A stretch of 46,277 nt of DNA from a virus. Positions 1 through 46,277 of this stretch are shown one piece after another (the first letter of the stretch is position 1; every line of letters begins with the position of its first letter). The notes below the pieces were generated by a model. The model had not been told where the DNA came from. It did not search any database and saw nothing but the letters and a program-made list of their open reading frames with translations. The translations under genes and the position numbers were made by a program. Location: IMG/VR virus record IMGVR_UViG_3300020603_000033, positions 1 through 46,277 of that record; one strand, 5' to 3'.

Positions 1-518
<518 letters not shown>

Positions 519-554
519 GTGCACGCCTCTTTCCAGCATTGGTGCCGGGGCTGC

Positions 555-824
555 CTACCTATGCGGTGCTGCCGCATATCCACCCATCCGACGCCGGATG
601 CCACAGACGACTGACGTGAGGCGCGGCGTCTCTGGTATGTCCTCGTTGCGTAGCAACCGTCGCACGAGCCAGTCGCGCAGCATCGCATCGACAGCGTCTG
701 CCTCGCCGTTGCCGAGACGTAGCATCGCGGATGCCTGTACCTGTACGCGTAGTGCATCACGCCAGACAGGCCCACGGCCGTACTGTTCCGGGTTCTCGCT
801 GCCGAGGATGGTCGCCTCGTCCAT
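555..824 (-). CDS. Small hypothetical protein, leftward operon
   Basis: An 89-residue protein starting MDEATILGSENPEQYGRG. The middle (residues 25-60) is amphipathic and likely helical; the end is basic and glycine-rich. I recognise no family. It lies between the HU-like gene and the alanine-rich gene on the same strand, with gaps of about 36-49 bases, so it is probably co-transcribed with them. No good ribosome site is visible before the ATG, and a hairpin sits just upstream after the HU stop codon. A longer frame overlaps this one on the same strand and was judged a shadow. Confidence 0.5.
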   Translation of the reverse strand: MDEATILGSENPEQYGRGPVWRDALRVQVQASAMLRLGNGEADAVDAMLRDWLVRRLLRNEDIPETPRLTSVVCGIRRRMGGYAAAPHR

Positions 825-850
825 AGGGGTCGCGTACTTTCGGGGAGAGG

Positions 851-874
851 GAGGAGGGCCCGGATGCCCTCCTC
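851..874 (-). terminator. Hairpin at the end of the HU-like gene (loop ATCCGG)
   Basis: On the minus strand a perfect 9-bp stem (GAGGAGGGC with its complement) closes a six-base loop ATCCGG. It overlaps the last base of the HU stop codon. There is no T tract after it, so it is a poor classical rho-independent terminator. The loop matches that of hairpins on the opposite strand at 3813, 4442, 5834 and 6476, which suggests a shared RNA element. Confidence 0.55.
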
Positions 875-1152
875 TAGTTCACGCGCGTGAGGGCGCTCGA
901 GAAGCTTGGATGCGCCTTGAACTTCACGACACGCTTGGCAGGCACGTCCACGGTCTTTCCGAACGGGTTGGTCACCGTGCGAGCCTTGTGCTCCTGCACC
1001 TTGAACGTCCCCAGTGGAGGCAGGCGCAGGTACCCGTCGTCGGCGACGCTGCGCGTGATCGCCTCCAGCACGGCCTCCAGCATCCGGCGGCCGTCGAGCT
1101 TCGTGCACCCAGCGATCTCAGAGACCGTAGACGCCAGCTCTTCCTTCGTCAT
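874..1152 (-). CDS. HU/IHF-family DNA-binding protein
   Basis: A 92-residue protein, the usual length for HU/IHF subunits. It begins with the helical dimerisation half (MTKEELASTVSEIAG) and continues into the beta-arm region: GTFKV near residue 48, then NPFGKTVDVPAKRVVKFKAH at about 62-81. This matches the DNA-embracing arm and C-terminal strand of the family, with the arm Pro replaced in context by NPFGKT. HU proteins bend and compact DNA and help recombination, replication or repression complexes. Its ATG overlaps the stop of the XRE-like gene by 4 bases, so the two are translationally coupled and probably expressed together from the promoter near 1577-1605. Confidence 0.85.
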   Translation of the reverse strand: MTKEELASTVSEIAGCTKLDGRRMLEAVLEAITRSVADDGYLRLPPLGTFKVQEHKARTVTNPFGKTVDVPAKRVVKFKAHPSFSSALTRVN

Positions 1153-1511
1153 CGATCCGATCCTTTCGTTGTTTGGGCGTAGCGGACTGGTGAACGCTTC
1201 ACGGGCGAACGACCTCCTACCCGCTCCAACAGCGCCTCGACTTCATGCGCCGACAAGCGGCGGATCAGCCGATACCACGACGGAGTGTCCTTCAGGCGAC
1301 CCTCTATCTCCAACGGCACCCTGCCCTCGCTCACGTGCAACCCGTCCAGCTCCTCCTCGCTCAAATCCAACGCCTCCCCTACACGCGCCAACGTCTCCGC
1401 GCTAGGACGCTGACGACCACTCGACCACTGCCACACTTGCTGACGACGTACTCCAAGCAACCGAGATACCCGTACCACCCCCTCCCGACTCGATAACTCA
1501 CCAAACGTCAT
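1149..1511 (-). CDS. XRE/Cro-type helix-turn-helix protein
   Basis: A 120-residue protein. Residues 10-55 read as a five-helix Cro/XRE domain: VVRVSRLLGVRRQQVWQWSS is the helix-turn-helix and SAETLARVGEALDLSEEEL the closing helices. The rest (residues 60-120) is charged and ends in a basic tail, with no recognised effector domain. It is the first leftward gene, facing the divergent control region, which is the normal position for a phage repressor or Cro-like regulator. The best operator candidates are the dyads at 2057 and 2120. Whether it controls lysogeny or an early-late switch is not known; no integrase is seen. Confidence 0.72.
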   Translation of the reverse strand: MTFGELSSREGVVRVSRLLGVRRQQVWQWSSGRQRPSAETLARVGEALDLSEEELDGLHVSEGRVPLEIEGRLKDTPSWYRLIRRLSAHEVEALLERVGGRSPVKRSPVRYAQTTKGSDR

Positions 1512-1576
1512 GCCAATACCCCTCTCAAACTCCTAGGTCCCTATGTCCCCCTACCCGGTGTCGTCCCTCCACCTCT

Positions 1577-1605
1577 ATCCTAACACACCCCAAGCCATCT
1601 GTCAA
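1577..1605 (-). promoter_or_regulatory. Leftward sigma70-type promoter
   Basis: On the minus strand TTGACA (1605-1600) is followed after exactly 17 bases by TAGGAT (1582-1577), with TG one base before the -10 box, as in an extended -10. The -35 box is a perfect consensus. The predicted transcript starts near 1570 and reads the XRE-like gene after about 60 bases. This is pattern evidence only. Confidence 0.7.
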
Positions 1606-2056
1606 CCGTTACTTGCGCCCACAACACAACCAGAACACCGGTCCACCCCTCCCCGTACCTAATCCCTACCTAAGCCCTACCCATAGTTGAGCAAAACTCC
1701 CAATATGCCCTAAAAACCCGCCCTGAGACCACCTAAACACCCTACTAAGCCCCTAATAGACGTTGAACGAAAAATCTAACGGCCCATACCACCCTAACCG
1801 AAACCGCACACCAGACACGCAGCGTAGGGGGGTCCCTACCACCCCCACCCCACCCCCATCCGCGCGCCGCGCCATTCCCGAGGGGGCTAGCGGCGTAGTC
1901 CTACCTACCGTCACACTAGCGTTGTCGTTGTTGCCCCGCCGTGCGAGTGCCGTCGTTCTACGCCGCACGTCCGAAGCTCGTCGCACCGACGAACCGTCCC
2001 CGCGACACCCTCCGTTACCCTCCCAAGGGCCGAAACACCCCATGTCGGCCCATAGC

Positions 2057-2076
2057 TTGTGCGCCGTTTCACACAA
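2057..2076. promoter_or_regulatory. Operator-like dyad 1
   Basis: TTGTG and CACAA arms are separated by 10 bases, and the dyad sits in a 29-base block (AGCTTGTGCGC ... TTCGC) repeated about 63 bases downstream. Binding by the divergently encoded XRE-like protein is an inference. Confidence 0.4.
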
Positions 2077-2119
2077 TTCGCCGCTTTTGACGCCTTTAGA
2101 CGAAAAGTGACCCCCGAGC

Positions 2120-2138
2120 TTGTGCGCGATGCGACAAA
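2120..2138. promoter_or_regulatory. Operator-like dyad 2
   Basis: Second copy of the block starting AGCTTGTGCGC. The arms are TTGT and ACAA with 10 bases between them, two bases shorter than copy 1 between the same arms. The copies lie six helical turns apart, which would suit cooperative binding on one face of the DNA. Confidence 0.38.
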
Positions 2139-2382
2139 CTTCGCGACTCGGACCTCTTGGCACGGCAGAACGGACCCCGAAACGACCAGAACCGGGCATG
2201 TCAGCGCCCGTGCCAGTCCGCGCCCGTGCCTGCTGTATCCGAGGCTTCCCGCCGGCTTCCGAAGGCGCAGCGCTCTCGTCTTTGCCGCTCCTTGCGCCGC
2301 GGATTCCGGGCGTTGCGTTGGCTTCACCGCCCGCCCTCGCAGAGGTCCTTCGCAGCGCCGAGGCGCAACCGCCCGATTAGCC

Positions 2383-2411
2383 TTGACTTCCGCCCGTCGC
2401 CGCTGTATCAT
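2383..2411 (+). promoter_or_regulatory. Rightward early promoter A
   Basis: TTGACT, 17 bases, TATCAT. The -35 context CCTTGACTTCCGCCC is almost identical to that of the promoter at 6171 (CCTTGACTTGCGCCC). The first gene on the transcript starts at the GTG at 2471 behind an AGGGAGG ribosome site. An AGGAGG at 2412-2417 precedes an ATG immediately followed by TAG and opens no gene. Confidence 0.72.
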
Positions 2412-2470
2412 AGGAGGTAGTGATGTAGCGTGTCTCTTCGTCGTCGGTACCCACTTAGGGAGGCGATCTT

Positions 2471-2890
2471 GTGTTGATCCGAGTCAGCTACCACGGTCCG
2501 ACGAATACAAGGCCGTCGCGTTGGAGCACCGATGCCGACGATTCCCCGCGCCGAAGTTACTCGCGCGAGTGTGATCGCGGTCCAACCGACGACGCAGAGA
2601 GAGCAGCGCTCCGTTACGCCGAAAGCGCGCTTCATTACGACCGCCCGCGCATCGCCGCGCGCGGCCAGTTCCGAGGCGACCACTATTTCTTCGTCCATGA
2701 GGCAGGCTACGCCAGTGGCGAGCTCCACCCCGACGCCACGACAGCCGCCGCGGCTCTTGTGGCCGCGCATCCCGACTGGACCGCCGACCACATTGCTCGC
2801 GCGATGATCCACGCCACGCAGGCGTACGTACCCACGGCCGACTGCTTTGCGGCCGCGCTTGCCGCTGGCGCGACGCCACCCAAGAAATGA
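2471..2890 (+). CDS. Hypothetical early protein, MLIRV family copy 1
   Basis: A 139-residue protein starting at GTG with AGGGAGG seven bases upstream. Residues 1-20 (MLIRVSYHGPTNTRPSRWST) closely match the start of the protein at 4941, and the two share the later pattern DAERAAL.YA ... LRYD.PR..A.G....DDY.F, so they are paralogues. I do not recognise the family. The N terminus looks like a beta strand and tight turn; residues 40-70 and 90-130 are Ala-rich helices. As the first gene after a strong promoter it is probably made very early. No catalytic motif or membrane segment is visible. Confidence 0.7.
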   Translation: MLIRVSYHGPTNTRPSRWSTDADDSPRRSYSRECDRGPTDDAERAALRYAESALHYDRPRIAARGQFRGDHYFFVHEAGYASGELHPDATTAAAALVAAHPDWTADHIARAMIHATQAYVPTADCFAAALAAGATPPKK

Positions 2891-2903
2891 CGGGAGGCTA
2901 TCC

Positions 2904-3278
2904 GTGAACGCAACGCCAGCCACCGAGCCTCGCTCGTACCCCCACGGGAAGCGGCGGTTTGCGGACCCGCCGGCGTTCCAGAGCCCCGAGGACGCCCGCA
3001 CATTTGCTAGCTACTCGGTGCGCAACGCGGCCATCGTCCGACAGGTTCTCGCCTGTGACTGCGAGCCCTATGAGGACGTGTTCACCATGCGGCGATGGAA
3101 CGCGCAGGGCCGGAAGGTCGTCAAGGGCCAGCGGGGCCACGCCATACCGGTACTCATTCCTGTGGTCTACGAGGACGAGGACGGCACGGAGCAGTACGCG
3201 ACCGAGACGAGGACTGTGAATGTGTTTTGCCGGTGCCAAACGGAGCCGCTGCCTGCCACTTGGCGCGGACGCAGATGA
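2904..3278 (+). CDS. ArdC N-terminal-domain-like small protein
   Basis: A 124-residue protein starting at GTG (2904), chosen for the GGGAGG six bases upstream. Residues 54-75 (MRRWNAQGRKVVKGQRGHAI then PVLIPV) match the core of the ArdC N-terminal (DUF1738-type) single-strand DNA-binding fold, where a W/G-R-V-KG-x-G-I pattern is typical. The C-terminal metalloprotease of full ArdC is absent. ArdC proteins protect incoming DNA from restriction, and this domain also occurs in phage polyvalent proteins. An early, stand-alone copy could be an antirestriction or DNA-binding protein. The final residues (CRCQTEPLPATW) do not fit the fold and may be a late frame change. The family call is moderate and the function is inferred. 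Confidence 0.6.
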   Translation: MNATPATEPRSYPHGKRRFADPPAFQSPEDARTFASYSVRNAAIVRQVLACDCEPYEDVFTMRRWNAQGRKVVKGQRGHAIPVLIPVVYEDEDGTEQYATETRTVNVFCRCQTEPLPATWRGRR

Positions 3279-3313
3279 GGAGCCGCCCGATGTTCACGCC
3301 CACCGCCGCCGAC
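3278..3313 (+). repeat. Repeated leader plus start, copy 1
   Basis: A 36-base block holding a ribosome site, the ATG and the first codons (MFTPTAAD). It is repeated with one mismatch at 3844-3879, where it starts a different gene. The two proteins are unrelated after residue 8. Confidence 0.75.
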
Positions 3314-3568
3314 ATCGTAGGACGAACCGACTTCAACGAGCCTGGCCGCGAGTGCTGGGTGGAGGTGACGTACGAGGACGGGGACGAGGTCTTCCTAGTC
3401 CCGTCGAGCAGAGGAGACACACACTACCGCGTCAGGGGCGGGCACGCGGAGCACGGCGCCAGTGAAGCGGTCGTGTGGCGGTGCGACTGTCCGGCGGGGC
3501 AGCGGGGCAGGGAGTGCAAGCACATGTGGCGCGTGATCCGCGCGCTCGACGCCGACGGGCATTGTTGA
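3290..3568 (+). CDS. SWIM zinc-finger small protein
   Basis: A 92-residue protein from the ATG behind GAGGAG (spacing 7). A longer start at 3275 is possible but leaves that ribosome site inside the gene. Residues 65-78 read CDCPAGQRGRECKH, fitting the SWIM motif C-x-C-xn-C-x-H with spacing 8, and are followed by a short helix (MWRVIRAL). SWIM fingers bind DNA or protein and occur beside SNF2 helicases, MuDR transposases and RAD51-associated factors. This phage encodes a SNF2 helicase at 8347, so a partnership is conceivable. The end (ALDADGHC) lies in a DNA repeat shared with the gene ending at 4898. Confidence 0.72.
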   Translation: MFTPTAADIVGRTDFNEPGRECWVEVTYEDGDEVFLVPSSRGDTHYRVRGGHAEHGASEAVVWRCDCPAGQRGRECKHMWRVIRALDADGHC

Positions 3569-3602
3569 CGGGCGCCCCAGGAGGGCCGCCCCACACGAGG
3601 AG
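3541..3602 (+). repeat. Repeated gene-end plus leader, copy 1
   Basis: Encodes the end of one gene (ALDADGH), an imperfect GGCGCCCC/GGGCCGCC hairpin with AGGA in the loop, and the GAGGAG ribosome site of the next gene. Copy 2 is at 4874-4933 with small indels. The genes on either side differ between the two copies. Confidence 0.7.
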
Positions 3603-3612
3603 CGAGACGACG

Positions 3613-3813
3613 ATGGGTAGGCAAGACGACGAGCGGCAGCACGACCGCGAGCGACGGCTACAACGCCTGTCGGAGCAAGGGGCCGAATGGCAGCGTATAC
3701 GAGACCACCTGCACGCACAGGGCGCCTGGAGACACAGCGGCGAGCAGCACGCCTACCGCAACTGGCAGCGGCGACTACGCCGCGCTTACCGTGCCGTCTA
3801 CGGGCCATCTTAG
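3613..3813 (+). CDS. Small basic helical protein
   Basis: A 66-residue protein from the ATG preceded by GAGGAG (spacing 10). It is very rich in Arg, Gln, His and Glu, with two predicted helices separated near GAEWQRIRDHLHAQGAW. The second half (HAYRNWQRRLRRAYRAVYG) is strongly basic and could contact nucleic acid. I recognise no family. It sits between two repeated leader units in the small-gene array. Confidence 0.6.
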   Translation: MGRQDDERQHDRERRLQRLSEQGAEWQRIRDHLHAQGAWRHSGEQHAYRNWQRRLRRAYRAVYGPS

Positions 3814-3832
3814 GCGGCCATCCGGGGCCGCC
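3813..3832 (+). ncRNA. Intergenic hairpin, loop ATCCGG (copy 1)
   Basis: A perfect 7-bp stem GGCGGCC/GGCCGCC closes loop ATCCGG immediately after a TAG stop, 24 bases before the next ATG. The same hairpin and its CACCAC tail recur at 4442. It could be an mRNA end or stabiliser, a weak terminator, or the target of an RNA-binding protein. Confidence 0.55.
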
Positions 3833-3843
3833 ACCACCCTTTC

Positions 3844-3879
3844 AGGAGCCGCCCGATGTTCAAGCCCACCGCCGCCGAC
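3844..3879 (+). repeat. Repeated leader plus start, copy 2
   Basis: Matches 3278-3313 at 35 of 36 bases. It supplies AGGAG, the spacer, the ATG and the first residues MFKPTAAD of the next gene. Confidence 0.75.
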
Positions 3880-4428
3880 CGCAAGTTGCTCGACCGCGCA
3901 GATCGTTACCCGACGTTCGGAACCGCCTACATGTACCGCGATGGTGTCGTCCTGTGGACCTATCGCACTGGTGTCCTTGAAGCCTACCACCTGTGGCGCT
4001 CTGAGATCCCGTTCCACTGCCATCCGGCCAAAGGCATGCTCCCGGAGGGGGTGCAAATCTGCGACATCCATCCCTGCGTGGTCGTCCACCACCCAAATCA
4101 CCTCCGCTACGGCGTACGCGAGCTGTGGCTAGACTGGGGCAGCCACACGCGCGCCGAAGAACCACACGGCATCGCGTCCCACAGCATCACCATCGTTACG
4201 CTTGACCGCGTACGGATCCGCGACGACAGCACGTACGTCAACGGCACGTGCGTTCGTAGCGGTTCGATGAACCTGTTCCCGAACCCGTGGGAGTTCCTCG
4301 GCAGCACGTGCCGTGACTGGCGTGCCGTCCGCACCGCGGTAGAGCACTGGGAGCAGCTTCAGTACGACCGCGCGACCACCCTGATCGACCACACTCCGCC
4401 CGCGGCCGGCCAGACTTCCGCTGCCTAA
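3856..4428 (+). CDS. Hypothetical 190-residue protein
   Basis: Starts in the repeated leader (AGGAG, spacing 7). The protein is mixed alpha/beta and rich in His, Trp and Tyr. It has a histidine-rich stretch at about residues 52-82 (HCHPAKG, DIHPCVVVHHPNH) and cysteines near 53, 71, 132 and 154. This could bind metal, but I recognise no fold or family. The C-terminal 15 residues are Pro/Ala-rich. It is followed by two tandem hairpins. It is probably an early host-interaction or regulatory protein by position only. Confidence 0.65.
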   Translation: MFKPTAADRKLLDRADRYPTFGTAYMYRDGVVLWTYRTGVLEAYHLWRSEIPFHCHPAKGMLPEGVQICDIHPCVVVHHPNHLRYGVRELWLDWGSHTRAEEPHGIASHSITIVTLDRVRIRDDSTYVNGTCVRSGSMNLFPNPWEFLGSTCRDWRAVRTAVEHWEQLQYDRATTLIDHTPPAAGQTSAA

Positions 4429-4441
4429 GAGACACAGACAC

Positions 4442-4461
4442 GGCGGCCATCCGGGGCCGCC
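4442..4461 (+). ncRNA. Intergenic hairpin, loop ATCCGG (copy 2)
   Basis: Identical to the hairpin at 3813: a 7-bp GC stem with loop ATCCGG, then CACCAC. It lies in the 83-base gap before the gene at 4512, directly followed by a degenerate copy. Confidence 0.55.
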
Positions 4462-4469
4462 ACCACATC

Positions 4470-4489
4470 GGCGGCCGTCCGGTGCCGTC
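4470..4489 (+). ncRNA. Intergenic hairpin, degenerate copy (loop GTCCGG)
   Basis: GGCGGCC and TGCCGTC arms flank GTCCGG. The stem keeps five Watson-Crick pairs and one G-U, with a mismatch next to the loop. It forms a tandem with the hairpin at 4442. Confidence 0.42.
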
Positions 4490-4511
4490 TTGCACAGGGA
4501 GAGCTTGCACC

Positions 4512-4898
4512 ATGAACCGAATGACGGACGATGACGTCACCATTTACCACCGCTGCGAGCGCCTCGAGGAGGCGATCAATCGCCTCATCCGCCGCGTTGA
4601 GGCCACGCGCGACCAGAGCTACCATGACGACGCTCGACGCGGAGTCCTGCCTGCCGACATGCACACCGGTGCGCAACTTGATCTGGCGCGAGACATACTC
4701 GCCGAGGCCCGCGATGCCATCGGCCGCGCTCGCGACGAAGTACCGCCCCCTACACAGATCGAACGCGATCGCGACGACGCAGGCCGAGTCCGGGCACACC
4801 TGCGTCGCCGATGCGACTTCGACCACACCGACGCCGACACCCGCGCCCGCGACGCGGCCGAGACCCTGTGCGCCGCGCTCGACGCCGACGGGCATTGA
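4512..4898 (+). CDS. Hypothetical helical protein
   Basis: A 128-residue protein from the ATG ten bases after AGGGAG. It is almost entirely helical and highly charged: residues 10-35 (ERLEEAINRLIRRVEATRD) and 55-75 (LDLARDILAEARDAIGRARD) look like a coiled-coil or helical bundle. It has no cysteine motif or membrane segment. Its last residues ALDADGH are encoded by the DNA repeat shared with the SWIM gene, so its end may have been acquired by recombination. No family recognised. Confidence 0.66.
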   Translation: MNRMTDDDVTIYHRCERLEEAINRLIRRVEATRDQSYHDDARRGVLPADMHTGAQLDLARDILAEARDAIGRARDEVPPPTQIERDRDDAGRVRAHLRRRCDFDHTDADTRARDAAETLCAALDADGH

Positions 4899-4933
4899 CG
4901 GGCCGCCCCAGGAGGGCCGCCCCACACGAGGAG
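4874..4933 (+). repeat. Repeated gene-end plus leader, copy 2
   Basis: Second copy of the block at 3541-3602. It encodes ALDADGH and a stop, then the AGGA-loop hairpin and the GAGGAG ribosome site used by the gene at 4941. Confidence 0.7.
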
Positions 4934-4940
4934 TGAAACC

Positions 4941-5354
4941 ATGCTCATCCGAGTCAGATTCCACGGTCCCACCAATTTCAGGCCCGCCCGGTGGAGCACA
5001 CACGCCAACCACGCACCGCGCCGTTGGCACGACAGCGACTCCGACGCCAATTATCGTGAAGATGCGGAGCGAGCGGCCCTGGATTACGCAACGGAGACGC
5101 TGCGGTACGACATCCCCCGAGTTGTCGCCCACGGCTACTACGACCAGGACGACTACGTATTCATCACCGAGTCGCCGATCGATCCTTCGCCCCTACACAC
5201 CGCTGCCGCCCAGGCAGTCGGCCGACACCCCACCTGGCCCGACGAAGAGCTCGCAGGTTTCGTCGACCGCACAACGTCTGACACGACCACCAAAGCCGAA
5301 CGCCTCGCAGCGCTTCGCACCGCGCGCGAGCACCGCGCCTGTGCCCTTCCCTAA
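4941..5354 (+). CDS. Hypothetical early protein, MLIRV family copy 2
   Basis: A 137-residue paralogue of the protein at 2471. The first 20 residues (MLIRVRFHGPTNFRPARWST) agree at most positions, then DAERAALDYATETLRYDIPR and the DQDDYVFI pattern align. The C-terminal third has diverged to Thr/Ala/Glu-rich helices. It has GAGGAG upstream in the repeated leader. Two copies in a compact phage region suggest a dose-sensitive or host-targeting role, but no activity is evident. Confidence 0.7.
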   Translation: MLIRVRFHGPTNFRPARWSTHANHAPRRWHDSDSDANYREDAERAALDYATETLRYDIPRVVAHGYYDQDDYVFITESPIDPSPLHTAAAQAVGRHPTWPDEELAGFVDRTTSDTTTKAERLAALRTAREHRACALP

Positions 5355-5377
5355 CCCATCCCGGAGAACCCCTTCAC

Positions 5378-5614
5378 ATGACACGACGTCAGGCCCTCGA
5401 CAACGAACTCGCACGCACATTCCGCGCCTACTGTGACGCACTCGCCGCCTACCCCGACTGGCGACCCCACACCCCTCATGCTACCGACGCCCTGGCCGCC
5501 CGCGCCAGCGAGAACCTGGCCCGCGCCGGTTTCCGCCCCGCAGACCTAGCCCTCACCCGCCGCCACGCTATCGCCAAGGAAAGTATCCAGCACGCAAGGA
5601 GAGCCCACCGATGA
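5378..5614 (+). CDS. Small hypothetical helical protein
   Basis: A 78-residue protein, all-helical by appearance (ALDNELARTFRAYCDALAAY, then residues 35-60 rich in Ala and Arg). A GGAGA lies upstream of its ATG. It ends with a TGA that overlaps the next ATG by four bases, so the two are coupled. No family recognised. Confidence 0.6.
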   Translation: MTRRQALDNELARTFRAYCDALAAYPDWRPHTPHATDALAARASENLARAGFRPADLALTRRHAIAKESIQHARRAHR

Positions 5615-5871
5615 TCCCCGAGCCGTTGACAGGCGCCGAGGCGCACGACGACGACATCCTTTACGAGGCCTGGTGCCGCCTATGTGATCTCCGACTCCGT
5701 GCCCACGATCTCCGACTGCGAGACGTCGACCCCGACGCCGTCCGCGCCGAGTACCACGCCCACCGCACCCCCTACCGCGCCGCCCATTCGCGCCCGCCCG
5801 GCCCATGCTCGCCACCGAGTAGCGCCCTACCCAGCCGGCCCGATCCGACGGGCCGGCCTCTACATCCCTGA
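5611..5871 (+). CDS. Small hypothetical protein, proline-rich end
   Basis: An 86-residue protein with AGGAG before its ATG and an ATGA overlap with the preceding gene. The first 55 residues are acidic and helical (AEAHDDDILYEAWCRLCDLR, DVDPDAVRAEYHAHR) and convincing. The last 30 are Pro/Ser-rich and less so. A 9-bp hairpin lies inside the last codons. The same frame continues open for about 95 codons after the TGA, encoding a Pro-rich stretch and an LQAEMQAQMQD end, so the true gene may be longer with one nonsense or sequence change. No family recognised. Confidence 0.5.
   Translation: MIPEPLTGAEAHDDDILYEAWCRLCDLRLRAHDLRLRDVDPDAVRAEYHAHRTPYRAAHSRPPGPCSPPSSALPSRPDPTGRPLHP
5834..5857 (+). terminator. 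Strong hairpin, loop ATCCGA
   Basis: A perfect 9-bp GC stem (GCCGGCCCG and its complement) closes loop ATCCGA, 12 bases before the stop codon at 5869. No T tract follows. The stem sequence differs from the 3813 hairpin while the loop is nearly kept. It may end the early operon or be one of the phage's RNA elements. Confidence 0.5.
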
Positions 5872-6112
5872 ATCTCCACGACGCCACCGCCTGCTACACG
5901 CCTCGGTACCCCCGACCCTGTACCCCGAGACCCCGACGCCGCAACACGGCATCCCGCCGAGCACCCGCCGCGCTACTACGCACATCATCGGCCAAAGGCT
6001 CCTACCACCCGGCCCCAGCCGACCGAGCGCCCCGCCCCGCCGCCACCGCGGGAACCGATCACCCGAACCAACACCAATCCGGACCGCCCCGGCACGGCCA
6101 CACCCCTCGACT

Positions 6113-6148
6113 TGCAGGCCGAAATGCAGGCCCAAATGCAGGACAGAC
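6113..6148 (+). repeat. Tandem 12-base repeats upstream of promoter B
   Basis: TGCAGGCCGAAA, TGCAGGCCCAAA, then a partial third TGCAGGACAGAC. The last unit ends 22 bases before the -35 box. This could be an activator or repressor array, or the coding remnant of an LQAEMQAQMQ peptide. Confidence 0.5.
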
Positions 6149-6170
6149 GACCGCTACCTTCCAATTATCC

Positions 6171-6199
6171 TTGACTTGCGCCCCCTCCCTCCGTACACT
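6171..6199 (+). promoter_or_regulatory. Rightward early promoter B
   Basis: TTGACT, 17 bases, TACACT, with the same flanking CCTTGACTTNCGCCC as promoter A at 2383. The gene at 6225 follows behind AAAGGAG with a leader of about 20 bases. Confidence 0.7.
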
Positions 6200-6224
6200 T
6201 GTACCTGAGGAAAGGAGCCTCGAT

Positions 6225-6476
6225 ATGCGTCTCTGTCACCACAGGGAGTTGGATTGGCAATTCCCGGAACGCACCAAGTGGACGGACCTACTCACTGGTC
6301 CCGTGGCAGAACTGGCCGAACGCCTTTCGCAGGACGTGCGGGACTGCGAGACCCGCATCCGAAAGCACCCAGAGTACCCTACGGAGAACGCGGCGAAGGC
6401 AGACGCCTACCGCCACGCACTCCGTGAACTGGCCACCGTCATCGAATATCCGGAGGCAACGCCATGCCGTGTCTAG
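6225..6476 (+). CDS. Small hypothetical protein behind promoter B
   Basis: An 83-residue protein. The ATG at 6225 is chosen because AAAGGAG lies eight bases upstream and the promoter at 6171 excludes the longer upstream start. The sequence begins MRLCHHRELDWQFPERTKW and then forms two charged helices (VAELAERLSQDVRDCETRIR; AKADAYRHALRELATVIEY). No motif is recognised. It is the first gene of the second rightward transcript. Confidence 0.68.
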   Translation: MRLCHHRELDWQFPERTKWTDLLTGPVAELAERLSQDVRDCETRIRKHPEYPTENAAKADAYRHALRELATVIEYPEATPCRV

Positions 6477-6495
6477 ACGACCATCCGAGGCCGCC
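6476..6495 (+). ncRNA. Intergenic hairpin, degenerate copy (loop ATCCGA)
   Basis: GACGACC/GGCCGCC arms around ATCCGA, with two A-C mismatches in the stem, followed by ACCACCCT as at 3813. It lies at the stop codon of the preceding gene and 21 bases before the next GTG start. Confidence 0.4.
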
Positions 6496-6516
6496 ACCAC
6501 CCTGAAGGAGACGCTC

Positions 6517-6843
6517 GTGACATCAGACGGCTCGCGCACTTACTGGCACGTGGTAGGGCCCGGCTGGCGGGAGGGCGATCCCCTCCTCTCCTACTGGACG
6601 TTGCAAACTCGCGGCGAACCGCCTCCGTGGAAATGGGATGGCGACCCCTTTACGCACGGCGACCCTGACGTAGTGTGCTTGTTTGAACATCTCCACGAGG
6701 CCGAGGAGATGATCGCGGAGTACGGCGGCCGCCTCCTACGTGTCGATCTGCCGCCCGAGAAAGTCGGCAGTCTCTTGCACGTCGAGGAAGGATACCCAGC
6801 GGCATTCCAGATCGATCCGCAGTACATCACCGTATGTGGGTAG
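6517..6843 (+). CDS. Hypothetical 108-residue protein
   Basis: Starts at GTG six bases after AAGGAG. It is rich in Trp, Gly and Pro in the first half (WHVVGPGWREGDPLLSYWTL, PWKWDGD). A helix follows at about residues 55-70 (FEHLHEAEEMIAEYG), then a short beta region (RLLRVDLPPE) and an acidic end with FQIDPQYITV. The layout resembles small ADP-ribosyl-like or DUF proteins in actinophages, but I cannot assign it. Probably early. Confidence 0.62.
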   Translation: MTSDGSRTYWHVVGPGWREGDPLLSYWTLQTRGEPPPWKWDGDPFTHGDPDVVCLFEHLHEAEEMIAEYGGRLLRVDLPPEKVGSLLHVEEGYPAAFQIDPQYITVCG

Positions 6844-6932
6844 GCATACGTCAGAAACCGCCCTAACACGAGACGGAACAGCCATCGGCTATCACGTCAC
6901 CATCACCGAGACCATCGACAGGGCCATCACTC

Positions 6933-7649
6933 ATGGAGCGCGACCCGACGTACATCGCCCGGCTGATGGCGCTTCCGGACCGTGAACGCCGGATGCTCCT
7001 CTACGGCGTCTGGGACATCGCCAACGAGGGCCTCGTCTACGACGATTTCGACACCATGCGCCATGTCGTCGAGCCGTTCGAGATACCGGAACACTGGACC
7101 CGCCTGCGGAGCATCGACTTCGGCTACAACAATCCCTTCGTCTGCCTTTGGCTGGCTCTGTCACCCGATGACGAGCTCTACTTGTACCGCGAGATCTACG
7201 AGACGGCGCGCCTCGTGTCCGACCTCGCCGACGAGATCACTGCACTGACGGGACACGAGCGTATCGTCGTCACCGTCGCGGACCACGACGTCGAGAACCG
7301 CGCCGAGCTGAATCGACGAGGCGTGCCAACGGTCCCTGCTATCAAGCGCATCCAGGAGGGCATCAGCGAGGTCCGCGCTCGCCTTGCGGCGGACCGACGT
7401 GGCCGCTCCAGGCTGTATGTCCTCCGTGACTCCACTGTGCGCACAGACGCGCGACTCGCGGCCCAAGGCGCCCCAACCTCGACCCGCGAGGAGTTCGCCG
7501 TATACCGCTACGGCGAGTCGGCGGTCGCTTCGACCGAAGCTCCGCTCGATCTGCATGACCACGGGATGGACGCCCTGCGCTACGCATGCATGTACTTGAG
7601 GCACAGGCGCCAGAAGGCGACGCGCTGGCGGTCCGTCAGCGGGATCTAG
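6933..7649 (+). CDS. Orphan terminase large-subunit nuclease domain
   Basis: A 238-residue protein equal to the C-terminal RNase H-like nuclease half of a large terminase. It opens with the linker that normally follows the ATPase (PDRERRMLLYGVWDIANEG, then VYDDFD). The metal-binding core follows: SIDFGYNNPFVCLW with Asp62, VADHD with Asp117/Asp119, and DHGMDALRYA with Asp213. The ATPase half (Walker A and B) is absent; an in-frame stop lies at 6864, so it is not simply extended upstream. The nuclease normally cuts concatemeric phage DNA during packaging. A complete, different TerL lies at 13509, so this is a remnant, a split partner or a domesticated nuclease. No strong ribosome site is seen. 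Confidence 0.8.
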   Translation: MERDPTYIARLMALPDRERRMLLYGVWDIANEGLVYDDFDTMRHVVEPFEIPEHWTRLRSIDFGYNNPFVCLWLALSPDDELYLYREIYETARLVSDLADEITALTGHERIVVTVADHDVENRAELNRRGVPTVPAIKRIQEGISEVRARLAADRRGRSRLYVLRDSTVRTDARLAAQGAPTSTREEFAVYRYGESAVASTEAPLDLHDHGMDALRYACMYLRHRRQKATRWRSVSGI

Positions 7650-7689
7650 GCACCCGGAACCACCTTCGAGCACCCTCAGGAGCGCCGAC

Positions 7690-7767
7690 ATGCCTGACGT
7701 TCAGGTCACCCCAGCCGGCAAGCGCATTATGACGCCCGATCCGGCCCACGAGGAGCACCACCCATGA
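7690..7767 (+). CDS. Tiny 25-residue ORF
   Basis: Begins MPDVQVTPAGKR after CAGGAG (spacing about 6) and ends in TGA overlapping the next ATG. The good ribosome site and the four-base coupling argue that it is translated, perhaps mainly to deliver ribosomes to the next gene. No motif. Confidence 0.45.
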   Translation: MPDVQVTPAGKRIMTPDPAHEEHHP

Positions 7768-8018
7768 CCGCCGACGACGCGAAGGCCTACCCGTTCCAAC
7801 TCATCAACCAAACAACCATGCGCGCCCGATGCACTGCGCTCCATGGCGTCAGCCCTCTGACACTCTCCGAGCGCGAGCTTCAGGCCATCCGCATTGAGCT
7901 CACCCGCATCGCCGACATGCTCGCCGCCATTGCCACCGCCATCGGCAACCCCAATGGCCTCTACTACCCACGGCCACAGACGCCCACCCATACCCCCGCA
8001 TCGGAGGCCCCGCAATGA
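7764..8018 (+). CDS. Small hypothetical protein
   Basis: An 84-residue protein, coupled by ATGA at both ends. Residues 30-62 (LTLSERELQAIRIELTRIAD, then MLAAIATAIG) form a leucine-rich helix; the end is Pro/Thr-rich. GAGGAG precedes the ATG. No family recognised; perhaps a small helical accessory protein of the neighbouring replication genes. Confidence 0.6.
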   Translation: MTADDAKAYPFQLINQTTMRARCTALHGVSPLTLSERELQAIRIELTRIADMLAAIATAIGNPNGLYYPRPQTPTHTPASEAPQ

Positions 8019-8389
8019 TTGGGCTCTCTGAGTTCAACATGGCATACGGCCTCCTGCTTGCCTCGACCGCCCCGCTCGGTTCACGCATCGACAGTTCGTC
8101 CGGGATGGCGTGGACGTCTGAGCTCCGGTACGCACTCACCGGGCCCCGGGCGAAGGACCCCGACCTCACACACCGCGTCTACATCCTGGTGGACGACTGC
8201 CTAACGCTCCTTACCTCGATGGCACGTCACGGCGCATACATCGCCTGCGACACACCCTCGGGAACCCTTTACCTTCCGCCAGAGACCATCGTCGCGGAGG
8301 TCCACATGTACCGGACCGCCCCGCAGAACGAGCTTGGAGACATGGTATGGGCATCGTCACCTACAACGGCGCCCGATTCGAGTGGCTAG
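8015..8389 (+). CDS. Hypothetical 124-residue protein
   Basis: Overlaps the previous gene by four bases and the helicase gene by 43. It has mixed helices and strands: VYILVDDCLTLLTSMARHGA is a possible strand-helix unit, and GTLYLPPETIVAEVHMYR looks like a beta hairpin. No catalytic pattern is seen. The long overlap with the helicase start suggests coordinated expression with it. Confidence 0.58.
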   Translation: MIGLSEFNMAYGLLLASTAPLGSRIDSSSGMAWTSELRYALTGPRAKDPDLTHRVYILVDDCLTLLTSMARHGAYIACDTPSGTLYLPPETIVAEVHMYRTAPQNELGDMVWASSPTTAPDSSG

Positions 8390-10392
8390 GCCACTTCGAC
8401 GAGCGGCACGTGCCCACGAAGGCCCGATGGCGCTGGGACCCGGACGCGAAGGTCTGGTACACCGACATCCTGGAACGCGCAGCTTTACTCGTGCACTACG
8501 CCAAAGGAGCGGCCCACGACCGCTTGCGTGACTACCTCGACGGCATGGAGGAGAGCCGCCAACAGAGCCGCGCCGTAGAGGCCGACATCGACGTGCCCGC
8601 ACCGCCGGGCTGCGAGTACATGCCGTTTCAGTTGGCGGGCATCCGCTACTGCCTCAGCACCCGCACCGGCAATGCCTTGATCGCCGACGAGATGGGCCTG
8701 GGTAAGACGATCCAGGCCCTCGGCCTCATCAACTGCCAACCGGACATACAACGCGTCCTTGTGGTATGCCCCGCCACGGTCAAACGCAACTGGGCTCGCG
8801 AGGCACACAAGTGGCTCGTACGTCCCCACCACATTCGCATATGGGAGAGCGCTGAGCTCAAGGGCCACCGAATGAGCGCCGCGGTGCCCTACGAAGGCGT
8901 GTCCGTTCACATCGTGAACTGGGACATCCTCACCCAGCGCAAACGGGACGACGACGACGAAACCTGGGCGCGCCCGGTTCTCTTGTCGCTACAACCGGAC
9001 CTCTTGGTCTTCGACGAGAGCCACAAGATGAAGAACCCCGCCGCGCAACGCACCAGGGCAGCGCTTGAGATCGCCACGACGGCCAAGCGCAAGCTGGCGC
9101 TGACTGGCACACCGATTGCCAACCGACCCATCGAGGCGTGGACTACGCTTCACATGCTCGACCCCGACTTCTGGCGCACGAAGAGCTACTACGCCAACCG
9201 CTATTGCGACGCCCACATCGAGCGCGTCGCGTGGCACAAGGACGTGTTCAAGGCCAACGGGGCCAGCAATCTCCCCGAGTTGCAGGACCGCCTCCGCGCC
9301 ACCGTGATGGTCCGCCGCCGAAAGATCGACGTGCTCACCGAGTTACCGCCAAAGCGACGCCAGATCATCGAACTCGACCCCGCCAAGTACGCGGAGGTCC
9401 TAGCGAAAGAGGCCGACGTCATTCACCGCACGAAACACGACCTCGCCGCAATGAAGGCCCGCCTCGACAACATCGACCGCGACACAAACGAGGCAGAGTA
9501 CAAGGCCGCCGCCCGAAGCCTGCGGGAGGGGTACACCGTCGCCTTCACCGAACTGTCTCGCGTCCGACACGAGACCGCGCTGGCCAAGGTCCAGGACGTA
9601 ACCGCCTTCGCCGAGGACGCACTGGAGTCCGACGACAAGATACTGGTCTTCGGCCATCACCATGACGTGATCGAATCCCTGGCAACCTTGCTGGCCAAGT
9701 ACGGCGTGGTCACGCTCACCGGCCAGCACACCCAGGACGAGCGCAACCACGCCATCGACGCCTTCCAGACCGACCCCGACATCCGCGTCTTTATCGGCTC
9801 AACACTCGCCGCCGGTATGGGCATCACACTGACCGCCGCCAGCACGGTCGTCTTCGCCGAACTCGATTGGGTGCCCGCCTACCTGAGTCAGGCCGAAGAC
9901 CGAACCCACCGCATCGGCCAAGCCAACAGCGTCAGCGTCTACCACCTTGTCGTCGACGGGTCCCTCGACGCACGCATGGCCACGATCCTTGTTGAGAAAC
10001 AGGCCGTGATCGACGCCGCGCTCGACGACTCCACGGGCGACATGGCCATCAAGCCCTTCGAGGTGCTCGACCTGGCCCCTCCCAAGGTGAAAGAGATCGT
10101 CGGCTATGTCTTCGCCTACGAAGAACTGGCCGCCATTCACGCTTGGCTCCGTCGTCTGTCGGCCCTCTGTGACGGCGCGCGTACCCTCGACGGGGCCGGC
10201 TTCAACAAGAACCATGCCCCCATCGTCCACTCACTCGCCCAGGCGGACGCGCTCACCAACGCGCAAGCCGCCGTCGGCATCCGGCTCGCTAACTTCTACA
10301 AGGGCCAGTTCGAGGCACGGGAGCAAGCCGACATCGGCTACGTCTACCAGCAATGGCGCGCTGCCATTGCAGTCAAGGAGGACGCCGAATGA
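8347..10392 (+). CDS. SNF2-family DNA helicase/translocase
   Basis: A 681-residue protein. The N-terminal 60 residues hold a small module (ARWRWDPDAKVWYTDILERA) common before the helicase core in phage SNF2 proteins. The two RecA-like lobes follow: DEMGLGKT at 114-121 (motif I), VVCPATV (Ia), DESH at 223-226 (Walker B), LTGTPIANRP (III), a helical insertion at about 340-410, GSTLAAGMGITL (V) and DRTHRIGQ at 518-525 (VI). It resembles the SMARCAL1/HARP-like branch that remodels or anneals DNA. In phages these proteins probably act in replication fork remodelling or recombination. The next genes are a tiny coupled gene and a likely annealing protein, which fits a recombination module. Two-metal nuclease motifs are absent. 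Confidence 0.92.
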   Translation: MGIVTYNGARFEWLGHFDERHVPTKARWRWDPDAKVWYTDILERAALLVHYAKGAAHDRLRDYLDGMEESRQQSRAVEADIDVPAPPGCEYMPFQLAGIRYCLSTRTGNALIADEMGLGKTIQALGLINCQPDIQRVLVVCPATVKRNWAREAHKWLVRPHHIRIWESAELKGHRMSAAVPYEGVSVHIVNWDILTQRKRDDDDETWARPVLLSLQPDLLVFDESHKMKNPAAQRTRAALEIATTAKRKLALTGTPIANRPIEAWTTLHMLDPDFWRTKSYYANRYCDAHIERVAWHKDVFKANGASNLPELQDRLRATVMVRRRKIDVLTELPPKRRQIIELDPAKYAEVLAKEADVIHRTKHDLAAMKARLDNIDRDTNEAEYKAAARSLREGYTVAFTELSRVRHETALAKVQDVTAFAEDALESDDKILVFGHHHDVIESLATLLAKYGVVTLTGQHTQDERNHAIDAFQTDPDIRVFIGSTLAAGMGITLTAASTVVFAELDWVPAYLSQAEDRTHRIGQANSVSVYHLVVDGSLDARMATILVEKQAVIDAALDDSTGDMAIKPFEVLDLAPPKVKEIVGYVFAYEELAAIHAWLRRLSALCDGARTLDGAGFNKNHAPIVHSLAQADALTNAQAAVGIRLANFYKGQFEAREQADIGYVYQQWRAAIAVKEDAE

Positions 10393-10730
10393 CCGACGAT
10401 ATCACGATCCACATCAACAATGCCGGGCCGCAGCAGTGGCTTGCGGACCACAACACTCCCACCCTGCGAGCGCCACGGCGCGCGTGGTTCTGCGAAGGCT
10501 ACGACGACGGCGCTGCCTGGGTGCGCCGGTTCCTACGAGACCACAACACCACGCCAGACATCTCCCGCTTCCGCGACGCCCAGTACCTAGGCCTTGTGCA
10601 CCGCGGTCTGTCTGAGCATTTCTGCCGCCCGCTGTATGAGCAGGGATTCGACGCCGCGTACTGTGACGGCCTGGACATTCACGACGCAGACCTTGCGTCC
10701 CAACCCGACCCCCCAACGGAGACCTCGTGA
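10389..10730 (+). CDS. Hypothetical 113-residue protein
   Basis: Starts by ATGA overlap with the helicase stop. It is rich in aromatics, His and Asp (MTDDITIHINNAGPQQWLAD, then RAWFCEGYDDGAAWVRRFLR), with acidic ends. The middle part (CEGYDDGAAWVRRF) resembles a helix seen in phage accessory proteins, but I make no family call. It is likely co-expressed with the helicase and annealing protein. Confidence 0.6.
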   Translation: MTDDITIHINNAGPQQWLADHNTPTLRAPRRAWFCEGYDDGAAWVRRFLRDHNTTPDISRFRDAQYLGLVHRGLSEHFCRPLYEQGFDAAYCDGLDIHDADLASQPDPPTETS

Positions 10731-10804
10731 TGGACCTCCGTTGGCCCTTCGCCCTGGCCATCCTGGCCGCCGCGATCCTCTTCATCTGGAGGCACCACCG
10801 ATGA
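10730..10804 (+). CDS. Tiny single-pass membrane protein (24 residues)
   Basis: MDLRWPFALAILAAAILFIW followed by a basic end (RHHR). This is a short N terminus, one hydrophobic helix of about 16 residues and a positive C-terminal tail. It overlaps the preceding stop codon, and its own stop overlaps the next ATG (ATGA), so it fits perfectly in the operon. It could be a small membrane protein affecting the host, or mainly a coupling peptide. It was found by reading the junction. Confidence 0.5.
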   Translation: MDLRWPFALAILAAAILFIWRHHR

Positions 10805-11769
10805 GCGCCGAGCCCGACGTGTTCGACCCCGAAGACGAAGCCCCATCCGAGGAGCGGTACATGGACGCAGTCAACGAGGCTGTCGCCGATGCCGCCCACA
10901 CACCACCATCCCCGACAACCTCTGTCTGGGAGACGCTGAGCCGACCGATCCCCAAGCAACTGCTCTTCACGCGGCCGGGCGCGGACGGCAAGAACTACAC
11001 CTACATCGCCTGGCCCGTCGCCTGGAAACTCATCAAGGCCAAGTACCCACACGCCACGTACAAGTGCTTCGGGCCGAAGGAATGCGGGGGAGGTTACTCC
11101 GTGAGGGCCTCCATCACGATCGACGGAGAGACCCAGTACGGCATCGGCTGGTTCCGCACTTGGGCGCCCACGAACGTCGACCGCGCCACTGGCGAGATCA
11201 AGCGCAACGACAAGGGACGCCTTGTGGAGGACATGCGCCCCGACTGTGGCGTGAAGGGCGCGGAGTCCGACGCCCTGATCCGCGCCGCACGGTGCCACGG
11301 CCTCGGGATCGACCTGTGGATCAAGGAGGAACACCGCGCAGCGCTGGACGCTGTGCTTGCCAAGGTCCGCCCAGCGGCCCCAACACCCGTCCACGAGTCC
11401 CCACCGCAACCTGCCGCTGCGCCCACACCCCCGGCCGCGGTAGAATCCAAGTGGACGCCCGAACCGCAGGCTCAGCCTTGGATCGACAATGCCACCCAAC
11501 GGTTCCCCGAGATCGCCGCGAAGACCCCAGCGGCCCTCGTCGACGCGATCAAAGCCCTCGAAACTGAACTCCACGACCTGTCCGTCTCTGGATTCCTCGT
11601 CCCCGACGACGTACGTGAGAAGCGTCAGTGGTTCTGCCCGACGGCGAGACTCACAGAGGCGCCGCTTCCGGGCCTTCGCGGCTACCTCGCTTGGCTCTGG
11701 CATCTCAGAGCCCGCCTTGACTCCAACGCCAACGGCCAAGGAGACGCCGACAAGCCATCTGCCGCGTAA
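10801..11769 (+). CDS. Probable ssDNA-annealing protein (Sak3/DUF1071-like)
   Basis: A 322-residue protein. Residues 60-180 carry a pattern seen in DUF1071/Sak3 single-strand annealing proteins: YTYIAWPVAWKLIKAKYPHA, then strand pairs around YSVRASITIDG and YGIGWF, and the closing KGAESDALIRAARCHGLGID with LWIK. The rest is a Pro/Ala-rich linker (residues 185-235) and a helical end that may bind SSB or other partners. Such proteins anneal complementary strands during phage recombination, usually beside helicases and nucleases, as here after the SNF2 gene. The call is by recalled pattern; Rad52-like folds cannot be told apart by eye. Confidence 0.6.
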   Translation: MSAEPDVFDPEDEAPSEERYMDAVNEAVADAAHTPPSPTTSVWETLSRPIPKQLLFTRPGADGKNYTYIAWPVAWKLIKAKYPHATYKCFGPKECGGGYSVRASITIDGETQYGIGWFRTWAPTNVDRATGEIKRNDKGRLVEDMRPDCGVKGAESDALIRAARCHGLGIDLWIKEEHRAALDAVLAKVRPAAPTPVHESPPQPAAAPTPPAAVESKWTPEPQAQPWIDNATQRFPEIAAKTPAALVDAIKALETELHDLSVSGFLVPDDVREKRQWFCPTARLTEAPLPGLRGYLAWLWHLRARLDSNANGQGDADKPSAA

Positions 11770-11788
11770 CGCCCTTCACCCCGAGACT

Positions 11789-12037
11789 GTGCGCAAGGCC
11801 CGCTTGGCGACCACGCTAGCGGGCCTTGGCATTTCCGACGCCGAGATCGCCGCCACCCTTCGCCTCAAAACCTCTGACGTTCCCATCCTGCTCTTTCAGT
11901 ACCAGGCCCATGTCTCTGGCTACGGTGCCCATCCCCTCCCTATGTTCTGGAGCTTCTATGCCACCCTCTCCGACCAGTACCCTGTGGCAATGCCCAAGCT
12001 GCAATGCGACGTTGGCAGTAGTGCCCAATCCAGCTAA
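11789..12037 (+). CDS. Small helix-turn-helix-like protein
   Basis: The frame is clearly protein-like from ALHPETVRKARLATTLAGLG onward. AGLGISDAEIAATLRLKTSD reads as a helix-turn-helix of the sigma/terminase small-subunit type. The rest (QYQAHVSGYGAHPLPMFWSF) is aromatic. The start is uncertain. I use the GTG at 11789, but the AAGGAG at 11739 would better serve a CTG at 11759, which adds ten residues and overlaps the preceding gene. It overlaps the zinc-ribbon gene at its 3' end. Function unknown. Confidence 0.48.
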   Translation: MRKARLATTLAGLGISDAEIAATLRLKTSDVPILLFQYQAHVSGYGAHPLPMFWSFYATLSDQYPVAMPKLQCDVGSSAQSS

Positions 12038-12620
12038 GGGCCTTGCGTTTCGGTGCCCTGCCTGCGCCACTCCCCTCGTTAAGGCCTCCTCGGAGTCGGA
12101 GCACGCGATGATCCGCAAGCGCTCCTACACCTGTTCCAATTGCAGGCGCCACTGGCACAGCACCGAGTGGCTTGACGTCCTGACATCCGAGATGGTCGTG
12201 CACATCAGCGAGTTGGCGCGCATGTTCGCGCACCCAGCGATAGCCGCCAACCTACCGCTGCGTACGACGGACGGCGAAGCCGAGGGCCGCGGAACCCTCA
12301 CACTCCGGAGGTGGCTGAAGGACGGGACGGTCAGCGAGTACTGGGGCCCGATGATTGAGCCGCTGGCGAAGGTTCTCGTCGAGCGGGACGTCGTGGCACT
12401 TCCCCAGGACCTGGTGGGCAAGTTCTCCCGGATCGTGAAGCGGCTGGACCTTCCGGTTCGCATCCTCAAGGAGACCGCGGGGGTGGTCGCCGTCGCGGAG
12501 GGCGGCTGGCACAAGGGCCAGGTCTACGGCTCGGAGACCGACCCTCGCTACGACCGGATCACCTTCTACCTCCGAAAGGACAAGCACCCCTTCCACATGA
12601 CGAAAGGCAAGCCTGCATGA
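11958..12620 (+). CDS. Zinc-ribbon protein with NrdR-like finger
   Basis: A 220-residue protein from the ATG after CTGGAG. Cysteines C12-P-S-C15, C33-P-A-C36 and C59-S-N-C62 form two possible ribbons. The second, CPAC ... IRKRSYTCSNC followed by RRHWHSTEW, copies the spacing and RRR-C-x-x-C-x-x-R-F-x-T-x-E layout of the NrdR zinc ribbon, with R-H-W-H-S-T-E in place of R-F-T-T-Y-E. The ATP-cone that follows in NrdR is not evident; instead there are about 155 residues with helical and beta parts. It could be a DNA-binding regulator or a replication accessory protein. It is coupled by ATGA to the next gene. Confidence 0.6.
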   Translation: MPPSPTSTLWQCPSCNATLAVVPNPAKGLAFRCPACATPLVKASSESEHAMIRKRSYTCSNCRRHWHSTEWLDVLTSEMVVHISELARMFAHPAIAANLPLRTTDGEAEGRGTLTLRRWLKDGTVSEYWGPMIEPLAKVLVERDVVALPQDLVGKFSRIVKRLDLPVRILKETAGVVAVAEGGWHKGQVYGSETDPRYDRITFYLRKDKHPFHMTKGKPA

Positions 12621-12967
12621 GCCTCTTCGAGTTCCCGATTGCCGTGGCCGCCGTGGCGCTATCCTTGGGGTACGTGGCCCGGTTCGCGTACAATGCAGGC
12701 AAGGCAGACCGCGTGCTGGAGCGTCGGCTCCGTGAAGAACTAGGCGAGAACCTGTCTCTCCTTGGCCGGCGGATCGATGCCCTGGAGGCCGCAGACATCG
12801 ACCGCACTCGGCAGCTACGCGAACTCGCCGAGGAGTACCGGGAGGTCGTAGGTCCGAAGCATGAAGAACGAATCACCAAACTCATCCAAGAGACCGCGGC
12901 GACCAAGAACACCCGCAAGACCTGGCGCGACCGATACGGGCTCCAACCCACTGATGCCGAACGCTGA
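12617..12967 (+). CDS. Membrane-anchored coiled-coil protein
   Basis: A 116-residue protein. Residues 5-25 (EFPIAVAAVALSLGYVARFA) are a membrane helix. Residues 30-95 form a charged coiled coil (ADRVLERRLREELGENLSLL, IDRTRQLRELAEEYREVV), and the end is basic. Starts by ATGA overlap. Such one-helix coiled-coil proteins occur among phage lysis (spanin-like) and unknown membrane proteins. There is no lipobox and no neighbouring lysis gene, so I leave it unassigned. Confidence 0.62.
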   Translation: MSLFEFPIAVAAVALSLGYVARFAYNAGKADRVLERRLREELGENLSLLGRRIDALEAADIDRTRQLRELAEEYREVVGPKHEERITKLIQETAATKNTRKTWRDRYGLQPTDAER

Positions 12968-13499
12968 CGCTGGCGCGAAGATCGGCATCACTGAACTGGA
13001 CACGGACCTCGCTGTCGAACCCCTCGCCTCGCAGTTCATGCGCGCGCTGTTGCTCCGCCAACTGGCAACTCCCGACGGCGTGATCGAGGTACTGCGCCAG
13101 GAGTTCCAAGACGCACGCAGCACCAAGGACTATCTCGTCCCCGACGCGCGTTGGGACATCATCCTACTCATGCGCGCGAGGGGCGTGTTCCTGTCGGACA
13201 TCGCCGAGGCGTGCAAGATCGACTTCCCCGAACTCCTGTACTGGTTCCACACCCCGGGCATCGTGCGCGACATCTGGACGCTGATGGAGACGGAGGAATG
13301 GGAGCGCTTCAAGGTGAAGGCCAGGCAACGAGTCATCGCTGCCTTGGACGATCCCGAGGTCCTGCCTACTAGCGCGATCGAGGTCGCCGCGAAGCTCGTC
13401 GCCATGTTTCAACCGGAGCGTAGGACCGTCACCGATGACGACCCCGCCGAGTTCATCGAGTCCCTGACCCGGAATCCGATGCCGCTCCCCAAGGGCTGA
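12954..13499 (+). CDS. Putative terminase small subunit
   Basis: A 181-residue protein directly upstream of TerL with a 9-base gap. Residues 62-100 contain a helix-turn-helix-like unit (MRARGVFLSDIAEACKIDFP), followed by helices around residues 108-130 and AIEVAAKLVAMFQPERR near 155, the arrangement of a DNA-binding N part and oligomerisation helices in TerS. Small terminases recognise the packaging site and stimulate TerL. A longer start at 12861 is possible but overlaps the previous gene by over 100 bases with a basic low-complexity lead. The ribosome site is weak for both. The call rests mainly on position and the HTH-like part. Confidence 0.58.
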   Translation: MPNADAGAKIGITELDTDLAVEPLASQFMRALLLRQLATPDGVIEVLRQEFQDARSTKDYLVPDARWDIILLMRARGVFLSDIAEACKIDFPELLYWFHTPGIVRDIWTLMETEEWERFKVKARQRVIAALDDPEVLPTSAIEVAAKLVAMFQPERRTVTDDDPAEFIESLTRNPMPLPKG

Positions 13500-13508
13500 G
13501 GAATTGCA

Positions 13509-15272
13509 GTGCAGGCCCTTCTCTCCCAGGTCTACTGGCGGGCACCCACCGAACGCGCCCTAACTGTTGTCAGCGAGCGCCTACGAGAGCGCCAAACGTG
13601 GCAGCGACTCATCCGCGAGCGCTCCAAGTACCAGCAAGACCCCGACTCCTTCTCCGCCCTCTCCCGCGCCACACAGCGTTCCCTGGCCCTACGGTTCCAG
13701 AAGCTCGACCAGAAGATCGCGCAGGACCGGACCCTCCTGTACTTCCCATTCGCCCAGCAGCAACGCTTTCACCAGTGCACGCTGTGGGACGAGCCCGGTG
13801 GCCGCAAGGCCATCAAGGCCAAGACGCGCATCGCCGACTGCGGTAACCGCAGCGGGAAGACGATGGCGGGATCCGTCGAGGCAGTGTGGTGGGCCACCGG
13901 CACCCACCCGTACCTGTTCACCCCCGCGCCGCCGCTGACAGTCTGGTACGTCGCGCTGGACTTCCCACACTCCCGAGACATCAACAAGCCGATCCTCGAC
14001 CGCTTCATGCCCGAGGGCGCGCGATGGAACGCGCAGGCCAGGTCCTGGACCCTGCCCAACGGCAGCGAGATCGTCCTCAAGTCTCAGGAAGCTGGCCGAG
14101 CCAAGTTCCAGGGCGGGAACGTGCCGCTCTGCGTGTGGGACGAGGAGGGGAACGACCCCGAGGAGTCCAAGTCCATCTACACCGAGTGCCTCGTCCGGAC
14201 GTGGGACGAGTCCGGCCAGATCGTGATGACTCTAACCCCCATCGAGCAGTACGCGTGGATATGCGAGCTCATCGAGAAGGGCCGCGACGGCGACCCGGAG
14301 ATCGAGGTCCACTCCTGGTCCGGCCTCGACAACCCCTACGTGCCGACCGCCGAGATCGAGGGCATGAGGTTCGAGAGCGAGGAGGAGGAGCAGGTCCGCA
14401 AGTACGGGGCCCTGATACCGCTCGGGACGCGCACCATCTTCAACAAGAGCACCCTCCGCCTCTGGCACGAGGAGTGCCGTAACGCCATCTTCCACTGGGG
14501 CGCCCTGGAGAAGCACGCGCTTGAGGGCGACCTGTACGCGTTCAAGGAACTACGCCCGAGCCCGGAGCCCACTTCGCTCCGGGTGTACGAGTGGCCCACG
14601 AAGCATGACTTCTACATCGTGTGCGTGGATACCAGCGGCGGCGTTGGCGCCAACTACTCCGTCGCCATCGTACTGGCACGCGTACCCCTGCGCGTCGTGG
14701 CGGTGTTTCGGAGCAACGTCGTGCCCGTACCGGAGTTCGCCGTGGCCTGCATGATGCTCGGCCATGCCTACTTCCAGCATCGCATCGACGCCCCTGCGCT
14801 GCTCGCCGCCGAGGAGAACAACCATGGCCACGGCCTCCTGACGGACATCATGCGCGCACGGTATCGCAAGCTGTGGTATCGTCCGAAGGAGACGAAGTTC
14901 GGCTACGAGGACTTCCCTGGCTGGCGAACGGACACGGCAACGCGGCCTGTCCTGGAGTCCGCGGTTCAGGTTGCCATCGAGGAGAACGCAATCCAGATTC
15001 GAGATGTACGCATCGTTGAGGAGTGCCTTCGCTACGAGCGCAACGCGCTGACCGGACGCACGGGCGCCCCTCGCGGACAGCACGACGACACCGTTATCGC
15101 TCTCGGAATCGGCCTCGCTGTCCACGCTATCGAGCCGCTGCCGGCGTTCGCAGTCCCACCTCCGCCCCCGGATGAAAGGGCTCTCCTATGCCAGCCGACC
15201 GCGCCGCCGCCACGAGAACTGCGCCGACAAGCCAAGAGGACGCCGTGGAGAAAGAACCAAGTCATCATCTGA
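13509..15272 (+). CDS. terL: Terminase large subunit (complete)
   Basis: A 587-residue protein starting at GTG after GAGGAA. The ATPase domain has Walker A GNRSGKT at 112-118 and Walker B VPLCVWDEE at 205-213 with catalytic Glu212/213. A coupling motif TLTPIEQ lies near 240. The RNase H-like nuclease domain has VCVDTSGG with Asp374, LAAEENN with Glu435 and GQHDDT with Asp526/Asp527. It is therefore a full motor plus nuclease that packages DNA through the portal encoded at 16392. It differs clearly from the orphan nuclease domain at 6933. The N-terminal 90 residues are helical and basic, as often for TerS or portal contact. Confidence 0.93.
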   Translation: MQALLSQVYWRAPTERALTVVSERLRERQTWQRLIRERSKYQQDPDSFSALSRATQRSLALRFQKLDQKIAQDRTLLYFPFAQQQRFHQCTLWDEPGGRKAIKAKTRIADCGNRSGKTMAGSVEAVWWATGTHPYLFTPAPPLTVWYVALDFPHSRDINKPILDRFMPEGARWNAQARSWTLPNGSEIVLKSQEAGRAKFQGGNVPLCVWDEEGNDPEESKSIYTECLVRTWDESGQIVMTLTPIEQYAWICELIEKGRDGDPEIEVHSWSGLDNPYVPTAEIEGMRFESEEEEQVRKYGALIPLGTRTIFNKSTLRLWHEECRNAIFHWGALEKHALEGDLYAFKELRPSPEPTSLRVYEWPTKHDFYIVCVDTSGGVGANYSVAIVLARVPLRVVAVFRSNVVPVPEFAVACMMLGHAYFQHRIDAPALLAAEENNHGHGLLTDIMRARYRKLWYRPKETKFGYEDFPGWRTDTATRPVLESAVQVAIEENAIQIRDVRIVEECLRYERNALTGRTGAPRGQHDDTVIALGIGLAVHAIEPLPAFAVPPPPPDERALLCQPTAPPPRELRRQAKRTPWRKNQVII

Positions 15273-15772
15273 CCGAGGACCCGGACGACCTCCTTGGCGC
15301 GATCGACACGGACCGCCCGCACAAGCGCGCCGACGACGGGATCCAGGCCATCGGCGCGACCGCCGAAAGCCTCGACACACTTCGCGAAGGACTCTTGGCA
15401 CTTGAGGTTCAACAGGCCACTACGCTTACCCTCATCCTGAGAGCCCTCCAGGAGAGCGCAGAGCCGCTTCAACGCGCCATCGAGAAGGTGCGCCAAGAGC
15501 AGAAGATCGTCCACGCCTTCTACGACCTCCCGCAAGAAGTGAAGGCATGGCTTCTCTCTCTCGCTGCCCAGGGCAACACGACGCCTGGGCAGGTGGCGGG
15601 CACCATCCTCTCGCAGCATATGTCGTGGCACCAGGACTCGTTCATCGTGCTCTTCAAGGGCACGGAAGAGCTCACCCAGCACGTACTCAGCTTGGCGCAT
15701 GGGCGCGGCATCGGCCCCGAGGAGGTTGTGCTTCGCTCAATTCGCTTTGCGTGGGAGAACGCGTGTCTGTAA
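15188..15772 (+). CDS. Hypothetical helical protein after TerL
   Basis: A 194-residue protein overlapping the TerL end by 85 bases if the ATG is used. A GTG at 15245 after AGAGGA would shorten the overlap and remove the low-complexity start. The body is helical: ALEVQQATTLTLILRALQES and LQRAIEKVRQEQKIVHAFYD form a long amphipathic stretch, then DLPQEVKAWLLSLAAQG and a final FKGTEELTQHVLSLAHGRGI. No family recognised. The position between TerL and portal suggests a minor head or packaging accessory protein. Confidence 0.6.
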   Translation: MPADRAAATRTAPTSQEDAVEKEPSHHLTEDPDDLLGAIDTDRPHKRADDGIQAIGATAESLDTLREGLLALEVQQATTLTLILRALQESAEPLQRAIEKVRQEQKIVHAFYDLPQEVKAWLLSLAAQGNTTPGQVAGTILSQHMSWHQDSFIVLFKGTEELTQHVLSLAHGRGIGPEEVVLRSIRFAWENACL

Positions 15773-15831
15773 CATGATATGTGACGCGCTGGATTGGGAA
15801 TTGTTCCTCTCACAGAGAACAGAGGTGCCCT

Positions 15832-16119
15832 ATGCCGATACCCGAGGGTGCCGTGCAGGCGCTACAGCAACAGAAACCCCGCACGTACGAAGCGTTGTCT
15901 CGCTTCATCAACGCCCTCGCCGCGTTGCCGCAGGCAGACGACGTGGTGGCCACCACGGTCAATGCCCTCGCCGACCAACTCGGCCAAGCGACCCAGCCTA
16001 CGGAATCACGGGTCCCCTCCGCACCGAACAACATGACCGGCAGGCCCTTCAACGCGCAGGCAGCCCGAGCGCAGATGCGCCCGGCGAGCGAGCGCGCTGC
16101 CGGCATGATGCCAACATAG
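15832..16119 (+). CDS. Small head-region protein
   Basis: A 95-residue protein. The ATG at 15832 is preferred over an upstream one because AGAGG lies just before it. Residues 10-50 are helical (AVQALQQQKPRTYEALSRFI, then NALAALPQADD); the second half is Pro/Ala/Arg-rich and disordered. No family; possibly a small capsid-associated or portal-associated protein given its neighbours. Confidence 0.6.
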   Translation: MPIPEGAVQALQQQKPRTYEALSRFINALAALPQADDVVATTVNALADQLGQATQPTESRVPSAPNNMTGRPFNAQAARAQMRPASERAAGMMPT

Positions 16120-16129
16120 GGAGCTACCG

Positions 16130-16390
16130 ATGCCGAGGAAGTACACGCCCCCGACGCCCGAAGGAAAGACACTCAGCGTCGACCGAACCGTCCGCGGCCA
16201 GGCCCTGCAAGGGACACCCGACGCGGCCGCCATCCCCACGCCGTCCCCGCTCTCCCGCCCCGATCCGAGTGAGGGCCAAGCCCTGGTAGGCGCGCCACAG
16301 AACGTGGCGAAGCCTGGGGCCACGCCCGCCACCGTGGCGCCCGGACGGGGCCAGAACCGAGGACTGAAAGGCACCCCGAGGAACGGCTAA
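16130..16390 (+). CDS. Small proline-rich disordered protein
   Basis: An 86-residue protein after AGGGAG. It is Pro/Gly/Thr-rich with no hydrophobic core, and has internal echoes GQALQGTP, GQALVGAP and GLKGTP. It ends two bases before the portal ATG. It is likely an unstructured linker or cargo-type head protein; no family recognised. Confidence 0.58.
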   Translation: MPRKYTPPTPEGKTLSVDRTVRGQALQGTPDAAAIPTPSPLSRPDPSEGQALVGAPQNVAKPGATPATVAPGRGQNRGLKGTPRNG

Positions 16391-16391
16391 C

Positions 16392-18302
16392 ATGCCCTAC
16401 CTCGAAACCGTTCCGGGCATCGCCCAACCGGAAGTCGTGCCATACGACAGACGGTCTGGGGACGAACTCCTCCGGACACTCTGGAGGCTCTTCCGGACTT
16501 CCCGAGCCATGCGCCAACCGTACGAAGGCCAGTGGGCCGAGTTCTGGAAGGGCTGGGAAGGCTCCTTGGCGCTCTCTGAGACAGACGCCCTCCCCAAGCA
16601 CTACTTCAACCACATCTGGAAGGTCACCGAGCAGGTAGTGGCGCGCCTGACAGAGGAACTGCCGGAGTGGAACGTCCTGCCCGTCGAACGCGACGACGAA
16701 GAGCTCGCCCGTGTCATGGAGAAGTACTTGGAGTGGACCACACGCTGCGTCGGCGCGGCAGGTCCACTCCAAGAGGGCATCCGCTCTGCGGAGGTGGCGG
16801 GCACAGCGATCTGGAAAACGCCCTGGAATCCTGATCTCTCCCGCGGCCGTGGCAACAACGAGCTCTACTGCTGTGACCTTCTGCGGCTGTACCCCGATCT
16901 CTCCAAGACCCGCCTCGACCAGATGACCTTCCTCATACAGGAGTTCTTCCTGGAGACCGCCTACATCCGCCGCCGCTGGGGCGTTGACGTGCCTCCAGTA
17001 CAGGTGTTCTCCGACTTGGAGACCGACCAAGGCCTAGTGACCACGGCGAACCGGTCGACCGCCTTCGGCACAGCGAACCTCCCCATCGTCTACGGCAGCC
17101 CCGAGGGCACGATCATCACCGGCCGTACCAGAGTCCTTGAGTGCTGGATACGGGACTTCGTGGTCGCCTCCACCGGCATCGCCATCCCGGAACCCCAGCG
17201 ACACAAGGCCAAGCACCCCGACTGGTATCTGGTCTACGTCACCGAGGACCGCCTACTGCCCCACCAAGGCGCGCCCGAAGGCAACGGCGTCGTCCATGTC
17301 CCGTACTCCGAGCCGCCGTACGTGGTCTACAAGCCGATCACGAGTCCCCTCCAGTTCTACGGCGTCTCGCCCACCCATCCCCTCCTCGACCCGCAGCGGG
17401 ACTACAACGAGGCCCGCGAGCAACTGCGTGAGCACCGCGTCCGACTCACCCAGCCGCATATGACCGTGGACCCGCGATACCCAATCGACATGCGGGAGTT
17501 CGCGAACCGCGACCAGCCCATGCCCGTGCCCCCTGGGGCGATCCAGTACCTCCTACCGCCGGTCCTCGGGCCGGAGGTGATGCAGGCCATCAACATGGGC
17601 GCGAACGACCTGGAGGACATCAGCGGCGTGCACGACGTGTCCCGTGGCCAGCGTGTGCCCCAACTCACTGCGGGCGTGGCCATCAGCGCCCTCCAGCAGA
17701 AGGCAGAGACGCGCATCAACGCCCGCGTGCCCCTACTCACCGAGGCCCTGGTCAAGGTGGGCAAGAACTGGCTCTCGAACGGCGCACAGCAGTTGGGCCT
17801 CGCGGGGATGCTCCGACTTGCAGGCGCGAGCGACCCGAACCTGAGCAAGATCGACTTCGCCGCGTTCGTCAACGAGACACGCGACGTGCTCGACTTCGAC
17901 GTGCAGGTGACCGTCGGCAGCTCTGCCGCCGAGCGTACCGAGCTTCAGAACATGGCAGTGCTCCTGGCCCAGGCCGGACACCTCGACGCCGAGTCGGTCT
18001 TGGAGATGTTCCGGGTCCCAGGCCGATACCGGATACTGGAACGCATCGAGCGGAGCAAGCAGGAGGCAGCCATGCTCCAAGCCGCGCAACAGGTCGGCCA
18101 AACCCAGGGCGAGGCGCCCAACCCATACTCCGACGAAACTGTCGCGGGCGCCCAAGACATGCAGCAGTTGCCACCGGAGCTCCAGAACGTCCTCGCGGTC
18201 GTCGGCGAGTACCTGGGCCCCGACGTGATGAACTTCGCCTTCCGAGGGCTCCAGCGTGAACGGGGCGCTGCCCTCGCGGTTACCCAGGCGGGTGCGGCGT
18301 GA
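16392..18302 (+). CDS. Portal protein
   Basis: A 636-residue protein of the length and layout of short-tailed phage portals. It has an N-terminal helical stem (LLRTLWRLFRTSRAMRQPYE), wing strands (WNVLPVERDD), a clip-like middle (DRLLPHQGAPEGNGVVHVPY), then FYGVSPTHPLLDPQRDYNEA and the long C-terminal helices (INMGANDLEDISGVHDVSRG, VAISALQQKAETRINARVPL). The HPLLDPQ.DYNEARE and DISGVHDVSRG patterns are typical of portals. It forms the dodecameric DNA gate at one capsid vertex and docks TerL. The C-terminal 100 residues are Gln/Ala-rich and may reach the capsid interior. Confidence 0.86.
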   Translation: MPYLETVPGIAQPEVVPYDRRSGDELLRTLWRLFRTSRAMRQPYEGQWAEFWKGWEGSLALSETDALPKHYFNHIWKVTEQVVARLTEELPEWNVLPVERDDEELARVMEKYLEWTTRCVGAAGPLQEGIRSAEVAGTAIWKTPWNPDLSRGRGNNELYCCDLLRLYPDLSKTRLDQMTFLIQEFFLETAYIRRRWGVDVPPVQVFSDLETDQGLVTTANRSTAFGTANLPIVYGSPEGTIITGRTRVLECWIRDFVVASTGIAIPEPQRHKAKHPDWYLVYVTEDRLLPHQGAPEGNGVVHVPYSEPPYVVYKPITSPLQFYGVSPTHPLLDPQRDYNEAREQLREHRVRLTQPHMTVDPRYPIDMREFANRDQPMPVPPGAIQYLLPPVLGPEVMQAINMGANDLEDISGVHDVSRGQRVPQLTAGVAISALQQKAETRINARVPLLTEALVKVGKNWLSNGAQQLGLAGMLRLAGASDPNLSKIDFAAFVNETRDVLDFDVQVTVGSSAAERTELQNMAVLLAQAGHLDAESVLEMFRVPGRYRILERIERSKQEAAMLQAAQQVGQTQGEAPNPYSDETVAGAQDMQQLPPELQNVLAVVGEYLGPDVMNFAFRGLQRERGAALAVTQAGAA

Positions 18303-18422
18303 CGAGACGAGTTTCTTTCAACCTGTTCTACATGCGTAGTAGGCCTACTTTGGGGTCTCAGGGCGGCATTTCACGACACTTGGCGAGTTCTCTGCAACTA
18401 ATCCAGGGCTAGGAGTCGGCCC

Positions 18423-18848
18423 ATGTCAGTCACGGAGCTCTACCTAGACGACCAGCGCGAGACGAGTAAGCTAGCGATCCTCGTCGATGACGACGCGCTT
18501 ACCGACTTCTCCACCGACCCGGCCACCGGCAACGTCATCCTCTGCGGCCGGTGTGGGATGTTCAGCCTCTTCGTCGAGGCGTACCCAGAGTCCGGCCACG
18601 AGATCCGCATGAAGCTGCAATCCACCTGGCGGGACGATATCGCCACATGGGCCACCCAGTGGGACGGCAACGCGGATGACGTCGCGCCCCAGGTCTTCAT
18701 CTTCAAGGAGGCGACGTTGGCTGACGAGCCGATCGAGATCGGGCCCTTCTACGGCGGTGCCGTCGCCATCCGCTGCAAGTACGGATACAACGGCGGCTCG
18801 GGCGACGGTGCCGTGTTGAAGGTTTACGTCCGAGGCCGCGCACAGTAG
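18423..18848 (+). CDS. Hypothetical structural protein
   Basis: A 141-residue protein after a 120-base gap that contains the perfect palindrome GTAGGCCTAC at 18339-18348 and no clear promoter. The protein looks all-beta: TSKLAILVDDDALTDFSTDP, then GNVILCGRCGMFSLFVEAYP and AVAIRCKYGYNGGSGDGAVL. That suits a small virion or fibre-attached domain. It is followed by a fibre-like gene with a short gap. No family recognised. Confidence 0.62.
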   Translation: MSVTELYLDDQRETSKLAILVDDDALTDFSTDPATGNVILCGRCGMFSLFVEAYPESGHEIRMKLQSTWRDDIATWATQWDGNADDVAPQVFIFKEATLADEPIEIGPFYGGAVAIRCKYGYNGGSGDGAVLKVYVRGRAQ

Positions 18849-18857
18849 GAGTCCGAC

Positions 18858-20408
18858 ATGCCCGGCTTTCCGCACGTCCAAGCCCTAGAGGGTCTGTCTG
18901 ACGTAGACCTCGGCACGGTGAGCGACGGACAGGTCCTCCAGTACGTCTCGGCCAACGGGCTGTGGCAGAACGTGACCCTGGCGGTAGCGATCATCCCGTC
19001 GGGCATACCGGCTACCAAGATCGCCAACGGCTCCGTGGAAGACGCCGAGTTCCAGTACCTCAACGGCGTCACCAGCGCCATACAGACCCAACTGGGCGCA
19101 AAGCAGCCGCTCGACGCGGACCTCACTGCCTTGGCCGGGCTCGATGCCACCGCAGGCTTCCTCGCACGTACCGGCGCGGGCGCTTTCGCTGTCCGTACGC
19201 TGACGGGCACCACCAACCAAGTCAGCATCACCAACCCCACCGGGGCTGCGGGCGATCCCGTCTTCTCCCTGCCGCAGAGCATCGCCACGACCTCCACCCC
19301 GCAGTTCTTGGCGATGGGCCTGGGCACTGGTTCCCCTGGCAACGTGCTCCACGTCTACGAGAGCAGCGCGGACGACATGACCGCCGGAGACGGTTCGCTC
19401 GTCATCGTCGAGCAGGCATCTGCTGGCGATGCCGCCATACAGTTCGAGCTCACGGGCGCCAAGATATGGTCCCTCGGCATCGACAACTCTCAGACGAACG
19501 ACCCGTTCTGCATCTACGACGGTTCAACGGTCCGGCTCTCAATCAACGGTTCTACCGGTGTCGTCACGATGGGTGCCGGCGCGGACATGGGCGACAGCGA
19601 CATCACGAACGTCGGGAACATCGCGCTCGACTCGCTCACCGCTGACGGCACCACCATCACCATCGGCGGGACGCCGAGCATTGTCCTGACGAACGCCACG
19701 ACGATCGCCATAACGCTTGGCGACGACGCCGGGGACGACCTGCTCGTGGACGCCACAACGCTTGTCGTCGAGGGCGACAATGCCCGAGTGGGAGTCGGTA
19801 CGGCAGCGCCAGCCTCGAAGCTGCACGTGCTGGGGACCACCGGGGATACGTCTGGCCTCCGGGTGCAGGGAACCGCCGTGACGATCGCCGCGTACGACGA
19901 TGGATTCTCCCAAGCCATCATTGGCGCTCATTCCAACCATCAGCTTGGGTTTATCGTCAACAACGTACGCGTCGCCATCCTGACGACCGACAAGGCGCTC
20001 AAGTGCCTAAACGCCGGGGGCACGCCAGCGGGCGCAAGCGGCACGGCTGGCATCTTCGCCAACGGCTCGGGGGCGGCGTGCGAGCTCTACGGCCTCGACG
20101 CGGCGGGGAACGCGCCGCAGCTCACGCCGCACGATCGGGTCACTGGCGAGCTCTTCCTGCGCTCCACGAACCTTCACACCGGACGCAGGGAAACGCTCTG
20201 GCAGGAGCGCATGGTTCACGTCGTGGAGAAGTGCGCGGAGAAACTGGGAATCGCCCACGATCCGCTCTGGGAGCTCGCTTGGCTTCCGGTGGACATGCGC
20301 AAGCCGTGGCTGGGCGAAGATGACGCGCCTGACTACTTCGCCGTCCAGGCGGCCTCGGAGTCGAAGGGCGACGGAACACTGCTCACCGCCGAGGAGGCGT
20401 CCCTGTGA
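18858..20408 (+). CDS. Tail-fibre-like protein with shared C-terminal module
   Basis: A 516-residue protein. Residues 55-95 include the common fibre repeat NGVTSAIQTQLGAKQPLDAD with LTALAGL. Residues 130-330 are Gly/Thr/Ser-rich beta repeats (VTMGAGADMGDSDITNVGNI, LTNATTIAITLGDDAGDDLL) of the trimeric fibre type. From about residue 405 a module ELYGLDAAGNAPQLTPHD, then LHTGRRETLWQERM and a short helix, is shared with the protein at 21122. It probably forms part of a receptor-binding fibre or a head fibre. The position between portal and scaffold is unusual for a fibre gene. Confidence 0.75.
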   Translation: MPGFPHVQALEGLSDVDLGTVSDGQVLQYVSANGLWQNVTLAVAIIPSGIPATKIANGSVEDAEFQYLNGVTSAIQTQLGAKQPLDADLTALAGLDATAGFLARTGAGAFAVRTLTGTTNQVSITNPTGAAGDPVFSLPQSIATTSTPQFLAMGLGTGSPGNVLHVYESSADDMTAGDGSLVIVEQASAGDAAIQFELTGAKIWSLGIDNSQTNDPFCIYDGSTVRLSINGSTGVVTMGAGADMGDSDITNVGNIALDSLTADGTTITIGGTPSIVLTNATTIAITLGDDAGDDLLVDATTLVVEGDNARVGVGTAAPASKLHVLGTTGDTSGLRVQGTAVTIAAYDDGFSQAIIGAHSNHQLGFIVNNVRVAILTTDKALKCLNAGGTPAGASGTAGIFANGSGAACELYGLDAAGNAPQLTPHDRVTGELFLRSTNLHTGRRETLWQERMVHVVEKCAEKLGIAHDPLWELAWLPVDMRKPWLGEDDAPDYFAVQAASESKGDGTLLTAEEASL

Positions 20409-20818
20409 AGCTGCCCCTGACCTATATCCCCTCATCGACGCCAGGCCAGTTCTTTCACTCCGACGCAGCGGGCGTCGCCAAGCTCTTGTCGCTGTTCGAT
20501 TTCTCGGCCGAGCGGCACGAGCGCACACAACGCATCGCGGCGCTCAGGCTTCGCAAGCTCATGCTCGACGCCCACGAGGCGCAGTTGGACATGGTTGAGC
20601 TTGCCGACGATGAGCTCGACGTGCTCCGCCGTGTGCTCGCCGATCCGAAGGCGCACCTACAGGAGGCCGCGATCATCGACGGTAGGGCGATACCAGTGCG
20701 CGAGGGCGTCCTGAGGGAACTGTTCGTCGTGGCTGCGATGGAGAACCTGCGCCTGGTTCTTGACGAGAAGCCCGGACTCTACGCGGGGCTTCCCGAGCGC
20801 CCCGAGCCATCTTCGTGA
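20405..20818 (+). CDS. Hypothetical helical protein between fibre genes
   Basis: A 137-residue protein starting at GTG (20405) that overlaps the fibre gene stop by four bases. Mostly helical and charged after residue 20: RTQRIAALRLRKLMLDAHEA, then LADDELDVLRRVLADPKAHL and VLRELFVVAAMENLRLVLDE. It resembles a fibre-assembly or chaperone-type protein in size and place, but no motif confirms that. Confidence 0.58.
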   Translation: MKLPLTYIPSSTPGQFFHSDAAGVAKLLSLFDFSAERHERTQRIAALRLRKLMLDAHEAQLDMVELADDELDVLRRVLADPKAHLQEAAIIDGRAIPVREGVLRELFVVAAMENLRLVLDEKPGLYAGLPERPEPSS

Positions 20819-20831
20819 GGACACTGCAACC

Positions 20832-21122
20832 ATGACCCAGATGCCCGCGAACGCAAGAACGCTCTGGCAGTCGGTGGCCACGACTCTGAGTATGCTGACC
20901 GCCTTGGTAACGCTCGGCACACTCATCTACTCACAGGGCAGGGCGGCAGCGCGGCTTGAAGCTGTGGAGCGGGACGTTGGCGAGGTGCGGGTAGTCGTCA
21001 AGGACATCGAGAAGTCCATGGCCAACCAAACGGCGAACGTCCAGGTGCTGGCCGCCCAGATGACCAACCTCCATGACCGCCTCAGCGAGATCGAGCGGCG
21101 GCAACGTAGGGGAACCAACTGA
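20832..21122 (+). CDS. Membrane helix plus coiled-coil protein
   Basis: A 96-residue protein from the ATG after GAGGA. Residues 12-33 (QSVATTLSMLTALVTLGTLI) form one membrane helix. Residues 38-90 are a coiled coil (RLEAVERDVGEVRVVVKDIE, LAAQMTNLHDRLSEIERRQR). The layout resembles XhlA-like hemolysin/holin-associated proteins and some spanin-like proteins, so a lysis role is possible, but no endolysin neighbour supports it. Its stop overlaps the start of the next gene. Confidence 0.58.
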   Translation: MTQMPANARTLWQSVATTLSMLTALVTLGTLIYSQGRAAARLEAVERDVGEVRVVVKDIEKSMANQTANVQVLAAQMTNLHDRLSEIERRQRRGTN

Positions 21123-22117
21123 TGAGCACGACACTTGCCGCGAACGGCGCGATCCTGCAAGGCGATGGCACCGTCTATCAGCCCACCACCACGCCCAACC
21201 TCCTCGAAGGCACAGCGTACTCCTTCGCGGATGAGGCCCCTGCCGACGCGGACGTGGCAGCCTCCAGCGTTCAACTATGGGTCGACGAGACCAACGGCTA
21301 CCTCCACTTCCGGCTCAAGTACGCTGACGGGACCGTGAAGGACGCGAAGGTCACCCTGGACACTGCGGCGCTCTCGGCTACCCAGCTCAAGCTTGGCCCC
21401 GTAGGCACTGTAGCCATCCAGGACGCCACTGGTCGGCTGGGCATGGGTACTGACGCCCCGGAGTCATACCTCCATCTCGTCGGCGGGAGCGGGCTGCGGC
21501 TGGGGCTCAGCAGCGGCTTGCAGTGCTCCGTCTACAACACCGCCTATAGCTACTCCGCCTATGGCACGCTCACGAACTACCCGGTAGGCATCCACGTGAA
21601 CAACGTCCTCCGCGCCCTGTTCACGACGGACAACGCCTTTGCCCTCGCGAAGGCGTCGGCCGAGCCCACACCCCAGGCGAGTTACGCGGGGCTGTACTCG
21701 CTCCTGGTAGGCGGGACGACGGAGCTCTTCGCCCAGGACTCGGCTGGCAACGAGCAGCAGTTGACCCCTCACGATCCGGCTACGGGCGAGACCTACGTGC
21801 GAACCCGGAACCGTTTCACGGGCAAGGAGCAGATCATCTGGACCGAGCGGATCGCCCGCGTGCTTGAGGCGCTCGCCGACGCGGCAGGCATCAAGCATGA
21901 ACCGCTGATCGAGGAGTCCTGGGCACCCGAACCCCAGCGCGCCGACTGGGCGTCAACTCAGGAGCAAGCGCGGGCGCAGTCGGAAGGGCACGCTGCGGCT
22001 TGGGAGGCGCTGCCTGATGGCGAGCGCCAGAAGACGCCGAGGCCGGAACCGCACGAACGCCAGCCAGAGCCAGCCTACTTCGCTGCGCACCGGAAGGCAC
22101 AGAAGGAGACCGCATGA
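21122..22117 (+). CDS. Second fibre-like protein with the shared module
   Basis: A 331-residue protein. It begins with beta-rich sequence (LAANGAILQGDGTVYQPTTT), has GTVAIQDATGRLGMGTDAPE typical of fibre shafts, then ELFAQDSAGNEQQLTPHD, RFTGKEQIIWTERI and a helix ARVLEALADAAGIKHEPLIE. That module aligns with the end of the protein at 18858. The last 80 residues are Glu/Ala/Pro-rich. Probably a virion fibre or decoration. It is coupled by ATGA with the next gene. Confidence 0.7.
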   Translation: MSTTLAANGAILQGDGTVYQPTTTPNLLEGTAYSFADEAPADADVAASSVQLWVDETNGYLHFRLKYADGTVKDAKVTLDTAALSATQLKLGPVGTVAIQDATGRLGMGTDAPESYLHLVGGSGLRLGLSSGLQCSVYNTAYSYSAYGTLTNYPVGIHVNNVLRALFTTDNAFALAKASAEPTPQASYAGLYSLLVGGTTELFAQDSAGNEQQLTPHDPATGETYVRTRNRFTGKEQIIWTERIARVLEALADAAGIKHEPLIEESWAPEPQRADWASTQEQARAQSEGHAAAWEALPDGERQKTPRPEPHERQPEPAYFAAHRKAQKETA

Positions 22118-22914
22118 ACAGCGCAGAGGTCGCTGCCATCAAGAGCAGTATCGAGGCGCAGAACGCGGCAGCGCCGAAGACTGTCGACCTTCCCGATGGA
22201 ACCGCTTCTCAATCAGGGCCTGGGCAGAGTCCTACCGGAGCACCGGCTGCACCTGCTCCAGGCCCGTCGACCGCCCCAGTGCCGCCAACTTCCCCCGCCA
22301 CGGAAATCACCGTTGACGGGCAGACGCTGACGGCCGATCAAGTACGCCAGATGCTCAACCAACTGCAGGCCACTCAGCAGAAGGAGCAGCAGTTGGCGGA
22401 GCGCGAACGTTCGCTCGCCGAGACCCGTCGCACCCTGGAGGGCACCGTACAGGAGCTCCTAGGTCGTCCGGCGGGTCAGCCTACTCTTCCCCCACCGCCA
22501 CAGCCGACCCCGGCCCCAACGGCACCTGCCACACCAGGCATGGACGCCCTGGAGTCGATATCGGCGCGGCTCGCACGGATCGAGCGGGAGGCCCAGATAC
22601 AGGGCCTCAAGGAGCGCCACGGCAACATCGACGAGCACGCCGTGCGCGCGGTCCTGGAGCAATACCCTGGGGTCCCGCCGGATACTGCCCTGGCCCTCGT
22701 GGTCGGCACCGCCACCCTCTCCAAGCAGTCCGAGGCCGCAGGCCAAGCGGCTGCTCAGAGGGCCGGTGAGGCAGCCCGTACCGAAGGTCCGTCGAACACA
22801 GGCGTGGTCGTCACACAACCGATCGACGTCTCCAATACGCCCTGGGAGGGCCTTGACGCGCTGGCCGTCAGGGGCATGAAGGAGACAGGCAGAGGCTTGC
22901 TCGTCCGCAAGTAG
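22114..22914 (+). CDS. Scaffold-like protein
   Basis: A 266-residue protein immediately before the capsid gene, the classical scaffold position. It has a Pro/Ala-rich N part (residues 20-65), a Gln/Glu-rich coiled coil (QVRQMLNQLQATQQKEQQLA and ERERSLAETRRTLEGT), a second Pro-rich linker, and a helical half with SISARLARIEREAQIQGLKE. The end is basic. These are normal features of scaffolding proteins that guide procapsid assembly. No protease motif is seen, so scaffold removal could be by exit rather than cleavage. Confidence 0.72.
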   Translation: MNSAEVAAIKSSIEAQNAAAPKTVDLPDGTASQSGPGQSPTGAPAAPAPGPSTAPVPPTSPATEITVDGQTLTADQVRQMLNQLQATQQKEQQLAERERSLAETRRTLEGTVQELLGRPAGQPTLPPPPQPTPAPTAPATPGMDALESISARLARIEREAQIQGLKERHGNIDEHAVRAVLEQYPGVPPDTALALVVGTATLSKQSEAAGQAAAQRAGEAARTEGPSNTGVVVTQPIDVSNTPWEGLDALAVRGMKETGRGLLVRK

Positions 22915-22921
22915 GTAAGCC

Positions 22922-23923
22922 ATGGCCACGTTGGACCTTGGCGCAGCCAATGGGCTGATTCGCCAACTCTTCCTGCCGAAGATCATCGACACCGTGACTC
23001 GGAGCAATCCCCTGTTCCTGATGATGCGAGACCGGGGCGAGCGCTTCGAGGGCGGGGAGATGATCTCGACGCCCATCATGTATGGGGAGTACCAGGAGGG
23101 CGAGGGCGGGTCGTTCGGCGACGAGGACGACAACATGCCGTCTGAGGCGGGCGACGACGCCGCGGCGGTTTCGTTCGACTGGGCCTCATACGCCCAGCCA
23201 GTCCGAGTCACCCTCCGCGACCTCGCCAAGTTCGCCTCTTCGGAGGCGGCCGCCGTCCGACTACTCCGCATACGCTCACAGTCCGCAGGCATGAAGATGG
23301 CCGACCGATTCGGAGACCACCTCTACGCACCGGTGGGCCACGATGCTACGGACATCCTGTCCATCCCGGACATCTTCGATGACACGATCACCTACGGGAT
23401 GATCGACCGGGCAGGGGCCGGCAACGGCTTCTGGAAGGCGAAGCACGTCGATGCCTCGACCGACGGCACGACCTCCACGGCGATCTCGCTCCGAAAGGTG
23501 CACGACACCATCGAGGAGGCGACGGAAGGCAACATCCGGCCCAGCATCGGCATCACTGACCAGGCCCTCTACAACCGCATCTGGGACCTCCAGATGGACA
23601 AGATGCGGTACACCGACAAGGCAGTGCTCGACTACGGCGGCTTCACGGGCGTCGTGGTCGACGGTGTACCGATCTTCAAGGACTCGCACGCGGACAATGG
23701 CGGCGTGGACGGTTCGAGCAACACCCGCCACATCCTGCGATTCCTCAACCTCGACTTCATCCACTGGATCGGGCACGACGACTTCAACTTCGTCGTGACC
23801 GATCTGGACTTCGTGAACAAGATGAGCGTCGTGCTGCTGAGCCACATCCTGTGGTTCGGGCAGTTCTACTGCGACAACCCGCGGTACCAGGCCGAGCTCA
23901 TCAACGCCAAGTCCACCGCCTAA
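22922..23923 (+). CDS. Major capsid protein
   Basis: A 333-residue protein with N-terminal SNPLFLMMRDRGERFEGGEM and PIMYGEYQEGEG, then FDWASYAQPVRVTLRDLAKF, the middle DNIRPSIGITDQALYNRIWD-like region (here EGNIRPSIGITDQALYNRIW) and VDGVPIFKDSHAD, ending with QFYCDNPRYQAEL. This pattern is found in HK97-fold capsid proteins of many phages (start, E-loop-like acidic stretch, P-domain with VDG.PI..D). No long N-terminal delta domain is visible, consistent with the separate scaffold gene upstream. It builds the icosahedral shell. Confidence 0.84.
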   Translation: MATLDLGAANGLIRQLFLPKIIDTVTRSNPLFLMMRDRGERFEGGEMISTPIMYGEYQEGEGGSFGDEDDNMPSEAGDDAAAVSFDWASYAQPVRVTLRDLAKFASSEAAAVRLLRIRSQSAGMKMADRFGDHLYAPVGHDATDILSIPDIFDDTITYGMIDRAGAGNGFWKAKHVDASTDGTTSTAISLRKVHDTIEEATEGNIRPSIGITDQALYNRIWDLQMDKMRYTDKAVLDYGGFTGVVVDGVPIFKDSHADNGGVDGSSNTRHILRFLNLDFIHWIGHDDFNFVVTDLDFVNKMSVVLLSHILWFGQFYCDNPRYQAELINAKSTA

Positions 23924-23938
23924 GAGGAGGGTACTGAC

Positions 23939-24940
23939 ATGCTTCCGATCCCAGGACAGTACACTCTCTCGACGAAGACGCAGAACCCGCGCCACACGCT
24001 CGGTGCGCGCGTCGAGGGCCACATGGGCACGGTATTCCGGTACGCTCGCGCACTGGAATCCATCACCCGTGGCCAACTCGTCGGTCCTCGCGTCTACGCC
24101 ACCATCAGCACCGGCATCACCGCGGCCGCGAACACCCGGACGTTCACGTCCTCGGGCTCCACGTTCACCAAGCGCGTGACCAGACCGGATGGGACGGTCA
24201 CGACGTGGGAGGCGCCTGCCATCGGCTCGATCCTCCACGTCAGCGCAGGCACGGGCAAGGAGCAGTTCGCGCGGGTGACCGACGTGCTGAGCACCACGAA
24301 GCTGGGCGTCAAGGTCATCGGCCGTACGAACGGCACGTGGGGCACCGCATTGGCGGCCACAGACACGGTTCGCATCGTCGAACCGTGCGTCGTTCAGTAC
24401 GACGTGGACGACGCCTACGGGCTGCCGCCCTACGGCTACGCCCTCGGCACGATCGCGTCGGGCGACTTCGCCTACTTCCTCGCAAGGGGGGTCGGCGAGT
24501 GCGTCCCGAACACGACCGTCGCGGGCGTCCGGCTGATCCCGAGCCCCACCGCGGGCCAGGTCGAGCCCTGCGAGCTCTTCGGCAGCGCAACGTGGGACGC
24601 GGGAGCGATCGCCGACGGCGACGAGGAGGCCAAGGAGGTAACCGTCACAGGTGCCGCCCTGGGCGACTTCGTTCAGGCGTCGTTGTCCATCGACGTGGCA
24701 GACCTGGCGCTTGTGGCAGCCGTCACCGCCGCCAACACCGTCACCGCGCTACTCCTCAACAACACCGGCGGCGCCATCGACTTGGCCTCCGCGACGATCT
24801 ACGTCCACGTGGACAAGCGGTTCACCGCAGCCCGAACCTTCGACTGCGGCGTTCTGCTGTCCGCGCCTGGCACAGCGGGCGACCAGGGGTTGGTGCTCTG
24901 CGATCTGCTGTCGGGTGTCGAGGGGAACTGGTACTTCTAA
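23939..24940 (+). CDS. Head structural protein after the capsid gene
   Basis: A 333-residue protein after AGGAGG. Beta-rich and Thr/Ala/Gly-rich throughout (GITAAANTRTFTSSGSTFTK, then VEPCVVQYDVDDAYGLPPYG and LALVAAVTAANTVTALLLNN). The likely role is a capsid decoration or minor head protein, from its place directly after the major capsid gene. It has no similarity I can name. It is the last gene before the broken glycosyltransferase start at 24965. Confidence 0.62.
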   Translation: MLPIPGQYTLSTKTQNPRHTLGARVEGHMGTVFRYARALESITRGQLVGPRVYATISTGITAAANTRTFTSSGSTFTKRVTRPDGTVTTWEAPAIGSILHVSAGTGKEQFARVTDVLSTTKLGVKVIGRTNGTWGTALAATDTVRIVEPCVVQYDVDDAYGLPPYGYALGTIASGDFAYFLARGVGECVPNTTVAGVRLIPSPTAGQVEPCELFGSATWDAGAIADGDEEAKEVTVTGAALGDFVQASLSIDVADLALVAAVTAANTVTALLLNNTGGAIDLASATIYVHVDKRFTAARTFDCGVLLSAPGTAGDQGLVLCDLLSGVEGNWYF

Positions 24941-24964
24941 CTCACACAGGCAGTGGGCCCGACG

Positions 24965-25149
24965 ATGCGCATGGCTCTGTGGCACGAGGGCGGCCTTGGG
25001 GACGCAATCGACGCTGCACACCTAGCCGTGGCGCTTCGTCGGGCTCGCCAGCCTGACTACACTATGAGGGCGACGAAGAAGCCGTGGCACTGATCGCGGC
25101 GGAGCACTACGAGACGGTGGCGCACTTCGGGTATCACTTCGGAGCATAG
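24965..25149 (+). pseudogene. Broken duplicate start of a GT9-type gene
   Basis: Begins MRMALWHEGGLGDAIDAAHL and AVALRRARQPD, matching the first 31 residues of the gene at 25153 at about 26 positions, then diverges and stops at 25091. From about 25050 a second frame reads HYEGDEEAVALIAAEHYETV to a TAG at 25147, looking like the end of another protein. This is a deletion scar: the N terminus of one homologue joined out of frame to an unknown C-terminal piece. The codons are GC-rich like the phage core, unlike the intact gene that follows. Confidence 0.65.
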
Positions 25150-25152
25150 GTC

Positions 25153-27249
25153 ATGCGCATGGCGCTGTGGCATCTGGGGGGATTAGGAGATGTAGTCGAT
25201 GCTGCCCACCTCGCCGTGGCGCTGCGACGGGCCTACCAACCGGACCACCTTGCCTGCTACGTGCGCAACCTCGAACAAATCGACCTGCTCTTCTGTCTAC
25301 GCTACGACGGCGCGCCTATTTTTGATAGGGTACTCCTGACCACATTACCTTGGGCTGATGGAGTACTACATGAGGCGCCTCGCTGGGATGTCTTCGTAGA
25401 TTGGCGGCCCTACGTTGCCAGCTTTTACGAACGACTCGGCGACTTTCCCCGCTCTGATGACGTGGTGATGGTTCGGACCAACCCCCTACGCAAGCCATGG
25501 CTACGGGCGTACAACGCGCCCAGATCGCTGTACTGCGCTCAGTTCCTAGACTCTTACGCGCTTCCAGTGCACCAGATAGCCTGTAGGGCGCTAGGAATAG
25601 ATACTGCGCCGATAGGATCATTACACCTAGCCCCCCCGCGCGACAGGCACCCGGCCCTTCGCCTTCTTGAGCGACTATCGTACATAACGCTGGCCACGGG
25701 CAGCGACGCGCAGACGAACGCGCGAACGCCGCAGACTAAGGAGTGGCGCCCTGAGAAGTGGCGCACGCTCGTCGCGGCCATTCGCAAGTCCCACCCACAC
25801 CTTCCGATTCTTCAGGTGGGTTTACGCGACGAGGACTATATCCCTGGCGCCATCAATCTACTGGGCAGAACCTCCATACCCAGACTGCTCCGGATTCTCT
25901 CGGGAAGCATGCTCCATCTATGCTGCGAGAATGGGACGGCCCGAATGGCGCGCGTGGCCGGAACACAAAGTGTGGTCCTTTACGGACCTACCAGCCCCCA
26001 GCTATTCGGCCTGCAAGGCAACATAGCCATCACATCCAAAGCGTGCGAGCCCTGCTTCATGCGCACGCCAAGTTGGGCAACCCAATGCCGATACGATTGG
26101 GATAGTGAATGTCTGAACGGCATCAACCCTAGCGCAGTAGCCCATGTCGTAACGAAGACCCTGGAGCCGAAAGTGGTTGCCGCCATGCCTACCCAGGCCA
26201 ACGTGGTCGCCCAGCGCCCCCGTCTACGGCGCAAGGCCCCCGTCACGGCGGCGCTTTCCCACATGGGCGGACTTGGTGACCTATGTGATGGGGCTATCAT
26301 CGGCGCCGCGATCAGAGAGCAAGAGCACCCCGACCGACTGGTGGCTTACCACGAAACGATCAGAGGAGAGACGTCGGCGGACCTAATGTGCGCCTTCCGC
26401 TATCAGGGACGTCCACTCTACGACGCCATCATACCCTGGGGAGACTTCCACTTCGCCGAGGTGCTAGAGAGGGATGGGCACAAATGGCCGTTGTTCTATG
26501 ATTGGCGGCCGTACGCCGGCATGGTTTACCGCTTCGGGCGCCCAGTTTCTGGATTTGACGATAGTACGTATGCCCGCATGTATCGCGAGCCGCTTAGTGA
26601 TGCTATCCACGACGCCGCCCGCATGAAGAAGTCAAACCGGGACATGGGATTCGAGACACTGGGACTGACTCCTGTCTCACCTACCATCGTCACGATAGAC
26701 ATGCCCGCTGCCTACGCCGTGCCCAGGTATCCCTACATTTCTATCTGCAACGGAGTAGATCCCTACGCAAGCCCCTTCGGCGTGTCTGTCAAGCAGTACC
26801 CCATTGACCTGTGGGCTCGCGCGGTATCTCTGATATCCGCGCGACTTCCGGGAGTACGGCTCCTGCAATTGGGCTTGTCGCACGAGGCCCCGATCCCCGG
26901 CACCGAGAACCTACTTGGGCGCACGTCATTCTGGAACTACCTGGCTCTTCTCCAGGGATCGCGTATTCATATTGCGACCGAAGGGGGCTCCGTACGATTG
27001 GCTCACTTACTCGGAACCCGTAGCGTTGTTCTCTTCGGGCCTACACCGGTCCATATGTTCGCACTACCGGGTAATTGGGACGTACGCTCCACCGTCTGTG
27101 AGCCATGCATATGGGCGTCATCGGCCTGGCTCACGAACTGCCACGCCAAACGTTCATGCGCCTGTCTACGCGAGCTCCCGCCCAGCACCATCGCCGATGC
27201 CGCGCTCGAAGCGTTCCACGCGCCCGAGATGGAGACATCACATGCCTGA
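25153..27249 (+). CDS. Tandem GT9 (heptosyltransferase-like) glycosyltransferase
   Basis: A 698-residue protein with two repeats, about residues 1-345 and 370-698. Each opens with a GGLGD strand-loop-helix (HLGGLGDVVDAAHLAVALRR; HMGGLGDLCDGAIIGAAIRE) and has VDWRPY or YDWRPY near residue 90 of the repeat. Each ends with the family-9 nucleotide-sugar site: NLLGRTSIPRLLRIL with HLCCENGTARMARVAG and VVLYGPTSP in the first, and NLLGRTSFWNYLALLQ with IATEGGSVRLAHLLG and VVLFGPTPV in the second. The pattern is that of the waaF/waaC group, which transfers heptose from ADP-heptose. A tandem fusion could add two sugars or pair an active with a regulatory half. It is lower in GC than the head genes. 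Confidence 0.75.
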   Translation: MRMALWHLGGLGDVVDAAHLAVALRRAYQPDHLACYVRNLEQIDLLFCLRYDGAPIFDRVLLTTLPWADGVLHEAPRWDVFVDWRPYVASFYERLGDFPRSDDVVMVRTNPLRKPWLRAYNAPRSLYCAQFLDSYALPVHQIACRALGIDTAPIGSLHLAPPRDRHPALRLLERLSYITLATGSDAQTNARTPQTKEWRPEKWRTLVAAIRKSHPHLPILQVGLRDEDYIPGAINLLGRTSIPRLLRILSGSMLHLCCENGTARMARVAGTQSVVLYGPTSPQLFGLQGNIAITSKACEPCFMRTPSWATQCRYDWDSECLNGINPSAVAHVVTKTLEPKVVAAMPTQANVVAQRPRLRRKAPVTAALSHMGGLGDLCDGAIIGAAIREQEHPDRLVAYHETIRGETSADLMCAFRYQGRPLYDAIIPWGDFHFAEVLERDGHKWPLFYDWRPYAGMVYRFGRPVSGFDDSTYARMYREPLSDAIHDAARMKKSNRDMGFETLGLTPVSPTIVTIDMPAAYAVPRYPYISICNGVDPYASPFGVSVKQYPIDLWARAVSLISARLPGVRLLQLGLSHEAPIPGTENLLGRTSFWNYLALLQGSRIHIATEGGSVRLAHLLGTRSVVLFGPTPVHMFALPGNWDVRSTVCEPCIWASSAWLTNCHAKRSCACLRELPPSTIADAALEAFHAPEMETSHA

Positions 27250-27874
27250 CCTATCTTTCGTGGGCACCCCAGTCGATGCCCTCTCGATCATACGCAAGGA
27301 GACCATGCGGCGTCCCACAGGAGAATACCGGGAGATCATCGCGCCGGCGCTACTTCACCTCTACCACCACGGATACCTGGGCGACATGCTTGAAATTGGC
27401 GTCGCCCAGGGTAACACCCAACGCCATCTTGCGCGGATTGCGCGTGACATGAATCGGCTACACGGCACGAACGTTCGCGCCTGGGGCATCGACAGAGCGG
27501 ATCGTCGCAATCTGAATGAGAATGAGATGATCCGCATGGACCAACTCCTCGCCGAGCTCTACCTAGAGGATTGCCGCCCGCATATCGTGCTCAGCGACTC
27601 TACCGACTGCCGCGATCTTGCAGGCATCTTCAACCTGGTGTTCCTTTTCGTGGACGGAGGTCATGACTACGCGACCACCCTCAGTGACTTGCAGACCTTC
27701 GTGCCCTGCGTGCTGCCTGGGGGGATCATCGCCGTACACGATGCCGAACCCGGTTTCGACCCCAACAGAGCCCTTACGGACTTCCTTTCCTCCTACACCC
27801 ACATCGCAGACTACTTTGTCCACGACCCGCCGGACCGCGTAGACCCAGCGGTATGGTACGGGGTACATGCCTAG
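27242..27874 (+). CDS. SAM-dependent methyltransferase
   Basis: A 210-residue class I methyltransferase of the Methyltransf_24 or sugar-cluster type. Motif I LEIGVAQGNTQRHL (residues 50-63) binds SAM; LFVDGGHDYATTLSDLQTFV (132-151) and PGGIIAVHDAEPGF (156-169) match the acidic and post-motif strands, with a possible metal site in the Asp/His pairs. Such enzymes methylate sugars or amino sugars in polysaccharide and glycopeptide loci. Its ATG overlaps the end of the tandem glycosyltransferase by 8 bases, so it belongs to the same sugar operon. Confidence 0.78.
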   Translation: MPDLSFVGTPVDALSIIRKETMRRPTGEYREIIAPALLHLYHHGYLGDMLEIGVAQGNTQRHLARIARDMNRLHGTNVRAWGIDRADRRNLNENEMIRMDQLLAELYLEDCRPHIVLSDSTDCRDLAGIFNLVFLFVDGGHDYATTLSDLQTFVPCVLPGGIIAVHDAEPGFDPNRALTDFLSSYTHIADYFVHDPPDRVDPAVWYGVHA

Positions 27875-27885
27875 GGGCCGGCTCC

Positions 27886-28977
27886 ATGCACGATCTGCGC
27901 GTCCTACACGTACAGGCATTCCCACCTCACCAGCACGGCACTTGGTGGGACCTCACATCGTTCCCAGAAGACCACCGGTGCCACTGGGGAGTCTCCGCGG
28001 CGGTATCTCTCGAAGGCGGTTTCTGGGGCGAGTGCGACCTTGCCTATGTTCGAGAAACAGCGCAGGCATGCAATCCCCAGTTGATCTACCTGGGATTTCC
28101 AGACGCATGGACCAACGCACACCTGCCGGAGGTCCCGAGGCTTCACATGGCCATTGATGCTGCCCATTCTCTGGGATTACCGGTCCTTAGTTATCTAGAA
28201 CCCGACCAACTTGACTTTCTCTTCAGTGACAGCGCCTTGGCAGTGGAGTTCACGAAACTGCTGGACAAGTTAGACGGTATTCTAGTATGCGCGGACGGTC
28301 CGATGGCCCTACTACCTCATATCACCTCGACCCCGCTGTACTGGTGGGAGCGTTGCTCTGAAGTCTGCCGACAACTAGCCGGGAGCCCCTACCCCGACGG
28401 TCCACGAGATCTGATTGCGGTGGTCGCCTTTCACTCCGGATGGCCAGGCCGTCGATGCGGGGGCACGATCCACAACTACCTCGTGCTCAAGCCGCTCCTA
28501 GAGCGGCACCCGGACCTCACGTTATGGGCACTGAAGGGCCTACATGGCACCGAAGACCCGTACATTGACTATCTTGGCCTACGTGGGCGCTGTCTTCCAG
28601 CGTACTCGTACTCTAGGGGCCTACGCCCATGGCGGGACATTATCGCGATGCTACACCGCACCAAGCTGGCTGTACATCTCGAGGCGTACGATAGCCGTTC
28701 ACAGTTTCTACTCGAGTGCGCGGCGTGCGGTGTGCCCTGCGTCACGAATGCCTGCCCCCAGGCAGCTAAGTACCTGGAGATTGGTCGTCAGGTCCGCACC
28801 ATGTGGGATATAGGAGCCGCGATCGAGTACGGATCGCTGCTTCTCGATGACCACATCGCATGGGAAACCGAAAGTCGTCGCCTCTTCGCAGCGTCCAAGG
28901 CCAACGACATAACAATGACGGATCGCATCTTTCGGGCTGTGATTGCCCGCGGTATCCAACCGCATCGGGGCGAATAG
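27886..28977 (+). CDS. GT4-like glycosyltransferase
   Basis: A 363-residue protein. It lacks a recognised N-terminal signature but the C-terminal half matches the GT-B fold donor-binding end. RPWRDIIAMLHRTKLAVHLE precedes SRSQFLLECAACGVPCVTNA (the E-x7-E-like segment with the G-P-V/C turn) and a final IEYGSLLLDDHIAWETESRR. This is the usual GT4/GT1 arrangement for transfer of a sugar from a nucleotide donor. The N half has Trp/His-rich HQHGTWWDLTSFPEDH. The start is the ATG 11 bases after the methyltransferase stop. It is probably part of the same sugar-transfer pathway; acceptor unknown. Confidence 0.62.
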   Translation: MHDLRVLHVQAFPPHQHGTWWDLTSFPEDHRCHWGVSAAVSLEGGFWGECDLAYVRETAQACNPQLIYLGFPDAWTNAHLPEVPRLHMAIDAAHSLGLPVLSYLEPDQLDFLFSDSALAVEFTKLLDKLDGILVCADGPMALLPHITSTPLYWWERCSEVCRQLAGSPYPDGPRDLIAVVAFHSGWPGRRCGGTIHNYLVLKPLLERHPDLTLWALKGLHGTEDPYIDYLGLRGRCLPAYSYSRGLRPWRDIIAMLHRTKLAVHLEAYDSRSQFLLECAACGVPCVTNACPQAAKYLEIGRQVRTMWDIGAAIEYGSLLLDDHIAWETESRRLFAASKANDITMTDRIFRAVIARGIQPHRGE

Positions 28978-28994
28978 ATGGCGAGGGGCGCTGG

Positions 28995-29141
28995 ATGCGT
29001 AGTATCCTGATCCACATAGCCGCCATGATCGCGGCGGCCTTATTGCCATTCTACGAAGTGACCTATCGCCGGGACCTGGGCAACTGGCGGCGTGACTGCT
29101 CATGCGTGGGAGACATCAGTTCATGGCAGGATGGACAGTAG
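28995..29141 (+). CDS. Small protein ending at an in-frame amber codon
   Basis: A 48-residue protein starting MRSILIHIAAMIAAALLPFY after GAGGGG. It has an N-terminal hydrophobic helix followed by a charged stretch (EVTYRRDLGNWRRDCSCVGD) with two cysteines. It stops at TAG (29139-29141), but the same frame continues for 44 sense codons in protein-like sequence to a TGA that overlaps the next ATG. The complete frame (93 residues plus the amber) fits the operon far better than the short form, so it is either interrupted or read through. Confidence 0.5.
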   Translation: MRSILIHIAAMIAAALLPFYEVTYRRDLGNWRRDCSCVGDISSWQDGQ

Positions 29142-29276
29142 AATGGTATTGAGGACGCTGCCTTCTGGCACTGGGAGTCTATGCGCCTCTTTCACGCTGC
29201 GAAGGCTTACGATCTGGACGACAGCCTCCGCATCCTCCGAGACATAATCCACACGTACCGAGAGGAGCACCCATGA
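29142..29276 (+). other. In-frame continuation after the amber codon
   Basis: Codons after the TAG at 29139 read NGIEDAAFWHWESMRLFHAA then KAYDLDDSLRILRDII to HTYREEHP and TGA. This is helical and charged and ends with the usual ATGA coupling to the LamG gene at 29273. An internal ATG at 29181 could start a 31-residue peptide, but it has no ribosome site. Nonsense mutation, suppression or readthrough would all explain it. Confidence 0.55.
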
Positions 29277-30037
29277 TACGCGCGATGATCTTGACTGCGA
29301 TGGTTTCTATCGCCGCTATGGCGCAGTGGTCCTTGCAGGACCTCCAGTTCCTGTACACCTTCGATGAGGGGCAAGGAGAGATCGTCGCAGACTCGTCTGG
29401 CAACGGGCGCGACGCAGAGCTCCAGGGAAAGGGGTCCACATGGACCACGGGGGTATTCGGCGCGGCGGTCAGCTTCTCGGGCATGGGGTGGGCAGAGGTG
29501 CCCGGTTGGAGCACCCCCGAGCTAGGCGACTTCACTCTCGGGTGTTGGGTGAGGCCCGCCGCACAGCAGCGGCAGTGGGCCACGATCCTCGACTCGCACC
29601 AGGCGCCCCCACAGCGCGGGCTTGCCTTCGAGCAGAACAGTATGGAGCACAACCTGTTCCACACCATCTGGGGCGATGGGAAGGATTGGAGCGGCGGCGC
29701 CATCCAGACCCAGTTGGAGCCCGACGTCTGGCAGCACTTCGTTGGCGTTCGGGTCGGGGGGATATCGACCCACTACATCAATGGAGAAGTCCTACACACA
29801 GGCCTTGCCGGCCTTGAGGCGCCCGTGATGGCAGGCACCGACAACTTCCGCATCGCCAACTGGGTCGGCAGCGGGCGCAACTTCGCGGGCGCCATAGACG
29901 AGGCGTTTCTGTACTCCCGCGCCCTCAGCGCAGACGAGGTACAGAAGCTGCACGACAAGGGATTCTCGAAGGCGCTTGATGTCGTGCCGGCGCGCACGTT
30001 GGCAACTACATGGGCGTCGCTTCGCACAGAGAAGTGA
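29273..30037 (+). CDS. Secreted LamG/concanavalin-like domain protein
   Basis: A 254-residue protein with a short signal-like start (MIRAMILTAMVSIAAMA, probable cleavage before QWS). A LamG fold follows: LYTFDEGQGEIVADSSGNGR at the start, FTLGCWVRPAAQQRQWATIL, INGEVLHTG and AIDEAFLYSRALSADEVQKL at the end. The final ALDVVPARTLATTWASLRT resembles the end of many Poribacteria or Planctomycete-type LamG proteins, where a short linker and TTWG.LK close the domain. LamG proteins bind glycans or proteins outside the cell. It is probably host-derived cargo; a role in the virion or in altering the host surface is possible. Confidence 0.72.
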   Translation: MIRAMILTAMVSIAAMAQWSLQDLQFLYTFDEGQGEIVADSSGNGRDAELQGKGSTWTTGVFGAAVSFSGMGWAEVPGWSTPELGDFTLGCWVRPAAQQRQWATILDSHQAPPQRGLAFEQNSMEHNLFHTIWGDGKDWSGGAIQTQLEPDVWQHFVGVRVGGISTHYINGEVLHTGLAGLEAPVMAGTDNFRIANWVGSGRNFAGAIDEAFLYSRALSADEVQKLHDKGFSKALDVVPARTLATTWASLRTEK

Positions 30038-30050
30038 GGGGTAAACCAAG

Positions 30051-31043
30051 ATGAAGATTGTCATCGTCGGGACCGATGGGCCTACCGATTACACCACGAG
30101 CACCGGCATCGTACTCCATGACTGGCGCGGCAGTATGCAGGCATCGGCCTCTGCACTGCTGCCATTCGTCGCCGAAGATGATGATCTGTGTGTTGTCGGG
30201 CGGATGCCCGCGAACCTGATGGCTCCGTACAAGGAATACATGAAGGCCCGGTATGAGGACCGGATATCCACACGGTACGTCATCCCAGGACCTGAGGCGA
30301 GGGCCCCAGGTCGCATGACCCAGGGCGGGGAACGATGGGTCGGCAATCTGGGGGGCTGCGCGAATGCGCTTCGATTCGAGGAACTGCCGCACGGGCTCTT
30401 CGACGGATGCCGCGCGGTCTTGTTCAACGCTGGGGGCCCGTACACCTACGAACCCAGGATGATCGAGCAGGTACGACAAGCGTGCCCTGGCGTCTTCATC
30501 CAGGTCGATCCTCATTGCTTGCTCTGGCATCTGGACGAAGAGTTCAACATCGTCTACGGGCCCTTGACCAACTGGGCCTACTACATGGGCATGGCAGACG
30601 TTGTGCAGTGCAACCGCGCAGAAGCCCAGATCTTGCTCCAGCGACACCCGAGCGAGCGCTTAGAGGCTGAGGAGCTTCTGCTGGGCCTGCATGCCGCAGG
30701 CCTCCCATGCCCAGTCGTCACCGACGCCGCCGAAGGCGCCTGCGTCCTACAGTACGATGGCTTCTCCCAGAGACCGATCGCGGAGCGGATCCCTGCGCCT
30801 GAGATCACGCAGATCATAGACGAGACCGGGTGCGGCGACGCATTCGGCGGCGCGTTCCTGAGTGGCAAACTTCGGGGGTACGGTAACATGGCATGCGGCC
30901 AGCTCGGATGCGCTTGCGGCACCTTGGCCTGCCAGTATCTAGGGTACCCAAGGCCCGGAGACATCACGAAGAAGAGCATCGAGTACGTGATGAGGACGAC
31001 CTATGCTCGTGACTACTCAGACAGTTTCTTTGCTCTGCGATGA
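30051..31043 (+). CDS. PfkB-family sugar kinase (HldE kinase-like)
   Basis: A 330-residue protein of the ribokinase/PfkB type. The second PfkB signature is clear: DETGCGDAFGGAFLSGKL (residues 257-274) with the anion-hole GCGD and the catalytic Asp263. VLFNAGGPYTYEPRM and DVVQCNRAEAQILL match the substrate-side strand and the NxxE metal segment (here NRAEA). The first PfkB signature (GG-N-A region) is represented by LGGCANALRFEE near residue 103. In bifunctional HldE this domain phosphorylates D-glycero-beta-D-manno-heptose 7-phosphate to the 1,7-bisphosphate. The following gene is the matching nucleotidyltransferase, overlapping by 41 bases. Other PfkB sugars (ribose, fructose) cannot be excluded. 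Confidence 0.75.
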   Translation: MKIVIVGTDGPTDYTTSTGIVLHDWRGSMQASASALLPFVAEDDDLCVVGRMPANLMAPYKEYMKARYEDRISTRYVIPGPEARAPGRMTQGGERWVGNLGGCANALRFEELPHGLFDGCRAVLFNAGGPYTYEPRMIEQVRQACPGVFIQVDPHCLLWHLDEEFNIVYGPLTNWAYYMGMADVVQCNRAEAQILLQRHPSERLEAEELLLGLHAAGLPCPVVTDAAEGACVLQYDGFSQRPIAERIPAPEITQIIDETGCGDAFGGAFLSGKLRGYGNMACGQLGCACGTLACQYLGYPRPGDITKKSIEYVMRTTYARDYSDSFFALR

Positions 31044-31464
31044 TGCCCGAGCACGGGGGATGAAGATCGTCATGGCCGCTGGCAACTTCGACGTGCTCCA
31101 TGCGGGCCACATCCGCCATCTGAGAGAAGCGCGGGCTGAGGGCGACCTGCTCATCGTCCAACTCGCGTCGGATGAAGTCGTGACCAACGGGAAGGGCCCC
31201 GGGCGCCCAGTGCACCCGTTCCGGGAGCGTGCCGACATGATCGAGGCGATCCGGTACGTAGACTACGTGGTCGAGGACACGGTGCACGACGGGATCGTCG
31301 TCGTGAACATGATTCGGCCGGACGTGTTCACGAGGGGCTGTGACTACACGCGCGAGACAGCGCCCGAGACAGCGCTTGTCGAGTCGTACGGTGGCCGGAT
31401 GTTCTTCACGTCCGGACCGAAGCGAAGCAGTCGGGACATCGTGGCCCAGATTCGGAGAACCTGA
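31003..31464 (+). CDS. RfaE2/HldE-type nucleotidyltransferase
   Basis: A 153-residue cytidylyltransferase-superfamily enzyme. GNFDVLHAGHIRHLREA (residues 27-43) holds the HxGH motif at 33-36; KGPGRPVHPFRERADMIEAI, then RYVDYVV, MIRPDVFTRGCDYT and SSRDIVAQIRRT align strongly with the C-terminal domain of HldE (RfaE2), which makes ADP-glycero-manno-heptose from the 1-phosphate. CTP:phosphoethanolamine or FMN relatives lack the GPGRPV...ER pattern. The start behind GAGGA is well supported; an inner ATG at 31060 would drop the first 19 residues. With the kinase upstream this recreates HldE as two overlapping genes in the same order as its domains. Confidence 0.85.
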   Translation: MLVTTQTVSLLCDDARARGMKIVMAAGNFDVLHAGHIRHLREARAEGDLLIVQLASDEVVTNGKGPGRPVHPFRERADMIEAIRYVDYVVEDTVHDGIVVVNMIRPDVFTRGCDYTRETAPETALVESYGGRMFFTSGPKRSSRDIVAQIRRT

Positions 31465-32465
31465 TGGGCTGGTACAACCTGCTCGACCTTCGGACCCGCG
31501 TCCGTGACTTCCTCAAGGAGCGCGACGACGACGGGTACTGGACGAACGACGAGCTCAACCGGCACATCAACGCGGGCGTCCGGGAGTTCGGCCGCAAGTC
31601 CCGCTGCGTCGAGGCGTGCTTCTCACAGGACGTGCAGCCGGGCAAGCAGGCCTACTCCGCGCCCGGCACCATGCTCCAGGGATCGCTGGCCTACGTCCAG
31701 TTCCAGGAGCCCGGCCAGGACCCGGTGAGGCTGGAGTACCTGGACGACCGGCGCTTCCACTTCGAGTACCCGCTGTACACCCTGGGCATTCCTCGCGTCT
31801 ACACGATCTGGCGCGACTGCATCTACCTGGGGCCTACTCCGAAACGGTACGACGAGGCCGCGATCAGGCTCATCTCCGAGGGGCTGTACACGTACGCGCT
31901 GCTTCCCAACGGGGACCGCATCTACCTGCTACAGAACTCGACGACGCTCCTCGGCCAGGACGTGGCTACCGTCGAAGTAGTCACCGCGGCGAGCCTCAGT
32001 TTGACAGGATCGAACAAGGTCGTCGTCCACCTTCCCGAAGACGAGGACGTGGTGCTCTTCGAGACGACCTCCCGCACCGGCACGGTCACGATCGTGCTCG
32101 ACAACTACATCCTGAAGGCGAAGCTGCCCGACGGGAACTACGTGAACCTGTACGAGGTCGGCTTGCAGAGCTACCACGGCACCCTGCACCTTCATGCCTA
32201 TGAGGTGCCGGAGCCGTTCTCCGAGGATACCGACGGCTGCGAGATCCACGACGAGTACCAAGAGGGGCCTGTGTACTACGCCGTCTGGCTCGCCCTCTTG
32301 GCAGACTCCAAGGGCGACTTGGCAGCGCCGTTCAAGGCGATGTTCGACTCGATGGTCAACGAGGCGAACTGGGCCAACCGGATGCATCAGTTCGACCAGA
32401 TAAACGGCCGTCAGACGGCCCGCGAGGAGCTAGGGCGTGTCCCCAGCCACCGAAGAGTCTTTTGA
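31464..32465 (+). CDS. Head-tail adaptor / connector protein
   Basis: A 333-residue protein starting with one base overlap after the previous stop. The N-terminal pattern (LDLRTRVRDFLKERDDDGYW then TNDELNRHINAGVREFGRKS) is the helical opening of phage adaptor proteins that bind the portal ring. The middle is beta-rich (VRLEYLDDRRFHFEYPLYTL; VATVEVVTAASLSLTGSNKV and an EDVVLFETTSRTGTVTIVLD repeat), probably a surface domain. The last 90 residues return to helices (YYAVWLALLADSKGDLAAPF, AMFDSMVNEANWANRMHQFD). It closes the head after packaging and joins the tail hub encoded next, which overlaps it by 29 bases. Confidence 0.7.
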   Translation: MGWYNLLDLRTRVRDFLKERDDDGYWTNDELNRHINAGVREFGRKSRCVEACFSQDVQPGKQAYSAPGTMLQGSLAYVQFQEPGQDPVRLEYLDDRRFHFEYPLYTLGIPRVYTIWRDCIYLGPTPKRYDEAAIRLISEGLYTYALLPNGDRIYLLQNSTTLLGQDVATVEVVTAASLSLTGSNKVVVHLPEDEDVVLFETTSRTGTVTIVLDNYILKAKLPDGNYVNLYEVGLQSYHGTLHLHAYEVPEPFSEDTDGCEIHDEYQEGPVYYAVWLALLADSKGDLAAPFKAMFDSMVNEANWANRMHQFDQINGRQTAREELGRVPSHRRVF

Positions 32466-34620
32466 GGTCAGCCGCTTCTCGCTTGGGCTTGAAGTCGAGC
32501 CCGGCTGGAACCGCGCGGACAAGTACACCCTCGAAGAGTGCGTGAACCTCGACCTCGACGAGGACGGCGCCCTTGTGACGCGCAAGGGATGCCGCCGTGT
32601 CGTGAACCCCAGCCTGCTCACGAACGTCCGCGGGCTGCTTGTCACGGACGTCGAGGGCGTGCCGACGGTACTCCTCAGCGGGGCCCATGCCACGGAGGGT
32701 GGTTCGGAGGGGCTCTATCAGGTCCGGCGTTATGCGCTCTTCGGCGGCGGGCTCGGCAGCGGCGACTACTCGGGCGGCAGTGGCGCGTACGCGCGTGCCT
32801 ACGGCCTCTCGAACGATGAACCGTTGTCCACACAGGGCTGGCGCTTCGTCTACTTCCGCGGCTTCGTCTACCTCTCCGCTGGGAACCAAGTCCTCTTGGA
32901 CACAGGCGTGAGCACGAACCCGAAGACGCACTCCGGGATGTTCCGCTGGCAGTGGCACAACAAGCCCACGAGCCAGGCCATGCCCCTTCAGGACTGGGCG
33001 CCGGATGGTGTCGCGGACCTGCTCGCGCAAGACGAGTCGCTTCCCAAGCCGCGCATCATCGCGGGCGGCATCGTGGTGCCCATGCGCGTGACCAGCAGGA
33101 AGATCGTGTTCCGTGACGAGCAGGGCGCTTTCATCGTCGCCCATCCGGGTCTCCGAGGCATGACCGCGGAGGAGGCTCGGCAGAGATACACCCAGCCAGT
33201 CGCCGAGGCGGGCGCGCCCGCACTCGCCGGCAGGCTCACCGCGGGCCACTACTACTACGTCGTGACGTACCTGCGCAGCCTCACCCTGGGCGAGTCCGTG
33301 GGCTACGAGCTCGACGTCCAGGTGTCGACCGACGGGATGCATGTCGCCATCGACAACATCCCAACGCACACGGACCCCTCCGTGGACGTGATCCGCGTCT
33401 ACCGGAACGTGTCGCCCACTGAGCCTGAGCTACGCCTGCTGTCTGAGATCGGCAACGGCGAGGCTAGCTTCTTCGACCGGGGCGAGGACGTGAGCCTCGT
33501 TGAGTCCGCCTACCACCCGCTGACCGGGCCTCCGACTGCCAACGCCATGGTCGTGCACCAGGGCCGCCTCTGGACGTTCGGCGCGACCTCGGCGGGCAAC
33601 TTGGCCAGCTACAGTGAGATCGGAGCGCCCGAGAACTTCTCAGTCGCCGAGGGCGTGGTCTTCGGAGCCTACCCCGGGCCGAGGGTCGTCGCGGCGGCAA
33701 GCGTGGGCGTGCGGTCCGAGGAAGAGCTGTACTCCGGGCCCCTCCTCGTGTTCACGCCGTCGCAGACGTACGCCCTTGTGGGCCAGCCACCGGAAATCTC
33801 CATCCGAACGCGGAGCGAGACCGTCGGATGCCAAGCGGAGGCCACCGTGGCCCAGCACGAGCATCGCGTCTTCTGGCTCGGCGCCAACGGCGTATACGCC
33901 TCAGACGGCAACATCATCCGCCGGATCAGTGCCGCAGATGGCGAGTGGAGCAACGGCAACATCGACGGCCGCCTTTCGGGCATACCGAGCACCATCCTCG
34001 CCAAGGCGTGCGCGGCTGTCGCGCATCAGCGGTACTATCTCTCCGTGCAGGACAACCGAAGCCAACAGCGCGTTTTCGTGTTCGACCTTCGCCGTGGCAT
34101 CTGGACGGAAAGGGAGTACCCCTTCACGATCACGAGCATGAGCACCTACCGCAGCCGGTCGGGCGGCGAGCGCCTGTACGCAGCGACGAGCACCGGGGAG
34201 GTGTTCGAGCTTGAGGTCGGGGACCGCGATCAAGACGGCGACGGCAACTGGAACACGATCGACTGGCGCGCGAAGCTGAATCCGAACTGGTTCGGCAACA
34301 AGGGCCAGACGAAGCGCTTCCGCCGGGTGCGGGTCGTCACCGACCGGAGCAGGGACATCACGTTCCGGACGTACGTCGGCTCCGCTGCCGGCAACCAGGC
34401 CCAGGTGAAGCAGACGAAGGTCTTCGAGGCCCCCGAAGTGACGGAGTGGGATGGCTTCTCCTGGGACGACGGCACCACATGGGTCGCGCGCGGCTACCGC
34501 GTCATCCGCGAGGGGCTGAGCGACGCCAACGTCGGGCTGAGCCTCCAGAGCGAGACGGCTGGCAGTGGGCCCGGACGTGTTGCCTCCGTGGCAGTGGACA
34601 TCCGAAGGCTGAGGAGTTGA
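32437..34620 (+). CDS. Tail hub / DNA-stabilising tail protein
   Basis: A 727-residue protein starting at GTG after GAGGAG. The opening (SRFSLGLEVEPGWNRADKYT, LEECVNLDLDEDGALVTRKG) is typical of large tail-hub or tail-accessory proteins of short-tailed phages (P22 gp10-like stabilisers and related environmental proteins). It continues with beta-propeller-like repeats (LWTFGATSAGNLASYSEIGA; SQTYALVGQPPEISIRTRSE; HRVFWLGANGVYASDGNIIR; QQRVFVFDLRRGIWTEREYP). It would sit below the adaptor and retain DNA. The family is by pattern; no enzymatic motif is seen. Confidence 0.66.
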   Translation: MSPATEESFEVSRFSLGLEVEPGWNRADKYTLEECVNLDLDEDGALVTRKGCRRVVNPSLLTNVRGLLVTDVEGVPTVLLSGAHATEGGSEGLYQVRRYALFGGGLGSGDYSGGSGAYARAYGLSNDEPLSTQGWRFVYFRGFVYLSAGNQVLLDTGVSTNPKTHSGMFRWQWHNKPTSQAMPLQDWAPDGVADLLAQDESLPKPRIIAGGIVVPMRVTSRKIVFRDEQGAFIVAHPGLRGMTAEEARQRYTQPVAEAGAPALAGRLTAGHYYYVVTYLRSLTLGESVGYELDVQVSTDGMHVAIDNIPTHTDPSVDVIRVYRNVSPTEPELRLLSEIGNGEASFFDRGEDVSLVESAYHPLTGPPTANAMVVHQGRLWTFGATSAGNLASYSEIGAPENFSVAEGVVFGAYPGPRVVAAASVGVRSEEELYSGPLLVFTPSQTYALVGQPPEISIRTRSETVGCQAEATVAQHEHRVFWLGANGVYASDGNIIRRISAADGEWSNGNIDGRLSGIPSTILAKACAAVAHQRYYLSVQDNRSQQRVFVFDLRRGIWTEREYPFTITSMSTYRSRSGGERLYAATSTGEVFELEVGDRDQDGDGNWNTIDWRAKLNPNWFGNKGQTKRFRRVRVVTDRSRDITFRTYVGSAAGNQAQVKQTKVFEAPEVTEWDGFSWDDGTTWVARGYRVIREGLSDANVGLSLQSETAGSGPGRVASVAVDIRRLRS

Positions 34621-34623
34621 CCG

Positions 34624-35178
34624 ATGGCACAGGTAACGCTTCCGAACACCATCACGGCAGGCCAGCCCGCCGAAGCGGCCGAGGTGCAGGAGAACTTCGA
34701 GGCCCTTCGAAACGGCGTGAACAACATCGAGCGCGAGCAGATAGCCCAGGGGGAGATACATGCTGGGCTGCTGGAAGACGGCGCGGTGGTCACCGCGAAG
34801 ATCGGCACTGGCGCGGTCACGACCGACAAGCTCGGGTCGGAAGCGGTCACCAACCCGAAGATCGCAGACGGGACCATCGAAGCCGCCAAGCTCTCCAGCA
34901 ACATCCAGGTCCTCGTGCACAGCGACGCTGACGTGACCATCGCAAACGGCAATACTGACATTCGGGACTTCGTGGGCCTCGACACAACGATCTTCCCGCA
35001 CGTGCAGGTGTACTGGGAGGATGCTGTGCCGAACGTGTGGAAGGTCATCGACGAGGACCTGTACAACAACGTGGACGTGGACGTGCAGCTAGCGGGCGCC
35101 GTCTGGCGCGTCACGATCAAGAATGGGGACGCCGCCAGCCACGACTTCAAGATCGTCGTGAGCGGGCCTGCCGCGTAG
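34624..35178 (+). CDS. Small tail-fibre or spike protein
   Basis: A 184-residue protein after AGGAG. The start VTLPNTITAGQPAEAAEVQE and FEALRNGV is the common N-terminal attachment peptide of small fibre proteins. Then come the repeats GAVTTDKLGSEAVTNPKIAD and GTIEAAKLSS, a trimeric fibre signature. The last 90 residues are beta-rich (IRDFVGLDTTIFPHVQVYWE; VDVQLAGAVWRVTIKNGDAA), likely a knob that contacts host or tail. No glycan enzyme is visible. Confidence 0.72.
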   Translation: MAQVTLPNTITAGQPAEAAEVQENFEALRNGVNNIEREQIAQGEIHAGLLEDGAVVTAKIGTGAVTTDKLGSEAVTNPKIADGTIEAAKLSSNIQVLVHSDADVTIANGNTDIRDFVGLDTTIFPHVQVYWEDAVPNVWKVIDEDLYNNVDVDVQLAGAVWRVTIKNGDAASHDFKIVVSGPAA

Positions 35179-35187
35179 GAGAGTCCG

Positions 35188-36108
35188 ATGCCAGTCGCAG
35201 AGACGATAATGACGGTCAGTGCGGTGCTCTCCGCACTACAGGGTCTCCGTGGGCTCTTGGGGGGCGATCCCTACGAGAAGGAGGCCAAACGCGCGGGCTC
35301 GACGGCCGCATCGCTGGAGCGACAGATCACGTCGTCACTCACTCGACGACTGGCTGGGGCACCCTCCGCGACGGCCCGCGAGCTCGCGCGCCAGGCCCAG
35401 GAAGGCATCACTCGACAAACAGCGCAGGCCAGGGAGTCACTGGCCCGAGAAGCGCAACGCGCGGGCACGTACGGCGCAGGGCCGTCTCTCGCGCAACAGC
35501 GGCTCGCATCAGAGCGGGGCATCCGCTCCGCGACCGCCGCTGCCAGGGGGGTTGAACTCGCAGACCTTCGGGGCGCGGAGGCGCAAGCCGCAGAGATGGC
35601 GCAGAGGCTGCGGATACAGGAACAGGTGCTCAGGTCGCAACGGATCGCCGAACAGCAGGTGTATGGCAACCTCCTGGCCGCAGGCGCGCAGATCGGCACG
35701 TACCTGTACACGATGCGGGAACTGAGGGGCACGATGCAGACAACGCCTACTGCCCCCGCTGCACCAGCCGCAGGGCCAATGAGCTTTCCGCCGTCAGGAA
35801 TCTTTGGGCCCGCTCCGACAATGCCCGCTGGGCGTATGGCGTTGCCAGGGGGCACGCTGGGACAGTGGCCCACGTACCAGTTTTCCGCGATGGCGGGCGC
35901 TGCCCCGTCCGCAACTGCTCCGCCAACGACACCGCGGATGGCACTGACGTTGCCGCCCGCGTCAACGCCCTTCGGCACTCTGGGCCCGCCCGGACTTGAT
36001 CTGGCGAGGATGTTGGCCGCGCTGCAACCTCCCAGGCCACCGTTGGCCGCGGAGGAGAACCCAGCACTCGCCCGGTTCCTCGAGTACCTACACCCGGGCG
36101 CCTACTAG
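35188..36108 (+). CDS. Probable internal virion / ejection protein
   Basis: A 306-residue protein after AGGAG. The N-terminal 30 residues are hydrophobic with Gly (VSAVLSALQGLRGLLGG). Residues 50-150 are long Ala/Gln/Arg-rich helices (ARQAQEGITRQTAQARESLA; AQAAEMAQRLRIQEQVLRSQ). The last third is Pro/Ala/Met-rich and disordered. This is typical of small internal core or ejection proteins of podoviruses. It precedes the two giant proteins that also look internal. No motif proves the role. Confidence 0.6.
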   Translation: MPVAETIMTVSAVLSALQGLRGLLGGDPYEKEAKRAGSTAASLERQITSSLTRRLAGAPSATARELARQAQEGITRQTAQARESLAREAQRAGTYGAGPSLAQQRLASERGIRSATAAARGVELADLRGAEAQAAEMAQRLRIQEQVLRSQRIAEQQVYGNLLAAGAQIGTYLYTMRELRGTMQTTPTAPAAPAAGPMSFPPSGIFGPAPTMPAGRMALPGGTLGQWPTYQFSAMAGAAPSATAPPTTPRMALTLPPASTPFGTLGPPGLDLARMLAALQPPRPPLAAEENPALARFLEYLHPGAY

Positions 36109-36117
36109 GACACGACG

Positions 36118-39100
36118 ATGCCAACACCTGTGACGAGCGCGCTACTCGGTCTGAGCCAGGGGATCATGCAGGGCAACAAGCAGGCCATCGAGCAGTACTC
36201 CGCGGAGCTCAAGCGCGGCGCACAGGCCGAGCAGGAGGAGCTACTTCGCCTTCAGCAGGAGCAACTGCGCCTGACGATCGACTCCAAGAAGCGCGAGATG
36301 ACCCGCGAGGACGCGTTGGAGTATGACCGGCTCATGGCCGATCAGAGCGCGCTTGAGGAACGCACCCTCAAGAACAGGCTCACCTCGGAGACGATCCGCT
36401 TCATCGATTTCCTGCCTCCCGACGAACGCCTCAAGGTCATGCGAGGACTCGCGGACAAGATGTCCGGGGCGTCGGAGACCGCACAGCGGGAGGCGCAGTC
36501 GGTCTACTACCGCGCACAGGCATCCGAGGCCACTGCCCGAGCAGGCCTCTATGGCTCGCAGTCTCAGTGGTACAGCGAGCGCGCGATCACCGAATCGATG
36601 CAGCGCGACGAAAACCTGGCGCTTCTGCGAGGCCGGGTCCGGGAACTCGCAGGCGATGCACGCGCTCAGGAACTGGAGAACACGTTCACCGAGTCGACCC
36701 TGCACGCCCGGGTCCTGTATCAACGCGAGCTCCTTGAGAGCCAGACTTCGGAATTGCAGGGCAAGGCCCTGATGGCGCGCTTCACCACCGGGCTGGTGAA
36801 CAAGTGGTTGGAGGATGTCGGCCAGAGCGACGAGCCCTGGGCTGCGGCGTTCCGGGAGGCCCTGGTCGAGAAAGAGGTGGGCGCGTACGGCATCGCACGC
36901 GAGATGACCGGCGACGCCCTGAACATCGCCAAGCTCGGAGGCCTCACGGACGCGCTCAGGCGGACGGGGGCCGCGCAGACGCGAAGGGCCAATGCCGCGC
37001 GGGGCGCTGCCAAGGTCTCAGACTGGTGGGATGATCCCTACGAGCGACAGTTGGGCCCGCCCGGGCTCAGCTACAAGACCTACCCGATCTCGCAGGCACC
37101 GTCCGACATCATGGAGCGCGTTCGCGGGTCGCTCATGCTGATGCGAGACAACCCGGAACTGGCCGGCACGGGGATATCGGCGCTGGAAGCGGGCATGGAG
37201 ATGTACCTGGGCCGCATGTCACTGCCACTGAGCGGGGGGCGGATGTTCGGGGCCAACGACGGGCTGAACAGCGTCATCATCACGAAGGCATGGGCGGACT
37301 CCGTGGGACTCCATGGCAGGCCTCTGAATCAACTACCCGACCCAGAGACCGGCAGGCCGTATGTTCTGGCGACACAAGAGCAGGGCACTTACGTCAGCGT
37401 CCCGAAGCGGCATCTGAAGGACGCCATGATCCAAGCGGCAGGGATTGAGCTCGATACGGAACTGGCCTTGCAGGACCCTGCGTATGCCGCCCAGCCCCAG
37501 ACGATGAACCGAGCGTTCGCCTATTTCTTCAACTCCTACGTCCAGAACGCGGGCGAGCTCATGCCGCCGTTCTACCGCGCGATGATGGAGCACACCGCGA
37601 ACGCTCTGACGGCTGGGGTACAGCAGGCCGCTCGGCAAGAGGCGGCGGCGCAGCCTCCCGTGAAGGCACGCGTGCCCGTGGGGCCGCCAGGAGCCGGCGG
37701 CTACGTCGAGACGGAGCCTGCGGCCGCCGCGCCTCTGCGCGAGGACGTGGCGTCGATCCTGGACATCATCGCGGTGCCGTACTCGATAGGCGCGGAGATG
37801 GGCGAACCAGGCCAACAGGCCCTGGTGGACTTCATGACTGCCGCCCTGAGCGCGCATGAGAGTGCGCAGTCGAGCGAGTACGCGATGCACGCGATGGGCA
37901 GGTTGGGCGACGACTTCGGCGAGGTCCTTACGGACAGCGCTGGAAACCGTCTCTTCCTTCACGACAGGCTTCCAGACGGCACCCGCGTGTACCGGGACGC
38001 GGCAGGGCACGAAAAGAGATGGACACCAGACGCCCTCGCCGCCGACGTGAACTCGCGGCGCATCACGGTGAAGAAACCCAAGCCGCTTAGCGCCACCCGG
38101 GCCCCAGCGAGGCCGATCACCCCGGGCGCTGGCTACCCGCTCCTCCCGGGCGATCGCCCCCCGATACCCGTCGTCGACCACCAACGGGCCAAAGGCCTCA
38201 GCGAGCGTGACTTGGCGCTGGTCAATGCTCGGCACGACCGCGACTTGTCATACGCCGCGTTTGCGCTCCGCGGGAACATCCTCGATGCCATAGGCGAGCG
38301 GGTGCCAGGCGAGTCGATCGACGCGCTACGACGACGCATCGTGAGCTACTACATGGCGCCCGACGTGACCCCGAGGGACCGGGTCTACGCGGCAGCCGCA
38401 GCGAACAAGAACCGGAGCGCTGAGCTCCGCCGGGCCATCGCGCGGGGCCTTCCCTGGCCGAAGTGGACAAACTCCCTGCGGCAGGGGGCCTCCTATGAGG
38501 AGGCCGCTGGGGCTTTGGGCATCGACAATATGCTGAAGCAGATTCAGCCCGCGGTGGACGCCATCTACCGCGCCGAGCAGGAGGGCGCGGTCGGCGAGCC
38601 AGTCAGCATCTTGGACTTGGTGCCCGAGCCACTGGACCTTCCCGAACAGTTACTTCCCGTTCCTCGAAGCACGATCTCCCGGAACTTGTCTGAGGCAGTG
38701 GCATCGGCGGACCCGCCGCGAATACGTGGCGTCTTGGCCGCGAAGGAACTCCTAGAGAACGCGCTCTTCGAGTCGGTGAGCGAGAAGGAGGGCGGTTTGT
38801 CGGTCGAGATTCCAGACACCGCTGCCTTCGGGGCCCATGAGCTCAACAACCCCGGACTCCTGGGGTACAGCGACATGCTGCGAGCTCGCGAGGGGGCTAC
38901 GCGCTCCGAAGACGGCCTCGCCAAGTTCGCCACGCCAGAGAAGGGCTACGCGGGCCTCTTCGACGTCGTGCTCACAAACAGCCTGCGCGTCGGGCAGTCG
39001 CTCGGAACCTTCCTCGCAAACTACGGTGCTTCCCTTGATCGGACGACGGGCGTTCCCGGAGAGACCTTCGCAAGCGACGCGCTTTCAGCCCTTCAACGTG

Positions 39101-39207
39101 AGCAGCCCGCCTACCAGGAGACAACCCCGCTCATCGAGGTCGACAGCCAGTCCCTCGCGCGCGTACTCGCAAGGTTGATCTCAGGCACCGAGGTCTACTA
39201 CGCATAG
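36118..39207 (+). CDS. Large internal virion protein with muramidase-like C-terminus
   Basis: A 1029-residue protein. The first 300 residues are helical and Gln/Glu/Arg-rich (LGLSQGIMQGNKQAIEQYSA; QEELLRLQQEQLRLTIDSKK), like core proteins carried in the head. The middle has mixed parts with Pro-rich linkers near 525 and 660. From residue 870 to the end, ELNNPGLLGYSDMLRAREGA with NNPG at 910-913, DGLAKFATPEKGYAGLFDVV, SLGTFLANYGA and EVDSQSLARVLARLISGTE follow the pattern of P5-type virion lytic transglycosylases (NPGNL; GFA.F....G..A). It would open peptidoglycan at entry. A catalytic Glu can be assigned only tentatively (Glu908). Confidence 0.65.
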   Translation: MPTPVTSALLGLSQGIMQGNKQAIEQYSAELKRGAQAEQEELLRLQQEQLRLTIDSKKREMTREDALEYDRLMADQSALEERTLKNRLTSETIRFIDFLPPDERLKVMRGLADKMSGASETAQREAQSVYYRAQASEATARAGLYGSQSQWYSERAITESMQRDENLALLRGRVRELAGDARAQELENTFTESTLHARVLYQRELLESQTSELQGKALMARFTTGLVNKWLEDVGQSDEPWAAAFREALVEKEVGAYGIAREMTGDALNIAKLGGLTDALRRTGAAQTRRANAARGAAKVSDWWDDPYERQLGPPGLSYKTYPISQAPSDIMERVRGSLMLMRDNPELAGTGISALEAGMEMYLGRMSLPLSGGRMFGANDGLNSVIITKAWADSVGLHGRPLNQLPDPETGRPYVLATQEQGTYVSVPKRHLKDAMIQAAGIELDTELALQDPAYAAQPQTMNRAFAYFFNSYVQNAGELMPPFYRAMMEHTANALTAGVQQAARQEAAAQPPVKARVPVGPPGAGGYVETEPAAAAPLREDVASILDIIAVPYSIGAEMGEPGQQALVDFMTAALSAHESAQSSEYAMHAMGRLGDDFGEVLTDSAGNRLFLHDRLPDGTRVYRDAAGHEKRWTPDALAADVNSRRITVKKPKPLSATRAPARPITPGAGYPLLPGDRPPIPVVDHQRAKGLSERDLALVNARHDRDLSYAAFALRGNILDAIGERVPGESIDALRRRIVSYYMAPDVTPRDRVYAAAAANKNRSAELRRAIARGLPWPKWTNSLRQGASYEEAAGALGIDNMLKQIQPAVDAIYRAEQEGAVGEPVSILDLVPEPLDLPEQLLPVPRSTISRNLSEAVASADPPRIRGVLAAKELLENALFESVSEKEGGLSVEIPDTAAFGAHELNNPGLLGYSDMLRAREGATRSEDGLAKFATPEKGYAGLFDVVLTNSLRVGQSLGTFLANYGASLDRTTGVPGETFASDALSALQREQPAYQETTPLIEVDSQSLARVLARLISGTEVYYA

Positions 39208-39217
39208 GAGCGCCGCT

Positions 39218-42200
39218 ATGGCAGCGAGAACGCCGTCCATCGCGGGCCGAGTGCCCAGGAGCGCTCCCGCAGCAGCGCAGCCCCAGCAAGCGGCCCCCAC
39301 AGCCCCCGAGCCCTCCCCGTTCCTCACGGGGCAAGCGCCTGGCACCGAAGCCGTAGGCCCGCAGGCAGGGCGCCGAGTGCCTGTCTATCGGGTGACCCCC
39401 GGAGATTTCCCGACCGCGTACCAGCGTGAACTCGCCTACGAGACGGGCCTTCGGAAGCGGGGCTTGGTGTCCCCCGTCTGGAGGGCGATCGAGATCGCAA
39501 CTCGTGGCGAGGCGCCCCTTGCGGCGGTCACCTACTACACCTACCTCGACATGATAAAGAGGGGCGCGCCCGCGAACCCCTTCACGGCCTTCCTGTCGAT
39601 GCTCCAAGCTGCGTCTCTCACCCCGCTGGCCATCCCCACCGCTGCGGTAGGCGGTGCTGCCCTCGCAAGCGCAGTAGCGACGCCGGCAGCGGCCCCGTTC
39701 GGCGCTTTGGTGGGGGCCGGCGCGGGCGTAGCTTCCAACTTGGCAGCGCTCGCCATCGACCCCAAGAAGTACCTGGAGAACCTGACAACCATCCGGGACT
39801 CATACCGCGGGCTCATACGCGCAGGCAAAATGCCCATCGACCTCGTGGCCGTGGCCCAGAACAGCGGTCTTCCCGACTGGGCCGCGTACGCCGTCGGCAT
39901 CCCGATGGCGATGGCGAACCCCTCGGACTACACCAACTTCCTTCCCGTGGGCGCGGTAGGGAAAGGTGCCGCCAGGACGGGCGCGAAGATCGTGGTGCCG
40001 GTGGCCGAGCGCCTGACCAAAGCAGGAAGCAAGCTCCGACTCTTGCCTGACGAGTTGTCTGCACTGCGACGCACACGCGAGCTCTTGCGGCCTGGCTTGG
40101 CGGCCCCGCCACCTACAGTCGAACTGCCGAAGCGCTGGCTCGGGGTTGCCGAGCCCGGCACGGGAACGGGCAAGCTGCAGCCCGTCTCCACACCCCGCGT
40201 GGACTACATCGCAGGCCCTGGCAAGGCCAAGGCCGTCTCGCAGGAGGCCTCTGAGGAAGCGGCCCGCGCAGCCAGGCAGGTCTTGGGCGTGGGCGGCACG
40301 TTGGACGAGGCAGAGGCGGCCGCGAGGGAGGTATTCGAGAACGCCGCAGACGTAACCGAATCGACGACGCGGGCCGTGCGCCACGACGTGCAGGAAGGCG
40401 ACATCTACGCCGTCCTGGGACGCAGCAAGAGGGCCCAGATGGCCGAAGAAGCTGGGGGCTTCCTGAACGAGACACTTTCGGAGTCGCTACAGCAGAGGAC
40501 GATTTCGTTGCCTCTGTCGGCAGAGGGACGGCGCGAAGTAGCACGGCTGACGGCGCAGAACTTCGGTGAGAACGTCGAGCGTGTGGGTGCAGAGGGTGCC
40601 GAGGTCGCCATGTCAGGTCTTGACGCGGCCAAGAGAGGCGATCTCGAAGAGGCGGCGCGCAGGCTCGAAGAGCTTGGCAACATGGCGCAACAGGCCACGA
40701 GGGACATTTCCTCCTACGTAGACGAGGTTGGGGCAGGGAACAAGGCACTCCGTACGATGCAGCATCAGATACTCGACGCCGCCGCGATATGGGAGTCGCT
40801 AGGCGCGGAGGGCGTTAGGGGCGTCGGGAACATGCGCCGAGAGGTTGCGTTGCGCGGCTTCTCGGCGAGCGACGTGGACAGCTTCGAGAACGCGCTGAAG
40901 TGGCTCAATGATCCAGACCAGTCGCTTAGGCACATCGTCGAGGGGCCCAGGACCCCAGCGCTTAGGGATACCGTCGCGTGGACCTACCAGACGCTGCTCC
41001 CGATACCGCGGATAGCGCGAAGAGGGGAAGCGCCACGACGGATACTGCCCCTAGGTCGCCTCCGGCTGACCACCCCACTTGAGGCAACGCTCACACCAAC
41101 CTTCCGTGGTTGGAAGTGGCGTTCCGTCGCATGGGGATCGATGGGCGTGACCATCGGCGCGCTTGACGTACAGCCCGAGGACACCTACGCCGACGTGGCG
41201 TGGAAGATTCTCGCCTGGGGTGTCGGCGCTGGGGTACTGGGAGGCCGCGCGCTTGCACAGATGGACCGCAGGCTCCTCCTGAGGTACGAAGCGCTGGCGG
41301 GTGGGATCGCGCAGACCCGCAAAGCGCAGAGCGAGGCAACCGCTGCGCTCATAGCCCACTTGGGCACCGATGGCGTGAAGCGCCTCGCAGAGTCCGGCGT
41401 GCGGCTGTATGGCATCCTGTCCACGTTCCTCGGGCGCCAGTGGTCGAGGGTGCTCCAAAGGGCGCACCCCGCGAGCCCCGCCTATGAGGCCCTCGCGGTC
41501 AACATCAACACCGTCCTCGCGCTCCTTAGGTCGGCCGATCACGGCAGCCAGATCATCGGCGAGCAGATCAGCCGCGACCTGGAACGGGTGGTGAACCTCG
41601 CGCAGTCCCAGGGCGTGGCCGTGAACGCAGAGCGACTGAGCGAGTTCCTGAACAACGTCATCGAACTGCGGCACGACCTTGACATCACTGCGACCGCGCG
41701 AGAGGCCGAGGCAGCGGCGGGCGGGCGACCTGAGCTCCTACCAGTTCAGCGGCCTGAGACGTTGCCCACCGAGCCCTTCCCCGAGCTAGACCTGCCCGAT
41801 CTTCCCCAAGGCCCTACGCCGTCCACAGCGCCGCAGTGGGGGCCAGGCGTGACGCCCGAGGCGCAGGGCGACCTGTACTACATCTCCGAGATCGAACGGA
41901 TGCGCAGGAGCACTGAGCCGCTGGTGCCCGGCCCTCGGGCCGGCGGGCCTACAGCCGAGGAACGGGGAGAGCTCTTCAAGCCCGAGAAGGTGGAGATGGA
42001 ACCGCCTACTCCGGGCGACGTTGTGCCAGGACCAGGGGCACCGCCGCCTGAGCGACGGGATCTGTACAGCCCCGGGCCTGACATCGACGACATCGAGCGG
42101 CCCATGCCATCCCCGGAGGTCATTGGCTCGTCCGAGGAGCGCGCTCGGCGGCTGCGTGAGGAGCGTAAGCCGATCAGCCCGCAGACTCGCAGGGCGCACC

Positions 42201-45200
42201 GTGCCAAGGCGCAAGAGTACGCGAACGCATATCTCCGAGAGCACGGCCTCACGACTTCCGACATCGACGAGGCGGTGCGCGATTTCATCAGCGATGCGAT
42301 CCGCAACGACCTCGCCGAGTACACCGACACGGACATCACTACGGCAGTCATCCCCAAGCTGCGCCGAAGCCACCCCAACCTTCCCCAAGATGCCGGTGCG
42401 GAGTCGGACCTGTACGAGCACGTGCTCAAGGCCGCACGCGCCGCGATCGTCAGCCGGCTCGACAGCCAGATTCGGATACTGCGGTACGACTCCGAGACGG
42501 GCTCCCTGGTTCTCACACACCTGGGCGTAACTGATTACTCGGACGCGATGAACCGGCGACTGGCCATTGATCGGAGACCGGTCACCGCGACTACCCGCGA
42601 CGATCTTGGCGCGGCCGTGCTCGGGAACGAGACGTACGTGCAGGCGGCGGGCATGCCCTCCCGCGAGGCGCACTGGGCAGTGATGGAGCGCGAGGAGATC
42701 GTCCCCTCTCACGGCAAGATCGAGGAGGGCGCGTTCAACTACAAGTCGAACGTGGACCTCGGGTACCCGAACCGCGAACTTCCCGATAAGCGCATCGAGA
42801 ACGCCAACACGCGCGACTACGCAACCGACGAGACGTTGAAGCGCAGGATTGACGCGCGCTTCTCCCTGCCGCCCGACGCACCTGACGCCTTCAACACCAG
42901 GTACCTGATCCTCGACTCCCCGTCGCCTGAGGAGGGCGCGCCGATCTTGTCTTTGTGGCGCGGCAAGAAGGTCGTCGCGGGCGGGAACCACAGGATGCTG
43001 CTCATCAGCAAGATGTACGCATCCTCGACGCCCACGGCGTACCGGGAGGCCTACCAGGCCCGGCTCCGCGCCTTCGCGCCTCTGGTAGGGATCGACCCTG
43101 CGGTCGTTGATACGATGCGCGAGCCGGTCTTTGTGCGAATCCTCTCAGAGAGCCCCGAGCAGTATGACGACTTCCGCAAGCTGGTCGACGAGCTCAATCA
43201 AGAGGGTGTGCAGGCCACGGATACGGCGGTGCGTCTCGGAATCCGAATCCGCGCCTTGGAGGAAGATGCCCAAGACGCGCTGGGTAGGCTGATCGAGTCC
43301 TTGCCCGAAGACGTTCCGGCGGACACGGTGATGCGGAACGACTCGACCCGCGCAACGGCCATCATGGGATTCCTGCGCCAGCATGGCTTGGTCCCCGAGA
43401 ACAAGTTGAACTCCCTGTGGAACAAGCAGGACCGGGTCTTCAATCAGGCGGGCGCAGACTTCGTGCGAGACATGCTCCTGGCGCTCCTCACCGACGATAC
43501 CCGCGTGCGGCATCTGTTCGAAGCGAACCAAGGGATCGGTCGGGCGCACATACGGTCCGCGCGATACATCCACGTCATCGACAAGTTCGAGACCGGCTTT
43601 CAAGCGGACCTGAACCGCGCCTTGTCGCTCTACGACAGGTACGCCTCCGCGATGGAACGAGAGACGCGCGTCGTGCCCTTCAACGAGTGGGTTCGCGCGC
43701 AGAGAGAGCCGGGAGACCTCCTAACCGGGCAGCGGTCCTTCCCCGAGCTTTCCGAGCGCGAAGAGGCCCTTCTTCAGTGGGCGCATGACAAGCGCCGAGC
43801 GCCCGCGCAGATGGCACAGGCCTACCGGGAGTACGCTGAGTTCCTGACGCAGTACCACAGCGGCCAGCAGTTGCTCCTCGGGTCCACGGACAACCGTACG
43901 CCGTTGGACGTGTTCGCATCGCTCTTCGGCGGAGATACGAGCCAACGCGCGGCGCTGGTCGAGAACCTGCGGATCGCGCTCCAAGGCCAAGCGAGGACCC
44001 ACTGGCAGGAGGCCCTCCAGGCAGCCATCGCCGCTCGTAAGACGGACATCCCCGAGGATGCTGTGCCATTTCTCATGGCCGTTCAGGACAGCATCGCGGC
44101 AGCGGCGGTGCGGGCGAGGCCGGAGACGTTCCCCACGACAGAGCACTACTTCCGGGCGATCTCTCCGGAGTTCTCGGGCGACGAGCCGACGAAGATGTTG
44201 GGATCGGTCCTGTCAGCCTCCGGGGAGCCCGACGAGTTGCTGCGCCTGCTAAGGACCAACGCGCCCATCGCCGATGCCGTGGGCATACTGGGCCTATGGA
44301 AGCAGTCGAACGTTGACACCTTCATCCACGAGTCTGGGCACCTTCTTCGGATGATCCTGAGAGACGAGGACCTAGAGGCGGCGCGGCGCTCCTTCCTCGA
44401 TCTCTCGGTGGTGAAGTTGCCCAGGGAAACCGAAGACGAGTTCCGTACGCGCGTCGCAAAGATCGACCTGGATAAGGTCTGGCTGATCGGTGACTTCCAG
44501 CGCGAGGCGTTTGGTCAAGTCTTCGAGGAGACGCGGCTGTTCGAGGAGTACATCGCCGATGCCTTCCAGAAGTTCCTTCGGACTGGACAAGCGCCGAACG
44601 CTCGGATGAGGGACGCCTTCGAGCGGATCGGCCAGTGGCTTGGGGACCTCATGGGAAGGACGATACGGGCCGAGGGCAGAGAGAAGATCACGAGCACCGA
44701 ACGAATCTTTCGGGGCGTGGAGCTCTCCGATGAGATGCGCGCTCTGTTCGCGCGGCACATAGGCACGTCCGAGGACGACATCATTCCCGTGCGGCGATTC
44801 GCTCCTGAGACGCCCGATCAGATGCCCACCCGAGAGGACCTGATAGGCGACTACGCAGCGGAGTTCGGAATCACGTCGAGCCAAGCGGTGGCCCGACTCA
44901 GGGACCCCGATGCCCAAGACGTGCGGTGGCTGAGCCGCATGGCGGAGAAGTACGGGAACGCCGAGGAGTTCACCCGCGTTCGTACGCAGGTCGTCAGGGA
45001 GGTGCCGGCGCCCGACATCCCGGGCGGCCTAGAGGAGCGCCTGAACGAGATACCCGGCGCTGGGGACATCAAACGCAACATCGGGCTGGTAGAGGGCGGT
45101 GAGTTCCACCAGGAACGTCTGCGCGAGCTCGCAGAGCGAGTCGATACGGAAACCGCCAACCTTCGGGCCAACGGCGATATGACTCCAGCGACGATTCTGT

Positions 45201-46277
45201 CCGGACGCGTCATGGACGACATCATCCAGCATGTCGCGGCGAGCGCGGCGGGGCTCGGCGGCAATCCCCAGTTCCTCGACCGGCCATCGCTCGCGAACTA
45301 CTTCGAGCAGATGGGCCACGGCAGGGTGGTCGAGGGCATGTTCAAGGTGGCACGGCGCGAGCTCGGGATCGCAGACGACACGGAGGACATGTTCCTCGCG
45401 TTTGTGGCCCCTGCGGTCGCGCTGAGGGCCGGGTACAACGCGCTCCACTTCTCGGAGCAGTACGCGGGGCTCGATGCTCCTACGCTCATGTCGGAGGTCT
45501 CACAGTACGCCTTCCACCTGCTCGACCGCACGGCGCGCACGCGCCTACAGAAACTTGGCGTCCTTGAACGCGCCCCAGGTACGACAGTGCTGAACGCGGT
45601 GCTGCCTTCGTCGATGATGCGGCGCAAGCGGATGCAGTACTTCCTCGTGGATAGCCGCTTCGTGGAGGTTGACGAACTAGGCAGGCCCCGTGGCGTGCTC
45701 CAGGCGACGAAGGCCTTCCGCCCGCTCGATGACGGCACGCTGGCGTTTCTGGCGCGATACGGCCGGGTCGAGGCAGGCGTGAGTTCCGCGCAGTTCCTTG
45801 GCCGCTCTGATGATGAACTGCGGGCCTCCTTGGACATCCACCTTCCCGGCGGCAAGACCTCCAAGGCGCTCATGGCCGAAGACGGCTACTTCCAGTTGCG
45901 GATGGCCGACAACCCCATCGTCATCGATGAGCAGCACAAGTTCTGGGCCGTCGAAGTGCCTTTCTCCGACCTCCCCATCACAACGGTGAACCGCCTGTAC
46001 AGGTCCGGCTCGTTGAGACTTGAGAAGCTCGATGACATCTCCCGGCGCGGGCGGGTGAGCGCGAGGGACTACATGCGCCGGTACTTCGAGAGCACTCCGG
46101 CCGTCGTGGGCAGCCATGCCGGAGAAGGCCTCTTCGTAGACGACCCCGGGATCGCCTTCGCGGCACGTTGGGCTCAGAGCAAGCGGGCAGTTTTGAAGGC
46201 CGAGCTCCTGTCGCACACGCTCGCGCACCCGTGGTATGGACGCGCGGCCTTGACGGCTGGCATGGACGATTGGGAGG
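39218..46277 (+). CDS. Giant polyvalent virion protein (partial, over 2350 residues)
   Basis: Starts at ATG after AGGAG and stays open to the window end (2353 codons seen). The first 50 residues are Pro/Ala-rich and a hydrophobic, Ala/Gly-rich region lies at about 120-185. Coiled-coil parts cover about 330-510, and a Pro/Glu-rich linker lies at about 825-950. Residues about 1215-1450 hold a DdrB-like ParB domain: WRGKKVVAGGNHRMLLISKM with GNHR at 1256-1259, PVFVRILSE, then RNDSTRATAIMGFL, VFNQAGADFVRDM and the NQGIGRAHIRSA helix region. Residues 1700-1710 read DTFIHESGHLLR, a zincin HExxH metal site (His1704, Glu1705, His1708) followed by the FEEYIADAFQKFLRTGQAPN segment common in large polyvalent proteins. 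Such proteins enter with the DNA and protect or process it. The end is missing. Confidence 0.75.
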   Translation, partial: MAARTPSIAGRVPRSAPAAAQPQQAAPTAPEPSPFLTGQAPGTEAVGPQAGRRVPVYRVTPGDFPTAYQRELAYETGLRKRGLVSPVWRAIEIATRGEAPLAAVTYYTYLDMIKRGAPANPFTAFLSMLQAASLTPLAIPTAAVGGAALASAVATPAAAPFGALVGAGAGVASNLAALAIDPKKYLENLTTIRDSYRGLIRAGKMPIDLVAVAQNSGLPDWAAYAVGIPMAMANPSDYTNFLPVGAVGKGAARTGAKIVVPVAERLTKAGSKLRLLPDELSALRRTRELLRPGLAAPPPTVELPKRWLGVAEPGTGTGKLQPVSTPRVDYIAGPGKAKAVSQEASEEAARAARQVLGVGGTLDEAEAAAREVFENAADVTESTTRAVRHDVQEGDIYAVLGRSKRAQMAEEAGGFLNETLSESLQQRTISLPLSAEGRREVARLTAQNFGENVERVGAEGAEVAMSGLDAAKRGDLEEAARRLEELGNMAQQATRDISSYVDEVGAGNKALRTMQHQILDAAAIWESLGAEGVRGVGNMRREVALRGFSASDVDSFENALKWLNDPDQSLRHIVEGPRTPALRDTVAWTYQTLLPIPRIARRGEAPRRILPLGRLRLTTPLEATLTPTFRGWKWRSVAWGSMGVTIGALDVQPEDTYADVAWKILAWGVGAGVLGGRALAQMDRRLLLRYEALAGGIAQTRKAQSEATAALIAHLGTDGVKRLAESGVRLYGILSTFLGRQWSRVLQRAHPASPAYEALAVNINTVLALLRSADHGSQIIGEQISRDLERVVNLAQSQGVAVNAERLSEFLNNVIELRHDLDITATAREAEAAAGGRPELLPVQRPETLPTEPFPELDLPDLPQGPTPSTAPQWGPGVTPEAQGDLYYISEIERMRRSTEPLVPGPRAGGPTAEERGELFKPEKVEMEPPTPGDVVPGPGAPPPERRDLYSPGPDIDDIERPMPSPEVIGSSEERARRLREERKPISPQTRRAHRAKAQEYANAYLREHGLTTSDIDEAVRDFISDAIRNDLAEYTDTDITTAVIPKLRRSHPNLPQDAGAESDLYEHVLKAARAAIVSRLDSQIRILRYDSETGSLVLTHLGVTDYSDAMNRRLAIDRRPVTATTRDDLGAAVLGNETYVQAAGMPSREAHWAVMEREEIVPSHGKIEEGAFNYKSNVDLGYPNRELPDKRIENANTRDYATDETLKRRIDARFSLPPDAPDAFNTRYLILDSPSPEEGAPILSLWRGKKVVAGGNHRMLLISKMYASSTPTAYREAYQARLRAFAPLVGIDPAVVDTMREPVFVRILSESPEQYDDFRKLVDELNQEGVQATDTAVRLGIRIRALEEDAQDALGRLIESLPEDVPADTVMRNDSTRATAIMGFLRQHGLVPENKLNSLWNKQDRVFNQAGADFVRDMLLALLTDDTRVRHLFEANQGIGRAHIRSARYIHVIDKFETGFQADLNRALSLYDRYASAMERETRVVPFNEWVRAQREPGDLLTGQRSFPELSEREEALLQWAHDKRRAPAQMAQAYREYAEFLTQYHSGQQLLLGSTDNRTPLDVFASLFGGDTSQRAALVENLRIALQGQARTHWQEALQAAIAARKTDIPEDAVPFLMAVQDSIAAAAVRARPETFPTTEHYFRAISPEFSGDEPTKMLGSVLSASGEPDELLRLLRTNAPIADAVGILGLWKQSNVDTFIHESGHLLRMILRDEDLEAARRSFLDLSVVKLPRETEDEFRTRVAKIDLDKVWLIGDFQREAFGQVFEETRLFEEYIADAFQKFLRTGQAPNARMRDAFERIGQWLGDLMGRTIRAEGREKITSTERIFRGVELSDEMRALFARHIGTSEDDIIPVRRFAPETPDQMPTREDLIGDYAAEFGITSSQAVARLRDPDAQDVRWLSRMAEKYGNAEEFTRVRTQVVREVPAPDIPGGLEERLNEIPGAGDIKRNIGLVEGGEFHQERLRELAERVDTETANLRANGDMTPATILSGRVMDDIIQHVAASAAGLGGNPQFLDRPSLANYFEQMGHGRVVEGMFKVARRELGIADDTEDMFLAFVAPAVALRAGYNALHFSEQYAGLDAPTLMSEVSQYAFHLLDRTARTRLQKLGVLERAPGTTVLNAVLPSSMMRRKRMQYFLVDSRFVEVDELGRPRGVLQATKAFRPLDDGTLAFLARYGRVEAGVSSAQFLGRSDDELRASLDIHLPGGKTSKALMAEDGYFQLRMADNPIVIDEQHKFWAVEVPFSDLPITTVNRLYRSGSLRLEKLDDISRRGRVSARDYMRRYFESTPAVVGSHAGEGLFVDDPGIAFAARWAQSKRAVLKAELLSHTLAHPWYGRAALTAGMDDWE

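Follow-up and report, generated by a model that had tools for sequence, protein, structure and literature searches.

A PfkB-family kinase gene overlapping an RfaE2-type nucleotidyltransferase gene in a putative phage glycosylation cassette

Two overlapping phage genes that had been predicted to encode a split HldE matched that enzyme in one half and departed from it in the other. The transferase was of the HldE domain II (RfaE2) type, as predicted, and not a glycerol-3-phosphate cytidylyltransferase. The kinase, in contrast, did not hold up as an HldE-type heptose kinase, because profiles and trees placed it outside the HldE clade and nearest to an uncharacterised PfkB group. The general idea of a phage cassette for sugar activation and transfer remained the best reading of the locus. 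Specifically, we gave about an even chance to the pair being the sugar-activating part of a glycosylation cassette carried by the phage, with a glycan that would be placed on the virion or the host surface.

The gene pair and its late-operon setting

The window (the whole stretch of DNA that was analyzed) comprised a 46,277-base virus record, and the pair and its neighbors were located at the positions listed in Table 1. The layout described in the original prediction was confirmed: the kinase and transferase open reading frames (ORFs) were in different frames and overlapped by 41 bases, and a tandem GT9 gene, a Methyltransf_24 gene, and a weak, below-cut-off GT-B match (i.e., two glycosyltransferase genes and a methyltransferase gene) lay 1-5 kb upstream on the same strand. 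The motifs named in the prediction were also present. GCGD was found in the kinase, with Asp263 aligned with the PfkB catalytic Asp, and HAGH at residues 33-36, GPGRPV, and ER were found in the aligned transferase.

The transferase stop codon overlapped the ATG of the adaptor gene by one base, at position 31464. This overlap and the 41-base overlap suggested that the pair may be co-expressed with late structural genes. An alternative, later ATG for the transferase is located at position 31060, and its use would remove the overlap with the kinase. We favored the start at 31003 because the RfaE2 profile match began at residue 12 and a GAGGA sequence was located just upstream of 31003. Both products can be taken as members of real protein families, as opposed to chance ORFs, because the kinase matched Pfam PF00294 (PfkB) with 57.1 bits (cut-off 25.8) over residues 179-298, which cover the C-terminal half only, and the transferase matched Pfam CTP_transf_like with 60.8 bits (cut-off 21).

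Table 1. Coordinates of the gene pair and neighboring features in the window
Feature	Positions	Strand	Basis and remarks
Major head protein	22922-23923	+	PHROG 9953, 104.8 bits; marks late structural module
Protein of unknown role	23939-24940	same as pair	Upstream of pair
Tandem GT9 (heptosyltransferase-superfamily) glycosyltransferase	25153-27249	+	PF01075, 37.2 bits, two stretches
SAM-dependent methyltransferase (Methyltransf_24)	27242-27874	+	About 210 aa; PF13578, 45.3 bits on longer ORF from 26915
GT-B glycosyltransferase (weak, probable)	27853-28977	+	374 aa; PF13524, 17.9 bits, below cut-off of 25
LamG_3 (concanavalin A-like lectin) protein	29273-30037	+	PF13385, 74.3 bits, cut-off 27.6; hydrophobic N-terminus
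PfkB-family sugar kinase	30051-31043	+	330 aa, ATG; GCGD, D-x-H-x-L insertion
HldE domain II/RfaE2-type nucleotidyltransferase	31003-31464	+	153 aa, ATG; HAGH, KGPGRPV, RSSR
SU10-type adaptor	31464-32465	+	PF24175, 63 bits

The methyltransferase probably starts at the ATG at 27242 and not at the first TTG of its ORF, and the region from 27242 to 27871 matched PHROG 2675 with 40.1 bits. For the GT-B protein, no relative was found in the PDB. The LamG_3 gene sits between the glycosyltransferase genes and the kinase gene, with a 13-base gap to the latter; its product could be a virion decoration or a secreted protein and is a possible glycan binder.

The head protein had relatives in Mx9 and ppBjS10J-1, in which a few small genes lie between the head gene and downstream tail or head-closure genes. 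Thus, the cargo genes of the window appeared to sit within a late structural module. When the structural proteins of the window were compared with those of Mx9 and ppBjS10J-1, the head protein alone was matched by sequence, and a pattern scan of viral contigs with the head protein, the adaptor, and the GT9 protein yielded no relatives. The GC3 values were 0.64-0.72 for the GT9, methyltransferase, and glycosyltransferase genes, 0.74 and 0.79 for the pair, and mostly 0.82-0.90 for the structural genes.

Relationships of the transferase and the kinase

In the case of the transferase, the NCBIfam model TIGR02199 (rfaE_dom_II) scored 122.9 bits (122.4 bits in a second scan), compared with 57.1 bits for TIGR01518 (glycerol-3-phosphate cytidylyltransferase, TagD). 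On these scores and the tree described below, we rejected a TagD-type transferase. Because the score was below the curated equivalog cut-off of TIGR02199 (181.5 bits), we refer to the protein as RfaE2-like and do not call it an equivalog. It also matched PHROG 7878, which carries the label bifunctional heptose kinase/adenylyltransferase, with 89 bits. The closest plasmid match, at 44% identity, was to a transferase-kinase fusion from Azospirillum oryzae (L055), in its N-terminal domain, and a fusion in a Patescibacteria MAG (L051) was 40% identical. In a 43-row tree, the window transferase grouped with the rows AzosFus, PatesFus, and Pates2nd (support 96/80), apart from a large TagD-like viral set; a set with 99/88 support in the transferase tree contained most of the HldE rows. 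The HxGH and KG-x-x-RPV motifs were kept, and the C-terminal S-[ST]-[ST] motif read RSSR (STT in HldE rows and SSS in the fusions).

As far as its sequence can tell, the kinase is not recognizably HldE domain I. IolC (36.8 bits) and ribokinase (31.2 bits) ranked first among the NCBIfam models, and TIGR02198 (rfaE_dom_I) reached 11.6 bits (E 0.11, cut-off 345). The PDB matches were a sugar kinase, ribokinases, and adenosine kinases, and HldE was not among them. As indicated by the alignment, the kinase lacked the HldE motif R-[IL]-S-P-E-A-P-V-P and carried RGSMQAS in place of GG-x-x-N, and it retained the catalytic GCGD and NxxE. In trees of 20, 34, and 57 rows, the HldE clade had 99-100% support and always left out the kinase, whose branch was long. 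When the kinase was forced together with HldE, the p-AU values were 0.445 (20 rows), 0.115 (34 rows), and 0.037 (57 rows); only the largest set rejected this arrangement. In addition, we examined the 13 genomes common to the kinase hit list and the list of true HldE kinases in the phylum of L052, and the best match to the window kinase was a different PfkB gene in all 13.

The original prediction had offered its own refutation, namely a phylogeny that placed the kinase with ribokinases or the transferase with glycerol-3-phosphate cytidylyltransferases. The kinase fell outside HldE, though not with ribokinases proper, so the kinase half of this refutation in effect applies; the transferase did not fall with the cytidylyltransferases. 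A ribokinase proper was rejected for the kinase, as the RbsK rows were located elsewhere in the tree. AlphaFold models of the kinase had a mean pLDDT of only 34.6 when no alignment was supplied and 36.4 with a four-row alignment.

The nearest relatives of the kinase (L080, L082, L084, L087, L097, L099, L102, L103, and L114, with L085 and L105 more distant) shared with it GCGD and an insertion containing D-x-H-x-L plus a tryptophan. The profile of this uncharacterised PfkB group, found in the phylum of L052, was the best match overall (71.7 bits, compared to 56.8 bits for a Patescibacteria group and 24.0 bits for HldE), and the support for placing the kinase with this group was 99/93 in the 34-row tree and 92-96 in the 57-row tree. 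Group members that were scanned scored at most about 51 bits against the curated NCBIfam models tried. Unlike the window, the group loci that were read had no HldE-type transferase adjoining the kinase gene and often had rmlD instead. Specifically, rmlD was near the group kinase gene in seven Pfam-tested loci, adjoining it in five and separated from it by one or three genes in two, and galE, rmlA, and rmlC were close to the group kinase gene in L127. These neighbors hint at a role in nucleotide-sugar metabolism for the kinase group. Loci with the group kinase gene beside or near rmlD were L090, L091, L093, L127, L130, L131, and L132, some of which were near histidine or lysine biosynthesis genes and serS.

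The heptose question and comparable systems

The GT9 gene is an internal tandem repeat, with two halves of about 345 aa that are 32% identical (9e-53). Its PF01075 score was above the gathering score of 22, and WaaC matched the tandem protein with an E value of 0.0016. D-T-G-x-x-H is the donor-site motif in WaaC. At this site, the GT9 halves read E-N-G-T-A-R and E-G-G-S-V-R, with E and R replacing D and H, and heptose transfer by the tandem protein is therefore not implied. A search of the record, which may be incomplete, yielded no match to HldD, GmhA, or the GmhB-like phosphatase family at E 0.001. Because these matches were absent and the GT9 motif was replaced, the proposal of a nearly complete route from heptose phosphate was not supported. 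The host could supply HldD, GmhA, and GmhB, and heptose is a possible sugar for the pair, although it is no longer the default.

Each GT9 half ends in a four-Cys cluster, C-x2-C-x10-C-x(5-7)-C. The cysteines (C298, C301, C312, and C320, and C649, C652, C663, and C669 or C671) perhaps form a metal site. TibC, which belongs to the GT-B heptosyltransferases and heptosylates a protein with ADP-heptose as donor, has an iron finger at residues 339, 342, 358, and 370 (PMC4358343), a spacing that differs from the C-x2-C-x10-C-x7-C of the GT9 halves, and no TibC match to the halves was found. Perhaps the clusters are a TibC-like iron finger.

The window resembles HldE (RfaE) of E. coli and others in its order, with the kinase ahead of the transferase, and in having a domain II-type transferase with HxGH and KG-x-x-RPV. 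However, HldE is a single bifunctional heptose kinase/adenylyltransferase, whereas the window has two overlapping genes and a kinase outside the domain I clade. Judging by rfaE_dom_I scores of kinases encoded beside transferases, true split HldE pairs already exist in phages S-SSM7 (135.6 bits) and S-CAM1 (139.4 bits) and in IMG/VR contigs L004 (104.7 bits) and L071 (166.2 bits), and all four carry the pair together with sugar-modifying genes. The cyanophages S-SSM7 (SSSM7_126/127) and S-CAM1 share with the window an overlapping transferase and PfkB kinase pair, but in them the transferase precedes a kinase of the true HldE type, and S-SSM7 adds an HldD-like epimerase (212 bits). The two genes of the S-SSM7 pair are T4-GC 304 and 305; Sullivan et al. 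2010 (PMC3037559) list both among co-occurring "LPS genes" whose function is unknown. In L071 (IMGVR_UViG_3300017991_003853, positions 4504-6201), a phosphatase-like ORF, an RfaE2-type transferase gene (124.5 bits), and the true HldE kinase gene are found near further sugar genes; the transferase and kinase genes overlap by 11 bases, and this locus fits the idea of a phage split HldE better than the window does.

The fusions in the A. oryzae plasmid and the Patescibacteria MAG, which are the nearest relatives of the window transferase, differ from the window in being fused in reverse HldE order and in having kinases that belong to the HldE clade. Both fusion genes (L051:3657-6309 and L055:5938-8108) are followed by a SIS-domain (isomerase) gene, and a second RfaE2-like transferase gene comes after in L051.

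The transferase superfamily is common in phages, with matches in 126 records of the phage collection. A PfkB gene (E 0.01) was also present in 3 of 34 viral records with a transferase, and L071 is additional to these three. Kinase pattern scans of viral contigs, genome contigs, and annotated phages yielded no relative in which the same two genes are paired. Overall, the pair departs only modestly from what phages are already known to carry. Mycobacteriophages are similar in encoding glycosyltransferases, which are thought to modify virion proteins of the capsid and tail (Freeman et al. 2023, cited in PMC11256854 and PMC12619734). The passages on that system in these two papers describe no sugar-activating pair. 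A literature search found no paper that combined phages with ADP-heptose or heptose enzymes.

Candidate functions of the pair

In the glycosylation cassette that we favor, the kinase would make a sugar phosphate, which the HldE domain II-like transferase would link to a nucleotide (probably ADP); glycan assembly and capping would fall to the tandem GT9 protein, the second glycosyltransferase, and the methyltransferase. A virion protein would be the likeliest target because the genes lie in a late operon, downstream of the head gene and upstream of the adaptor gene, and the host surface would be the second choice. Also in line with this reading are the nucleotide-sugar genes near the cellular relatives of the kinase, the transferase-kinase pairs that accompany sugar-modifying genes in other viruses, and the virion glycosylation reported for mycobacteriophages. 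We infer the kinase-then-transferase sequence, as well as the sugar, the nucleotide, and the acceptor. Activity is not assured, because RGSMQAS replaces GG-x-x-N in the kinase and RSSR replaces STT or SSS in the transferase, and an operon neighbor need not share a pathway. A bolder proposal, which we regard as doubtful, is a previously undescribed two-enzyme route in which the D-x-H-x-L/GCGD kinase feeds the RfaE2-like transferase and a nucleotide sugar other than ADP-heptose would be used to decorate the virion.

It is unlikely that the pair is a true split HldE, in which a very diverged domain I would make heptose-1,7-bisphosphate, the host would provide GmhA, GmhB, and HldD, and the GT9 protein would transfer heptose. 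The gene order matches that of HldE, the transferase is of the HldE type by profile and tree, true split pairs occur in other phages, heptosyltransferases belong to GT9, and a clade of kinase plus HldE was not rejected with 20 or 34 rows. Against these points stand the rfaE_dom_I score of 11.6 bits, compared to 104.7-166.2 bits for other phage kinases, the missing R-[IL]-S-P-E-A-P-V-P motif, the strongly supported HldE clade that leaves out the kinase and the p-AU value with 57 rows, and the match to another PfkB gene in each of the 13 genomes with a true HldE.

A CH2OH group is the phosphate acceptor of most PfkB enzymes. Hence a nucleotide-linked polyol or other small alcohol, formed by a kinase that phosphorylates a hydroxymethyl group and a transferase that acts like TagD, has some appeal, and TagD belongs to the transferase fold family and many of the phage transferases that we found were TagD-like. 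We nevertheless considered this quite unlikely, given that the RfaE2 score of the window transferase was twice its TagD score and the tree separated it from the TagD-like viral set. The two genes might also be unrelated passengers, perhaps partly decayed, that do not act together. The substrate-binding motifs depart from the norm in both enzymes, the glycosyltransferase genes differ in GC3 from the structural genes, and a second example of the pair was not found; however, both ORFs are intact, tightly overlapping, and joined to the adaptor gene, and GCGD, NxxE, HxGH, and KGPGRPV are retained, and we judged this explanation improbable.

If the pair is active, it would suggest what is done by a PfkB group that all curated NCBIfam models miss. 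Sugar-activation genes have been found in phages before, but it is rarely clear which sugar is made or what accepts it, and the pair offers a compact late-operon cassette in which the kinase, transferase, and acceptor are separable for study. If the pair is inactive or ordinary, little changes.

Elsewhere in the record, ARAGORN reported a probably spurious tRNA-Gln(ctg) at 37486-37581 on the minus strand, within a long plus-strand ORF (36118-39207). Two ORFs resembled terminase large subunits: one at 6933-7649 (238 aa, C-terminal TerL matches, PHROG 5653, 94.9 bits) and one at 13509-15272 (587 aa, PHROG 2, 70.8 bits). A large helicase ORF was located at 8347-10392 (PHROG 62, 370.9 bits).

Follow-up and report, generated by a model that had tools for sequence, protein, structure and literature searches.

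The window, which is the entire 46,277-base IMG/VR record, belongs to a podovirus-type phage and ends inside a giant gene whose protein has its C terminus outside the record (Table 1). Genes for a portal (E 5.5e-32), a major head protein (E 1.2e-29) and a probable tail nozzle lie upstream of the giant gene on the same strand. The order of nozzle, 184-, 306- and 1029-residue proteins and giant matches that of BPP-1 (bbp13-bbp10), Pseudomonas phage AF, Xanthomonas phage CP2, Caulobacter phage Jess A and the metagenomic podovirus ctCJ8213, where the deposited labels read tail protein, internal virion protein(s), endolysin/SLT protein and giant protein; the window giant occupies the slot of BPP-1 bbp10. 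The original prediction had placed two probable ejection proteins directly ahead of the giant. Their slots and order are indeed those of the relatives, but none of the 184-, 306- and 1029-residue proteins has a confirmed ejection-protein homologue, so the name "ejection protein" is used here by position. We judge the phage to be very divergent, since single-sequence scans of IMG/VR with its head protein and portal returned no relatives.

Table 1. Features of the giant gene and of the genes directly upstream (res, residues of the giant protein)
Feature	Position	Strand	Basis or remark
Probable tail nozzle / head-closure protein	32437..34620	+	phrog_511 3.5e-20, phrog_8040 9.5e-6
184-aa protein, internal virion protein A slot	34624..35178	+	Position; weak low-specificity tail-fibre PHROG matches
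306-aa protein, internal virion protein B slot	35188..36108	+	Position only
1029-aa protein, transglycosylase/ejection (bbp11) slot of relatives	36118..39207	+	Position; no domain detected
Giant polyvalent protein gene	39218..46276	+	ATG start, 5' complete; 3' end beyond window
N-terminal part, res 1-850	39218..41767	+	Ala/Gly-rich; hydrophobic stretch res 121-182; no relatives found
Pro/Glu/Asp-rich linker, res 851-1010	41768..42247	+	18% Pro
DdrB-type ParB domain, res 1150-1310	42665..43147	+	PF18763 above cut-off, alignments, ParB/Srx fold of model
GGNHR, res 1255-1259	42980-42994	+	Inside PF18763 ddrB-ParB match
Helical extension after ParB, res 1311-1490	43148..43687	+	Roughly colinear with L093 (blastp to res 1427)
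Zincin-like metallopeptidase domain, res 1685-1933	44270..45016	+	PHROG 9880, family profile, invariant residues
HESGH, res 1704-1708	44327-44341	+	Inside PHROG 9880 and family-profile matches
Third ligand Glu1777	44546-44548	+	Identical in 80/80 relatives
C-terminal region so far, res 1934-2353	45017..46276	+	No relatives; protein runs on past edge

Several other loci of the window deserve mention in their own right. Within the structural operon, the head genes are separated from the tail genes by a sugar gene cassette (25153-31464, +). Its products are a heptosyltransferase-like protein duplicated in tandem (Glyco_transf_9, 2.6e-9), a possible methyltransferase, a protein that weakly matches glycosyltransferases, one that may be lectin-like, a sugar kinase of the PfkB type (2.4e-15) and a protein of cytidylyltransferase type that contains GNFDVLHAGH; the kinase and this last protein resemble a split HldE pair for ADP-heptose synthesis. 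There are two ORFs with matches to PHROGs of the terminase large subunit, one of 238 residues mainly with its C-terminal part (6933-7649, +; 1e-26) and one of 587 residues that also matches Terminase_6N (13509-15272, +; 2e-19), and they bear no mutual resemblance. A DNA helicase gene (phrog_62, 2.8e-110) precedes one whose product may be a single-strand annealing protein of the Sak type, the latter match lying just under the cut-off (8347-11769, +). The C-terminal end of the 1029-residue protein (38758-39204, +) carries an NNPG and a FATPEKGY stretch, presumably resembling phage structural or lysozyme-like NNPGN domains; a database search with this end reached only E 0.2. A glutamine tRNA predicted at 37486-37581, antisense within the same gene, is probably spurious.

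The giant frame and its two domains

The giant gene comprises 2353 codons from ATG 39218, which has AGGAG a short way upstream, and is still open at the window edge. It is one real coding frame throughout, because it contains no in-frame stop, versus 17-68 in each of the remaining five frames here, and because its third-position GC is uniform, at 0.78-0.84 in every 300-codon block, with the neighbouring genes alike. The single open frame of more than 2350 codons named in the original prediction is therefore real, and the expectation that parts of the chain would be without known identity also holds: no credible match turned up for residues 1-850 or 1934-2353. When IMG/VR and the GTDB genomes were scanned with single sequences from several parts of the giant, no relatives appeared, and alignment-based queries were needed. 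A plasmid search yielded a single weak match (E 0.4). Neither the giant protein nor the alignment of either domain brought up a credible relative among PDB sequences; the neurolysin matches (E 0.25-0.73) cover only the HExxH stretch. Pfam searches of the 2353 available residues detected no T7-like RNA polymerase, methylase or helicase domain of the kind that would mark an N4-type virion RNA polymerase or a DarB-type giant. GGNHR and HESGH are each expected in about 4% of shuffled copies; the motifs alone thus prove little, and it is on the profile matches that the assignments rest.

Residues 1150-1310 are a DdrB-type ParB domain, on the joint evidence of profile, conserved residues and fold. 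PF18763 (ddrB-ParB), the sole Pfam family detected in the giant, matches with E 8.6e-8 and 32.8 bits against a curated cut-off of 27.6, covering profile positions 51-119 of 121. The active-site Arg1259 of the GxxR motif is invariant in alignments of 10 and 18 sequences, as is Asn1257, whose correspondence to the Asp/Asn at the end of strand 2 is uncertain. The Gly and Pro that precede Arg1259 in the alignments and the tyrosines that follow it are conserved across diverse DdrB-ParB domains, and the conserved tyrosine of the extra helix is present by alignment as Tyr1275 or Tyr1279, in a helix predicted by AlphaFold2. The window's copy is itself divergent, with an altered QPRDR motif and GNHRM in place of GNGRT. 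A combined alignment of ParB and peptidase was discarded, its ParB rows being misplaced, and the two domains were folded separately. The ParB model has a core pLDDT of about 80-91. Foldseek alone gave weak matches (best E 0.7), the top five of which are ParB or Noc, and in a structural second look the 18 best rows were ParB, Noc, KorB, PadC, sulfiredoxin, SbnI or similar ParB/Srx-type chains at modest Z scores of 3.7-5.9, with unrelated chains at 3.0 or below. Profile and structure searches thus bear out the predicted ParB/DdrB-like core around GGNHR. The closest copy found lies on IMG/VR contig L093 and aligns to residues 1234-1427 (blastp E 5e-15); hhalign of the tail after ParB alone was not significant. 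ParB domains of the DdrB type are widespread in phages, with at least 284 stretches found.

We call residues 1685-1933 zincin-like by motif, ligand spacing and family, rather than by fold. A PHROG 9880 match covers HESGH (E 1.4e-7), and the family profile matches the whole domain with an hhalign E of 1.3e-15. A tblastn search of GenBank phages retrieved Rauchvirus giants only (26.5% identity), and an alignment-based IMG/VR scan found at least 311 relatives, whose frames span about 1,250 to 4,100 codons and in some cases stop at a contig edge. Eighty of these relatives were read for residue conservation, and all 80 share H1704, E1705 and H1708, the two zinc-binding histidines and the catalytic glutamate, as well as E1777. 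The window copy departs from them at Asp1700 (Ser in 80/80), Glu1776 (His in 70/80) and Thr1789 (Glu in 77/80). Tox-MPTase4 is the Pfam family that the relatives match most often (4/63, best E 0.002). The AlphaFold2 model of the domain (mean pLDDT 68) has two strands and two helices, and Glu1777 lies in the predicted second helix (1766-1789), downstream of the HESGH helix. The predicted HESGH metallopeptidase stands as far as family profile and invariant ligands go, but structural searches with the model matched no solved zincin or metallopeptidase in the PDB; its best matches among viral models are other phage giants. As a separate observation, contig L094 (7175-14053) encodes a 2293-residue giant in which a peptidase-type motif (residue 598) precedes the ParB domain (885-1017), opposite to the usual arrangement.

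Architecture of related giants

The architecture of the family was read from 50 non-redundant complete giants chosen by peptidase similarity. Pairwise coverage among them, counted as the share of other members aligning at a given position, is 0.13-0.32 on the N-terminal side, 0.998 over the peptidase and 0.54-0.93 over the rest of the chain behind it. The value at the peptidase is inflated by this choice of sample; the asymmetry between the N and C sides is unaffected. The distance from HExxH to the end is 1193-1415 residues in 47 of the 50, and the length before HExxH ranges from 550 to 2893. Judged from these comparisons, the peptidase of the relatives sits at the N-terminal edge of a constant module that makes up the C-terminal 1,250 or so residues and stands behind an exchangeable cargo. 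This cargo includes LPD22 in 16 and ART-PolyVal in 12 of the 47 giants, PBECR nucleases in three, and single cases of a kinase, GGDEF, RadC, Zeta toxin, LPD37 and others. DdrB-ParB is absent from the N-terminal cargo of the 47, and a ParB profile found none among the 80 sampled IMG/VR giants. One carrier of a BPP-1-type giant, Limnohabitans phage DC33 (L003, PQ492659.1), is filed under the filamentous Inoviridae; its 39-kb genome, with this giant, looks like that of a tailed phage.

The window giant follows the order of the family, with a ParB cargo and then the peptidase. An hhalign comparison of its residues 1934-2353, the 420 available, with the constant module detected no similarity, and if the family spacing from HExxH to the end holds, about 600 residues of the protein would be missing from the window. 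Because the peptidase lies at the junction of cargo and constant module in 50 relatives, its position favours a self-cleavage that would free the cargo.

Proposed role and comparison with known phage giants

Iyer et al. (2017) describe polyvalent proteins as polypeptides of phages or mobile elements that combine at least two unrelated biochemical activities, are encoded beside virion structural genes and enter the host together with the DNA. On the first two counts the window giant is such a protein: it joins a ddrB-ParB to a metallopeptidase-type domain and is encoded in a virus record next to virion structural genes, namely those of portal, major head protein and nozzle. The class named in the original prediction is borne out by these two unrelated domains within a putative ejection gene block. 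In our reading, the giant is probably the large protein that closes the ejection block of a podovirus, a polyvalent protein that is packaged, injected and self-cleaved and whose ParB domain acts early. Gene order and relatives suggest that it would be made late and packed into the head alongside the remaining internal virion proteins, from where it would enter the cell along with the DNA. We infer packaging and injection from P1 DdrB, which was found in the P1 virion with 39 peptides and 59.5% coverage (PMC9024508), and from the giant DarB-like protein of podovirus JC1, detected in the virion by mass spectrometry (PMC9144972); for BPP-1-type giants we found no published virion proteomics. The position of the zincin-like domain in relatives suggests that it would cut the chain near itself, between cargo and C-terminal delivery module, either within the particle or inside the cell. 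Published discussion covers both the proteolytic processing of P1 DdrB and the capacity of peptidases of this kind to process their own chain (PMC5512222), and the junction position sharpens this general proposal. The freed ParB domain, by analogy with the ParB/Srx superfamily, could bind or hydrolyse nucleotide and bind or nick DNA at the start of infection, which would protect or prepare the phage DNA or attack host or rival DNA. By analogy, a counter-defence action of the giant is possible.

We tentatively extend this reading to podovirus giants in general, which might be cargo-delivery systems: a fixed C-terminal module for packaging and ejection would carry a self-cleaving peptidase at its N-terminal edge, and any effector placed before it would be delivered and released. 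The window would then represent a case with ParB cargo and a different C-terminal module. Phage counter-defence by large injected proteins has been little tested, and a peptidase at the border of swappable cargo and constant module provides a simple, testable rule for effector release, for which this virus, with its ParB cargo and unmatched C-terminal part, is a divergent test case.

A serious though rather unlikely alternative is that the giant is mainly an ejectosome or structural protein that stands where T7 gp16 does and contributes to a periplasmic conduit, with ParB and peptidase serving assembly or maturation instead of direct attack on the host. Such a role would suit the place of the gene at the end of the ejection block of the relatives read, the constant C-terminal module that they have in common, and the listing of P1 DdrB as helping DarB addition to the capsid (PMC9024508). 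Yet the N-terminal half of the relatives is swapped for ADP-ribosyltransferases, RNase-like nucleases, a kinase or GGDEF, which fits effectors better, and the available part of the window giant lacks a detectable constant module. We also considered, from the deposited labels of relatives ("lysis protein/lysin, crystallin motif"; PMC9239159), that the giant could be a lysin whose peptidase-like domain acts on the cell wall in entry or lysis; this is very improbable, as the transglycosylase (SLT) domain of the relatives sits on the preceding protein, a Pfam search of the available residues found no murein hydrolase domain in the giant, and the label appears to be an inherited annotation. A reading of the ParB domain as a genuine partition or centromere-binding protein that maintains a prophage has next to no probability: ParB/Noc CTPase-domain folds are among its best structural matches, but sulfiredoxin-type folds match the model equally well and the domain is of the DdrB subtype, within a late structural giant beside which no ParA was noticed.

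The reading as an injected polyvalent protein is placed among known systems by several likenesses. The giant of ctCJ8213 (MW202738.1, 2476 aa) follows nozzle, internal virion proteins A and B and SLT protein in the same slot and has a ddrB-ParB domain (737-853, E 1.9e-28) and then HELGH at 1132, in the window's order; it differs in an N-terminal LPD22 and a canonical ParB, with about 20% identity to the window in the shared domains. The family of BPP-1 bbp10 and PHROG 9880 (Jess A gp039c, AF gp16, CP2 gp25) shares slot, size and the four invariant residues with the window giant, but its cargo is often LPD22 and/or ART where the window has ParB, and its constant C-terminal module is not detected in those residues of the window giant that are available. 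P1 DdrB, a virion protein compared through its published description (PMC5512222, PMC9024508), likewise has ParB and then a C-terminal MPTase, an order described by Iyer et al. (PMC5512222), whereas it is a 109-kDa protein of a myovirus that works with a DarA/DarB set, and no DarB-type domain was found in the window giant. A 1336-residue protein on IMG/VR contigs L097-L099 also carries ddrB-ParB before a zincin-type domain and is preceded by 700- and 687-residue proteins in a block similar to the window's, but it has a GNAT domain between the two and about half the size. The order of ParB and zincin, singled out as noteworthy in the original prediction, is therefore not unusual. Since this order and DdrB-type ParB domains are already known in phages, the window giant is a real but divergent member of an already described kind of phage protein; what we add is that the peptidase sits at the junction of exchangeable cargo and constant module in 50 non-redundant relatives.
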